64,000 nucleotides of DNA from Cliona cf. orientalis (lineage: Eukaryota; Porifera; Demospongiae; Clionaida; Clionaidae): positions 1,922,001-1,986,000 of the forward strand of contig OZ005694.1 in the NCBI GenBank assembly GCA_963930775.1, read 5' to 3'. Below the pieces are notes generated by a model, which saw nothing but the letters and a program-made list of their open reading frames with translations, had not been told where the DNA came from and made no database searches. This document shows positions 1-64,000 of this stretch, in pieces; positions within the stretch are counted from its first letter, which is position 1; every line of letters starts with the position of its first letter. A program made the translations under genes and the position numbers.

Positions 1-2170
1 TTGATTGTGGGCTTCCGGTGGACATCCGGTGGTTAGTAGGCACTTGATTGAGAATGGTGGTCCTTGGGGAACAGGGTGGGGCTGTTTTGGGCGTGGCCTG
101 GCCCCTCCCTTCCGGCTCGGCTTCCGGTCCATGGAGGATATTAAATGAACACTTCCGGCTCTAGCAGCCACACCCCTGAGACCTGTGCAATTAAAAGGGC
201 GTGGTTACACAACATGCACCTCACTAATGACTTTGATGTGGTTTAGGTGTCATATCCCCCACCTCACGCCCACGCAATTTAATGGTACCTTAATGCCTCG
301 GGCCATAGCTACAGCTAGCGACGCGATCGAACGATCGGGGCGAAGCGCCGCGCGTTTCGAAAGGCCTGCTAAGCAGGTGCTGGCGCTAGCCACCAAGCCT
401 CGAGCGAAGCGAGAGACGAGGTCTGTTCATACCTGTCAGTAGTCGGTAGTAACGTTCGAGCAGAGCGAGAACGTTGCCATAGCACACTTGCTTGCTTTGC
501 TAAGGGGTGTGGCCTCCGCAACCGCTCCATCTGCGCATGCGCACGGTACCAATGGACAATCTTGCCCAGGCAGGATACTGTTTGTGCATGAACTATGTAC
601 TGTTAATAGATGATCATGCATGCTAGCCACACTATCCCATGATTATGACATTAAACATACTTCAATGTTACTATCGTGAAATAACACCTGACATAACACA
701 CATACACTAATTCATAGCATAATAAGTGATTGCATGACATAAGTGACAACACAATACATCAGCCACGCACACTATAGCTAGCAGGTGCTAAGTTAGTACA
801 GCATGAATATACATGCATGCACCACAATAATAGATGCCCTCGGGTATAGCAATTAAATACAGCTCCATATTATGTAGGGCAATCAGCAATTTTTAATCAC
901 ACCCACATTTACATGGATGAGAGTGAGATATTCAAGGCGTGTGATGAATAATAAGCATGCACTAAACATAATTTCATTATTATCACCTGAAGGTAGTAGC
1001 TAAAACTACAAATAGGGATAACCTTGCTGACCACTTGGATCAACCACACCCTTACTACTAGTGTATACTCACAGTGCTGGTGTACCTATGTAGCCAACCC
1101 CTTCATAAAAAGGACTACACTTTCTCTTTTATGCATGTGCCCCCCATATACATGCATACTAGAATGTTGTTTACATGGCTTGCAATACGATTGAGACTTG
1201 AGCTGTGAATTAGCTATGTGCGTGGCTGACCATAGACATTAGAGTACTGACAGGTCCTCTATATCATTCCACCACTCCATTCCATCATTCCAGTCCACCA
1301 AATCCAAACATCCAAAATCAAGAGTTATGCATGTACTTATTTAAGTGTCCATGGATGCTTATACCCGGGTCACTATGGTATTATCATAATGACATTCATC
1401 AGCTGTTTGGAAATAGTGACCAGCTATGAGAAAATGGGAAAGATAGCTAGTAGCGTAATGTGCCAATTACCGACAGGTATCAACTATCGGAAGTACGGGT
1501 ATCGATTATCGACATAGGGCCTTAGTATAGGCAGTGGGCGTGGCGCGTTTAATAATAACTTCGCGTGGTCGATCGCGACTCGCTTCTGTGCTTCAGGCTG
1601 GACTTTTGAAGGTAACTTTTGCTTCATTTGTGATAAGATGACCCTCACAGTGTCTTACTTTCTCAATACAGGGGCAAAGACGCGATGGTGCCGTTCCCGA
1701 GGCGCTTCTGCCAGGATTGAAAAAACGATAAAGATCGAACAAGCTCACCTATGAACATGAAGTTGTCTCAGTAGTTAGAGCTCATGATTATGCACCTGCT
1801 AATATTTTTTATATAATTTTCTTACTCTTGGATTGCATGCACTGTGATGACAAAGCTCCAAGTGACGATAATTGATTGTATTGAAAGTATACGGTGTGCC
1901 GATACGTACCGACTGTTGATAATTGGCATTCGCAATTATAAGCTAAAATTGCCATTGCAGACGTATTTTGATCGGCAGCCCCCTGAGACTTTAGGTACTT
2001 GTAGCCCTGGCGACCCCCTACCTTTTGGTCCAAATTCGAAGTTCAGGCGATGTTCCTAAGCAACAGCACACGCGGGAGAAAACCGTATGTCGATAATTGG
2101 CAGTTTACGCTAGTAGCTAGCTATGAAATAGCTAATTATCATGAATTTGCTTAAGCTTTCTAGCTAGCTA
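1..2170. other. intergenic DNA, no gene recognised
   Basis: No long reading frame with a recognisable product is visible on either strand. The first 550 bases are relatively rich in CpG and GC boxes (GGGCGTGG). An intron-like stretch occurs on the plus strand near 1611-1671, with GTAACT at one end and a pyrimidine run ending in CAATACAG at the other, but no convincing flanking exons. Confidence 0.5.
532..543. promoter_or_regulatory. NRF1-like palindrome
   Basis: TGCGCATGCGCA matches the animal NRF1 consensus (YGCGCAYGCGCR). It lies in a locally CpG-rich stretch. No transcript can be tied to it from sequence alone, so a promoter role is inference. Confidence 0.3.
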
Positions 2171-2177
2171 CAAAGTT

Positions 2178-2550
2178 GATCAGCTATAAGACAAGGGACC
2201 ATTTGGGACTTTTATTCTGCTCCATAGTATATATTTGTGTCCATATATACACTGATAGTCATGTATACTCTTCGTAGAAAGTAAATTGGATATTATGTGA
2301 CCTCCTATGAGAAAAGGGACCATTTGGGAAAGACAATTAGCTACCACAGTTGAAAATTTAAAATTTCCTGGGGGAGCATACCTTAGCTGGATTTGTGGTG
2401 GGCATAGCTTGCCACAGATATGTATTAATTTGATTACCATTCCCAGCCCCCCTACTCCAAAACATCTTCCTACACCACTGTCAAACTTCTTGGCCATGGG
2501 GCATACACTTTTAGGAGAATTCGGTAATTTTTTGATAAACAAGATATGCT
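2178..2550. repeat. dispersed repeat with GGGACCATTTGGG ends
   Basis: Two near-copies of a terminus lie in the same orientation at about 2178-2212 and 2297-2331, sharing GGGACCATTTGGGA. It is the same terminus seen at both ends of the complete element at 30581-30962. The segment 2440-2540 is also related, in reverse orientation, to the direct repeats at 57755-58027 and 59637-59906 (shared blocks around AAAACATCTT, CATGGGGCATA and TTTTAGGAGA). This is a degraded copy of a dispersed element and not a gene. Confidence 0.5.
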
Positions 2551-2551
2551 A

Positions 2552-3253
2552 CAGTGCAACCAAGCAAGAGAGCAAAACTTTTTAAAACCATATTTTTGGG
2601 CTAAAAACTACACAGACAGACCTACTTGATATCAAAATGGCCACAACAATCATTTTTATTGTGTTTTACAAAATTGCAAATTTCCCATATATAGCTAATA
2701 CAGAAGCCACATATGTGCAGGCCCGTTTTCATAGATTTTTCACTGATTTTGGATAAAAGTGGCTGTATCTTGGAAGTGGTAAGGAGTCAAGACTTCAAAT
2801 TTGGGATTTAGTAACTTTACTACAAGTGCTATCAGCCCACCAAGTGGAATTTCTTAACTAGAACTAAATAGGAAAAAATGTGCCTAACATATTTGGCCCT
2901 CCGAAAGGGATTTTAGGACAATATCTGGTTAGCAAAACACTGCACAGCCTCTACACTCATGTCCAATGAACTTTATATGGATGTGCATGACTGGGTAGAG
3001 CGCACACCCTTAACCGAAAACAATACTCATTTAATGTGCCTAACATATTTTGGAGAGCCATATTATCTCATGAAGCCATAAAAATGGAAATAATCATGGT
3101 TACATCCCATAATTTAAATCCTATGTAGAGTTTATGTTGAAGAAGATTGGTACCAAATTTCAAACTCTTATCTATAATAGATTTTATTTTATGAGTCAAA
3201 ATAGGCTCAAATTCTGAAATAAAAAAGTTTTGCTCTCTTGCTTGGTTGCACTG
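2552..3253. mobile_element. Tc1/mariner-like MITE with TA duplication
   Basis: The left end CAGTGCAACCAAGCAAGAG recurs inverted at the right end, giving arms of about 33 bp. TA lies immediately outside both ends (2550-2551 and 3254-3255). CAGTG-type termini with a TA target fit the Tc1/mariner superfamily. The interior has no transposase frame, so it is non-autonomous. Confidence 0.75.
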
Positions 3254-3433
3254 TAGTCACGATGAATTCAATTTCATATCTTGTGATAAGAACTGATTTA
3301 AGACTTGCCGTATTCATGCTAATAGAATGCAAGCCAAAAATAATTAAATTTCGCACAAATTTTCTGGTGAAGTCGTCACACGCTCCATTAAAGAAGCCAC
3401 AATATGCAGGGCGTGGTTTTGTTGGAGGGGGAG

Positions 3434-3790
3434 GTTAAGGATACATACTAAGCTAAAGACTCCAAATCAGCACATACCCAGCATGCTGCATCTATTTGCA
3501 CCCTAATGAAGTAAGTTTTGTGAAGATCTCAACTGATTCATTGTGCTTATGAGTCGCTCAGATGCCTAGATCTTGAGATCTGCGCTTTTTATGCTGAGAC
3601 AAAACCGATTATTTTACCCGGCAGATGGGGTGCAGATCAACCCGGCGACGCTACTGATAATAACAAGGGGTGACAGCATCCCAAGCACAATGAGGGTGCT
3701 TCTAAGGGTCTGAGAGTCTCTAATTTAAAAGAGTGTAGATCCCATTGGATGAGGTATCTAACCTATTTGAAAAGTAACTAGCTAGCTATA
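3434..3790 (+). repeat. dispersed repeat R1, copy 1
   Basis: Recognised by blocks shared with 10313-11240, 39380-39750 and 43108-43270: TATTTGCAC, GCCTAGA.CTTGAG, GCAGATCAACC, ATAGCATCCCAAG and GAGGGTGCT. No coding capacity is seen. It is distantly related to repeat R2 (5475-5870 and 54744-55110), which shares the GCCTAGA...ACCGATT...TTTACCC core. Confidence 0.55.
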
Positions 3791-3991
3791 ACCATAAAAG
3801 CATGAAAGTTCAACTTACTGTGAGTATGGTTTTCTATTACACAAAAAGAAAGTATAATATTAAGCCAAGACTATAACTATAGTTGGCTTGCTAGCTATAG
3901 CAATGCATAATGAATTTTGAGTCGGCTACAAAATAAGCATGCGGGTGGGTGATGGGAAACAATGAATCAAGTTACAGTGGTCTTATAATTA

Positions 3992-4547
3992 CCGTACCCT
4001 CGCGAAAGAGGGCCCATGGGCGGTGCACCTTACATTGGGGCAAGAATGGGGGGTGGGCCGATATTCGAGGTATCAGTATCGCATTTATACGCGAAAGAGC
4101 GCCCAGGTAAGTTACCCACGCTGGCTTCATAGTATGAATAGTAGCAGCGCCTACTATTGATTTCAGCCTTATTCAAGCACGGTTACCAATTCAGAGCAAG
4201 GGCAGCCGCGATTCTTCACCGTGTGTCATTGAGTGCAGCTCTATTAAGTGGGCGTGGCTACGATCGCTAGCCGTGTGCGTTAGTTTATTTCTGCTGAAAC
4301 GTGGGATAAAGCTAGCTAGGCTTAGTTTTACAGCTGTTTAGCACGTTACTTATCGATCATACGAAGTTCAGTCCTCATAAACCAGCCATTTGAGCTGCGT
4401 TTTCAAGGGCAGCTACACATGGGCGCATATTTGAGTAAACACTAGACCTTTAATAGCAGGAAATTGAGCCCAAAGTGGGGGGGGGGGGGGGGGGGGGGGG
4501 GGGGTGGGCGGACATTCCGTAGTGGGCCCTCTTTCGCGAGGGTACGG
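3992..4547. mobile_element. CCGTA-type MITE, TA-flanked, with poly-G
   Basis: Inverted ends CCGTACCCTCGCGAAAGAGG are near-perfect over 26 bp. TA flanks both ends (3990-3991 and 4548-4549). The interior repeats a short form of the end (CGCGAAAGAG near 4090) and carries a 28-bp G run at 4477-4504. It shares its first five bases and TA target with the elements at 41898-42076 and 42600-43027. No transposase is encoded. Confidence 0.75.
4477..4504 (+). repeat. poly-G tract, 28 bp
   Basis: Uninterrupted run of G inside the MITE at 3992-4547. The length may be inexact because homopolymers are difficult to sequence. Confidence 0.8.
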
Positions 4548-4559
4548 TAATAGCATCAT

Positions 4560-5470
4560 GCATAAACATCCTAAAGTATCCCACCTATGATGTAGATCAG
4601 AGCTACTGCCAGCCAATACATAATCATTATTATATATAAGCCCTGTGGCTATAGGGCAATATATTATCATGATTATTGATACATGACATTGTACTAGCCC
4701 CAGTTTGTGATCTGGGAAGTATATATGACCAATTGATGTTTTGAATTACTCCAAATTAATGCCCTGCTACACAGCTAGTGTCTACTATACCCACTCAGTG
4801 AGAGAAGTTAAGGAAGATGTCTCAATTAATTATTCAAACTGTTCTCTATTTCATTTTCAAAGAAGTATTACTTGATTGCACCTGCAACTAGAGCTCTGTA
4901 GAGCACATATGAAGAGGTTTTGGCTGAAAAGAGAAATTTAGACACCTATGCAAGGCGCTAAAATGTTCAAAAAGTAGACGAATTAACACATATTCTCACT
5001 AGCTAGTAGGTCTAGCAGGTCGATGAGTCTCCATTGACCCAAGTTGGCTAGACTTAAACATCAAAAATGACGGATGTTAACGACCTCGAATAGATACAGT
5101 TGTCAACTTATTCCATTCTTGTTGAAGCGCTTTACTTATTTCCAGCGGAAAAAGTAAATCCATTGAATAGTTGGAAAGTTATGACGATGCTTCATTCAGG
5201 AGGGCGGGTCCCCTCCATATGTTTTGTATTGGGCTAAATGACGTAATGCACTTGGTATTTATCTGTTTTGACGGATGAAGACAATGACGTTTGTGCAACA
5301 TTTTTTGGTCATTGCGTTTCCAAAGGATCAAAGTTGAATAATCCAGGGGAAAAAGTCATACAGACATAAGACAAGGTTGTTGTGGCCATTTTAAGCCAGA
5401 TTTAGCTGCTTATGTCCATAGACTCCTGTATAAACTAGACAGCATATGCGCCAAAAGGTGGAAATTTTTT
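4560..5470. other. intergenic, degraded family-flank repeat
   Basis: Blocks at about 4565-4740 (dinucleotide-rich, GTGATCTGGGAA) and 4840-4880 (TTTCATTTTCAAAGAAGT) match sequence lying 3' of several family copies (11285, 17095, 41610, 55800, 60150, 61000). No gene is seen in the rest. Confidence 0.45.
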
Positions 5471-5474
5471 CACA

Positions 5475-5870
5475 TTAGTAAGTATAGCAAATTTCCCCAA
5501 CTTCTTGCCCCGCGCGCCCTGTAGCCAGCGTAGTATTGAGGCACTCATGTAGCGGTTTCATGATGTGACGACCCTTTCCAACACAGTGCTTGAGCATGCG
5601 CAGTCGCATCCGCATACTAAAAGAGTGGGTGTGGTCAATAAACCACAGGCATACTGAACAGAAAATGCACAATTTGTAGCACTAGTAAGCCTTTTTGAGA
5701 AATTCGAAGGGCCTATAAACAAATTTTCACCGATATCTACCGATTGGTTGTGCTTATAGCATGCACAGACGCCTAGAACTCGAGATCTGGCGATTTTCGT
5801 GCCGACAACAGACAAACCGATTGCTTTACCCCTTGCGCATGTGCGCGGGGGCGCGGGGTACATGCGCGCG
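5475..5870. repeat. dispersed repeat R2, copy 1
   Basis: This block recurs inverted at 54744-55110. Shared features are the CATGCGCA...GGGGTAAAGCAATCGG end (here as its complement), the TGCCGACAAC block, the CACAGGCATGCTGAACAG-like stretch and GGAAAGGGTCGTCA. CpG-containing words such as GCGCATGCGC are more frequent here than in neighbours. No coding capacity was recognised. Confidence 0.6.
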
Positions 5871-6086
5871 GGGTAATGAATGCACAGGAGTGCAGAACCC
5901 TCACCACTCGTCGAACATTCACAGTACTAATAAACTAATAAAATTAATGATAATGAATTCTAAAGGGGCGAGGATTCACTAAGAGCAATTGATTACTAGA
6001 TCTATTATAATTGCACGCATAATTATTATAGAACAGCTAATTATTAGCTAATAGAGATCTAACGAAAATGTGTAGCTGAAAAGTTA

Positions 6087-6310
6087 GGCTCCTCCAAATC
6101 AATTAGTAGTTTCTCATCCCCCTTAATTTCCGCCCGCATGCATTTTGTGATTAGGAGCACAATGCAAAAGTATACCGCCTCTTTTTTCCAAGCGATTTTG
6201 ACGACCATTTCCATCAAAAATTACACATATTGACGACCATTACCACCGCCCGCCCGCATCAATTTTGAGCTCAGAGGGGATGAAAAACTACTAATTGATT
6301 TGGAGGGGCC
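6087..6310. mobile_element. PIF/Harbinger-like MITE (TTA duplication)
   Basis: Terminal inverted repeats GGCTCCTCCAAATCAATTAG and its near-complement frame 224 bp. TTA lies directly outside each end (6084-6086 and 6311-6313). The paralogous flank of copy K near 61421-61430 reads GAAAAGTTATCACTC without the insert, which is an empty site showing TTA was duplicated. A three-base TTA/TAA target and GG-starting ends fit the PIF/Harbinger superfamily. It is non-autonomous. Confidence 0.8.
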
Positions 6311-6379
6311 TTATCATTCAAATATTCAATTTTGCAGTTTAAGTTAATCTTTACTGTTTACATTTGCTTCGATCATTTC

Positions 6380-9300
6380 GTTTTAATAGAAGCGTGGTAA
6401 TGGGTTGAGAAGTAAAATTGATCAGCAAGTCAAGTTCAGGATCTATAATTCGCTCGTGAGCGATGTCATCATCATCATCATCGATGACATCATGGCCCTG
6501 ATCTCGTCAACCAGCACTGAGACAAGGCTTGATCAAACTCCACACAACAATGACACAGAATTGAGCAAACGTGATTCGAATTGACACCATAAGCAATTTT
6601 GATTTTGAGTCAGTAGACTCCCATCTATACAGAGTTCCAGAACTCAAAATAATAAGATTCAGCAAGGTAGAACTCTAACGTCTAGTCGCTTGTAAACATT
6701 ATTGATTGATATGATATAAAATAAGAAGGCTATGAACAGGAACAGTGCAAATAGCTACAATCAGTTTTGGATTGTCTACTGAAGTAACTGTGAGTAGAAC
6801 CAGAAGTACTCCTCGAACAAGAAGCATTGCTCCAAACCAGTATCGGTGCTTATCCTTCAAAGGAGAGAAGTAAGCATCGTAAACAGGGGCTAGCTTGTTG
6901 ATCCACAAGAGTGGCCTTAGATGAGACACTCTCCTCAAAGGCTGAATGAACAGAAGCAGGAGTGTGTAGGGAAGCCACAGTAATATAAAAGTAGCAATGG
7001 CCACTGCAAAAAGGTAGATGTGAGGGTGCTGGCAGTAGCGTAGGTTTCCATCAAGGTACCACACAGCATAGGAAGTATTCTGTGGGTACTGTGCTATCAC
7101 TGCAACTGAGGTGGCATCTATCACAGTACGAAGGAGCTTCATGTAAGATAGAAGGAAGAGTGTGGCTAGAAGAGGAACAGCTCTGCTACCGATGAGGTTA
7201 GTGAGGCGAGAGGAGTAGCGGCAAGCAACAATGATAACACCAGCAATGGCCCAGATGTAGAATGGGAATAGAAACTGCAGCCATGTCTTCCAATAAGTAT
7301 CCAGTCCTACAAAGAAGCAAGAATCGATTTCAAAATCCAAGTTGAGCCAGGCAATGAAAACATGAAGAAATATGAATGCTTGAATGTCTGTGGAAAAGAG
7401 TATCATTTTGTAGGCCCATACAAAATTGGCATAGAAAATTATTCCATTAATGAGTCCTTGAGTGGCAGTGAGGTTGAATGCAAGGATAAAGAACACAAGG
7501 AGGACACCAGCAGCAGCAAAGGCAAGCAGGAGTGCCACTTTATTGCTGTTGGGACATTCAATGCACCGAGAAGATCCAATTGCCAAGCTAAAGCTGTCCA
7601 TGCAGGCACCACACAGGATGCCGGTTCGATTGGAGGCACACTGCTTGCTGGGATCATCTCCAATGTTGACTGTCTTGTTGCCTGACTTGCAGTAGAGTAG
7701 TGGACAGAATCTGTTGTACATGATACCAGTGCTATTACTCTCATTGAAAGTTGCATTCACCCACACAGTGCCGTTCCACTGCACGAGACCAGTTTTGTTT
7801 TTTACAAAACAACTGAAGCCATTGTTAGCCAAGATAGGATAACAGCTGCATGTGGTTTCATCGTGATTAAGAGTAAGTCCTGGAGGGCAGCCTGGGAATA
7901 AGGTGATATTTATGAAAATCGGGGTTGTTAGGAGGTCAATATCAATACAACCAGACTGATTATACAAATTATAATCAGATATTTGATTCTTTTATATCTG
8001 AAGATATCGTATTCTTTTGATTCATTGCTAATGTAACCAGATACTGGAAGGGATGATGTTTGTAACAATAAAAGTTCATAATCATGATGTTTTGAGAAAA
8101 TGGTATAATTGAAAGGAACACATTTTTCACTATCAGTTACCAGTTGCAATTTATCTTGTTTTGAGTGAGAATCTGAATAAAGGGATCTGGCATGGATCGT
8201 ACCAACTGTAGTGCCAAAGTCATAACCCACTATTATACATGCAGGTAATGTGATGGCTTCACCACGATAAACACTGGTGTTTCTGAAAATATATGAGATA
8301 TTAGCACACTGTGGTTTACCATTGGAGTCACAGAGACACACACGCTGAGGAGCAGAGGATACTGGAGATAGGGTTTCGTCGAAGCAAGGGTCAAAGGAAA
8401 TGTTTAGTTCACGGTGGGAACCTTCATCTGGAAGAAAACAGTGAGGTTTTCCTTGTTCATTCACAAAACTTATGAAATATGCAGAACATGACTTAGCTCT
8501 TACGTTGAGGCCAGGGTAAAAGGAGATGTCATCGTGATCATTGCCTGGACAGAGACTGAGGTTTTCCCTGTTTATTCACAAAATCTACGAAATGTACACT
8601 ACATGAGCGATCCCTTACACTTGCTCCATACATGTGGTGACCAACACCATGTTGTGCATAGTTTTCTGTAAAAAATACTTGAGCGGAGTAGTCTGTGATC
8701 ATGAATATACAAGGTGGTGAAGACTGAGAATACACTGCTCCACCAACATCAAATGCTGTGTTGTTGATAAACTGAATACTCGACTGATATCCCACTGTGG
8801 TCACGAGTAATGATGGCATGCTACTATATAGAGCACCTCCTTGAAATGCAGAGTTGTTGAAAAAGAATATTTTGGAATAATTACTAACAATGATAGCGGG
8901 GTGGACACCTGCTTCTATGTAAATTGCACCACCATTGACTTGTGCTGAATTCGTGATGAACTTTAATATGTTTTATTAGTGTTAATAATTATGTAAAATA
9001 CATTGCTCCTCCAGCTGATGCTCTATTGTCGTAAAATTCAATACCACTTGTGTTTACATGAGCAATTGAATTCTTTAATGATAGAGCTCTTCCATAAGCT
9101 GCATGGTTGTATTTAAATATCACACATGATTCAGCACCTATAGTGATCATTCCATCATATATGGCCACCGCTCCACCATTATGTCTGGCAATATTATTCA
9201 TAAAGATCACCCTTGCTTTAGCATCAATGTGTATCATTGCATTCCACACAGTCATTGCTCCTCCATAATTGTTACATGTTAGGTTGACAAAGTACACAGT

Positions 9301-10118
9301 TGCACCTGTTGTGATGTCAAGTGAAGATTTGAGCTCAGGGTGAGTGGTTTCTAGATACACTGCGGTACTTGACGATAGTTTTGAAGAGAGGATCCCTAAA
9401 ATACTGTCACTAAAGTTTACATTTCCTGTTAATGTAGCTACACTAGAATATGCCATTATAATTGATTGACTTTGATGTCTGTAGGACTGAAATGTGCTAT
9501 TGCTCACAATTATCCCATCACTAAGATTATTTATAATAAAGCAGTTTTCTTTGAATGTACAGTTATCCAGTAAAGCTTGACATTGTGTGCCTCTGGCTAT
9601 AATAAGAATAAAAGAAATGAGGTCGTTAATGCCAGAGTAGCCATAGAGGTTGGAGCTTTTCACTGTAATGTGGCTCGTTTTAAGCTTTATTGCAGGACAT
9701 CTCATTGTCAGGGTTGTAATATTCACCAAGCTGACATTGATTAATTGAATAAGTGTGCACTTTGGTTCAACAACTTGCATACCAAATTGATGGTCAATGA
9801 CGACATTCTCTCTGGATTCTGCAGCTCCTTTCATGATAAATGAGTGAAAATTTTGTACAGTCAAGTCCTTTGTATAGTTGTGGACTCCACACATGAATAT
9901 CAGTGTTATATTGACATAGTTTTGTAAAAAGAACTCACTGCTATGCTCAGCTAAGTGGTCCATTGTGTGACAGAGCTGACTAGGTGGGCAGCTGCTGTTT
10001 CCAGGGCAAGAGCTGAGAGGCTCCGTTGGTGAGACGTAATACACCCCATCCTTCTTGGTCTCAGCTAGCACATAAATCAGTCCAAATAGTAAGATAGGCG
10101 AGACAAAGAAGTCTTCAT
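6380..10118 (-). pseudogene. copy A: beta-helix multi-pass membrane protein
   Basis: Homologous over its whole length to copies H and K: N-terminal Cys module, GGA-repeat ectodomain, CxxC juxtamembrane module, multi-pass membrane part and acidic tail. It belongs to the type-1 N-terminus group (LAET...YYVSPTEPL). The likely start is the ATG at 10116-10118. Lesions visible by comparison with siblings: a one-base loss in the signal peptide, a small deletion with stops near 8960-8990, a tandem duplication of about 110 bp around 8440-8590, a frameshift near 7975, and four extra bases near 6760. Open pieces are 8989-10071, 8538-8819, 7928-8464 and 6699-7967. The membrane core (about 6770-7500) is well preserved. 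It is a pseudogene that could still donate sequence in gene conversion. Confidence 0.85.
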
Positions 10119-10204
10119 TTTTTCACTTTATCAGCTCTATATTTTGTCATGCAGAAGGAGCATGCACAGACACGCAGCTATATATCTAGTGAGGTTGACT
10201 TAAG

Positions 10205-10309
10205 TACAGCTGGTCAAGCATGGGTGGTAGAGAGGTTAAGAAGCCACAATAAGCAGTGTTATGGTTTTGGCTTCTTTAACTCTCTACCACCCATGCTTGA
10301 CCAGCTGTA
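10205..10309. repeat. 42-bp-arm palindrome upstream of copy A
   Basis: Arms 10205-10246 and 10268-10309 are inverted copies (TACAGCTGGTCAAGCATGGG...) with two mismatches and a 21-base spacer. Copy F's flank (about 39297-39330) carries one shortened arm only, so the palindrome may have arisen by local inverted duplication. Confidence 0.8.
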
Positions 10310-10312
10310 ATA

Positions 10313-11240
10313 CTAGGCTAAGGACTACAGATCAGCACACACGTGACACACTGCATCTATTTGTACACTATAATAAAGTAGATTTATTAACATTTCATTA
10401 ATTGTTCAGATGCGTAGACCTTGAACAAATGTATATAGCTACACGATGATGAAACAGCAAACAAATCAGTTACAGGACATTAAATTAAATGTGTACTCAA
10501 CCATCTCGGGCTAAAGTGTATGTCTTTGTGTACACAACGTACAGAATTACAATTCATACATACTGCGCTTGATTTGCATGACATTGTAGAAAATTAAATT
10601 AAAATTTAATTCGAAGGGCCGAGGACCATAGTGGGCTAACCCCAAATTAAATGTGGAGAATTGTCTAAAATGCCCAAAAATGGACTAAGAACCATACATT
10701 GTACTCTACCAAGTTACTAAAATTTTCAGAAATGTGAATTTTCTGCAGCTCATGAGACACATTTTTAACATAGTATTATTTTCATGATTCGGGGGGTTAA
10801 TTCAACATCTGTGGGTTAGCCCACTATGGTTCTCAGCCCTTTTATTGAGTACGGAGATAATTTCAATTACTAGGCTGAAGTTTAATACTATTATACATGG
10901 CCTATAGCTACAATTGCACTTGTGTGGTGCAAGTGAGATCCTTCCATGAGGTCTGGCAATTTTTATGCTGAGTTAAAAGTGATTATTTTACTCTGGCCAA
11001 TGCAGCAGATTGGATGCAGATCAACCGACATGCACCACCTTGGCATCGCAAGTGATAATGATTTAAAGGTGATAGCATCCCAAGTGCATGCATTGAAGGT
11101 GCTTCTAAAGGCCTAAGGGTCTCTTAAGAATGTAGATTCCATTCATGATTGGATGAAGTAGTTATTAAACAAATTGCGACTGTAACCATGATGGCATGAA
11201 AAGTTCAAAAACTATAATATCTTGTGAATGTGGTTCAAGT
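10313..11240 (+). repeat. dispersed repeat R1, copy 2, interrupted
   Basis: The R1 blocks occur at 10313-10429 and resume at about 10950-11240. In copy 39380-39750 the same blocks are contiguous. The intervening 520 bases are therefore an insertion or rearrangement, and include the hairpin element at 10614-10842. Confidence 0.6.
10614..10842. mobile_element. 229-bp hairpin MITE
   Basis: Left end AAGGGCCGAGGACCATAGTG and right end CACTATGGTTCTCAGCCCTT are inverted copies over about 29 bp with few mismatches. It sits within the material splitting an R1 repeat. A target duplication is not clear. Confidence 0.6.
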
Positions 11241-11284
11241 GATTGGAACATAATAACCTGAGTGGTATTGCAGCTATATTCAGC

Positions 11285-11480
11285 TTTTATAATTTTGTGC
11301 AGGGCTGTTACTAAATTTTTGTGCATAGCATCAAGTATCCTTGAAGTAGGGACCTAGATCAAAGTATCACCAGCTAGGGTAATATCATGATAATTATTGA
11401 TGTCCTTGTGGTAGAGTGAGTATATGTGCCAGCTGCCAGTGCATATCTGGCCCCAATTTGTGATCTGAAAAACATAGCTA
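11285..11480 (+). repeat. flank repeat block R3
   Basis: Matches 17095-17300 and 41610-41830 (TTTTATAATTTTGTGCAGG, GATGTAGATCAAAGC-like, CAGCTGCCAGTACACATCTGG-like words). It lies on the 3' side of family copies, so it was probably copied together with the genes. Confidence 0.5.
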
Positions 11481-11639
11481 GCTATACTACTATAATATAC
11501 AGGTATAAGTAGCTAGTCCATACTTGTCTCAGAGTTGGTCATAATATTATATTATTATTAAAAATAGAATGTGCATCCACATACAAACACGCATGCGTGC
11601 ATGCATGCATGCATGCACGCACTGCACGCATGCACATGT

Positions 11640-11642
<3 letters not shown>

Positions 11643-11708
<66 letters not shown>
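11643..11708. repeat. (CA)n microsatellite
   Basis: About 33 uninterrupted CA units, preceded by a GCATGCATGC-rich stretch from 11590. Confidence 0.95.
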
Positions 11709-11709
<1 letters not shown>

Positions 11710-12837
11710 GTCTAGTACTTAATTGGATGCAATTACACTATTTACTAACAGCCACAAGGGAATCCCTAGGGTAAAAAGTAGTGGGAAGAGGCCTGGAGCT
11801 TGTTATGTGTTAACCACTAGTTATAATATCTAGCAGCCTTCTAAAAGGGTTTAGAAGGGATATATAAAATAGATTACAAAATTTCTATACTAAATTTGAG
11901 CAATCAGAATGGCACCATCTTCTCTATCAGGTATCTTACATAAAAATTAATGTATGATCTAATAGTATGTGTAGACCATAACTGTGACTAAATCCATCAT
12001 GTAACTGGTCCACTAGTAAACTTGGGGAGCAGTCTGGGTGAGTAGGGAGAGTTCCTCCGGGGACAAAGAGCTCCATTAACTTACCATTCCTGATTCTCAA
12101 CGTCAGGCACCCAGCACCCCAATGCATCCTGCCTTAGAAGTAGCTAGCTATATTAATTGCATGTACTGAACGAAGTGACTTATCACATGATGCATGAAAA
12201 TATGGAGTATAACTATAAAAAACACAATGCAAAACACAGTGCACACAGAAAACATGCACACACTGAAAGAGGGATCTGCTTGGAGTAGCTACAGCTGCAG
12301 ACTGTAGTATAATGTTAAAATTTGACTTATCACATGATGCATGAAAATATGGAGTTGTATACTAAATCAATAGGAAATACACTGTCATAGCCCAAGTAAA
12401 ACAATATGAGAGTAATAGTCTCCACTCAATAGACCGGGGACAGACACCGTTCCCAACCTTCTTCTTTTCTTTCAAACACGCACGCACACGTCATAAGACT
12501 CTATCGCTTTCAGCAGCTTCCTTGGCTTACTGTTCTCTACTTCAGGAAGTGCTACTCGACCACTAAATAGAATTTAATATCTGTGCTAATAATGACTAAC
12601 AAATCTTTTATCTTTGTACAAAAGCACGCAATAATTATTATTCCTCAAAACTAAGTTATACAATGTCATAATATAGTAGTAAAAATAAAACTGCTTCATG
12701 GAAGGGGAAGGATTCACTAACAATTAGTCACTCAAAATTATTAATTTTAGTAGCTACCTAATAATACTACAGAGATCAATAAAAATATTTGTAGTAGAAA
12801 AATATCACTCAAAAATATTTACAGTATGGGTATGTGC
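11710..12837. other. 3' flank of copy B
   Basis: No gene seen. The part from about 12490 on (CTATCGCTTTCAGCAGCTTCC, TAATGACTAACAAATC, GGAAGGATTCACTAAC words) is shared with the 3' side of copies C, E, F, G and H, marking it as part of the duplicated unit. The part 12215-12300 matches 53690-53770. Confidence 0.5.
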
Positions 12838-15800
12838 TTATTTTGTGTATTTGGTAGAAGCTGGCATGGTAATGGGGTGAGGAGTATCATTGATCAGCGG
12901 TTCAAGTTCAGGATCTTCGATTCGCTCATGAGCGATGTCATCATAATCGATGATATCATTGTCTTGATCTCGTCTGCACCTCCAACCAGCACTGAGACAA
13001 GGCTTGATCAAACTCCACACAACAATGACGCAGAATTGAGTAAAGGTGATTCCAATTGACACCATAAGCAATTTTGACCTTGAGTCAGTAGACTCCCACC
13101 TGTACAGAGTTCCAGAACTCATAAGGTTCAGCAAGGTAGCACTTTTCAGAACACTCACATCTATTCGCTTGTAAACATTCTCAATTGATATGAAGGAAAG
13201 TAAGAAAGCTATGAACAGGAATAGTGCAAACACATTCAATTCTGGATTATCCACTGAAGTAACTGTCAATAGAACCAGGAGTATTCCTCGAATAAGAAGC
13301 ATTGCTCCAATTGAACCAGTATCGATGCTTGTCCTTCAAAGGAGAGAAGTAAGTATCGTAGACAGAGGCTAGCTTGTTGATCCACTTGAGTGGCCGTAGA
13401 TGAGATACTCTCCTCAAAAACTGAATGAACAGAAGCAGGAGTGTATAGGGAAGCCACAAGAATATAAAAGTAGCAATGGCTGCTAAGAAAAGGTAAAGGT
13501 GAAGGTGCTGACAGTAGCGTAGGTTTCCATCGAGGTACCACACAGCATAGGAGGTGTTCTGTGGGTACTGTGCTATTACTGCAACTGAGGTGGCATCTAT
13601 CACAGTACGAAGAAGCTTCATGTAAGATAGAAGGAAGAGTGTGGCTAGAAGAGGAACAGCTCTGCTACCGATGAGGTTAGTGAGGCGAGAGGAGTAGCGA
13701 CAAGCAACAATGATAACACCGGCAATGGCCCAGATGTAGAATGGGAATAGAAACTGCAGCCATGTCTTCTGATAAGCATCCAGTCCAACAAAGAAGCAGG
13801 TCTTGATTCCAAAATCCAAGTTGAGCCAGGCAATAAAGACTTGAAGAAATGTGAATAAATTATTTGCTCCTATGTCTGAAGGAAAGAGTATAATCTTGTA
13901 AGCCCATACAATGTTAGCATAGAAGATGACTCCATTAATGAATCCTTGAGTGGCAGTGAGGTTGAGTGCAAAGATAAAGAACACAACTAAAACACCAGCA
14001 GCAGCAAAGGCAAGCAGGAGCGCCACATTATGACTATTGGGACATTCAATGCACTGAGAAGATCCAATTGCAAGGCTTAAGCTGTCCTTGCAGGTACCAC
14101 ACAAGATGCCGGTTCGGTTGGAGGCACACTGCTTGCTGGGATCACCTCCAATGTTGACTATCTTCGTACCTGACTTGCAGTAACTTAGTGGACAGAATTT
14201 GTTGTACATGATACCTGATCCAGTGCTATGACCCTCATAGAAGGTTACATTCACCCACACAGTGCCGTTCCACTGCAGGAGACCAGTTTTATTTTTTACT
14301 AAACAACTGAAGCCAAGACAGGATAACAGCTGCATGTAGTTTCGTCATGATTTAGAGTCAGTCCTGGAGGGCAGCCTGGGAGCAAGGTGATATTTATGAG
14401 AACTGGGGTTGGTAGGAGGTCAATATCGATACAACCATGATGATTATATGAAACACAATTAGATATTCATTCCTTGATAAAATAATTTTCATAGTAGAAA
14501 ATATTATACTCTGTTGATTCATTGCTAATGATAGCAGATACTGGCAGAGATGACGTTTGCAACAACAAAAGTTCATAATCACGTTTTGAGTAAACTGTAT
14601 AGTTGATAGGAGCACATTTTTTACTGTCCATTACCTGTTGCAATTTGTCTTGTTTTGAGAGAGAATCTGAATAAAGGGATCTGGCATGAATTGTACCAAC
14701 TGTAGTGCCAAAGTCATAACCCACTATGCATGCAGATAATGTGATGATTTCACCACGATAAACACAGATATCAGTGAAAATGTATGAGATATTAGCACAC
14801 TGTGGTTTACCATTGGAGTCACAGAGACACACACGCTGAGGAGCAGAGGATACAGGGGACAGGGTCTCGTTGAGGCCAGGGTCAAAGGAGATGTTAAGTT
14901 CATGGTAGGAATTTTCACTTGGAAAAAGACAGTGGGGTTTTCCTTGTTCATTCAGGAATTCTATGAACTGTGCAGAACATGAAGTATCCCTTATACTTGC
15001 TCCATATATGTGGTGACCAACACCGCGTTGTGCATAGTTTCCTGTAAAAGATATTTTAGCGGAGTAGTCTGTGATTATGAATATACAAGGATATGAAGAC
15101 TGAGAATACACCGCACCACCAACATCAAATGCTGTGTTATTGATAAATTGTATACTCGACTGATATCCCACTGTGGTCACGAGTAATGATGGCATGATAC
15201 TATAGAGAGCACCTCCTTGAAATGCAGAGTTATTGAAAAGGAGTAATTTGGAATAATTACTAATAATGATAAAGGGGTGAGCAACATATTGTATGTAAAT
15301 TGCACCACCTTTCAATTGTGCAGAATTCATAGTGAAATTTACTGACTTATTAGTGTTGATAATCATGGTTCCATAAGAAGAATGTATTGCTCCTCCTCCA
15401 TACGATACTCTATTGTTGTAAAATTCAACACCACTTGTATTCACATGAACAGTTGAATTCATTAACTGCAGAGCTCCTCCAAGCTTTCCAGAATTGTTAC
15501 TGAAAATCAGGTTCGCTTCACAGTCAACAATCAATGTTGCACTCGAGAGCCTAATCGCTCCACCTCGTGTGGCATGGTTGTATGCAAATATCACAATATC
15601 ATATGATTCAGCACCCACAGTGATCATTCGACCAAGCATGGCCATTGCTCCATCGTTCACATCATTGGTACTGTTATTCATAAAGACAGCCCTTACTTTA
15701 GCACCATATGATTCATTGCCTATAGTGATCATTCCATGTGACATGAACACCGCTCCACCATAATATGCAGCATTATTCATAAAGACCACCCTTGCTTTAG

Positions 15801-16685
15801 CACCAATGTGCATCATTGAATAATACCCATACACTGCTCCTCCAAATTTGTTACGCTTTAGGTTGATAAAGTACACAGTTGCACCAGTTATGATGTTAAG
15901 TGAAGATTTGAGCTCAGGGTGAGTGCCGTTTAGGTACACTGCTGTGCCTGATGAAGAGTGAATCAGTATAGTACTATTGGTAAAGTTTACATTTCCTGCT
16001 AATGTTACTTCACTAGAAAGGGCAGCGATAATTGAATGTCATTGATGTCTGTAGGACTGAAATGTACTGTTGCTCACAGTTATCCCATCACCTAATAAAA
16101 CAGTTTTCTTTGAATGTACAGTTGTCCAGTGAAGCTTGTGAGCCTCTGCCTGTAATATTGATGAAGGATAAGGTTTCATTTTTGCCAGGATAGCCATAGA
16201 GGTTGGAGCTCTTCACTGTAATGTGGCTCTCTTTAAGCTTTATTGCAGGACATCTCATTGTTAGGGTTGTGATGTTCACAAAGCTGACATTGAAGAACTG
16301 AGTTAATGTGCATTTGGGTTTACTACCTTCCATACCGAACTGATGGTCAATGATGACATTCTCTCTGGATTCTGCAGCTCCTTTCATGACAAATAAGTGA
16401 AAGTTTTGTACAGCCAAGTCCTTTGTATAATTGTGGACTCCACACATGAATATCAGTGTTACATTGACATGGTCTGGTGAAAAGAACTCACTGCTATGTT
16501 CAGCGAAGTAATCCATTGTGTGACAGAGCTGACCAGGTGGGCAGCTGCTGTTTCCAGGGCAAGAGCTGAGAGCCTGGCTCTGTTGGTGAGACGTAATGGA
16601 TCACATTCTCCTTAGTCTCAGCTAGTACATTAATCGATCCAAATATTAAGATGGAGGAGAGAAAGAAAGTCTTCATTTTATTCAT
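12838..16685 (-). pseudogene. copy B: beta-helix multi-pass membrane protein
   Basis: Full-length relative of H and K with type-1 N-terminus. ATGs are at 16683-16685 and 16674-16676; the second aligns with copy A. A clear hydrophobic signal peptide ends near VLA. Lesions: a 4-base insertion near 16577 (after SPTEP), a deletion of about 11 bases near 16090, an in-frame TGA near 14468 where sibling E has CGA, a 10-base loss near 14310, and a 4-base insertion near 13310. Long open pieces are 14467-15939 (GGA repeats, variable patch), 13247-14335 (Cys module, membrane segments) and 12838-13302 (last membrane segments and acidic tail ending KYTK). It contains at least ten GGA-type ectodomain repeats, slightly more than H, with an extra unit near 15600-15770. 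Not translatable as one protein. Confidence 0.85.
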
Positions 16686-16797
16686 TGTACTATCAGCTCT
16701 ATTTTGTCAATACAATGTTTATCAAGAAGAAGCATGCAGACACGCAGCTAGTGTGGCTCAGTAGCATTGACTTAAGTATAGCTGGCCCAAATTAAAT

Positions 16798-17035
16798 AGC
16801 TATCTGAGGCCGAATTTAAAAGAATTTAGGGAGATAGATGACAGAAGTGATGAGGGAAGAGAGTTCCAGAGATCAATAGTTTTTGGAAAAAAAGAATTAT
16901 AAAACTGGTTGGTTCTAGTCTGGATGTTGACTAACTGCAGGGGATTGGTATACCTGTTGACATAAGTAATATCTCTTTGCTGGATGGGGGTGTCAGGAAA
17001 GTCACACAAATTTTGAGTAGATGTTCCAGGCTAGC
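16798..17035 (-). mobile_element. non-LTR retrotransposon RT 3' fragment
   Basis: The minus strand encodes the typical C-terminal end of LINE-type ORF2 proteins: RTNQFYNSFFPKTIDLWNSLP is the conserved motif after the reverse transcriptase (…SFFPRTI.DWN.LP). The stop is near 16798 and the piece is 5'-truncated by 17035 as is usual for LINEs. No RT catalytic core remains. It inserted just upstream of copy B. A second, shorter fragment of the same element lies at 39895-40035. Confidence 0.75.
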
Positions 17036-17094
17036 ATTAGATTGTCTCAGGGTCCTGATTTGAAAGCAATAATGGTGACATTGTATATAGCTAT

Positions 17095-18235
17095 ATTCAG
17101 CTTTTATAATTTTGTGCAGGAATGTTATTTTTTATAGCATCCTTGAAGTATCCCACCTATGATGCAGATCAAAGCTACCACCAGCTAGACCAATGTACTG
17201 TAAATTAGGGCAATAATGTCATGATATTGATATCCCTGTGGTGCAGTGAGTATATGTACCAGCTGCCAGTACACGTCTGGCCCTAATTTGTGATCTAGGA
17301 AACATACATCTACAGTACAAACTCATACACACTACTAATAGAGAGTCTTATGTAGTCCATATGTACCAGTGCACATCTGGCCCCAATTTGTGATCTGGGA
17401 AATATTTTGACCAATGTTTACTCCAAGTGTCCTGCTATACAGTATCTACTACCCACTGAGAGGAAATTTAGGAAGATGATCACAATTAACCTTGACAAAA
17501 TTTAGGTTCTTGAAGGCTTTTGTTCTTGGCATTAGTGATTTAGTGGGGGAATCCTTGTCAAACTTAATTTTGACTACATCCAACATACTTTCTACAAAAT
17601 GAGCTACTTGTACCAATTATTATGTCAAACAAATATTGAGTAGATTTACATCTACAGTACAAATTCAAACGTACTACCAACAGAGAGTCTTAAGTAGTCC
17701 ATAGATTTTCCCATAGTCTATAGTTGGTCACGTAAAAACATAATTCGCCTGCACACACAAACACACATGCACAAACACACATACATGCACACACACACAC
17801 GCATGCCGCGTGACACCCACATACACACACATATTTACGCACACATATTATGTCATAAGACTCTATCGTTTTCAGCAGCTTCCTCGGTTTTCTGTTCTCT
17901 ATTTCAGTAAAATGTTGGCAAGGATGTGCTGCTGGACTACTAATTGAATATAATATCTCATTCTGAGCTAATAATGACTAACAAATCTTTTTATCTTTTG
18001 TACATGTGCAAACCACATTCTTCAAAACTTTAAGCTATGCACATTAGCTGGAAAAAGCAAAATTATGTGATGAAAGGAGGATGATTCACTAACAACAGTT
18101 ACTAGTCACATAAAATTATTTAGTAGCTACCTACTAATAATTATACTGCAGAGATCAATGAAAAAGTAAATATATATTTGCATGTGGCAGAAAATTGTCA
18201 CTCAAAAAAATTAATATTTGCAGTATGTGCTTCAT
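17095..18235. repeat. flank repeat block between copies B and C
   Basis: Composed of R3 (17095-17300, partly repeated at 17340-17400) and the 3'-flank unit (17850-18230: CTCTATCG..TTTCAGCAGCTTCC, TAATGACTAAC, ACTAGTCACATAAAATTATTTAG). These blocks recur beside copies B, E, G and H. No gene. Confidence 0.5.
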
Positions 18236-18585
18236 TTTGTGTATTTAGCAGAAGCTGGCATGGTAATGGGCCGAGGAGCATATTTGATCAGCGGTTCAAG
18301 TTCAGGATCTTCAATACGCTCATGAGTGATGTCATCATCACCAATGATCTCATCGATGACATCATAGCCTTGATTTGTCTGCACCTCCAACCAGCACTGA
18401 TACAAGGCTTGATCAAACTCCAAACAACAATGAAACAAAATTGAGCAAAAGTGATTCCAATTGACACCATAAGCAATTTAATGACCTTGATTCAGTAGAT
18501 TCCCACCTGCACAGAGCTCCAGAACTCAAGACAATAAGGTTCAGTAAGATAGCTAATGCTTTCTAGAACTCACATTTACTAGCTA
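18236..18585 (-). pseudogene. copy C: C-terminal tail remnant
   Basis: Encodes the end of the family protein: last membrane segment (FAQFCFIVVWSLIKPC-like), Cys/Arg-rich turn, then the acidic IEDPELEPLI tail and the KYTK end. Homology stops abruptly near 18585, and the sequence beyond is unrelated G-rich DNA. A frameshift separates the parts near 18480. Confidence 0.75.
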
Positions 18586-18801
18586 GGAGGGATCGGAAGA
18601 ATGTCGGTGGTGGGAGAATGTTTGATGGTTTAAGGGTGTAGCTAGATAACTTTTTCGCAGTGGGAAGGGGAGGGGGGGAAGGCTTGCGTTGCCATGCCCA
18701 ATTGTGACCACTCATACTTATTATTGGACTGCCATCGTGGCAGCGATGTTAGCTATAGCTAAATAAATTAGGGAGTACATAATTGATGGTGAAAAATCTG
18801 T

Positions 18802-18874
18802 GGGGGGGGGGGGGGGGGGGGGGAAGGGAGGGGAGGGGGAGCTCCACTTCCCCCCCCCCCCCCCCCCCCCCCCC
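18802..18874. repeat. poly-G/poly-C inverted pair
   Basis: A 22-base G run (18802-18823), a GGGAGGGG-rich link and a 25-base C run (18850-18874) can form a GC hairpin or a G-quadruplex on either strand. A related G-tract sequence after GATAACTTTTTCG lies at 18640-18700 and 32272-32350. Confidence 0.85.
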
Positions 18875-19262
18875 GCCCATTATCTACAAGGGGATAAAGT
18901 ATGTACGATGTCTATAACATTTATTTACCCATATAGTTCTGTCAAGCATTAAAAGTGGGGAATGCTATGGCTACTTTTAAAATTAATGTCCATGGTGGAA
19001 ATGTACTGTGTACATTTTTATTCTCTTTTTCTCCTTAGGCAGGAGATGTTGAAGTTAACACTATAGTAGGCATGCTGAAAGAAGTGCTATCTATTTCATT
19101 TTGAAAGAAGTAGCTATTCCTTGATTGTAGCTACAGCAATGAAATTTAATGTCGATATTATCACCTGTGCTAATTGGCTATTTAGTTAGTGTTAACTAAT
19201 AACATAACAATATTAAATTTTTCCATCATTAAAATGCATGAAATTGTAGCTAGCTATGTGGA

Positions 19263-19751
19263 AAATTTTGTGTACTTTGTCAACTTAACAAACTTCGGTG
19301 GGGGAGGAGCAGTGTATGGGGATGGTGCAACGATCGATGCATATTGGTGCTAAAGCAAGAGTGATCTTTATGAATAATACTAGTACTGTTAGTGGGGGTG
19401 GAGCGGTGGGCATGTCGGATGGAATAATCACAGTAGCTGCTGAATCATCTGTGATATTTACATACAACCATGCCTCACCTGGTGGAGCAGTTTTGCTTGA
19501 TAGTGCAACATTATAATTATTGACAGTGAAGCAAACCTGATTTTCAGCCATAATACTGCAGAACTGGAGGAGCTCTAGGGTTACATAATTTAATTGTTCA
19601 TGTGAACACAAGTGGTATCAAATTTTATAACAACAGGGCGTTAGTTGGAGGAGCAATAGATTCTTTTTATGGAACCATGATTATCAACACTAATAAATCA
19701 GTAAATTTCACTATGAATTCTGCAAAAGTGAAAGGTGCATGGTGCAATTTA
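19263..19751 (+). pseudogene. copy D: inverted ectodomain fragment, 5' part
   Basis: The only family piece on the plus strand. It begins in the region equivalent to H residue 278 (VYFVNLT) and runs through several GGA repeats (HIGAKARVIFMNN, GGAVGMSDGIITV, GGAVLL, NTSGI.FYNNRA). Small indels break the frame. It stops at the fold-back element; the continuation (TATAGAAATAGGTGTCCA) resumes at 30364-30393. Its orientation is opposite to the neighbouring duplicated flank, so this piece was inverted before or during duplication. Confidence 0.8.
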
Positions 19752-19816
19752 AACAGTATCCATTTAAGATCCGGAATATTTTTTTTCCGGATTCTGTAAA
19801 AATTTACACTTTAATG

Positions 19817-20540
19817 AACCGAGGGTAGCTTAGGATCTAAGCCACCCTCGGCTTAGGATCTAAGCCAACCTCCGCTTAGCTTAGAATCTAAGCCAGTACC
19901 ATCAGCTTAGGATCTAAGCCAACCTCCGCTTCGCTTAGAATCTAAGCCAGTACCATCAGCTTAGAATCTAAGCCACCCTCCGCTTAGGATCTAAGCCAAC
20001 CTCCGCTTAGCTTAGAATCTAAGCCAGTACCATCAGCTTAGAATCTAAGCCACCCTCCGCTTAGGATCTAAGCCAACCTCCGCTTAGCTTAGAATCTAAG
20101 CCACCCTCCGCTTAGGATCTAAGCCAACCTCCGCTTAGCTTAGAATCTAAGCCAGTGCCATCAGCTTAGGATCTAAGCCAACCTCCGCTTAGCTTAGCCA
20201 GTACCATCAGCTTAGGATCTAAGCCACTAGTATCTAAGCCACCCTCCGCTTAGGATCTAAGCCACCCTCCGCTTAGGATCTAAGCCAACCTCCGCTTAGG
20301 ATCTAAGCCACTAGTATCTAAGACAACCTTGGTTTAGAATCTAAGCCAACCTCAGCTGCTTAGGATCTAAGCCACTAATATCTAAGACAACCTTGGCTTA
20401 GAATCTAAGCCACCTCAGCTGCTTAGGATCTAAGCCACTAGTATCTAAGACAACCTCAGCTTAGGATCTAAGCCATTCTCAGCTTAGCATTTAAGCCAGT
20501 TCCATCAGCTTAGGATCTAAGCCAGTCATGACTTGGGAAT
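19817..20540. repeat. mini-palindrome array, left arm
   Basis: About 30 copies of a unit of 20-26 bp. The core is GCTTAG-GAT/AAT-CTAAGC, itself an inverted repeat, linked by CACCCTCC, CAACCTCC or CAGTACCATCA spacers. Variant spacers occur in blocks, indicating local unit expansion. Confidence 0.9.
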
Positions 20541-20999
20541 TACAGCTGAGGATCTAAGTCACCCCCAATGTTGGCACAATAGCTTGCCTTATAATTAAGC
20601 CACAAACTACTTGAGCATAACCACTAGCCTACTTGAGATACAAACCACGTGACGTGGTCAGCAGCTCATCACCAAGACCATTAATTAAAGTATGTACCTC
20701 AGTGTACCTGAGCACTATTGTTACATTGTATGCTGTTGACTTCTATGCAGGGATTTTTTTGTTCATTTGCATTTACTATAATGTATTTTCAAGTTATGTT
20801 ATGAACATACACCTATTTTGGTGAATTTTAATAAAATCCCTTTTCTTGAAATCAGTCAATTGGCAATGCATGATGATACAATAGGGGACAATTATGATAA
20901 CTACCATAATAATATTAAAACTTGCAAGATTTAGTGTGTTGAATGATGCTAATCAATAACTAGGAATAAATCCAGTGCTTATTAAATCTGTGCAATGTA
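20541..20999. other. unique spacer in left arm
   Basis: Non-repetitive sequence whose inverted counterpart lies at about 29225-29535 (CCACGTGACGTGGTCAGCAG-like against CTGCTGACCACGTGG). No gene. Confidence 0.6.
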
Positions 21000-23900
21000 C
21001 ACATATAGATGAGGATTTTGAGTGTAACTATTTCGGTATAGTACACATCTTGCAGCATTCTTGGTCTCATTTGTACACCCCACACTTTTTAGGTACCAAA
21101 CCCATACCAGTACATTTGTTCTTGTGTCTATAACCATAGTCTAGAGTGGTGTAAACAGTAGGCATGGCATTGGTGACTTCTGTGTGTGTGAGGATGAGCA
21201 TTTGTATAATTATACTTCAATGTTATTGTACACATCTTGTAGCTTTCTTGGTCTAATTTGTACACCCCACACTTTCTAGGTACCAAAGCCATACCAGTAC
21301 ATTTGTTCCTGTGTCTGTAACCATAATCTAGAGTGGTGTAAACAGTGGGCATGGCATTGGTGACTTTTGAGTGTGTGAGGATGAGCATTTTGTGTATACT
21401 TCATGTCAATCGATACTGTACACATTTTGTAGCTTTTGGTCTCATTTGTACACCCAACAGTTTCTGGGCACCAATATCAAATCAGTACCTTTCTTCTTGT
21501 GTCTATAACCATAATCTAGAGTGGTGTAAACAGTGGACATGGTATTGGTGACTTCTGCGTGTGTGCATTCTGAGAATTTTCCATGCAATCATCTACATGT
21601 ATACATAGTACACATTTCGAAGCATTTTAGCTCTCAATTCTTCACATAGCATCCTTTAAGTTCCAAACTTGATCAGCACCCTTATCTTGATGTTAGCAAT
21701 CATACATCTGAGTTATATTGACTGGCGATGTGATTGAGGCATGTTCTGTGCATGTGAGTATGAGAATATCTTGTGCACATGCATTCACAGTAATCGGTAC
21801 AATTATTATAGCTTTTTAGCTCTCAATTTCACATACTACATCTCTGGAGTGCCAGACTTGATCAGTATCTTTAATTTATTTTGATGTCTTTTATCATAAC
21901 CTAGAGTGGTGTAAACAGTAGGCATGGCATTGGTGACTTTTGAGTGTGTGAGGATGAACATTTTGTGTGTACTTCAAGTTAATCGATACTGTACACATCT
22001 AGTAGCTTTTTTGGTCAAATTTGTACACCCCACACTTTCCTAGTATCAAAATCAGACCAGTACCTTTATTTTGATGTCTATATTCATAATCTATAGTGGT
22101 GTAAACATTGGACATGGTATTGGTGACTTCTGTGTGTGTGAGGATGAGCATTTTGTGTGTACTTCATGTCAATCGATGCCGTACACATCTTGTAGCTTTT
22201 ATGGTCAAATTTGTACACCCCACACTTTCCTAGTATCAAAACCAGACCAGTATCTTTATTTTGATGTCTATAACCATAATCTAGAGTGGTGTAAACAGTG
22301 GACATGGTATTGGTGACTTCTGTGTTTGTGAGGATGAGCGTTATTTTAGTGTGTACTTCATGTCAATCGATGCCGTACACATCTTGTAGCTTTTTTGGTC
22401 AAATTTGTACACCCCACACTTTCCTAGTATCAAAACCAGACCAGTACCTTTATTTTGATGTCTATATTCATAATCTATAGTGGTGTAAACAGTGGACATG
22501 GTATTGGTGACTTCTGTGTGTGTGAGGATGAGCATTATTAATTTTTAGTGTACTTCATGTCAATCGATGCTGTACACATCTTGTAGCTTTTTTGGTCTAA
22601 TTTGTACACCCCACACTTTCCAAGTATCAAAACCAGACCACTACCTTTATTTTAATGTCTATATTTATAATCTATAGTGGTGTAAACATTGGACATGGTA
22701 TTGGTGACTTCTGTGTTTGTGAGGATGAGCATTATTTTAGTGTGTACTTCATGTCAATCGATGCCGTACACATCTTGTAGCTTTTTTGGTCAAATTTGTA
22801 CACCCCACACTTTCCTAGTATCAAAACCAGACCAGTACCTTTATTTTGATGTCTATATTCATAATCTATAGTGGTGTAAACAGTGGACATGGTATTGGTG
22901 ACTTCTGTGTGTGTGAGGATGAGCATTATTAATTTTTAGTGTGTACTTCACGTCAATCGATGCTGTACACATCTTGTAGCTTTTTTGGTCTAATTTGTAC
23001 ACCCCACACTTTCCAAGTATCAAAACCAGACCACTACCTTTATTTTGATGTCTATATTTATAATCTATAGTGGTGTAAACATTGGACATGGTATTGGTGA
23101 CTTCTGTGTTTGTGAGGATGAGCATTATAGTGTGTACTTCATGTCAATCGATGCTGTACACATCTTGTAGCTTTTTTGGTCAAATTTGTACACCCCACAC
23201 TTTCCTAGTATCAAAACCAGACCAATACCTTTATTTTGATGTCTATATTCATAATCTATAGTGGTGTAAACAGTGGACATGGTATTGGTGACTTCTGTGT
23301 GTGTGAGGATGAGCATTATTAATTTTTAGTGTGTACTTCATGTCAATCGATGCTGTACACATCTTGTAGCTTTTTTGGTCTAATTTGTACACCCCACACT
23401 TTCCAAGTATCAAAACCAGACCACTACCTTTATTTTGATGTCTATATTTATAATCTATAGTGGTGTAAACATTGGACATGGTATTGGTGATTTCTGTGTG
23501 TGTGTATTCTAAGTTTCCATATTATGTGCATACATCAGTATTTGGTACAATTTTCATAGCTTTTAAGCTCTAAGATCTTCACACATCATCTCTGAAGTTC
23601 CAAATTTGATCAGTACCTTTGTCTTGATGTTAAAAATCATATTTCTGAGTTTCGTCATCTGGCGATGTGGTTGAGGCATGTTCTGTACATGTGAGTATGA
23701 GAATTTCCTGTGTACCTGCATGCATTCACAGTAATAGGTCCGATTTTCACAGCATTTCAGCTCTAATATCTTAATATAACATCCCTGAAGTTCCAAACTT
23801 GGTGAGTACCATTGATTTGATGTTAATAATCATATTTCTGACTTTCGTTAACTAGCGATGTGGTTGAAGCATGTTATGCACATGTGAGTATGAGAATTAC

Positions 23901-24660
23901 CTATAGCATATGCATGCATTCACAGTTACTGTAATCGATGCAATTTTAGTAGCTTTTTAGCTCTCAATTCCACATACAACATCTCTGGAGTACCAGACTT
24001 GATCAGTACCTTTGTTCTTGTGTCTATAACCTTAATCTAGAGTGGTGTAAACAGTGGACATGACATTGGTGACTTACTCTGCGTGTGTATTCTAAGAATT
24101 TTCCATGTGTGTACACACATTCACAGTAACCAAGGTACAATTAACCTTCATAGCTTTTTAGCTCTTAATTCTTCACATATTATCTATAAATTTCCAAACT
24201 TGAACAGTACCTTTATCTTCATGTCAACAATCATATTCCTGAGTTTCGTGAACTGGTGATGTGGTTGATGATTGTTCTGTACATCTGAGTATGAGAATAT
24301 CCTGTTCACATGCATTCACGGTACTCGGTACAATTTTTATAGCTTTTTAGCTCTCAATTCCACATACAACATCTCTGGAGTGCCAGACTTGATCAGTATC
24401 TTTATTTTGATGTCTATAACCATAATCTAGAGTGGTGTAAACAGTGGACATGGTATTGGTGACTTCTGTGTGTGTGAGGATGAGCATTTAGTGTGTACTT
24501 CATGTCAATCGATACTGTACACATCTTGTAGCTTTTTTGGTCTAATTTGTACACCCCATACTTTCTAGGTACCAAAACCTGACCAGTACCTTCGTTTTTA
24601 TGTCTGTATTCATAATCTAAAGTGGTGTAAACAGTAGTCAAAAGGAAAGATGGTTTATGT
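21000..24660. repeat. 187-199 bp satellite, left arm
   Basis: The landmark GTGGTGTAAACAGTGG recurs at about 21146, 21333, 21521, 21905, 22096, 22286, 22480, 22677, 22871, 23070, 23261 and 23460. Between 22286 and 23470 units alternate in two forms, giving a repeat of about 390 bp. More diverged units (words GATGTGGTTGAGGCATGTTC, ATCATATTTCTGAG) fill 21560-21900 and 23490-24400. Short reading frames here are by-products of the repeats. Confidence 0.9.
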
Positions 24661-25494
24661 ATGAGAATTCTAATCAATGGAGAATTTTTTTGTCAGTATG
24701 TTACGAGATAGGAAACACAAGCAACCTCATACAACTCAAAATCAAATTAATAAATCTTTGAACCTTAAATTATAATACGTGTATTATAATAATATCATAT
24801 AATATGGTAGGTCCAGCGTTAGATCATACACTATTGTGATTGAGCATCTATACATTATGTGGTTTTACTAGTGTGTACTTCACCTAATTGTATAAGGCAC
24901 TTGAACTACGCCATGTGTGTGCATCAACGTGTACTCTGTGGTGACCACAATATCATAATCATAGTATTAAGAGGGGCATATGCTCTGTGGAATTATGAAG
25001 TACTGCACAGAGGAAAACTACTACCAATCACTAGCTCAGTACCACCATACATGCTATTATTATGGCTGGTTCATTTTCCCTATCACTTACTTCTTAGTAT
25101 GCCTACCTTTTGGTTACATGTAGGTGTTAATTAGAGGGCATTGATCGTTTACATGATCATGTAAATATGTATACATGTGTATATGTACACATGTAGTGTA
25201 TCTATAGACAGAATTACATGTGCATGTGCACAGCACATGCACATGTAATATACATGCATATGATATGAGTGTGAAAGTAAGGTATGTGTGTACATGTACA
25301 TACCTTAAATCAAACCCAAACCTAACCCAAAGCCAACCCAAACCCAACCCAAACCCAAACCCACTCACGTCACACACACACACAAACACACTCACACACA
25401 CATGCACGCACTTCATAGCTTAATTGGAAATTAACATCCTCTCTCACAGCCTATTTAGCACAACATGTGAGCACATACAGAGGTAAAGTAAAAA
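24661..25494. other. loop of the fold-back element
   Basis: Single-copy sequence between the arms. No recognisable gene; the longest plus-strand frame (24859-25134) has no family features. It contains palindromes at 25148-25290, a degenerate AACCCA array at 25312-25364 and a short CACA stretch after it. Confidence 0.6.
25148..25290. repeat. cluster of palindromes at element centre
   Basis: TTTACATGATCATGTAAA is a perfect 18-bp palindrome near 25148-25165. The stretch 25213-25249 is a perfect hairpin with 17-bp arms (ATTACATGTGCATGTGC) around ACA. AAGGTATGT...ACATACCTT near 25280-25306 is a third. Confidence 0.85.
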
Positions 25495-28400
25495 TGTGGC
25501 GTGTACAAATGAGACTAAGAAAGCTACAATGATAATATTATGTGTACAGTACCGATTAATAATATTATATGAAGTACACACAAAATACTCATCCTCACAC
25601 ACACAGAAGTCACCAATGCCATGTCTACTGTTTACACCACTCTAGATTATGGTTATAGACATAACACCAAAGTTACTGATCAAGTCTGGTGCTCCAGAGA
25701 TGTTGTATGTGGAACTGACACCTAAAAAGCTATAAAAATTGTACTAATTATACTGTGAATGCATGTGTACAGGAAACTCTCATACTCACATGTGCAGAAC
25801 ATGCCTCAACAGCATCGCCAGTCAATGAAACTCAGAAATAATAAGATGATTAACATTAAAATAAAGATACTGATCAAGTTTGGAACTTCAGGGATGTTGT
25901 GTGAAGAATTGAGAGCTAAAGAGCTACAAAAATTGTAGGATTACTGTGAATGTGTGTACACATGGAAAATTCTTAGAATACATACACACAGAAGTCACCA
26001 ATGTCATGTCCACTGTTTACACCACTCTAGATTATGAATATAGACACAAGAATAAAGGTACTGGTATTGCGTTGGTACCTAAAAAGTGTGGGGTGTACAA
26101 ATGAGACCATAAGAAAGCTACAAGATTTGTACATGTACATGCAGTATCGATTGATATGAAGTACACACAAAATGCTCATCCTCTCACACACAGAAGTAAC
26201 CAATACAATGTCTACTGTTTATACCACCCTAGATTATGAATATAGACATCAAAACAAAGTTACTTGTATGGTTTAAATGCTTAAAAAGTATGGGGTGCAC
26301 AAATGAGACCAAGAGAGCTACAAGATGTGTATAGTATCGATTAATATGAAGTACACACAAAATGCTCATCCTCACACACACAGAAGTCACCAATATCATA
26401 TCCACTGTTTACACCACCCTAGATTATGGTTATAGACACAAGAACAAAGGTACTGATCAAGTCTGGTACTCCAGAGATGTTGTATGTGGAATTGAGAGCT
26501 AAAAAGCTACTAAAATTGCATCGATTACAGTAACTGTGAATGCATGCATGTGCTATAGGTAATTCTCATACTCACATGTGCATAATATGCTTCAACCACA
26601 TCGCTAGTTAACGAAAGTCAGAAATATGATTATTAACATCAAATCAATGGTACTCACCAAGTTTGGAACTTCAGGGATGTTATATTAAGATTTTAGAGCT
26701 GAAGTGCTATAAAAATAGTACCGATTACTGTGAATGTATGCATGCAGGTGCATAAGATATTCTCATACTCAGATGTACAAAACAATCCTCAATCACATCG
26801 CCAGTTGACTAAACTCAGAAATATGATTGTTAACATCAAGACAAAGGTGCTGATCAAATTTGGAGCTTCAGAGATGATGTGTGAAGAATATAGAGCTTAA
26901 AAGCTTTGAAAATTGTACCAAATACTGATGTATGCACATAATATGGAAACTTAGAATACACACGCAGAGTAAGTCACCAATACCATGCCCACTGTTTACA
27001 CCACTATAGATTATGAATATAGACATCAAAATAAAAGTACTGATCTGGTTTTGATACTAGGAAAGTGTGGGGTGTACAAATTTGACCAAAAAAGCTACAA
27101 GATGTGTATGGTATCGATTGACATGAAGTACACACAAAATGCTCATCCTCACACACACAGAAGTCACCAATACCATGTCCACTGTTTACACCACTCTAGA
27201 TTATGAATATAGACATCAAAATAAAGGTACTGATCTGGTTTTGATACTTGGAAAGTGTGGGGTGTACAAATAAAACCAAAAAAGCTACTAGATGTGTACA
27301 GTATCGATTAACTTGAAGTACACACAAAATGTTCATCCTCACACACTCAAAAGTCACCAATACCATGCCTACTGTTTACACCACTCTAGGTTATGATAAA
27401 AGACATCAAAATAAAGATACTGATCAAGTCTGGCACTCCAGAGATGTTGTATGTGGAATTGAGAGCTAAAAAGCTATAAAAATTGTACCGATTACTGTGA
27501 TTGCATGTGCACAGGATATTCTCATACTCACATGTACAGAACATACCTCAATCACATCGCGAGTCAACGAAACTCACAAGTATGATTATTAACATCAAGA
27601 CACAGGTACTGTTCAAGTTTGAAGTTTAGAGATGATGTTGAAAGAATTAAGAGCTAAAAAGCTATGAAAGTTGTATTTTGGTTACTGTGAATGTGTACAT
27701 GTACACACAATGTCATGGAAAATTCTTAGAATACACATGCAGAGTAAGTCACCAATATCATGTACACTGTTTACACCATTCTAGATTAAGGTTATAGACA
27801 CAAGAACAACTGTACTGGTATGGTTCTAGTACCTAGAAAGTGTGGAGTGTACAAACGAGACCAAGAAAGCTACAAGATATGCACAGTACCGATTGACATG
27901 AAGTACACACAAAATACTCATCCTCACACACTCAAAAGTCACTAATGTACCATGTCTACTGTTTACACCACTCTAGATTATGGTTATAGACACAAGAACA
28001 AATGTACTGATCAAGTCTGGTACTCCAGAGATATTGCATGTGGAATTGAGAGCTAAAAATCTCTAAAAATTGCACCCATTACTGTGAATGCATATGCACA
28101 GGATATTCTCATACTCACATATGCAGAACATTCCTCAACCACATCGCCAGTCGACGAAACTTAGAAATATGATTGTTAACATTGAGATAGAGTTACTGAT
28201 CAAATTTGGAACTTCTGGGATGTCGTGTGAAGAATTTAGAGCTCAAAAGCAAGAAATGTGTATATACGTACTACATGTAGCTGATTGCATAGAAAATTCT
28301 TAGAATACATACAAAGAAGTCACCAGTACCATGTCCACTGTTTACACCACTCTAGATTATGAATATAGACACAAGAACAAAAGTACTGGTCTGACCTTGG

Positions 28401-29225
28401 CACTTAGAAAGTGTGGAGTGTACAAATGAGGCCAAGAAAGCTACGAGATGCATGTGTACAGTATCGATTAACATGAAGTACACATAAAATGCTCATCCTC
28501 ACACACACAGAAGTCACCAATGTCATGTCCACTGTTTACACCACTCTAGACTATGGTTATAGACACAAGAACAAATGTACTGGTATGGTTTTGGTACCTA
28601 GAAAGTGTGGGGTGTACAAGTGAAACCAAAAAGCTACAATATGTGTACATGTAGTACCGATTAATATGAAGTAGTATACACACAAAATGCTCATCCTCAC
28701 ACACACAGAAGTCACCAATACCATGTCTACTGTTTACACCACTCTAGATTATAATTATAGACACAAGAACAAAGCTACTGGTCAAGTCTTGTACTCCAGA
28801 GATGTTGTATGTGGAATTGAGAGCTAAAAAACTATGAAAATTTTACCGAATAATATACATACATGTGCACATGAATTCTCATACTTGCATGTGCAGAACA
28901 TGCTTCAACCACATCGCCAGTCAATGAAACTTAGAATTATGATTGTTAACATCAAGACAAAGGTACTGTTCAAGTTTGGAACTTCAGAGATCATGTGTGA
29001 AGAATTGAGGGCTAAAAAGCTATAAAAATTGTACCGATTACTGTGAATGTACGTATATGTACGTACATAGAAATTTAGAATACACAGACACAGAAGTCAC
29101 CAATGCCATGTCTACTGTTTACACCACTCTAGATTATGAATATAGACACAAAAACAAAGGTACTGGTCTAAGTTTGTTACCTAGAAAGTGTTGGGTGTAT
29201 AAATGAGACCAAAAAGTTACCATAA
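25495..29225. repeat. 187-199 bp satellite, right arm
   Basis: Inverted counterpart of 21000-24660, read here as GTTTACACCACTCTAGATTATG with GAGGATGAGCAT complemented. It interleaves the same two unit types. Units here look more diverged from each other than those in 22286-23470 of the left arm. Confidence 0.9.
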
Positions 29226-29534
29226 CAAAGGTGTGTACTAGCTGTACTGGACTGATTTCAAGAAAGGGGATTTAATTATTAAAACGTACCAAAATATGTG
29301 TATGTTTAATACAACATAACTTGAAAATATTTAATATTATCATAATAAATGCAAATGAACAAAAAAAATGGATTGAAACAAGATGATTTGTGACAAAATT
29401 GTCTCACAAACACGAACAATAATAGTTTAATGGTCTTGGTGGTGAGCTGCTGACCACGTGGCTTGTATCTCAAGTAGGCAAAGTGGTTATGCTCAAGTAG
29501 TTTGTGGCTTATAAGGTAAGCTATTGTGCCAACA

Positions 29535-30300
29535 TCAGTGGCGGCTTAGATCCTAAGCTGTAATTCCTACTCAAAGGATCTGAGCCACTCTCCACTTACA
29601 TGTAGCGCTATTCTGAGCTTAAAATCTAAGCCAGAGCCATCAGCTTAGGATCTAAGCCAACCTCGGCTTAGGATCTAAGCCACCATCAAGCCAGCGCCAT
29701 AAATAGGATCTAAGTTACCCTCTGCTTAGGATCTAAGCCAATCATGATTTAATTCTATGCAGAGGTTGGCTTAGATTCTACGCTGAGGGTGGCTTAGATC
29801 CTAAGCTGATGGCACTGGCTTAGATTCTAAGCTGAAAATGGCTAAGCGGATTGAGAGTGGCTTAGATCCTAAGCTGATGGTACTGGCTTAGATTCTAAGC
29901 TAAGCGAAGGTTGGCTTAGATCCTAAGCGGAGGGTGGCTTAGATCCTAAGCTGATGGCACTGGCTTAGATTCTAAGCTGAAAATGGCTAAGCGGAGAGTG
30001 GCTTAGATCCTAAGCCAAGTGTGGCTTAGATCCTAAGCAGAGGTTGGCTTAGATCCTAAGCGGAGGGTGGCTTAGATTCTAAGCTGATGGTACTGGCTTA
30101 GATTCTAAGCGAAGCGGAGGTTGGCTTAGATCCTAAGCTGATGGTACTGGCTTAGATTCTAAGCTAAGCACAGGTTGGCTTAGATCCTAAGCGGAGGGTG
30201 GCTTAGATCCTAAGCGGAGCGTGGCTTAGATCCTAAGCTGATGGTACTGGCTTAGATCCTAAGCCGAGGTTGGCTTAGATCCTAAGCCACCCTCGGTTCT
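29535..30300. repeat. mini-palindrome array, right arm
   Basis: Inverted counterpart of 19817-20540: GGCTTAGATCCTAAGC units with GGAGGGTGG, GAGGTTGG and TGATGGTACTG spacers. The last unit and tip (CACCCTCGGTTC, then TTTACAGAATCCGG) mirror the left end closely. Confidence 0.9.
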
Positions 30301-30363
30301 TTAAAGTGCAAATTTTTACAGAATCCGGAAAAAAAATATTCCGGATCTTAAATGGATACTGTT

Positions 30364-30393
30364 TTTATATAGAAATAGGTGTCCAACCCTCTA
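30364..30393 (+). pseudogene. copy D fragment, 3' part
   Basis: About 30 bases (TATAGAAATAGGTGTCCA) that continue the copy D ectodomain frame interrupted at 19751. Homology fades after 30393. Confidence 0.6.
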
Positions 30394-30580
30394 TCTGCAC
30401 ATGTAATTTTGTGGTTGTCTTGATTTCATGCCACTTTCTAGATTATTAACCATTTAATTTGGCATTAGAAAATCTCATTAACTGAATATTGCAAATTCCT
30501 AACAATTGTAAACAACTTTTCGTGGAAAGTAGTTAATTATGTGGAGGAGTCATGCAGATACAATCATAGACTACAATAAT

Positions 30581-30962
30581 ATGTGACCCGCTATGAGAAA
30601 AGGGACCACTTGGGATATTTTTTTTCGTTTTCTAATAATTGCTAAAATGTGTAGAAGATTATTATTTTTCACTTTTCTGTTTTTTTGGTCTATTAGAAAA
30701 TGTAGATTTTTGGCTTCACAGTGATATGCTATGTTCAACTTTTAAACTATAGTTATGGGCATTCTTATTTACTTGGGCGCGTAAATTTCAATTAAAAATG
30801 AGCATTTTCCGAAAAACAAATAATATACCTACCCGTAACTCGGCTATTTTTTCATGAAACTTGCACCATTGGATTCAGTACACATAGAGCAATCAATCCA
30901 TGCCAAAAACTCATTTCTTATAAAATATCCCGAGTGGTCCCTTTTCTCATAGCACGTCACAT
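30581..30962. mobile_element. 382-bp MITE, GTGAC...GGGACCA ends
   Basis: The ends ATGTGACCCGCTATGAGAAA and its inverted copy at 30930-30962 extend about 40 bp inward to TTGGGATATTTT/AAAATATCCCGAG. The interior is AT-rich without coding capacity. Related ends occur at 2297-2331, 57905-57940 and 59785-59820. The target duplication is not clear in AT-rich flanks. Confidence 0.75.
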
Positions 30963-30963
30963 A

Positions 30964-31905
30964 TAAACAATAATAATATATACTATAAGTGTAGCAATAC
31001 ACTAAAGATGAGTACCTAAAAGATTTAATTGACCATCATAGTAAGAATAATTTACCCTAGCTCCTCTGCATGTATACATGCAATTTTCTTACTGAAAAAA
31101 TAAACTAAGTAACCAGTGAGTTTCCAATGAACTCTATTATATGTCAAAATGAAATTGAGATAACCAACTACTGGGTTGAAATGACTGTTATATTATTAAA
31201 CAGTCTGGCTGCATGAAGACACACATAATATTATATAAATATTTACGACTATATCTACAAAAATTAATGTAGTAGTGAATATATTAATTATAATATACCT
31301 GCATCAGTGGATAGGCACATACACAGAGTGGCTACAGTGCTGTACGTTACTTTATCTACATTTATAGAACAAACAGGTTTAGAAATGCTTTCTGCATGGT
31401 TTGCTGGTCACATTTTGTCAATTTTAGTGAAGAGGACCCTGTCAATTTAGTAGTGCTATAGGGTAAACTATTTGAAATGTTACATAGTGGCAAGCCTTCG
31501 GCAACTCATATGCATGCTCCTGTATATACATGACATTGTATACAATAGTATCCTGCATGACTCAGGTATAATATCATTCCAACTTGCAAGGCCATTCATC
31601 CTGAATAACTACATTGGCCTTATATGAGAAATGGGACTGCTTGGAGTAGCTACACTGTAGCTAGTATGAAGCAAATTATCCAACATATTTACTACAAAAG
31701 TAATATAGTTGATGAGCATACTTGTACCAATTAATGCATACATAGCTATAATATAACAGGAATAAACATGGCCTCCGGGTATGGACTTAGCTACATGTAT
31801 AGCTATAATACATACTATACTACCAACATGTAGAGTCTCAATTGAGTAATTTATAGCTTTTCTGATACTTTTACTAGCAAATGTATGCCAACTGATACAC
31901 TCTAT
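30964..31905. other. intergenic with duplicated block
   Basis: No gene. The part 31270-31480 (CCTGCATCAGTGGATAGGCAC, GGTCACATTTTGTCAATTTT) is a duplicate of 52735-52935 beside copy H, and 31620-31860 resembles 53455-53670. This flank was therefore copied from, or with, a type-2 gene neighbourhood. Confidence 0.5.
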
Positions 31906-31911
31906 AATATG

Positions 31912-32265
31912 AGAGACCGGAGATAGGGTCTCATTGAGACCAGGGTCAAAGGAGATGTTAAGTTCACCATTAAGGCCTTCATATAATATATCAGATCAGT
32001 GAGGTTTTCCTTGTTCATTCACTAAACTTATGAAATCTATAGAACATGAAGTATCCCTTATACTTGCTCCATACGTGTGGTGACCAACACCATGTTGTGC
32101 ATAATTTTCTTTGAAAGATATTATTTCAGCGGAGTAGTCTGTGATCATGAATATACAAGGTGGTGAAGACTGAGAATACACTGCTCCACCAACATCAAAT
32201 GCTGTGTTGTTGATAAACTGAATACTCGACTGATATCCCACTGTGGTCACGAATAATGATGGTAT
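31912..32265 (-). pseudogene. copy E': internal ectodomain fragment
   Basis: Encodes the segment from the MPSLLVTTVGYQSSIQF region through GGAVYSQSSPPC, the RDTSCS variable patch and the GKPH motif, stopping in the SPVSSAP region. It is truncated at both ends: at 32265 it meets a G-tract repeat also seen at 18640, and at 31912 unrelated sequence. It lies about 500 bp downstream of copy E. Confidence 0.75.
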
Positions 32266-32293
32266 GCATGGGTGTAGATAACTTTTTCGTCGT

Positions 32294-32317
32294 GGGGGGG
32301 GGGGGGGGGGGGGGGGG
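32294..32317 (+). repeat. poly-G tract, 24 bp
   Basis: Lies in a dispersed repeat (GTAGATAACTTTTTCG...GTTGCCACGCCCAATT) shared with 18640-18760, where the G run is shorter. Confidence 0.8.
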
Positions 32318-32757
32318 CTTGTGTTGCCACGCCCAATTTTGTGACACCACCTACTTATTATTGGATTATCTAATATTACCCTAGTGGTGGTGTTATAAAT
32401 AAATTAAGTGGCTCATCAATATTTAATGTTGGCAAGAAAGTGCAACTTGACTACTAAATTAAACGTACCGTGCTAACTATACTAAAAATGACTAATAAAT
32501 TGTTGCCTGCTATTGCTGTGTTGCAAATTTAGCTAGACTGTGAAAGCGCGCAATAATTATTATTCCTCAAAACTTTATGCTATACACAGCAGTGAAAACA
32601 AGATTACGTGATGGAAGGGGGAGAACTCGCTAACAATAGTTAGTCACATAAAATTATTTAGTAGCTACCTACTAAATGAAAATGTAAAATTATAACTTTA
32701 TAGCAAAAAATTATTCATGACAAATATTTGCAGTTACAGCTTATCTTGGTAGCTACT

Positions 32758-35700
32758 TCATTTTGTGTATTTAGCAGAAGCTGGCATGGTAATAGGCCAA
32801 GGAGTATCATTGATCAGTGGTTCAAGTTCAGGATCTTCAATTCGCTCATAAGCGATATCATCATCATCAATGACATCATGGCCTTGATTTTGTCTGCACC
32901 TCCAACCAGCACTGAGACAAGGCTTGATCAAACTCCAAACAACAATGACACAGAATTGAGCAAAGGTAATTCCAATCGACACCATAAGCAATTTTGATCT
33001 TGATTCGATAGATTCCCATCTGTATAGAGTTCCAGAACTCAAGATAATAAGGTTCAGCAAGATAATGCTTTCTAGAATTCTTACATTTACTCGCTTGTAG
33101 ACATATTTAACAGATGTGAAGAAAAATAAGAAAGCTATGAAAAGGAAGAGTGCAAATATATTCAGTTCAGGATCGTCTACTGAAGTCACTGTCAATAGAA
33201 CCAGGAGTACTCCTCGAACAAGAAGCATTGCTCCAAACCATGCAGTATTGGTTTTTGTCCTTCAAAGGAGAGAAGTAAGCATCGTAGACAGGGGCTAGCT
33301 TGTTGATCCACTTGAGTGGCCTTAGATGAGACACTCTCCTCAAAGGCTGAATGAACAGAAGCAGGAGTGTGTAGGGAAGCCACAGAAACACAAGAGTAGC
33401 AATGGCTGTTACGAAAAGGTAAATGTGAGGGTGCTGACAGTAGCGTAGGTTTCCATCGAGGTACCACACAGCATAGGAGGTGTTCTGTGGGTACTGTGTT
33501 ATTACTGCAACTGAAGTGGCATCTATCACAGTACGAAGGAGCTTCATGTAAGATAGAAGGAAGAGTGTGGCTAGAAGAGGAACAGCTCTACTGCCGATGA
33601 GGTTAGTTAGGCGAGAGGAGTAGCGGCAAGCAACAATGATAACACCAGCAATGGCCCAGATGTAGAATGGGAATAGAAACTGCAGCCATGTCTTCCAATA
33701 AGCATCCAGTCCAATAAAGAAACAAGTCTCGATTCCAAAATCCAAGTTGAGCCAGGCAATAAAAACTTGAAGAAATGTGAATGTTCCATGGCCAATGTCC
33801 GAGGGAAAGAATATTATCTTGTACGCCCATACAATATTAGCATAGAAAATTACTCCATTAATGAGTCCTTGAGTGGCAGTGAGGTTGAGTGCAAGGATAA
33901 AGAACACGAGAAGGACACCAGCAGCAGCAAAGGCAAGCAGGAGTGCCACTTTATTGCTGTTGTGACATTCAATGCACCGAGAAGATCCAATTGCCAGGCT
34001 AAAGCTGTCCATGCAGGCACCACACAGGATGCCGGTTCGGTTGGAGGCACATTGCTTGCTGGGATCATCTCCAATGTTGACTGTCTTGTTACCTGACTTA
34101 CAGTAGAGTAGTGGACAGAATCTGTTGTACAAGATACCAATGCTATTATTCTCATTGAAGGTTGCATTCACCCACACAGTGCCATTCCACTGCAGGTGAC
34201 CAGTTTTGTTTTTAACTAAACAATTGAAGCCATTGTTAGCCAATACAGGGTAACAGCTGCATGTGGTTTCGTCACGATTTAGAGTCAGTCCTGGAGGGCA
34301 ACCTGGGAGTAAAGTGATATTTATGAGAACTGGGGTTGCTATTAGGTCAATATCGATACAACCATGATGATTATATGAAACACAATTAGATATTCGATCT
34401 TTGATAAAATTATTTTCATAGTTGAAGATATCGTGCTCTGTTGATTCATTACTAATGATAGCAATTACTGGCAGAGGTGATGTTTGCAACAATAAAAGTT
34501 CATAATCACGTTTTGAGTAAACTGTATAGCTGAAAGGAACACATTTTTTACTATCAATTACCATTTGCAATTTGTCTCGTTTTGAGAGAGAATCGGAATA
34601 AAGGGATCTGGCATGGATCGTACCAACTGTAGTGCCAAAGTCATAACCCACTATGCATGCGGGTAATGTGATGGTTTCACCACGATAAACACTGGTATTA
34701 GTGAAAATGTATGAGATATTAGCACACTGTGGTTTACCATTGGAGTCACAGAGACACACACGCTGAGGAGCAGAGGATACAGGGGACAGGGTCTCATTGA
34801 GGCCAGGGTCAAAGGAGATGCTAAGTTCATGGTGGGAATTTTCGCCTAGAAAAAGACAGTGAGGTTTTCCTTGTTCATTCAGGAATTCTATGTACTGTGC
34901 AGAACATGAAGTATCCCTTTATACACTTGCTCCATACATGTGGTGACCAACACCGCGTTGTGCATAGTTTCCTGTAAACGATATTTTAGCGGAGTAGTCT
35001 GTGATCATGAATATACAAGGTGGTGAAGACTGAGAATACACTGCTCCACCAACATCAAATGCTGTGTTATTGATAAACTGAATACTCGACTGATATCCCA
35101 CTGTGGTCATGAGTAATGATGGCATCATATTATAGACAGCACCTCCTTGAAATGCAGAGTTGTTGAAAAAGAGTGATTTGGAATAATTACCAACAATGAT
35201 AGAGCATTGTACACCTGTTTCTATATAAATTGCACCACCTTTCAAGTGTGCAAAATTCATAGTGAAATTTAATGACTTATTAGTGTTAATAATCATGGTT
35301 CCATAAAAAGAATATATTGCTCCTCCTCCATATGATGCTCTATTGTTGTAAAAGTCAATACCACTTGTGTTCACATGAACAGTTGAATCCAATAACTCTA
35401 GAGCTCCTCCAAGCATTCCAGAATTGTGGCTGAAAATCAGGTTTGCTTCACTGTTAACAATTAATGTTGCATTGTCAAGCATAATCGCTCCACCGTGTGT
35501 GGCATGGTTGTACCCAAATATCGCAATGTCATATGATTCAGCACCCACAGTGATCATTCCACCAAGCATGGCCATTGCTCCATCGTTCACATCAGTGGCA
35601 CTGTTATTAATAAAGACCGCCCTTACTTTAGCACCATATGATTCAGTGCCTATAGTGATCATTCCATGTGACATGAACACCGCTCCACCCCAATATGCAG

Positions 35701-36628
35701 CATTATGCATAAAGATCACTCTTGCTTTAACACCAATGTGCATCATTGCATTATTCCCATACACTGCTCCTCCATGACCATCGCATGTTAGGTTAATAAA
35801 GCCCACAGTTGCACCTGTTGTGATGTTAAGTGAAGATTTGAGCTCAGGGTGAGTGCCTTTTAGATACACTGCTGTACCTGATGAACCCATTGAAGGGTAT
35901 CCAATCCCTACAGTACTATTGATAAAGTTTACATTTCCTGTTAATGTTACTTCACTAGAAAGGGCAGCGATAATTGAATGTAATTAATGTCTGTAGGACT
36001 GAAATGTACTGTTGCTTACAATTATTCCATCACTAAGATTACTCCTAACAAAGCAGTTTTCTTTGAATGTACAGTTGTACAGCAAAGCTTGTGAGCCTCT
36101 GCCTGTAATATTGATGAAAGATAAGCTTTCATTTATGCCAGGATAGCCATAGAGGTTGGAGGTCTTCACTGTAATGTAGCTCTCTGTAAGATTTATTGCA
36201 GGACATCTCATCGTCAGGGTTGTGATGTTCACAAAGCTGACATTGAAGAACCAAATAACTGTGCACTTGGGTTTACCAAAAAGCTGATGATCCATAATGA
36301 CATTTTCTCTGGATTCTGCAGTTCCTTTCATGACAAATGAGTGTAGATTTTGTACAAATAAGTGCTTTGTATAGTTGTGGATTCCACACATGAATAACAG
36401 TGTTACATTGACGTGGTCTAATGAAAAGAACTTACTGCTATGTTCGGCTAAGTAGTCCATTGTGTGACAGAGCTGACCAGGTGGGCAGCTGCTGTTTGCA
36501 GGGCAATAGCTGAGATGCTTTACTGGTTTGACATGGTAGATTGTACCCTCAGTTAGCCTGACACAAATTGATCCAAATATCAAAATTAAGAGAAGAGATA
36601 GCAGCCTCATTATCGAGATATTTTTCAC
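32758..36628 (-). pseudogene. copy E: beta-helix multi-pass membrane protein
   Basis: Nearly full-length. The likely start is MRLL at about 36610 (an upstream ATG is at 36628), followed by a hydrophobic signal peptide and the type-2 N-terminus (RLTEGTIYHVKPVK, then CPANSSCPPGQLCHTMDYL). One frame runs from 36628 to 33167 with only two interruptions: a TAA near 35984 (H has CGA) and a TAA near 34919 caused by a three-base insertion in SVRDTSC. A four-base insertion near 33240 then shifts the frame before the last membrane segments, which stay open to the KYTK stop at 32758. The GGA ectodomain, variable patch, CGAC...CIEC-type Cys module and membrane core are intact. It decayed recently; about three changes separate it from an open frame. 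Confidence 0.85.
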
Positions 36629-36639
36629 AGGCTAGCTAT

Positions 36640-37530
36640 GTCCACCACAATAACCAATTAAGAGGTAACAAGAAGAGTGAGAGATCCTGCAAAGGTGCAT
36701 GAAGGGACACGCAGCAGCGAGATTCAATCTTATTAGTGCAACAGAACTCAGTGACTTAAATACTGTAGGTCATGCACGAGTGAATGGTAGGGCAGGTGAT
36801 GTAATATGCACACATGCCGAGAAAGAAGCAGAGCTAGCTAATTAAGGACGATACACATAGTATGGCAGCCAATAGCACACCTCCAATTTGTGATCTGGAA
36901 ACATGAGAGTGCCCTACTGTCAGCTATAGCCACTGAAGGAAATCAACCCTTTCATGGGCGATGCCCAATTAACTATATTAGGCTGTGTTTTTGCTCATTC
37001 ACCAGCCAGCCATAACATCACATAGTCACTCTTCCTATTTGAGGTCTGCATTCACCTTCCCTTACTTCTCTGGGGCTTCAGGTCATGACCAACTGTACGT
37101 AGCTAATAGCAACAGCACACAGTGCCATATATATATATGCTTGAAGGGTATATGTAAATATAGCTACTACAATACATACCTGTGCTAATAAATAATAGAA
37201 ACTCTCTCCATCACTAAAATGCATGCATGTGGATGAATATTATTTTTGCCTACTATTGCTGTGTTGTGTATAAATAAATCTTGCTAGCTAGACTGTGAAA
37301 GATTTTCGTCTATGAAATCCATGGCACGTACATTTAAACAAATGTATTAAGGTGTAGCTGATAGAATTTTTTTATCTTTAGCGCAAAACCATGCAATTAG
37401 CTATTATTCCTCAAAACTTTGGCTATAGCTACACAGTAGTGAAAAAAATTATGTAGTAAAGGGGAAGGATTCAGGATCCTGAACAACTATATACAGAGAT
37501 AATGACACAGCATGAAACTTTGCGGTTTAG
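36640..37530. other. upstream flank of E and 3' flank of F
   Basis: The E promoter-like block (about 36700-36780) is followed by unassigned sequence. From 37200 the sequence matches the family 3'-flank unit (CTACTATTGCTGTG, CCTCAAAACTTT). No separate gene. Confidence 0.5.
36756..36762 (-). promoter_or_regulatory. TATA-like box upstream of copy E
   Basis: On the minus strand TATTTAAGTCACTGAGTT is conserved in position upstream of copies E, H and I, about 140-165 bases before the start codon. The flanking block of about 70 bp is also conserved. A TATA-box role is inferred from sequence and position. Confidence 0.4.
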
Positions 37531-37539
37531 GTATCGGCT

Positions 37540-39268
37540 TCATTTTGTGTATTTAACAGAAGCTGATGTGGTGATGGGCTGAGCAGTATCAATGATCAGT
37601 GGTTCAAGTTCAAGATCTTCAATTTGCTCATGAGCGATGTCATCATCATCGATGACATCATGGCCTTGATTTTGTCTACACCTCCAACCAGCACTGAGAC
37701 AAGGCCTTATCAAACTCCACACAACAATGACACAGAATAATTATTGAGCAAAATTGATTCCAGTAGACACCATAAGCAAGTTTGACCTTGAGACAGTAGA
37801 TTTCCATCTGTAGCTACAGAGTTCCAGAACTCAAGACAATAGGATTTAGCAAGGTAGAACTTTCTAAAACTCTCACGTCTAGTCGCTTGTAAACATTTTT
37901 GATTGATATGAAATAAATTAAGAAGACAATAGATAGGAACAGTGCAAATACATTAATCCAGTTTTTGATTGTCCACTGAAGTTACTGTCAACAGAACCAG
38001 GAGCACTCTTCGAACAAGAAGCATTGCTCCAAACCAGTATCGGTGCTTATCCTTCAAAGGAAAGAAGTAAGCATTGTAGATAGGGGCTAGTTTATTGATC
38101 CACTTGAACAGCCTCAGATCATACACTCGCCTCAAAGGCTGAATGAACAGAAGGAGTGTGTAGGAAAGCCACAGGAACACAAGAGTACCAATGGCCACTA
38201 TAAAAAGGTAAATATGAGGGTGCTCGGATTATCGTAGATTTCCGTTAAGGTACCACACAGCATAGGAGGTGTCCTGTGGGTACTGTGTTATCACTGCAAC
38301 TGATGTGGCATCTATCACAGTACGAAGGAGCTTCATGTAAGATAGAAGGAAGAGTGTGGTTAGGAGAGGAACAGCTCTGCTACCGATGAGGTTAATGAGG
38401 CGAGAGGAGTAGCGACAAGCAACAATGATAACACCAGCAATGGCCCAGATGTAGAATGGAAATAAAAACTGCAGCCATGTCTTCAAATACGCATCCAGTC
38501 CAATAAAGAAGCAAGTATCGATTCCAAAATCCAAGTTGAGCCAGGCAACAAAAACATGAAGAAATGTGAATAAGTAGTTTCTCCAGTGTCTGCGGGAAAG
38601 AGTATTATCTTGTAGGCCCATACAATGTTAGCATAGAAGATGGTTCTGTTAATGAGTCCTTGAGTGACAGTGAGGTTGAGTGCAAGGAAAAAGAACACAA
38701 GGAAAACACCAACAGCAGCAAAGGCAAGCATGAGCGCCACGTTATGACCGTTGGGACATTCAATGCACCGAGAAGATCCAATTACCAGGTTAAAGTTGTC
38801 CATGCAGGCACCACACAGGTTGCCGGTTCGGTTGGAGGCACACTGTTCGCTGGGATCATCTCCAATGTTGACTGTCTTTTTGCCTGAATTGTAGTAGAGT
38901 AGGGGGCAGAATTCGTTGTACATGATACCAGACTGGGTGCTATGACCCTTATTGAAGGTTGCGTTGACCCACACAGTGCCGTTCCACTGCAGGAGACCAG
39001 TTTTGTTTTTCACTAAACAACTAATGCCATTGTTAGCCAAGACAGGATAATAGCTGCATTTAGTTTCATCATGATTTAGAGTCATTCCTGGAGAGAAATC
39101 TGGGAGTAAGGTGATATTTATGAGAACTGGGGTTGCTAGGAGATCAGTATCGATACAACCATGATGATTATATGAAACACAATTAGATATTTGTTCCTTG
39201 ATAAAAAAAAATTTTCATAGTACAAGATATCATATTTTGTTGATTCGTTGCTAATGGTAGAAGATACT
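37540..39268 (-). pseudogene. copy F: membrane half, 5' deleted
   Basis: Retains the region from the TSSLPVS stretch through the Cys module, membrane segments and acidic tail, in four broken pieces (38483-39085, 38229-38621, 37953-38198, 37540-37722). Frameshifts lie near 38600, 38215 and 37950, and there is extra sequence near 37740. At about 39268 homology jumps directly to the type-1 upstream flank (GCTAGTGTGGCTCAGTAGC, also at 16747), so a deletion removed roughly the first 650-700 codons and joined the promoter side to the middle of the gene. Confidence 0.85.
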
Positions 39269-39379
39269 GGCTAGTGTGGCTCAGTAGCATTGACTTAAGT
39301 ACAGCTGGTAGAGAGATTAAGAAGCCATAACAAGCAGTGGCATGGTTTTGTGGGGGGTGCATGGGGTGGTGGGGTTTAG

Positions 39380-39750
39380 GATACTTACTAAGCTTAGTCT
39401 GGACTACAGATCAGCACATACCCGGCACACTGAATCTATTTGCACAATAATGAAGTAAATTTTTTTTCAAAAATCTCGACTAATTCACTAGTGACTCATA
39501 TGCCTAGACCTTGAGGTGTGGCGATTTTTGTGCTCGATTAATTAATTGCTTTACTCTGCCTCGGCGAATTGGTTGCAGATCAACCCCCTAGCGACGCCAC
39601 TGACAATGACATCAAGGTGATAGCATCCCAAGTACATTGAGGGTGCTAAAGGCCTGAGGGTCTCTTAAGACCGTAGATCCTATTGGATGAGTTATTTAAA
39701 ACATTGCGACTGTAACCATGACAGCATGAAAAGTTTAAACATAATAATAT
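39380..39750 (+). repeat. dispersed repeat R1, copy 3
   Basis: Contiguous version of R1 (CTACAGATCAGCACATACCC, CCTAGACCTTGAGG, TTGCAGATCAACCC, GATAGCATCCCAAGT, GGGTCTCTTAAGA). Serves as the reference for the split copy at 10313-11240. Confidence 0.6.
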
Positions 39751-39894
39751 TATTATTATGAAAGTGCTTCAAGTACAGTCCTTTTTTATAATAATTTCTG
39801 CTCAAAATAGAACAGTATGAATAGCTGGCGATACCTAAAACTAGCATATAACCTATGGAGGGAGTACAAATAAGTACGAGTTACAAAATTAAAA

Positions 39895-40035
39895 TGGCTA
39901 TCTGTTGACATAAGCAATATCTCTTTGCTGGATGGGAGTGTCAGGAAAGTCACACAAATTTTGAGTAGATTTTCCAGCCTAGCATTAGATTGTCTCAGGG
40001 TCCTAATTTGAAAGCAATAATGGTGACATTGTATA
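39895..40035 (-). mobile_element. non-LTR retrotransposon RT fragment 2
   Basis: Nearly identical to 16950-17090 (CTCTTTGCTGGATGGG, GTCAGGAAAGTCACACAAAT, TAGCATTAGATTGTCTCAGG). It lacks the final codons present at 16798-16950. It directly abuts the fold-back at 40037. Confidence 0.6.
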
Positions 40036-40036
40036 C

Positions 40037-40418
40037 AAGTATAAAAAACAATTGAATAAAATTGAAGGATGAAGTAGGGATGGCAGTGCCAAAAAGTACA
40101 CAAACAAGATTCGTAGGGATAATGTATCACATCCACTATACATCCCTACGCTTGCTTTTCTCATACACATCTGATTCAGCATGTAATTTAAAAGTGTCAC
40201 TACTATTGATATTGATCCCTGGGTATACAGTATTGATTTTCCATTCCTGCATGCATGTGCCCCATATATAATATTATGTGTGTGCACGGCTACTCAAAAA
40301 CAAGCGTAGGGATGTATAGTGGATGTGATACATTATCCCTACGAATCTTGTTTGTGTACTTTTTGGCACTGCCATCCCTACTTCATCCTTCAATTTTATT
40401 CAATTGTTTTTTATACTT
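40037..40418. mobile_element. fold-back element with 123-bp arms
   Basis: Left arm 40037-40159 and right arm 40296-40418 are inverted copies with very few differences (AAAAAACAATTGAATAAAAT..., GGATGAAGTAGGGATGGCAG...). The spacer is about 136 bp. Frames read across an arm appear twice in mirror image and are not genes. Related short words (GTGCCATCCCTACTTATAG) occur alone at 41558-41578. Confidence 0.85.
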
Positions 40419-40849
40419 ATTACTGTTCTTTTTTTAGTGCCCTCAGGGCCTGGTAGTTATTAATTTTCATCAATGCCACCTAGCTAACTAATCTCGTGGG
40501 GGCATGAGACTCATGGCGACCAGTTTGTCTATTCATTGTTTAAGATTAAAAATTTAATGCATGGAACTAGCTACTTCAAAAATTTTTTTCTGGACTTAGC
40601 TACATAGCTCATCAAACTGTGCTCCAGCAATAAATACAATATTACTATAGGGAAGCAAGTACACCATGTTTGTGTGATCTTAGCCTTTGCATGAGTCAGG
40701 CAGCTATGGTACCCCAACACACTGTGAGTTCAAACTTGAATACTCCTGTAAGTGCAAATCCCAGGCAGTCTTTGATAGCTTGCTAGGATGCATCACACAC
40801 TATTGAACGTGCATCAGTGGGGTTCTCGAGACAGCTCAGGTAACTAGCT

Positions 40850-41350
40850 GATCTGCGAGTGAAGCCACGCCCCTCGTTATCTCGATCCTGAAGCTGGCTG
40901 ACTCAACCGGCAAACTTCAGTGAAAGAAGGCTGTCACAAGTTTAAGCCAAGTAGCGACGAAAAAATTCTGTTTCAGGAGCATATTTTATAGGCCAGTAAG
41001 CTTACTATTTGTAAGTAGCCACTATGATCGACAGCTCACTGAGCTGATCAGCTGAATGCTCGTGCTCGATCCCACGAGCAGGTCCTAGACGATCCGGCTG
41101 CGCCGGCGCACGCGCACCATTTACATCGGTCACATGACTTCACCATGGCAACACCAAATGAGCATGCGCATTATGACAAAATGGCTAATTGGACACTCGC
41201 AAAACGCGCGCTGTACACACCCACAATTAAATCGCTATCCTGATAACACAAAACGAGCGTGCCACAGACGTGCGCGCTCCAAAATGGAGTGGATTTATAC
41301 TCGAACTAAGGTGAGCGGTCATGGTAGTCTTGAGTTAGCCCAGGAAAACA
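40850..41350. promoter_or_regulatory. CpG-rich promoter-like region
   Basis: The stretch is much richer in CpG than its surroundings (GCGCCGGCGCACGCGC, AAACGCGCGC, GACGTGCGCGCTCC). A short plus-strand frame with Kozak context CACCATGG runs 41145-41243 (32 codons). A second ATG at 41284 in AAAATGGAG is followed after nine codons by a consensus splice donor, AAG|GTGAGC, at 41310/41311. This suggests a first exon of an unrelated plus-strand gene, but no downstream exon was identified. Confidence 0.3.
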
Positions 41351-41359
41351 GAAAGAAAG

Positions 41360-41890
41360 AAAGAAAGAAGAAAGAAAGATTGACAAATGGCTATTTTTTT
41401 GAACATCTGGTTCTGGCATATACAATTGAGTTGATGGATGATCTTGGTCTTATTAGATAGATAATTTGCTGTAGATTCTGATTTTGACACTTAGAAATCT
41501 CATAAAGTTACCTGTTGAGATATTTGGATTTTTATAATGTATTATATATATGGAGTATCCGTGCCATCCCTACTTATAGAGTCTATCGACTCTATGATTA
41601 TAGCTATAGCTATTCAGCTTTTATAATTTTGTGCAGGGCTGTTATTTTTTGTTCTTAGCATCAAGCATCCTTGAAGTATTCCACCTATGATGTAGATCAA
41701 AGCTGCCACCAGGGTAATGTACTGGATATTAGGGCAATAATATCATGATATTGATATCCCTGTGGTACAGTGAGTATATGTACCAGCTGCCAGTACACAT
41801 CTGGCCCCAATTTGTGATCTGAAAAACATACATCTATATTACAAATTAATACACACTACTATCAGAGAGTCTTTAATAAGACTTAGTAGT
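41360..41890. other. intergenic with GAAA run and R3 block
   Basis: A GAAA-type microsatellite at 41350-41380 is followed by unassigned DNA and the R3 flank block at 41610-41830. Confidence 0.5.
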
Positions 41891-41897
41891 CCATATA

Positions 41898-42076
41898 CCG
41901 TAGATCGGGAAATTTTTACCGTTAAAATTTTTTCGCCAGTTGCTTAGGTGGCGAAAATTACACGCGCGAAATATTGTATGACGACCTGTACCAAGTTCAG
42001 CCTGGCGGCGAAAATTAGACTACACGAAAAATTTACAAGTGAAATATTTTACCGGCGAAAATATCCCGATCTACGG
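41898..42076. mobile_element. CCGTA-type MITE, TA-flanked, 179 bp
   Basis: Ends CCGTAGATCGGGA and TCCCGATCTACGG are perfect inverted copies, with TA outside each. The paralogous empty site at 53655 reads CCATATAGCTTTTC, so TA was duplicated on insertion. The interior has GCGAAAAT/ATTTTCGC sub-repeats. Confidence 0.85.
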
Positions 42077-42079
42077 TAG

Positions 42080-42544
42080 CTTTTCTCATAGTTGGTCACG
42101 TATATAGATAAATACAATGTGCATGCACACACAAATATGAACGCACGCGTGACACGCACGTACACAATGTATGCCATTAGACTCTATCGCTTTCAGCAGC
42201 TTCCTCAGTTTGCTGTTCTCTACTTCAGTACAGTGATGACAAGGAAGTGCTGCTTGACTACTAAATTAAATGTGTCAATACTGACTAACAAATATTTATC
42301 TTTTGTGCAAAACCACAAAATTATTACTCCTCAAAACTTTAAGCTATACACAGTTAGCTAGTGAAAACAAAATTACGTAGTGAAAGGGGAGGATTCACTA
42401 TCAACTAGTCACATAAACTTATTTAGTATCTATACCTATATACTATAATAATTATACTATAGATATCAATAAGAAAGTAAAATGAAGTTTGTAGCAGAAA
42501 ATTATCCCTCAAATATTTGCAGTTATAGAGTTTATTTTAGTATC
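42080..42544. repeat. family 3'-flank unit beside copy G
   Basis: Shares TCTATCGCTTTCAGCAGCTT, GAAGTGCTGCTTGACTACT and ATTCACTA..AACTAGTCACATAAA with the 3' sides of copies B, C, E and H. Confidence 0.55.
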
Positions 42545-43091
42545 TGCTTCATTTTGTGTATTTAGCAGAAACTGGCATGGTAATGGGCTGAAAAGTATAC
42601 CGTAAACTCTGGTTATTAAACGCACCTCGCTATTAAGCCCACATTATTTATTAAGCGCATGCCATCTTCTTGTCATAAGCTATTGTTTATTAAGCGCATG
42701 CGCTTAATAGGCGTGGCGTTCTATGAACCTGACCTTGACCGGCTGGAAAGTATTTGGAGTCCAGCTATCCTTGGAGAAATGATGGCCACGAATAACGTTA
42801 TCATGCAAGAAGATCGACAGATCGCCAGCACTCGTCATCTTGAGCGGTAACTGTAAACGTTAAAGTGCTCGATCGATCGAGCGCTAGTAGTGCTATAGCG
42901 CTAGCGGGCCTCGCATCCATCACGTGCCCAAACGTTAGTGGACGTGGTTATGTGCCATATAAGCGCATATCCTGCGCATACTCGTTTACCGCTATAAGCG
43001 CATGCACTTATTAACCAGAGTCTACGGTAATTGATCAGCCGTTCAAGTTCAGCATCTTCAATTCGCTTATGAGCGATGTCATCATCATTGA
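42545..43091 (-). pseudogene. copy G: tail remnant split by a MITE
   Basis: 42545-42597 encodes the very end of the family protein (MPVSAKYTK-like) and 43030-43091 the preceding acidic tail (AHKRIEDAELERLI-like). They are separated by the MITE at 42600-43027. Homology stops at 43091, where an R1 repeat begins. Only about 35 codons of the gene remain. Confidence 0.75.
42600..43027. mobile_element. CCGTA-type MITE inside copy G, 428 bp
   Basis: Ends CCGTAAACTCTGGTTATTAA and its inverted copy (one mismatch) with TA outside each. The interior carries an inner palindrome TTAAGCGCATGCGCTTAA and further AAGCGCATGC words near both ends. It interrupts a family tail at a site that reads AGTATCATTGATC in siblings, giving a near-exact empty site. 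Confidence 0.85.
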
Positions 43092-43107
43092 TCTCACCTT
43101 GGCAATG

Positions 43108-43270
43108 CAACTATTAATGACATAAAGGTGATAGCATTCCAAGTGCATTGAAGGTGCTTGTAAAGGCCTGAGGGTCTCTTAAGAGTGTAGATCCCGTTCA
43201 TGATTGGATGAAGTATTAAAAACATTGCGACTGTAACCATGACGGCATAAAAAATAATGTAAGATCTTGT
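43108..43270 (+). repeat. dispersed repeat R1, copy 4 (3' part)
   Basis: Shares AGGTGATAGCATTCCAAGTG, GGGTCTCTTAAGAG and GACTGTAACCATGACGGCAT with copies 2 and 3. Confidence 0.5.
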
Positions 43271-43588
43271 GAGGGTGGTTCAAGTGCCGTCCTGACTGGA
43301 ACATAATAATGGTGATATTGTAGCTAGCTATATTCAGCTTTTATATAATTTGCAGGATATAGCTATACTACTTATAAGTAGTCCATAACTTTCTCAGAGA
43401 TGGTCACGTATACGTATTATTATTAAAAACATAACGTGCATGCACATACAAATATGCATGCATGTATGCATGCACACACACATACACACACATCATAAGA
43501 CTCTATTGCTTTCAGCAGCTTCCTTGGTTTGCGGTTCTCTACTTCAACACAACGTTGGCAAGGAAGTGCTGCTTGACTACTAAATTTC

Positions 43589-43732
43589 AATGTTAAAATA
43601 TTTTCGGATAGCATGGTTTATTCAAACGCACGAAATACGTATGCAATATTAACGACAATGTGGTACAGGGTCGCTTGTTCAAAAATTTTTTAACGCGAAA
43701 AACTATCGCATAAAGTATTTTAATATTCATGA
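43589..43732. mobile_element. probable degraded MITE in flank unit
   Basis: Paralogous flanks run ACTACTAAATTGAATATAATATC, but here about 145 bp intervene. The insert has loose inverted ends (TTAAAATATTTTCGGATAG against CTATCGCATAAAGTATTTTAA) and GCGAAAAAC as in the CCGTA elements. A clean target duplication is not visible. Confidence 0.4.
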
Positions 43733-43989
43733 TTTATGGTAGAATACAATATCTTTGCTAATAATGACTAACAAATTCTTCTTTTATCTTTGTGTTAATA
43801 GCTATTACATGCCGTCTCCATGAGTATACTGAACTTACCGATTAAACTTGTGTGATTGATCTTTGTGTAAGTATACATGTACCCAGCACATAATATCAGA
43901 ATATTTGATCTAGTAAGCACAATACGTGTCTATTAGTTATTAAGCAATGCGAGGTAGGATTAATTTGGGCGTAACCTGGGTCATTGATG

Positions 43990-44220
43990 GCAGCTGGGTA
44001 ACTTGACTGTATGACTGTAAGGTCAAGGTCACTGCGTTTGAGTACCAGCGTGCATGGGAGTCCTGCCATTGAGGGCAGGTACCAACTGGTGAGTGGGCTA
44101 GTACCAGCGTGGGAGTCCCAACCTGAGTCAGGTGCCAACTGGCAGCTACGGCCAGCGTGGGAGTCCCGACCGTGAAGTTGAGTACCAACTGGAACTAGGA
44201 CAGTGACATCCAGCGTTAGA
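43990..44220. repeat. short tandem repeat, about 60-bp unit
   Basis: Three imperfect units each contain AGTACCAGCGTG, GGGAGTCC and GGTACCAACTGG-like words. Reading frames on the minus strand simply follow the repeats. Confidence 0.6.
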
Positions 44221-44509
44221 AAACAAAGATATTGCTGGCGTGACCGATAAGTTACATGTGACATTCAGCCACCAATCAATTCCCCCCAAATTACCCCCAA
44301 ATTAGTGCACGGAAGATACTAGATATTGTCCACATGATATTGCCTTGCCTGCTAGGTGCAATGAGGTAGGTGATGCTGACATGTATGCCAGATATTCTGC
44401 ATTTAATCACCTGACATGGGCAAGTCTGTGAGGCAAGACCACAGCCTATGGCTATTGTGGTAATGATATATAGTAGTGTATTTTGTAAGAGGTAGCTGCT
44501 AATGTCTGA

Positions 44510-46190
44510 AGTTGATGCCAGCGGCAGAATTTAAGTACAATGTAGCAGTACAGTGTTGTAGTAGATACTGGGCTGCTGAGGTTTATACAGACTGTAAAAT
44601 TTACATAGTGTATTGTGTCGGTATAGTGACTGCTCGGATTGACCTAACTGAGGTAAAGTGCACTGAAATGGATTATAAGTGAGGTTAATGCCAGTGGCAG
44701 AGTGCATGTGCATACCATGTAGCAGTGTAGAAGAGCTCATTGTGGGTTATGGCTGCTGAGGTCACTGCCAGTGGCAGAGTGCAGATACACTGTAGCCGTG
44801 TAGCCGAGGAACTTTTGGGCTATGGCTTAGATCAATGCCAGAGGCAGGGTGTACGTGCACTGTAGCAGCGTAGCAGAGCAATTTGTGGGCTATGGCTGCC
44901 AAGGTCAATGCCAGAGGCAGGGTGCACATGTACTGTAGCGACGTAGCAGAGCATCTAGAGGGCTATGACTGCTGAGGTCAATGTCAGTAGGCGAGTGCAC
45001 GTACCCTGTAGCAGCATAGTAGAGCAATTAGTGGGCTATGAGGTTATTACCAGTGGCGGAGTGCATGTACACGCCTGAACACTGCAGTAGTGTAACAGAG
45101 CAGTTAGTTGGACTGTGGCTACTAACATCTTTCTTTTTAGCGGAATTAAAAGGGTATACTGGAGCCAGATAGCAGTGTGTTTAAAGAGCTATGATTGCTG
45201 AGGTCTATGCCAGCGGCAGGGTTACATGCGTGAAGCTGTGCAGCAGTGTAATTAGTGAATTGAGGCTGATAAGGTTTATGCCGGCATCAGAGTTAGATGA
45301 AGTGTATACACTGTAATGATTTCACAATGAGTTATGATTGCAACAGTTTATGCCAGCGGCAGCTTATAAATTGTTGTATTTATGAGTCAAGGCTTCCAGG
45401 GATTGTGTCAGTGGCAGAATTAACGTGCATATAGCAGCATAGTAGGGTGGTTTGTGAACTATGACTGCTGAAATTGATGCCAGTGGCAGAGTGCACATAC
45501 AGTGTAGCAGCATGACAAACCAGTTAGTGGGATCTGGCTGTGCCGAGGTGTTGGGAGTTATCCGTTAGAATCCGCTCGAATTATAACTTACGAACGAAAC
45601 GGCTTGTTGAACTGAATTTACTACACATCTAGAGGGCTATGCATGGCTGCTGAGGTCAGTGTCAGTAGGTGAGTGCACGTGCCCTGTAGCCGCATAGTAG
45701 AGCAATTAGGGGGCTATGAGGTTATTACCAGTGGCGGGTGCATGTACACGCCTGTATACTGTAGACACTGTAGTAGTGTAACAGAGCAGTTAGTTGGACT
45801 GTTGCTACTAACGTCTTTCTTTTTAGTGGAATTAAAAGGGTATACTGGAGCAAGACAGCAGTGTGTTTAAAGAGCTATGACTGCTGAGGTCTATGCCAGC
45901 GGCAGGGTTACATGTATGAAGCTGTGCAGCAGTGTAATTAGTGAATTAAGGCTGATGAGGTTTATGCCGGCATCAGAGTTAGAGGAAGTGTACACTATAA
46001 TAATTTCGCAATGCTATTAATGAGTTATGATTGCAACAGTTTATGCCAGCGGCAGCTTATAAATTGTTGTATTTATGAGTCAAGGCTCCCAGGGGTTGTG
46101 CCAGTGGCAGAATTAACGTGCATATAGCAGCATAGTAGAGTGGTTTGTGAACTATGACTGCTGAAATTGATGCCAGTGGCAGGTTATATT
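44510..46190. repeat. minisatellite array, about 75-bp unit
   Basis: Units share GGTCAATGCCAGTGGCAGAG, TGTAGCAG and GTGGGCTATGGCTGCTGAG at 44516, 44690, 44768, 44836, 44912, 44984 and onward. A longer block has also been duplicated: 44953-45490 recurs at 45628-46183, offset 678-693 bp. No protein or RNA function could be assigned. Confidence 0.8.
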
Positions 46191-46199
46191 ACACTAGCA

Positions 46200-47940
46200 G
46201 TGTCAATAAGTGGAGTATAGCAGCTGGGGGTTGTGACAGCAAAAGAGCTATAGCAATGCATGATTTATTGTGGTTTACATCATACATGTATGTTAGCAGC
46301 AGAGTTAAACGTATTGTTACATATCAGTACTGCTGTTTTCCCTAGTTGTATATGTACCATCTTCTAACCAGAAATACATAGGTCCATGCATGATTACATG
46401 GAACAGGTAGTATAAAACACTGTTTGCTGAAACCTGTGTACATGTTGTTGACATTTTAAACGATCTATTAAAACTCGGTTAGTACTGATGGGTACATCAT
46501 CGGACAATCATGTCTGGTCTGTGTTGACAGATCTATTAGTTTTTGGGCTCCCTAGAGGTATGGGAATGTATAATGAACCAGTGCTAGCTGGTGAGAGTGA
46601 GACGCTTATAAGTAGTCTGGTGCTGTTGTACATGTAGCTTCGTAGATAGGTAGGAAAGGGTCTGTCATAGAGTCATCTTACTGTTATAGGAGTGGGAGTG
46701 CTCAGTGTAATTTTTGAGTAACGCTGTCTGCTTAATTCTGAATCCATGTCAGACATTTATATTTATGAGGGTTCTGATTGTTTTGTGCGCATGGGATGAT
46801 GCTGACGAGAATCTATATAAGCAAATGTGTTAACAGCTAATACAACAGATCTAGACATGTCTTGAAGGCCGATTAAACATAAAATCAACTTCAGCATGTA
46901 TGACCACATTGCATTGGGGCACATTATTGCATATGTGCAATGATGTTGGATAGATTGGATAACAGAGTGTGATTACCTTAATTGGAGCAGGTCACTGCAT
47001 ATGTAAGGAATATAATTCAGAAACTGCAGAGCAGATCATAATGTGACCATATTAAAATGGAGCAGGATGTTGTGCAAAATACTGTGGACTGCAGCCCATG
47101 TGACCATGGTAAATGGAATAAATCACTGCATATGTGTGCAGTGATGTTACATGTAAATCTGTAAGTCGTATCGAGGTAAAGTGGACAGCATTTGTCTAAA
47201 TGTGTCGTATTTAGCCCCCGAACCCAGTGTGCATACTGTGATTTGCATGCTAGGAAGTGGGGGGATCATGGGTGACACAAGATTGTTTGGCTCAAAACAA
47301 TACATGTTAGGGAATACTCCATATTTCTACATAATTAAGAACCTTTGTGGTTGGAGGTCAAAGCCTCTGCTTGATTGGCTATTTCAACATGAGGTTGATG
47401 TACACCCGTGACCTCCTGATGTTGTAAAATACAAGAACATGATAGTCTAAATTTAAAGTCTTGCAGATTCGGAATAGTTGTCCCTTACAAGTGGACATGT
47501 GGGCATTTGATATTACAGAGTAACATGAACCCTCTGATTGGTTTTGCATGTCCTATTGTGTAGTACTGCAATCGGGTCTATTTGACCAGATGGTAATTGG
47601 TGACTGGGAATTCTGTAGGACAGCGGGCTACATGGCCATGAGGAGTACAAACAGGCAGCGGAAGTGGAATTAAATTCCTTGTGGAACCGGGACTGTAGAT
47701 GCTGGGAATACTAAAAATAGATGGCTTCCCGCATGTGAACCCGAGGCACTGAGTCTGAGTTGTGCATGCTGCCTAAAGATATGTACGTACCTGGTACTGG
47801 CCAGGCTGTAAGTACAAAAAAAGGCATACGTATTCAGGTCTACAGTCAAGTTAGCCACTGCTTTGAATTTCAATCTAAAGTATCTGTCATGGCCATGCAT
47901 GCCGCCAGCGGACATCACAAGTTAATGAACTCTAATGGTT
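46200..47940. other. unassigned, possible exons on minus strand
   Basis: Unlike the rest of the window this stretch has few dispersed repeats. Several short open segments with splice-like borders occur on the minus strand, for example a TTTTTTTGTACTTACAG acceptor near 47815 and CAG|GTACGT near 47800. They conflict in frame, so no gene model is offered. Confidence 0.3.
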
Positions 47941-47947
47941 AACTTAC

Positions 47948-48094
47948 GGACCATTTGAGGAATAGAAAGGTACCGGTTGAATTGGTGATGTTGTAGTGTG
48001 TGTACTTGAACACTACCGCATTGTCATGTTGTAGTCCGGTCAAGTTCAGCAAAGGTGGCTGTGACTGCATGGTCACTTCAAGTCGTGCACTGCG
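47948..48094 (-). CDS. candidate internal exon, unknown protein
   Basis: A 147-base segment, exactly 49 codons and open throughout, lies between a consensus acceptor (CCCTTTCACAG, ending at 48095) and a consensus donor (GTAAGT at 47942-47947). It would be a phase 0-0 exon. The peptide contains QPPLLNLTGL, FKYTHYNITNSTGTF and ends LKWS, with three N-glycosylation sequons, suggesting an extracellular domain. I do not recognise the family. Neighbouring exons were not resolved. A chance open segment of this size is possible, so treat it as a hint of a minus-strand gene whose promoter may be near 48363-48389. Confidence 0.25.
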
Positions 48095-48362
48095 CTGTGA
48101 AAGGGCCCTTCAGGATCTCCGCCGGCTGAAACGGCTCGTGACAAGCCATTGGAGAATTTATCAATAACTTCGGAAGGAAGGATCGTCTCCTGCTTTGACC
48201 ATGGCGGTAGCTTGTCTTATTAGGTTCTGGTCATGGCGTTGGCCGTTCGTAACTGTTTGGTGGCAAGGCGATTCAAAGATTTTTCCACTGCGATGTTCTT
48301 CTTGCTTGCAGGAGTTGTTGCGCAGTTAAGTGTGCTTCATTTAGAATAATTGTATACTAGTG

Positions 48363-48389
48363 TGACGTATGCGCATGCGCCATACGTCA
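48363..48389. promoter_or_regulatory. CRE/NRF1-like dyad
   Basis: TGACGTATG and CATACGTCA are inverted halves flanking CGCATGCGC. The outer parts resemble CREB/ATF sites and the centre an NRF1 site. It sits at the edge of a CpG-richer region (48040-48420), upstream of the candidate minus-strand exon and about 300 bp past the 3' end of copy H. Confidence 0.4.
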
Positions 48390-48469
48390 TGGGCAAACGT
48401 GCTCTTCAAGTTACGTCGGCCTGATGCTATTAATTATAGTTTATGCATGCATAAACATCGTCAAAAGCA

Positions 48470-48690
48470 TGCAATTAGCTATTATTCCTCAAAACTCTAA
48501 GTTATACACAGTAGTAAAAATAAAAATTGCTTCATGAAAGGGGGAGGATTCACTAACAACTAGTCACACAAAATTATTTAGTAGCTACCTAGTAATAATT
48601 ATATTACAGATCAATGAAAAAGTAAATTTATATTAATTTTGTAGCAGAAAATTATCACTCAAAAATATGTACAGTTTGGTTATGTGCTTT
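48470..48690. repeat. family 3'-flank unit beside copy H
   Basis: Shares TATTATTCCTCAAAACTCTAAG, GATTCACTAACAACTAGTCAC-like and TTTAGTAGCTACCTA words with flanks of B, C, E and G. The boundary with the unrelated 44-48.4 kb segment is near 48465. Confidence 0.55.
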
Positions 48691-48694
48691 ATTT

Positions 48695-49201
48695 TGTGTA
48701 TATAACAGAAGCTGGCATGGTAATGGGTCAATAAGGAGTATCATTGATCAGCGGTTTAAGTTCAGGATCTTCAATTCGCTCATGAGCAATGTCATCATCA
48801 TCAATAATACCATGGCCTTGATTTCGTCTGCACCTCCAACCAGTACTGAGATAGGGCTTGATTAAACTCCACACAACAATGACACAAAATTGAGCAAAGC
48901 TGAGTCCAATTGATACCATAAGCAATTTTGACCTTGATTCGGTAGATTCCCACCTGTACAGAGATCCAGAACTCAAGACAATAAGGTTCAGCAAGGTAGA
49001 ACTTTCTAGAACTCTCACGTCTACTCGCTTATAAACATTTTTGATTGATATGAAATAAAATAAGAAGGCTATGAACAGAAATAGTGCAAACACATTCAAT
49101 TCTGGGTTATATACTGAAGTTACTGTCAATAGAACAAGGAGTAGTCCTCGAACAAGAAGCATTGTTCCAAACCAGTATCGATGCTTATCTTTCAAAGGAG
49201 A
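48695..49201 (-). pseudogene. copy H: out-of-frame 3' end
   Basis: Encodes the last membrane segments and acidic tail of copy H, but in another frame because ten bases (present in A, B and F between AAAGGAGA and TCGTAGAC) are missing near 49200. A second change puts TGA after LINDTP, removing the final dozen residues (PITMPASAKYTK in siblings). Confidence 0.85.
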
Positions 49202-52200
49202 TCGTAGACAGGGGCTAGCTTGTTGATCCACTTGAGTGGCCTTAGATGAGATACTCTCCTCAAAGGCTGAATGAATAGAAGCAGGAGTGTATAGGGAAGC
49301 CACAAGAATATAAAAGTAGCAATGGCTGCTACGAAAAGGTAAATGTGAGGGTGCTGGTAGTAGTGTAGGTTTCCATCGATGTACCACACAGCATAGGAGG
49401 TGTTCTGTGGGTACTGTGCTATCACTGCAACTGAGGTGGCATCTATCACAGTACGAAGGAGCTTCATGTAAGATAGAAGGAAGAGTGTGGCTAGAAGAGG
49501 AACAGCTCTGCTACCAATGAGGTTAGTGAGGCGAGAGGAGTAGCGGCAAGCAACAATGATAACACCGGCAATGGCCCAGATGTAGAATGGGAATAGAAAC
49601 TGCAGCCATGTCTTCCAATAAGCATCCAGTCCAACAAAAAAGCAAGTCTCGATTCCAAAATCCAAGTTGAGCCAGGCAATAAAAACTTGAAGAAATGTGA
49701 ATAAATAATCTGCTCCGGTGTCTGAGGGAAAGAGTATTATCTTGTAGGCCCATACAATGTTAGCATAGAAGATGACTCCATTAATGAGTCCTTGAGTGGC
49801 AGTGAGGTTGAGTGCAAGGATAAAGAACACAAGGAGGACACCAGCAGCAGCAAAGGCAAGCAAGAGCGCCACGTAATGACTGTTCGGACATTCAACGCAC
49901 CGAGATGATCCAATTGCCAGGCTAAAGTTGTCCTTGCAGGCACCACACAGGATACCGGTTCGGTTGGAGGCACACTGCTTGCTGGGATTATCTCCAATAT
50001 TGAGTATCTTGTTACCTGACTTGCAGTAAAATAATGGACAAAATTTGTTGTACATGATACCAGTGCTATCACTCTCATTGAAGGTTGCATTCACCCACAC
50101 AGTGCTATTCCACTGCAGAAGACCATGTTTGTTTTTTACTAAACAACTGAAGCCATTATTAGCCAAGACAGGATAACAGCTGCATGTGGTTTCATCATGA
50201 TTTAGGGTCACTCCTGGAGGGCATCCTGGGAGTAAGGTGATATTTATGAAAATTGGGGTTGTTAGGAGTTCAGGCTTGATACAACCAGACTGATTATGCG
50301 AAAAATAACCAGATATTTCATCCTTTATCACATTTTTATAGTTTAAGACATCATGTTCTGTTGAATCATTGTTAATGACAGCATATACTGGCAGAGATGA
50401 TGTTTGCAATAATAAAAGTTTGTAATCACTTTTTGAGTATACTGTATAGTTAAAAGGAACACATTTTTCACTGTCGATTACAAGTTGGGATTTGTCTTGT
50501 TTTGAGTAAGAATCTGAATAAAGGGATCTGGCATGGATCGTACCAACTGTAGTGCCAAAGTCATAACCCACTATACATGCAGGTAATGTGATGGTTTCAC
50601 CACGATAAATACTGGTATTAGTGAAAATGTATGAGATATTAGCACACTGTGGTTTACCATTGGAGTCACAGAGACACACACGCTGAGGAGCAGAGGATAC
50701 CGGAGATAGAGTCTCGTTGAGGCCAGGGTCAAAGGAGATGTTAAGTTCACCGTGGAGACCTTTATGTATATCCGAACAGTGAGGTTTTCCTTGTTTGTTC
50801 ACTAAAATTATTTTTTCTCTAGAACATGAACTATCCCTTACACTTGCTCCATACATGTGTTGACCGACACCGTGTTGTGCACAATTTCCAATAAAAGATA
50901 CTTCAGCAGAGTAGTCTCTGATCGTGAATATACATGGTTGTGAAGACTGAGAATACACTGCTCCACCAACATCAAATGCTGTGTTGTTGATAAACTGAAT
51001 GCTCGACTGATATCCCACTGTGGCCATGAGTAATGATGGCATGGTACTATAGAGAGCACCACCTTGAAATGCAGAGTTGTTGAAAAGGAGTAATTTGGCA
51101 TAATTACTAACAATGATAGAAGGGCGGATACCTGCTTCTATTAAAATTGCACCACCTTTCACTTGTGCAAAATTTACAACAAACTTTACTGATCCTTTAG
51201 TGCTAATAATGATTGTTCCATAAAAAAACCCTACTGCTCCTCCTCCATTTGATGCTCTATTGTCGTAAAACTCAATACTATTTGACTTCACATGAACAAT
51301 GGATTTCATTAACCTTAGAGCTCCTCCAACATCTGCAAAATTGTGGCTGAAAGTCAGGTTTGCTTGTCTATCAACAATCAATTTTCCATACCAGAGCCCG
51401 ATTGCTCCACCGAATCCAGCACCGTTGCATATAAATACCACACAAGATTTAGCACCTACAGTGATCATTCCATCCCACAATTCCACCGCTCCACCATAAC
51501 CTCTGGCAGTATTATACATAAAGACCACGTTTGCCTTTGTATCAATGTGTATCATTGCATAAGACCCGTGCACTGCTCCTCCATGACCACCGCATGTTAG
51601 GTTGACAAAGCACACAGTTGCACCTGTTGTGATGTTAAGTGAAGATTTGAGCTTATAGTGAATGGTTTTTAGGAGCAATGCTGTACCTGAGTGGCTCACT
51701 ATAGTACCGTTGGTAAAGTTTACATTTCCTGCTAATGTTACTACACTAGAAAGGGCAGCAATAATTGAATATGATCGATGTCTGTATGACTGAAATGTGC
51801 TGTTGCTCACAATTATTCCATCACTAAGATTACTCCTAATAAAGCAGTTTTCTTTGAATGTACAGTTGTCCAGTAAAGCTTGTGAGCCTCTGCCTGTAAT
51901 ATTGATGAAGGATAAGATTTCATTTTTGCCAGGATAGCCATTGAGGTTGGAGTTCTTCACTGTAATATGGCTTTCTTCAAGGTATATTGCAGGACATTTC
52001 ATTGTCAGGGTTCTGATGTTCACAAAGCTGACATTGAAGAACTGAATCAACGTGCATTTGGGTTTACCAACTTGCATACTGAATTGATGGTCAATGATGA
52101 CATTCTCTCTGGATTCTGCAGCTCCTTTCATGACAAATGAGTGGAGATTTTGTACAGTCAAGTTCTTTGTATAGTTGTGGACTCCACACATGAATATCAG

Positions 52201-52419
52201 TGTTACATTGACGTGGTCTGGTGAAAAGAACTCACTGCTATGCTCAGCTAAGTAGTCCATTGTATGACAGAGCTGACCAGGTGGGCAGCTGCTGTTTCCA
52301 GGGCAAGAGCTGGGATGCTTTACTGGCTTAACATGGTAGACCATACCCTCAGTTAGCCTGATACAAATTGATCCAAATATCATTGACAAGACGAGGGAAT
52401 AATAATATAACAATCTCAT
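49192..52419 (-). CDS. copy H: near-intact beta-helix membrane protein
   Basis: The frame is open from 52449; MRLL at 52419 is preferred because copies E and I start there and a hydrophobic signal peptide follows. Numbering from 52449, the Cys module CPGNSSCPPGQLC lies at 49-61, GGA repeats at about 289, 318, 346, 374, 402, 431, 462 and 494 (Pmp-like beta-helix ectodomain with many NxS/T sequons), the variable patch at 540-572, CLCDSNGKPQC at 592-602, CGAC..CVEC at 835-854, and six hydrophobic segments from 857. A 10-bp deletion replaces the last membrane segments by a stop after APVYD. The product is predicted to be a surface protein lacking its tail; function unknown. A weaker alternative is that it is already silent. 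The promoter-like block lies at 52545-52600. Confidence 0.8.
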   Translation of the reverse strand: MRLLYYYSLVLSMIFGSICIRLTEGMVYHVKPVKHPSSCPGNSSCPPGQLCHTMDYLAEHSSEFFSPDHVNVTLIFMCGVHNYTKNLTVQNLHSFVMKGAAESRENVIIDHQFSMQVGKPKCTLIQFFNVSFVNIRTLTMKCPAIYLEESHITVKNSNLNGYPGKNEILSFINITGRGSQALLDNCTFKENCFIRSNLSDGIIVSNSTFQSYRHRSYSIIAALSSVVTLAGNVNFTNGTIVSHSGTALLLKTIHYKLKSSLNITTGATVCFVNLTCGGHGGAVHGSYAMIHIDTKANVVFMYNTARGYGGAVELWDGMITVGAKSCVVFICNGAGFGGAIGLWYGKLIVDRQANLTFSHNFADVGGALRLMKSIVHVKSNSIEFYDNRASNGGGAVGFFYGTIIISTKGSVKFVVNFAQVKGGAILIEAGIRPSIIVSNYAKLLLFNNSAFQGGALYSTMPSLLMATVGYQSSIQFINNTAFDVGGAVYSQSSQPCIFTIRDYSAEVSFIGNCAQHGVGQHMYGASVRDSSCSREKIILVNKQGKPHCSDIHKGLHGELNISFDPGLNETLSPVSSAPQRVCLCDSNGKPQCANISYIFTNTSIYRGETITLPACIVGYDFGTTVGTIHARSLYSDSYSKQDKSQLVIDSEKCVPFNYTVYSKSDYKLLLLQTSSLPVYAVINNDSTEHDVLNYKNVIKDEISGYFSHNQSGCIKPELLTTPIFINITLLPGCPPGVTLNHDETTCSCYPVLANNGFSCLVKNKHGLLQWNSTVWVNATFNESDSTGIMYNKFCPLFYCKSGNKILNIGDNPSKQCASNRTGILCGACKDNFSLAIGSSRCVECPNSHYVALLLAFAAAGVLLVFFILALNLTATQGLINGVIFYANIVWAYKIILFPSDTGADYLFTFLQVFIAWLNLDFGIETCFFVGLDAYWKTWLQFLFPFYIWAIAGVIIVACRYSSRLTNLIGSRAVPLLATLFLLSYMKLLRTVIDATSVAVIAQYPQNTSYAVWYIDGNLHYYQHPHIYLFVAAIATFIFLWLPYTLLLLFIQPLRRVSHLRPLKWINKLAPVYDLL

Positions 52420-52529
52420 TGTTGGAAAGTGTATATCTTCTATCTTCACAGTTTATGTGACAACGACCAAGAGATAAGTGCTTCTCAAGAAAAGTGGGAG
52501 ATCCTGTAAAGGTGCATGCACAGACATGC

Positions 52530-52600
52530 AGCAGCGAGACTCAAACTGACTAGTGCAACAGAACTCAGTGACTTAAATACAGTATGTCATGCATGGATGC
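52530..52600 (-). promoter_or_regulatory. promoter-like block of copy H (type 2)
   Basis: About 70 bp conserved with 36715-36780 and 57245-57310: GCAGCGAGACTCAA, TAGTGCAACAGAACTCAGTG and ACTTAAATA (minus-strand TATTTAAG, 52573-52579). Conservation upstream of three type-2 genes suggests core promoter or 5' UTR, though shared ancestry of the duplicated unit also explains it. Confidence 0.4.
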
Positions 52601-52734
52601 ATGGTAAGGTAGGTAGCCTGCCGCCAAGCAGTCTGACTGCACGAAGACCCCACATTGAAGTTTTTAATAATTATGGTCATGATGATTTTGTTGCTTTGTA
52701 CAAAATATAGTAGTGAGTAAAATTATTATAATAA

Positions 52735-52935
52735 TAATATACCTGCATCAGTGGATAGGCACAAACTGACTGGCTACACTGCTGTACATTATTCCATTAT
52801 GTATACATCTATAGAACAAACAGACTTAGAAATGATTAAAATTGCTGCAGTCTCTGCATGGTCTGCTGGTCACATTTTGTCAATTTTAGTGAAGGGGGCC
52901 CTGTCAATTGGTGCTATAGGGTGAACTACTTTATA
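52735..52935 (+). repeat. duplicated upstream block of H
   Basis: Matches 31270-31480 (CCTGCATCAGTGGATAGGCA, TCTGCATGGT.TGCTGGTCAC). No gene is seen between 52600 and 56000 other than repeats and MITEs. Confidence 0.6.
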
Positions 52936-53142
52936 ACAATTATAGTGGCATACCACTATAATTGGTATGCATCAAGACTTAATAACGCTCTCAGGGGTGC
53001 TGGTCAAACGAGGTTCCCTTAGTATCAGTATTCATTATAATAATTATTATACTCTTGGTATCAGTAAACCCTATCAATGGTGCAGAGGTTGAAATCCACA
53101 ATTGCATCCAAAACATTCAATATAAAACCATGGAGCACTGTG

Positions 53143-53334
53143 CAGAGGCGTAGGAAGAAGATTTGGTAAATGGGTGCTCTGGTGCCTATGCATGTTTACA
53201 CTAATTATTGATAATATAAAAGTAGCTAAGCACTTCAGAGCGAAATATAACAATGTTTGTGTTCAGTTTACACTCAGAAATTAATTTTCATTGGTGCACC
53301 AGCACCCAGTGCACCCATGCTTCCTACACCAGTG
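53143..53334. mobile_element. hAT-like MITE, 192 bp, CTGTG duplication
   Basis: The left end CAGAGGCGTAGGAAG and right end CTTCCTACACCAGTG are imperfect inverted copies. CTGTG lies directly outside both ends (53138-53142 and 53335-53339). CAG-starting ends fit hAT elements; the 5-bp duplication is shorter than the usual 8. Confidence 0.65.
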
Positions 53335-53964
53335 CTGTGTACCTTAATTTCTATAAAGATACTGTCATCATAATGATTCATGGTACTGTAACATGTATAC
53401 AATAGTATATCATGCATGATCGGGGTATAGTATATTCCAAGGCCGTTCACCAGAGGACCGCTTGGAGTATAGCTACAGACTATAGTATGATAATTAAAGT
53501 TTTGAAAACATCCAGCATATGTTCTATAAAATTAATTTTATGAGCATCGTTAGCTACTTGTACCAACATGAACAAACATGGAGTAGATTTACATGTACAG
53601 TACAAATTCATATAACAAGGTACATATAGTATATTACCAACAAAGAGTCTCAATTGAGTAGCCATATAGCTTTTCTCATAGTTGGTCACGTATGTATAAC
53701 TGTATTAAAAACACAATGCACACAGAAAACATGCACGCACTGAAAGCTAGAGGGATCTGCTTGGAGTAGCTACAGACTGTAGTATATTAAATATTAAAAT
53801 TTTGAAAACATCCAACATATATATATACTTTCTACAAAATTAACATAGTTATGAGCATACTTGTACCTATGTATGTAATAACAGGAACAAACATGGAGTA
53901 GATCATGTTACATAATTATACAACAGTACAAATTCATAAAACAAGTTATATACCGGGGGTACTA

Positions 53965-54275
53965 CCAGGAGTACATTACTAGGAGTGTGCAACGCACACT
54001 ATAGTAGTGCAAATATCTCTTTCCAGATTTGACATCACAGAATATCATTAATATGCAACCACTAAAACCATGAAGCCATGAAGGTTATGTCTGTACTGTC
54101 CTATCAGTAACTAGCTGCAGCTGCAGCTATACAGAATGTAACTCAGTGGTTGCTACTTAAGTATCTTCTAATGATATTCAGGTCCATGTACAAGGGTGGT
54201 TGTGATGTCAAATCTGGAAAGAGATGTTTGTACTACTATTGTGTGCGTTGCACACTCCTAGTAATGTACTCCTGG
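53965..54275. mobile_element. 311-bp MITE, TACTA duplication, 75-bp arms
   Basis: Arms 53965-54039 and 54201-54275 are inverted copies (CCAGGAGTACATTACTAGG..., GTGTGCAACGCACAC, CTCTTTCCAGATTTGACATC). TACTA occurs at 53960-53964 and 54276-54280. The paralogous flank at 17667-17690 (ACGTACTACCAACAGAGAG) is an empty site. Confidence 0.85.
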
Positions 54276-54289
54276 TACTACCAACGGAG

Positions 54290-54500
54290 AATCTCAAGTA
54301 GTCCATACCATAGTTGGTCACGTATGTATGTATTAAAAACACAATGCATGAACAAACACGTACGCACTGCACACATGCACGCTGCGTGATGCATGCATGC
54401 ACGTACACATACACACACATGAGACTATCGCTTTCAGTTGCTTCCTTGGTTTGCTATTCTCTACTTGAATACAACATTGGCAAGGAAGTGCTGCTAGACT
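54290..54500. repeat. family flank block
   Basis: Words CATAGTTGGTCACGTA, GACTATCGCTTTCAG and GGCAAGGAAGTGCTGCT match the 3'-flank units at 12490, 17860 and 42170. No family gene remnant follows here, so the gene part may have been lost. Confidence 0.45.
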
Positions 54501-54743
54501 ATTAATAATAATATTATTTTCTACAAAATGCAACGCTGTGAATACTTTTTGGCAATTTCTAAATCACCAGATATAAAATCTCTATCATCCCACGTGCACG
54601 TACATCTACTGGCATGCCATTTTGAGCTGGAGGTGAGTGAAGGTTCTCAAAGGTCCTCACCTCAATGTATGCTCCGTGGCGGAGAAGAAGCTGATTCAGA
54701 ACCATCTTACTATCTTTATGCTAACAACTCAGAAAACATTGTT

Positions 54744-55110
54744 ACCCCGCGCGCATGCGCAAGGGGTAAAGCAATCGGTTTGTCTGTCTGTTGTCGTTGT
54801 CGGCACGAAAATCGCCAGATCTCACGTTCTAGGCATCTATGCGAGCTGTAGGCACAACCAATAGGTAGATATCAGCGAAAAACTGGTTTGTACGTGCTTC
54901 GAATTGCTCAAAACGGCTTACTAGTGCTATAAATCGTGCATTTTCTGTTCAGCATGCCTGTGGTTTATCGACCACACCCACTCTTATAGTATGCTGTTGT
55001 GACTGCGCATGCTCAACCTCAATGTTGGAAAGGGTCGTCAAGTCATAAAACTGCCGTAGAGTGTTGCAATACTAAACTCTACAGTGGCAGAGCGCGCGGG
55101 GTATGTGCTC
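54744..55110. repeat. dispersed repeat R2, copy 2 (inverted)
   Basis: Inverted relative to 5475-5870: GCGCATGCGCAAGGGGTAAA, GTTGTCGGCACGAAAATCG-like, CATGCCTGTGGTTTAT and TTGGAAAGGGTCGTC. Same order of blocks, with scattered differences. Confidence 0.6.
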
Positions 55111-55129
55111 TACAGAGCTCTTGTTTTCC

Positions 55130-56005
55130 CTCTAGCTTAGTAGCTGTAGCCACCACTCCCCACACAAAACACTATCACGTCTCTAGGCCCACTGCTAAAT
55201 ATTATTAATTTTAGCAATAATAATTATACACAACTAGCTATACTACAATTTCATTGCTCCATTGTCTTCAGTTGGTGTATAATCCAAGTTGGTGGTATAA
55301 AGGATGAAGTGCTGGCCACCCACAGGGCCGGGATTAGTCATGCAAGTGATCATACTTCTGAGAAACAAGGACTTGAAGGAGCTACCCAATTAAAAGAGTG
55401 AAGATCGGCAAGTTGATGTTTAATAATCAGCATTACACAGGAGGGATATTATAATAAGAAGACGGTTTGATAAAGGGACTCCTGATCTATTGGCAATGGC
55501 TATGATTCAATAATTGTCAGAAATTTTAAGTATGGGGTTCCCACACCTGTATATATAGTATAGCCAAGAGTAAATGCATAGTCCCAATTTCGTAACTTGT
55601 TATGGTAAGCATCCGTATACACAATAATTCATGTAAAGTACACACTTTTCATGGTTGATGAATATTATCAAGATCCCTGGTGAAAATATATGTAGCTATT
55701 TTCTCTCCTTCTGCATGCACTTCTGAAGGACGAGGGGTAAGACCTGTCAGTAAACTGTGACAGTAGCTGCTCCATCTTAATCCATTCAAACTCTTCTTTA
55801 TTTCGTTATCAGAGAAGTGTTACTTGATTGCAGCCACGTATACAACAATGTCATACTGTCACCTGTGCTAATTTGCTAGTTATAATAATAACTCCTTTGT
55901 GTCACAGATTCCATGATAACGGAATCTGATGCACATCTTTTACAAAACCACGCAATAATTATTATTCCTTAAAAGTTTACAGCACTCAAAACAATAATAT
56001 TAATG
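55130..56005. other. intergenic, 3' flank of copy I
   Basis: From about 55740 the sequence matches the second 3'-flank type (GAAGGACGAGGG, CTGTCAGTAAACTGTGACAG, TTTCATT/GTTATC.GAGAAGTG, CTTGATTGCAGC) also present at 60060-60480 and 60940-61300. No gene. Confidence 0.5.
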
Positions 56006-56007
56006 AT

Positions 56008-57139
56008 AATTCTAGAGCTCCACCAAGAACTGCAGAATTGTGGCTGAAAATCAGGTTTAACAATTATTAATGTTGCACTGTAGAGCAAAAGTGCTCCACC
56101 TTCTCTGGTTGCATGGTTGTATGTAACGTCACACACGATTCAGTACCTACAGTGATCATTCCATCTGACATGGACACTGCTCCACCAGCCACACCAGCAG
56201 TATTAACATTATTCATAAAGACCACCCTTGCTTTAGCACCAATGTGCATCGTTGCTCGCCACCCACATACTGCTCCTCCATTACTGCTGCATGTTAAGTT
56301 GATGAAGTACACAGTTGTACCAGTTGTGATTTTAAGTTAAGATTTGATCTCAGGCTGAGTGGTTTCTAGAAGTATATATAGCTGTACCTGATGAATCATC
56401 CATCATGATAATATTGTCAGTAAAGTAAATATTTCCAGTTAATGTTACTGCACTAGAAAGGGCAGCAATTATTGATTTAAATTCATGCCTATATGCATAT
56501 GACTGAAATGTGCTACTGCTCACAATTAGCTATCCCATCACTAGAATAACTCCTAACAAAGCAGTTCTCTTTGAATGACATTGTACAGTTGTCTGGTAAA
56601 GCTCGTGAGCTTCTGCCTGTAATATTGATGAAGGATAAGCTTTCATTTACACCAGGATAGCCACCGAGGTTGGAGCTCTTTACTATAATATGGCTCTCGG
56701 TAAGATTTATTGCAGAATATCTCATTGTCAGGGTTGAGATGTTCACAAAATTGACATTGAAGAACTGAATCAACGTGCATTTGGGTTTACTACCTTCCAT
56801 ACGAGATAGATGGTCAATGATGACATTCTCTCTGGATTCTGCAGTTCCTTTCATGACAAATTAGTGAAGATTTTGTACAGTTAAGTCCTTGTGTAGCTAG
56901 TTGTGGACTCCACACATGAATATCAGTGTTACATTGACATGGTCTTGTGAAAAGAACTCACTGATATGCTCGGCTAAGTAGTCCACTGTGTGACAGAGCT
57001 GATCAGGTGGGCAGCTGCTGTTTCCAGGGCATGAGATGAGAGGCTTTACTGGCTTTACATGGTAGACCGTGCCCTCAGTTAGCCTGATGCAAACTGATCC
57101 AAATATCAAAACGAAGAAAAGATAATATAACAGCCTCAT
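56008..57139 (-). pseudogene. copy I: N-terminal third only
   Basis: Starts with a good signal peptide (MRLLYYLFFVLIFGS) at 57139 and the type-2 module (RLTEGTVYHVKPVK, CPGNSSCPPDQLCHTVDYLAEH). Homology continues into the first GGA repeats and ends near 56008 in the third or fourth repeat. Lesions: five extra bases near 56897 creating a stop, several small indels between 56500 and 56600, and stops around 56330-56400. The 3' two-thirds, including every membrane segment, are absent; the family 3'-flank follows directly. Confidence 0.8.
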
Positions 57140-57297
57140 TGTTCAGCAAGTGTATATTTTCTATCTTCACAGTTTATGTGACAATGGCCAAGAGGTAGCT
57201 AAGTGCTTACCAAGGTGAGTGATAGATCCTGCAAAGGTGTATGCACAGACACACAGCAGTGAGACTCAATCTGACTAGCGCAACGAAACTCAGCAAC

Positions 57298-57304
57298 TTA
57301 AATA
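57298..57304 (-). promoter_or_regulatory. TATA-like box upstream of copy I
   Basis: Minus-strand TATTTAAG within the conserved type-2 upstream block, about 160 bases before the copy I start codon. Confidence 0.35.
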
Positions 57305-58161
57305 TAGCAGATCAAGCGTGGGAGCATGGTTGGGTAGGGTATAACGATAATTTTTAAACCAGGAGGCCTAAGAACCAGGGGGGCTGAGGGGAGGGGGACT
57401 TCAGCCCCAAGGCTCAAAATATAGAAGTCTTAGCCCCTCTCCAGTGAAATTACTCTACCCAATAATGCTCAGCTTTTAGTGCATGTGGAGTATACAATAC
57501 ACGACTTTGTATATGGTACAAAAATAATTATTAATGTAGCTACTGTGGGTGTATCCACTCTTTGTTTGTGTCTATATGCTGACTCACTACTAGCTACATG
57601 TGTAGAAAGCAAACTGGCCATTATCATGATAAAATTGGTCGTGTTTCATACTACTACCATGAATGATCCTTTCTCTTAGAGCAGATCACGCCTATGCTCA
57701 GCTTTTAGAAGATATATAAAATTTTCCTGGGAGAGCATACCATTCCCAGCCCCCTATTAATTTTGAAACTTTTCATGGGGGTGAACCCAAGTGAAAAATT
57801 ATAAAACTTTAATTGAATTTCTTGTAATTACCCAAACTCTCCTAAAAGAATAATTATGTCCCATGCCCAAGAACTTTAATAGTGGCATAAGATGTTTTAG
57901 AGTAACTGATAGTCCCCTTTCTCAAAGCTGCAGTCACATCTTTAATATACTCCCAGAACCATGCGTTTAATATCCTTCAAATCTTCCATAGGATAGCTAC
58001 ATGTATTAAAACATACTAATATTACTAGTCTTTTGCCTTGTGCTGGAGCCGACAGGTAGCGCATATATATATGTGCATATAGGAGCAGCTGGAGGGGAAG
58101 ATGCACGCGCCCTTGTTCCAGAACATACAGATGGTCCGCTTGGTGCCTACGACAGTATCAG

Positions 58162-58495
58162 CAGTAGCGGATCCAGACAGGTTTCCATAGTTTCCGTGGA
58201 AACCCCCTTTTGGCAGACTTAAAATACGAGCAGTTTATGGAGTGGCTATGATTTTCAGGAAACAGAACCCCCTCTCTGGCTACAGATCTAAGAAAACTGC
58301 TGCTATGGCTCACCTTAGCATGTGTTAGCAGAGAAGTTGTTCAAAATCAGATCGATTGGGCTGGTAGTTTCGCTCAAAACGATCGAAATGGGCGGGGTTC
58401 GCTCAAAAATGGGCGTGGCTTCTAAAAATTTGCGCGCGCTTCGCGCGCAATCGTGTAACAGAAACCCCCTTCAAGAAATCCTGGATCCGCCACTG
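58162..58495. mobile_element. hAT-like MITE, 334 bp, ATCAG duplication
   Basis: Ends CAGTAGCGGATCCAG and CTGGATCCGCCACTG are inverted copies with one mismatch. ATCAG lies immediately outside each (58157-58161 and 58496-58500). Same end type and same 5-bp duplication length as 53143-53334. Confidence 0.8.
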
Positions 58496-58499
58496 ATCA

Positions 58500-59430
58500 G
58501 GAGGTGTGGTCCCACTAGGAGGTGGCTGAAGGTAGAGCAAGGCACACTGGGACCGAATGTGATCAACACCTCTGCATAGGGTACAAAATGTTGAACCCTG
58601 CCCCCGTCTGTGCCCAAGGATATAGTTGCCGCCTGCAGTCCGGGGAGGAGGGTATTCCATTGGAGGGTGTGGTCCCTGATGATGAGCTGGGCATACGCGA
58701 GCTGATCTCTTGCGAGGTCAGGCGAGTTGCTGAGGGAGCGGCCTGAGTGCTAGCCAGAAGTGCCACCGAGGTCAGCAGACTAAGCGGGGGAAGTACGCCA
58801 AGCTGTGCCACCAGGTAGGTGGTAGATGGGACATGGGGTCACAAACAATAGGGTGTGTGTATGTGTATGTGCATGAGGGGGGTTGAGGTGCGCAAAAGGG
58901 GGCCGGGTGCATGCTTGCCAGCTCTACCCATGTAATAAGTATGTACAGAAAGGGTGTATGTATCATGTGTATGTGCATGAGACCCATAGGAGCAGCTGGA
59001 GGGAAGATGCATGACACCCAAACCCAAACCCAAACCCAAACAGAAACAAATATAACATATAACTTGCTATTGGCATGGCTCCGGATTAGCAGCAGCGGTC
59101 ACTCCAGGGGCGGTGTTGGGCGTCACAGTGATGTCAGCGGTTGCGGTGTTGGTGGATTGGCCAGCTAATTGCTGTGCCTGCAGCTCGGCTCTGACCTGGG
59201 TTCGGATAAGCTCCAGGAGTTCCGATAAGGACTCTCCGGCAGATGATAGCTGAGGGGCGGCAGGGGTAGACGACGGAGGAGGTAGCTGCTGGGAAGAAGT
59301 GGAGCCAGCAGCAGCGGTACTCGCGGCCGTGGAAGATCAGGCCGATCGTCGAACAGTGGCTGTGGAAGGCCCAGCCACTCCGCGGCCATGCAGTGGTAGT
59401 TGAGCGACGCGTAGACTTGGGTTTGGGCAT
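58500..59430 (-). pseudogene. gag-like protein relic with CCHC zinc knuckle
   Basis: The minus strand starts with MPKPKSTRRSTTT at 59430, followed in a shifted frame by Ser/Ala/Pro-rich sequence and an amphipathic helix (SELLELIRTQVRAELQAQ, about 59171-59235). Further on, RDHTLQWNTLLPGLQA resembles the middle of retroelement gag proteins. CTLCRGVDHIRSQC at 58544-58585 is a zinc knuckle of the C-x2-C-x4-H-x4-C type. Pieces are in different frames with stops (a TGA near 59340), so it is degenerate. Helix, gag-like middle and CCHC together support a nucleocapsid-type gag. No protease, RT or integrase is present. Confidence 0.55.
59016..59041 (+). repeat. (ACCCAA)n hexamer run
   Basis: Four units of a CCCAAA hexamer within the gag-like relic. 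A degenerate version of the same hexamer occurs in the fold-back loop at 25312-25364. Confidence 0.8.
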
Positions 59431-59909
59431 GTTTACAAGCCGATGAGCAGGTAGGAAGCGTAGAAGAAGACTCAAAAATTCACTCACTGCACAGTAACTC
59501 ACTCAGTAAGAGCACGAGGCAGTTATGGTGCCACGCATGTGCAGCAGTCCTTGACTGACTCCCACCTTGTTACCGCCTACCACGGGAGTGGCCCCTTCCA
59601 GTACGTGTTAACTGTATCTAAAGATGCTTTAAATACTATTTAATTTTGAAACTTTTCATGGGGGCGAACCCAAGTGAAAAATTATAAAACTTTAATTGAA
59701 TTTCTTGTAATTACCCAAACTCTCCTAAAAGAATAATTATGTCCCATGCCCAAGAACTTTAATAGTGGCATAAGATGTTTTAGAGTAACTGATAGTCCCC
59801 TTTCTCAAAGCTGCAGTCACATCTTTAATATACTCCTAGAACCATGCTTTTAATATCCTTCAAATCTTCCATAGGATACATGTATTAAAACATACTAATA
59901 TTACTACAC

Positions 59910-60490
59910 TATAATAATATTATAATGCCAGCCAGCAGGAATACTAATATGCTGGTCCGTCAGTTAGCTAGTACTTACTAATAGATAATTATAATGTATA
60001 CTGACAGTGTATACTGCTCTACATAATTATTAATATCGGGATAGCTAGTAGGCACACTAGAAGAGGTGCTGCTGAGTGCTTTTGAAGGACGAGGGCTATA
60101 AGGCCTGTCAGCAAACTGTGACAGTAGCTACTCCACATCTTGATCCCATCAAACACTTTTCTATTTCATTTTCAAAGAAGTGTTCTTTGATTGCAGCTAC
60201 AACAATGAAATTTAATGTCGATAGCTACCCTCACCAGTGTTAATAATTGACTACATGCAATTATAATGTTGATATAGTACACTGTGACCTATGCTAAGTA
60301 GTTAGTGCTAATCAATAATAATATAACAATATTTGTTACTAAAATGCATGAAATTGTATATGAAAATCTTTGCTAGCTATTTCTGTAATTTGCCAGACCT
60401 TCAAAATTTTTCTCCCACTGATTCCATGTTCTGGCATAACACAATCTGATGCACGAATTTAATAAACCACTTAATCATTATTATTCCTCA
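59910..60490. other. 3' flank of remnant J
   Basis: From about 60060 shares GAAGGACGAGGG, GTCAGCAAACTGTGACAG and TTTCATTTTCAAAGAAGTG with 55740-55970 and 60940-61300. No gene. Confidence 0.5.
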
Positions 60491-60950
60491 GGCAAGGCTT
60501 GATCAAACTCCACACAACAATGACACAGAATTGAGCAAACGTGATTCCAGTTGACATCATAAGCAACTTTGATCTTTGATTCGGTAGATTCCCACCTGTA
60601 CAGAGTTCCAGCACTCAAGACAATAAGGTTCAGCAAGGTAGCACTTTCTAGAACTCTCACATTTTTTTGCTTGTAAACATCAATATGAAATAAAGTAAGA
60701 AGGCTATGAACAAGACCAGTGCAAACACATTCAGTTCTGGATTTTCTACTAAAGTTTCAGCGAATAGAACCAGAAATACTCCTCAAATAAGATGCATTGC
60801 TCCAAACCAGTATTGGTGCTTATACTTTAAAGGAGATGAGTAAGCATCATAGACAGGGGCTAGCCTGTTGATCACTCACCGCTATGTTCGGCTATGTAGT
60901 CCATTGTGTGACAGAGCTGACCAGGTGGGCATGCAGCTGCTATTGCAAAC
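60490..60950 (-). pseudogene. remnant J: N- and C-terminal scraps fused
   Basis: 60490-60873 matches the C-terminal region of K (61625-62015, last membrane segments back to NKLAPVYD), with small indels. At about 60873 it switches to the N-terminal module (CHTMDY.AEHS region, about 60880-60945), which is cut again after the CPPGQLC stretch. About 2.5 kb of coding sequence has been lost between the two scraps, on the same strand and in the original order. Confidence 0.75.
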
Positions 60951-61427
60951 TGTGACAGGAGCTACTCCTCCTCAGTCCATTCAAACTCTTCTCAATTTCA
61001 TTTTCAAATAAGTGATTCTGGATTGTAGCTACAACAGTAAAAATTAACATTGATACTGTCACTTGTGCTAATTGGAAAGTTAGTTAGTGCTAAGTAGTAA
61101 CATAACAACATCATTAAAATGCATGAAATTGTAAGTGGAAAATTTTGCTAGTTATTTCTATGATTTGCTAGACTGTGAAAGTTTTTTGCCCACTGATTCC
61201 ATTCTCTGGCATAGCTAACAGAATCTGATGTATCAATTTTACAAAACCACGCAATAACTATTACTCCTCATAACTTGGTTTACAGTACTAATAATGATAA
61301 TGATTTCGAAAGGGGTGAAGATTCAACAGTTAATTACTAATCTAGATCTATTACAATTGCACGAATAAAACTGTTTGCTAATTGCTAATTAATAGAGATC
61401 TAAAGTAAATGCGTAGCTGAAAAGTTA
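60945..61427. other. 3' flank of copy K
   Basis: Second-type family 3' flank (CAAACTGTGACAG, TTTCATTTTCAAATAAGTG, AATGCATGAAATTGTA, AATAGAGATCTAAAG). The same flank lies beside copy A at 5940-6090 and carries the Harbinger-like MITE there. Confidence 0.5.
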
Positions 61428-64000
61428 TCACTCAAAATTTAATTGCAGTTTAAGTGTCTTTTGGTATCTACTTCGATCATTAGCAGAAGCTGGCATGGTA
61501 ATGGGCCGAGGGGTATCATTGATCAGCGGTTCAAGTTCAGGATCTTCAATTCGCTCATGAGCGATGTCATCATCGTCAATGATGTCATGGCCTTGATTTT
61601 GTCTGCACCTCCAACCAGCACTGAGACAAGGCTTGATCAAACTCCACACAACAATGACACAGAATTGAGCAAACGTGGATCCATTTGAAACCATAAGCAA
61701 TTTTGACCTTGAGTCAGTAGATTTCCACCTGTACAGAGTTCCAGCACTCAAGACAATAAGGTTCAGCAAGGTAGCGCTTTCTAGAACTCTCACCTTCATT
61801 CGCTTGTAAACATTCTTAATAGATGTGAAGGAAAATAGGAGAGCTATGAATAGGAACAGTGCAAAGACATTCAGTTCTGGATTGTCCACTGAAGTTACTG
61901 TCAGTAGAACCAGGAGTACTCCTCGAACAAGAAGCATTGCTCCAAACCAGTGTCGGTGCTTATCCTTCAAAGGATCGAGGTAAGCATCGTAGACAGGGGC
62001 TAGTTTATTGATCCATTTAAGTGGCCTTAGATGAGACACTCTTCTCAAAGGCTGAATGAACAGAAGCAGGAGTGTGTAGGGAAGCCACAGGAACACAAGA
62101 GTAGCAATGGCCGCTAAGAAAAGGTAAATGTGAGGGTGTTGGCAGTAGTGTAGGTTTCCATCGAGGTACCACACAACATAGGAGGTGTTCTGTGGGTACT
62201 GTGCTATCACTGCAACTGAGGTGGCATCTATTACAGTACGAAGGAGCTTCATGTAAGATAGAAGGAAGAGTGTGGCTAGAAGAGGAACAGCTCTGCTACC
62301 GATGAGGTTAGTGAGGCGAGAGGAGTAGCGACAAGCAATAATAATAACACCAGCAATGGCCCACACGTAGAATGGGAATAAAAACTGCAGCCACGTCTTC
62401 CAGTAAGCATCCAGTCCAACAAAGAAGCAAGTCTCAATTCCAAAATCCAAGTTGAGCCAGGCAATAAAAAATTGAAAAAAAGTGAACAAAACATTTTCTC
62501 CAATGTCCGTGGGAAAGAGTATTATCTTGTAGGCCCATACAATGTTAGCATAGAAGATGACTCCATTAATAAGTCCTTGAGTGGCAGTGAGGTTGAGTGC
62601 AAGGATAAAGAACACAAGGAAGACACCAGCAGCAGCAAAGGCAATCAGGAGTGCCACGTTATGACTGTTGGGACATTCAATGCACCGAGAAGATCCAATT
62701 GCCAGGCTAAAGTTGTCCTTACAGGCACCACACAGGATGCCGGTTCGGTTGGAGGCACACTGCTTGCTGGGATCATATCTAATATTGACTGTCTTGTTGC
62801 CTGACTTACAATAAAGTAGGGGACAGAATTTGTTGTACATGATACCAGTGCTATGACCCTCATTGAAGGTTGCATTCACCCACACAGTGCCGTTCCACTG
62901 CAGGAGTCCAGTTTTATTTTCTACTAAACAAGTGAAGCCATTGTTAGCCAAGACAGGATAACAGCTACATGTGGTTTCGTCATGATTTAGAGTTAGTCCT
63001 GGAGGGCAGCCTGGGAGTAAGGTGATATTTATAAATATTGGGGTTGTTAGGAGTTCAGGCTTTATACAACCAGACTGATTATGCGAAACATAATCAGGTA
63101 TTTCATGCTTGATCATATGTTCATAGTTGAAGATATCATGTTCTGTTGATTCATTGCTACTGACAGCAGATACTGGCCGAGATGATGTTTGCAACAACAA
63201 TAATTCATAATCACGTCTTGAGTGAACTGTATAGTTAAAAGGAAAACACTTTCCACTGTCGATTACAAGTTGCGATTTGTCTCGTTTCGAAGAATTATGA
63301 GAAAGGAATCTGGCATGGATCGTTCCAACTGTAGTGCCAAAGTCATAACCCACTATACATGCAGGTAATGTGATGGTTTCACCACGATAAATGCTGGTAT
63401 TAGTGAAAATATATGAGATATTAGCACACTGTGGTTTACCATTGGAGTCACAGAGACACACACGCAGAGGAGCAGAGGATACTGGAGATAGGGTCTCATT
63501 GAGGCCAGGGTCAAAGGAGATGTTAACATACTCTTTAGGTTCTTCATCTATATAAGAACAGTGAGGCTTTCCTTGTCGATTCACAAAAATTATTTTATCT
63601 CTAGAACATGAACCATCCCTTACACTTGCTCCATACATGTGGTGTCCGACACCACGTTGTGCATAATTTCTGACAAAAGATATTTCAGCGGAGTAGTCTG
63701 TGATCATGAATATACATGGTTGTGAAGACTGGGAATAGACTGCTCCACCAACATCAAATGCTGTGTTATTGATAAACTGAATACTTGACTGATATCCCAT
63801 TGTGGTCATGAGTAATGATGGCATACTACTATAGAGAGCACCTCCTTGAAATGCAGAGTTGTTGAAAAAGAGTAATTTGGCATAATCACCAACAATGATA
63901 GAGGGGTGAATACCTTCTTCTATAACAATTGCACCACCTTTCACTTGTGCTGAATTCACAACAAACTTTACTAATTTTTTAGTCCTAATAATCATGCTTC
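61428..64000 (-). CDS. copy K: beta-helix multi-pass membrane protein, 5' partial
   Basis: Open without interruption from the window edge to a stop at 61428 (about 855 codons visible; probably around 1,270 in full). Counting from 63995: GGA repeats at about 20, 51 and 83, variable patch 128-160, CLCDSNGKPQC 180-190, CxC at 343-345, CGAC...CIEC at 422-441, hydrophobic segments at about 446-468, 474-494, 503-515 (weak), 536-556, 568-586, 621-648, 685-703, 708-726 and 771-788 with a weaker one near 740-753, then an acidic tail (IIDDDDIAHERIEDPELEPLI). The C-terminus differs from siblings: after MPASA it continues ...YQKTLKLQLNFE instead of KYTK, because of sequence change near 61485. It is the best candidate for a functional member: a glycosylated surface protein, function unknown. 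Confidence 0.88.
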   Translation of the reverse strand, partial: SMIIRTKKLVKFVVNSAQVKGGAIVIEEGIHPSIIVGDYAKLLFFNNSAFQGGALYSSMPSLLMTTMGYQSSIQFINNTAFDVGGAVYSQSSQPCIFMITDYSAEISFVRNYAQRGVGHHMYGASVRDGSCSRDKIIFVNRQGKPHCSYIDEEPKEYVNISFDPGLNETLSPVSSAPLRVCLCDSNGKPQCANISYIFTNTSIYRGETITLPACIVGYDFGTTVGTIHARFLSHNSSKRDKSQLVIDSGKCFPFNYTVHSRRDYELLLLQTSSRPVSAVSSNESTEHDIFNYEHMIKHEIPDYVSHNQSGCIKPELLTTPIFINITLLPGCPPGLTLNHDETTCSCYPVLANNGFTCLVENKTGLLQWNGTVWVNATFNEGHSTGIMYNKFCPLLYCKSGNKTVNIRYDPSKQCASNRTGILCGACKDNFSLAIGSSRCIECPNSHNVALLIAFAAAGVFLVFFILALNLTATQGLINGVIFYANIVWAYKIILFPTDIGENVLFTFFQFFIAWLNLDFGIETCFFVGLDAYWKTWLQFLFPFYVWAIAGVIIIACRYSSRLTNLIGSRAVPLLATLFLLSYMKLLRTVIDATSVAVIAQYPQNTSYVVWYLDGNLHYCQHPHIYLFLAAIATLVFLWLPYTLLLLFIQPLRRVSHLRPLKWINKLAPVYDAYLDPLKDKHRHWFGAMLLVRGVLLVLLTVTSVDNPELNVFALFLFIALLFSFTSIKNVYKRMKVRVLESATLLNLIVLSAGTLYRWKSTDSRSKLLMVSNGSTFAQFCVIVVWSLIKPCLSAGWRCRQNQGHDIIDDDDIAHERIEDPELEPLINDTPRPITMPASANDRSRYQKTLKLQLNFE

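Follow-up and report, generated by a model that had tools for sequence, protein, structure and literature searches.

A pair of long inverted arms facing each other across a short loop raises a simple question: is the structure a transposable element that entered the genome as one unit, or is it the product of a local duplication, a rearrangement, or an error of assembly? Such a structure occupies positions 19752-30363 (10,612 bp) of the window, meaning the whole 64,000-nucleotide stretch of Cliona cf. orientalis DNA analyzed here. Specifically, comparison of the window with itself reveals a left arm (19752-24640; 4,889 bp) and a right arm (25491-30363; 4,873 bp) inverted around a central loop (24641-25490; 850 bp). 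Both arms begin on the outside with an AT-rich tip, followed inward by a mini-palindrome array, then a spacer, and finally a satellite with units of ~190-200 bp. A sequence-only reading had proposed two arms of ~4.9 kb around a loop of ~0.8 kb, each arm built of tip, palindrome array, and satellite. Self-comparison bears out the arms, the loop, and their order, and adds the spacer between array and satellite.

The element reads AACAGTATCC...GGATACTGTT, with TTTA duplicated on either side. Very probably, it is a single non-autonomous fold-back DNA transposon, seen here in one copy and moved by a cut-and-paste transposase acting in trans. The basis for this reading is fourfold: exact ends, a target duplication, mirror arms, and no transposase-like open reading frame (ORF) of at least 90 codons. 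The features that define fold-back elements are present. Long inverted terminal repeats make up most of the element (4,889 + 4,873 of 10,612 bp), tandem repeats lie within them (each arm has a palindrome array and a satellite), and the insertion is accompanied by a target-site duplication (TTTA, read from a paralogous empty site).

The insertion site

Genes with Chlam_PMP repeats occur in sponges. The window contains a tandemly duplicated family of such genes, with a Pfam match in two of the four proteins scanned. Because the host target belongs to this family, neighboring copies can be used as empty sites. The interrupted copy is on the + strand and is decayed; none of its three forward frames is free of stops. 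Its left part (19269-19751, + strand; tblastn and blastn) corresponds to approximately amino acids 268-433 of the gene, and its right part (30368-30397, + strand; blastn and paralogue alignment) continues the same fragment for ~30 bp more before homology is lost. Relatives of the host gene were also sought in viral_contigs; two stretches matched and neither was confirmed.

In blastn comparisons, the left flank (19340-19751) matches 35640-35226, and the right flank (30364-30395) matches 35229-35198 with 87.5% identity over 32 positions. The two matches overlap by 4 bp at 35226-35229. These bases, TTTA, are present once in that paralogue and twice around the element, at 19748-19751 on the left and at 30364-30367 on the right; the same flank alignments, together with an alignment of the joined flanks, define the right copy. 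Of six paralogous stretches that overlap the left flank, five extend to the insertion site and the sixth ends at 19598. When aligned with the joined flanks, all five site-reaching stretches are without the insert, and, as judged by eye, three carry TTTA at the site. To the right of the site, 23-28 of 39 columns agree between the joined flanks and the five paralogues. Over 119 columns just 50-57 agree, and thus the right-hand target homology covers only ~30 bp. Homology ends exactly at the left end of the element and restarts exactly at the right end with a 4-bp overlap, showing that this is one insertion. As read from a single empty site, the 10.6-kb element is inserted as one unit and has duplicated four target bases. 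The ends that had been proposed from the letters, 19752 and 30363, prove exact to the base in the flank alignments to uninterrupted paralogues, and the accompanying suggestion of a fold-back transposable element gains strength from the empty site and the 4-bp duplication.

Replication template switching could, in the absence of any transposon, produce a simple inverted duplication, and it too would yield a loop between long inverted arms. Such an event, however, is not expected to leave a 4-bp target duplication, nor flanks whose junction corresponds exactly to continuous sequence in uninterrupted paralogues. Nor does the mirror identity of the element ends continue into host sequence: it stops one base outside, at 19751/30364, and the host sequence is not mirrored. 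The exact empty site and the duplicated TTTA argue strongly against this origin, to which we assign only a very slight chance.

The orientation of the host copy brings up another possibility, one described for Galileo: a fold-back structure located at an inversion breakpoint, as a hybrid of two insertions that recombined ectopically. Specifically, in a tblastn search of the window with one copy of the gene family, the interrupted copy alone has its matches on the + strand; the others are all on the - strand. Against a hybrid, both flanks derive from neighboring bases within a single gene copy and share one orientation, the two copies of TTTA match, and 483 bp of the inverted fragment precede the element on its left. 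The loss of homology ~30 bp to the right of the site leaves room for a separate breakpoint near 30397. Overall, we regard the hybrid as improbable and retain the single inserted transposon.

Tips and palindrome arrays

The left tip (19752-19825, + strand) carries the terminal inverted repeat AACAGTATCCATTTAAGATCCGG... and an inner hairpin, and its counterpart on the right (30291-30363, - strand) is delimited by self-comparison. The left tip has a GC content of 0.32, and 73 of its first 76 positions are identical to those of the right tip. The near-perfect match of the tips noticed earlier holds: 96 of the 100 outermost positions are identical, and the first 54 are without mismatch. Each tip spans ~74 bp, with a GC content of 0.32-0.33 compared with 0.47 in the arrays. 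Within the window, the 21-mer of the tip (at most four mismatches allowed) occurs once per strand, and only at the two ends of the element, as does a 20-mer tip core at the same tolerance. A 13-mer with at most two mismatches has one extra match, at 47466, which we take as chance. The 21-mer has no match in viral_contigs or genome_contigs, and neither does the tip hairpin in viral_contigs; these collections are viral and prokaryotic, without eukaryotes, so the null results say little.

Inward of each tip lies an array of mini-palindromes. The left array (19826-20530, + strand) is composed of GCTTAG-R-ATCTAAGC units spaced mostly 23, 26, or 28 bp apart, with a higher-order period of 77 bp. The right array (29561-30290, - strand) contains, toward its inner end, a stretch of oppositely oriented units. 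A loose count, allowing three or fewer edits, gives 28 palindrome-unit matches on the left, the last of which run into the spacer, and 25 on the right. The first palindrome unit, at 68-100 from the end, is a 33-base near-palindrome with the outline CCGAGGGT-R-GCTTAG-GAT-CTAAGC-..CTCGG. The array repeats the core of this first palindrome, mostly in those same 23-, 26-, and 28-bp steps, and a second hairpin lies within the tip. Over the outermost span including the array, the arms agree at 81% of 614 aligned positions. When folded as single-stranded DNA, the outer 111 bases give z = -7.8 on the left and -6.4 on the right, and at neither end does any of 200 shuffles fold as well; the outer 75 bases of the left end alone give z = -3.1, with 1 of 200 shuffles as good. 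The array pattern has no match in genome_contigs or viral_contigs, both of which are without eukaryotes, so this too says little.

The notion is that a putative transposase could recognize the tip, with the palindrome repeats of each arm serving as sites along which it is loaded. This role for the array is proposed by analogy with Galileo, in which the THAP site closest to the end is ~70 bp away from it and further transposase-binding sites are present in the tandem repeats of the terminal inverted repeats (TIRs) (PMC3688188). The combination of an exact insertion and a palindrome array that starts ~70 bp from the end and continues inward makes transposase loading by arm repeats testable outside Drosophila.

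Satellites and the history of the arms

The left spacer (20531-21030, + strand), which connects array to satellite, is 77% identical over 338 aligned positions to the right spacer (29226-29560, - strand), the latter delimited by self-comparison. The left satellite (21031-24640, + strand) is made of A-type and B-type units of ~194 bp, and its boundaries are approximate to tens of bases. The right satellite (25491-29225, - strand) is its mirror. Divided at a constant phase, the satellites yield 18 whole units of 187-206 bp in each arm (L01-L18 and R01-R18). This division omits the false anchors at arm positions L2248 and R3073, both short-spaced, and in each arm it places one unit start halfway across a gap as long as a dimer. 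The satellite had been called nucleosome-length, and it is so in the sense of the nucleosome repeat, not of the core. By eye, A-type units contain GTGTAAACAGT and the left junction reads TTTAAACAGTATCC, a resemblance that may be chance.

Unit order is conserved between the arms. Seven cross-arm pairs of units are reciprocal best matches, at 84-98% identity, and all seven fall in mirror order. The collinear chain of units scores 1.046, compared with a mean of 0.67 (sd 0.09) for shuffled unit orders, and none of 2000 shuffles reaches it; the opposite unit order scores 0.468. When a single unit from L06-L12 is kept, the chain score is the same and again 0 of 2000 shuffles reach it. The conserved order argues that an already satellite-bearing segment gave rise to the arms by inverted duplication. 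Its significance is that it provides evidence of an existing array duplicated in mirror image and then altered in one arm.

The alterations can be located. L06-L12 form a block of seven similar units, present in the left arm only and 94-99% alike among the best matches listed, and the four units closest to R11 are L06, L12, L10, and L08. We infer that the partner of R11 was amplified in the left arm to give the block. Identity jumps between neighboring satellite pairs, a pattern that suggests patchy gene conversion. The nearest relative of a unit lies in its own arm for 15 of the 36 units and in the other arm for 21, and units are on average more alike within the left arm (mean identity 0.73) than between arms (0.71). 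A plausible sequence of events is that inverted duplication of a preformed satellite-bearing segment produced the two arms, which would then have diverged and exchanged patches by gene conversion, with unequal exchange changing unit number, for example in L06-L12.

The same features bear on whether the structure is real. Inverted repeats containing tandem arrays are hard to assemble, and a hairpin or chimeric read could have folded one arm into two. A duplicated read, however, would give near-identical arms, and those here are imperfect mirrors: they differ in their spacers and in their paired satellite units to the extents given above, one block of similar units exists only on the left, and a locally inverted stretch exists only in the right array. 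Mirror-ordered units combined with arm-specific unit changes, L06-L12 in particular, argue against a folded assembly error, which we consider highly unlikely.

With respect to the source of the satellite, its consensus unit has no match in the tip or array at E values up to 5 and only short matches in the spacers and loop, the best being 12 bases in the loop (E 0.043). Birth of the satellite from the tip, as in Tetris, a fold-back transposon of Drosophila virilis and D. americana, is therefore unsupported. A 23-mer of the satellite has no match in viral_contigs, a collection without eukaryotes that says little on this point. According to the part of a review consulted, satellites can arise from arrays inside transposable elements. 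We speculate, tentatively and with more doubt than belief, that the element represents an undescribed giant fold-back family that prefers a 4-bp target of its own. The arms could be two-tier repeat nurseries: the outer palindromic arrays would load transposase, and the inner nucleosome-length satellite, mirrored and amplified within the element, could seed free genomic arrays.

Coding capacity and relationship to known transposons

The central loop (24641-25490) is without recognizable coding capacity: neither of its two whole ORFs of at least 90 codons has a Pfam match. Across the element, all eight ORFs of at least 90 codons (stop to stop) were scanned against Pfam; none is transposase-like and seven have no match. 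The eighth matches SCIFF below threshold (E 0.035; 14.4 bits, cut-off 27) and was set aside as chance. Rfam returned nothing at gathering thresholds, and ARAGORN found no tRNA. Since no transposase-like ORF exists among the eight, the element is most likely non-autonomous, and a cut-and-paste transposase supplied in trans would mobilize it.

Which superfamily could supply that enzyme? Target duplications in the P superfamily, to which Galileo belongs, are 7-8 bp long; here the duplication is 4 bp and no transposase is seen, so this superfamily is set aside. Mutator, proposed for Tetris, is rejected because its duplications, in the text consulted, are 8-10 bp, compared with exactly 4 bp here. 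Ginger1 and Ginger2 are rejected because the TGTNR termini given for them in the portions consulted differ from the AACAG ends here. Judged by its sequence features, the element has its best lead in Kolobok, and we treat it as a lead only. In the sections of the sources consulted, Kolobok elements, which inhabit many hosts including sponges, have 4-bp TTAA duplications and 5'-RR...YY-3' ends (PMC9587614, PMC6004289). The element shares the 4-bp length and has AA...TT termini, a weak agreement of two bases only; its duplication is TTTA rather than TTAA. According to the same sections, Xmix, a non-autonomous Xenopus Kolobok, contains an amplified internal repeat, Xstir, comparable to the internal repeats here, whereas Xenopus Kolobok ends begin with AG and those here with AA (PMC9587614, PMC6004289). 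KolobokP solo units, as described there, have 3-5-bp duplications, but KolobokP possesses long terminal direct repeats (PMC9587614, PMC6004289), which are absent here, the tip 21-mer being confined to the element ends, once per strand. Academ (AcademX; 3- or 4-bp duplications) and CMC (including Chapaev; 2-4 bp), compared by duplication length alone and from partial descriptions, also fit; a 4-bp duplication alone does not fix the superfamily.

Among fold-back elements, FB of Drosophila melanogaster and TU of sea urchin have inverted repeats made largely of short tandem repeats. As generally described, both resemble the present element in this respect and differ in having target duplications longer than its 4 bp. 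The sources consulted, as far as their available sections extend, describe fold-back elements in flies, sea urchin, and plants (PMC4079207), and suggest that the fold-back structure arises repeatedly from different transposon lineages through loss of transposase and lengthening of the ends. In the corresponding sections on Tetris (PMC4079207), the likenesses are close: no transposase is found in either element and both are non-autonomous; both have long TIRs comprising an outer domain and tandem repeats (~220 bp in Tetris) around a non-coding middle; and tandem unit number varies, in Tetris between copies. Tetris differs in its shorter TIRs (up to 1,735 bp, versus ~4.9 kb here), in its 8-10-bp target duplication (versus 4 bp), in the palindrome array, for which those sections describe no equivalent, and in the 37 bp that its TIR-220 has in common with its outer domain, whereas no comparable similarity links satellite and tip here (PMC4079207). 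Galileo, a fold-back-like Drosophila transposon of the P superfamily, likewise has long TIRs with internal tandem repeats in the sections consulted (PMC3688188).

The sequence-only reading had regarded the composition as unlike that of known elements. That view must yield where tandem repeats are concerned, which the TIRs of Tetris and Galileo also hold. It stands for the palindrome tier and thus the two repeat tiers, for an arm length of 4.9 kb, and for the 4-bp duplication of TTTA, features not met in the portions of the literature consulted. The architecture matches that of Tetris and Galileo, and its design principle is already known. The element carries that fold-back transposon design to unusual size and elaboration.

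The tandem gene family around the element

On both sides of the fold-back element, open reading frames and tblastn reveal members of a tandemly arranged gene family, some of them fragments, on the minus strand at 6699-10122, 13247-16600, 31912-36631, 38073-39202, 49192-52452, 56007-57142, and 61986-63998. Among four proteins of this family scanned against Pfam, two carry Chlam_PMP repeats. The reading frame of one copy is open across 1,086 codons. Judged by eye, hydrophobic stretches lie close to the C-terminal end of the family's proteins. The fragment that the element interrupts (19269-19751) runs, according to tblastn, in the orientation opposite to that of the other detected copies. On the element's right side, alignment with paralogous stretches places the end of family homology at approximately 30397.

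The left junction and the satellite

The motif GTGTAAACAGT occurs, with at most two mismatches, within A-type units of the satellite that occupies both arms (21031-24640 and 25491-29225). Its likeness to the left junction of the element, TTTAAACAGTATCC, as judged by eye, is possibly due to chance.

Other repeats and MITE-like units

Two mutually inverted copies of a repeat of approximately 340 bp (5519-5850 and 54745-55084) are 83% identical, and a 73-bp minisatellite of approximately five copies spans 44680-45040. A short way to the right of the fold-back element is a MITE-like unit of 386 bp (30579-30964; inverted ends of 43 bp, 93%), which has short stretches in common with 2177-2329. A 325-bp imperfect palindrome (75%), likewise MITE-like, lies at 53958-54282. 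Finally, the 382-bp stretch at 40037-40418, with inverted ends of 123 bp that are 99% identical, is perhaps a recent MITE.
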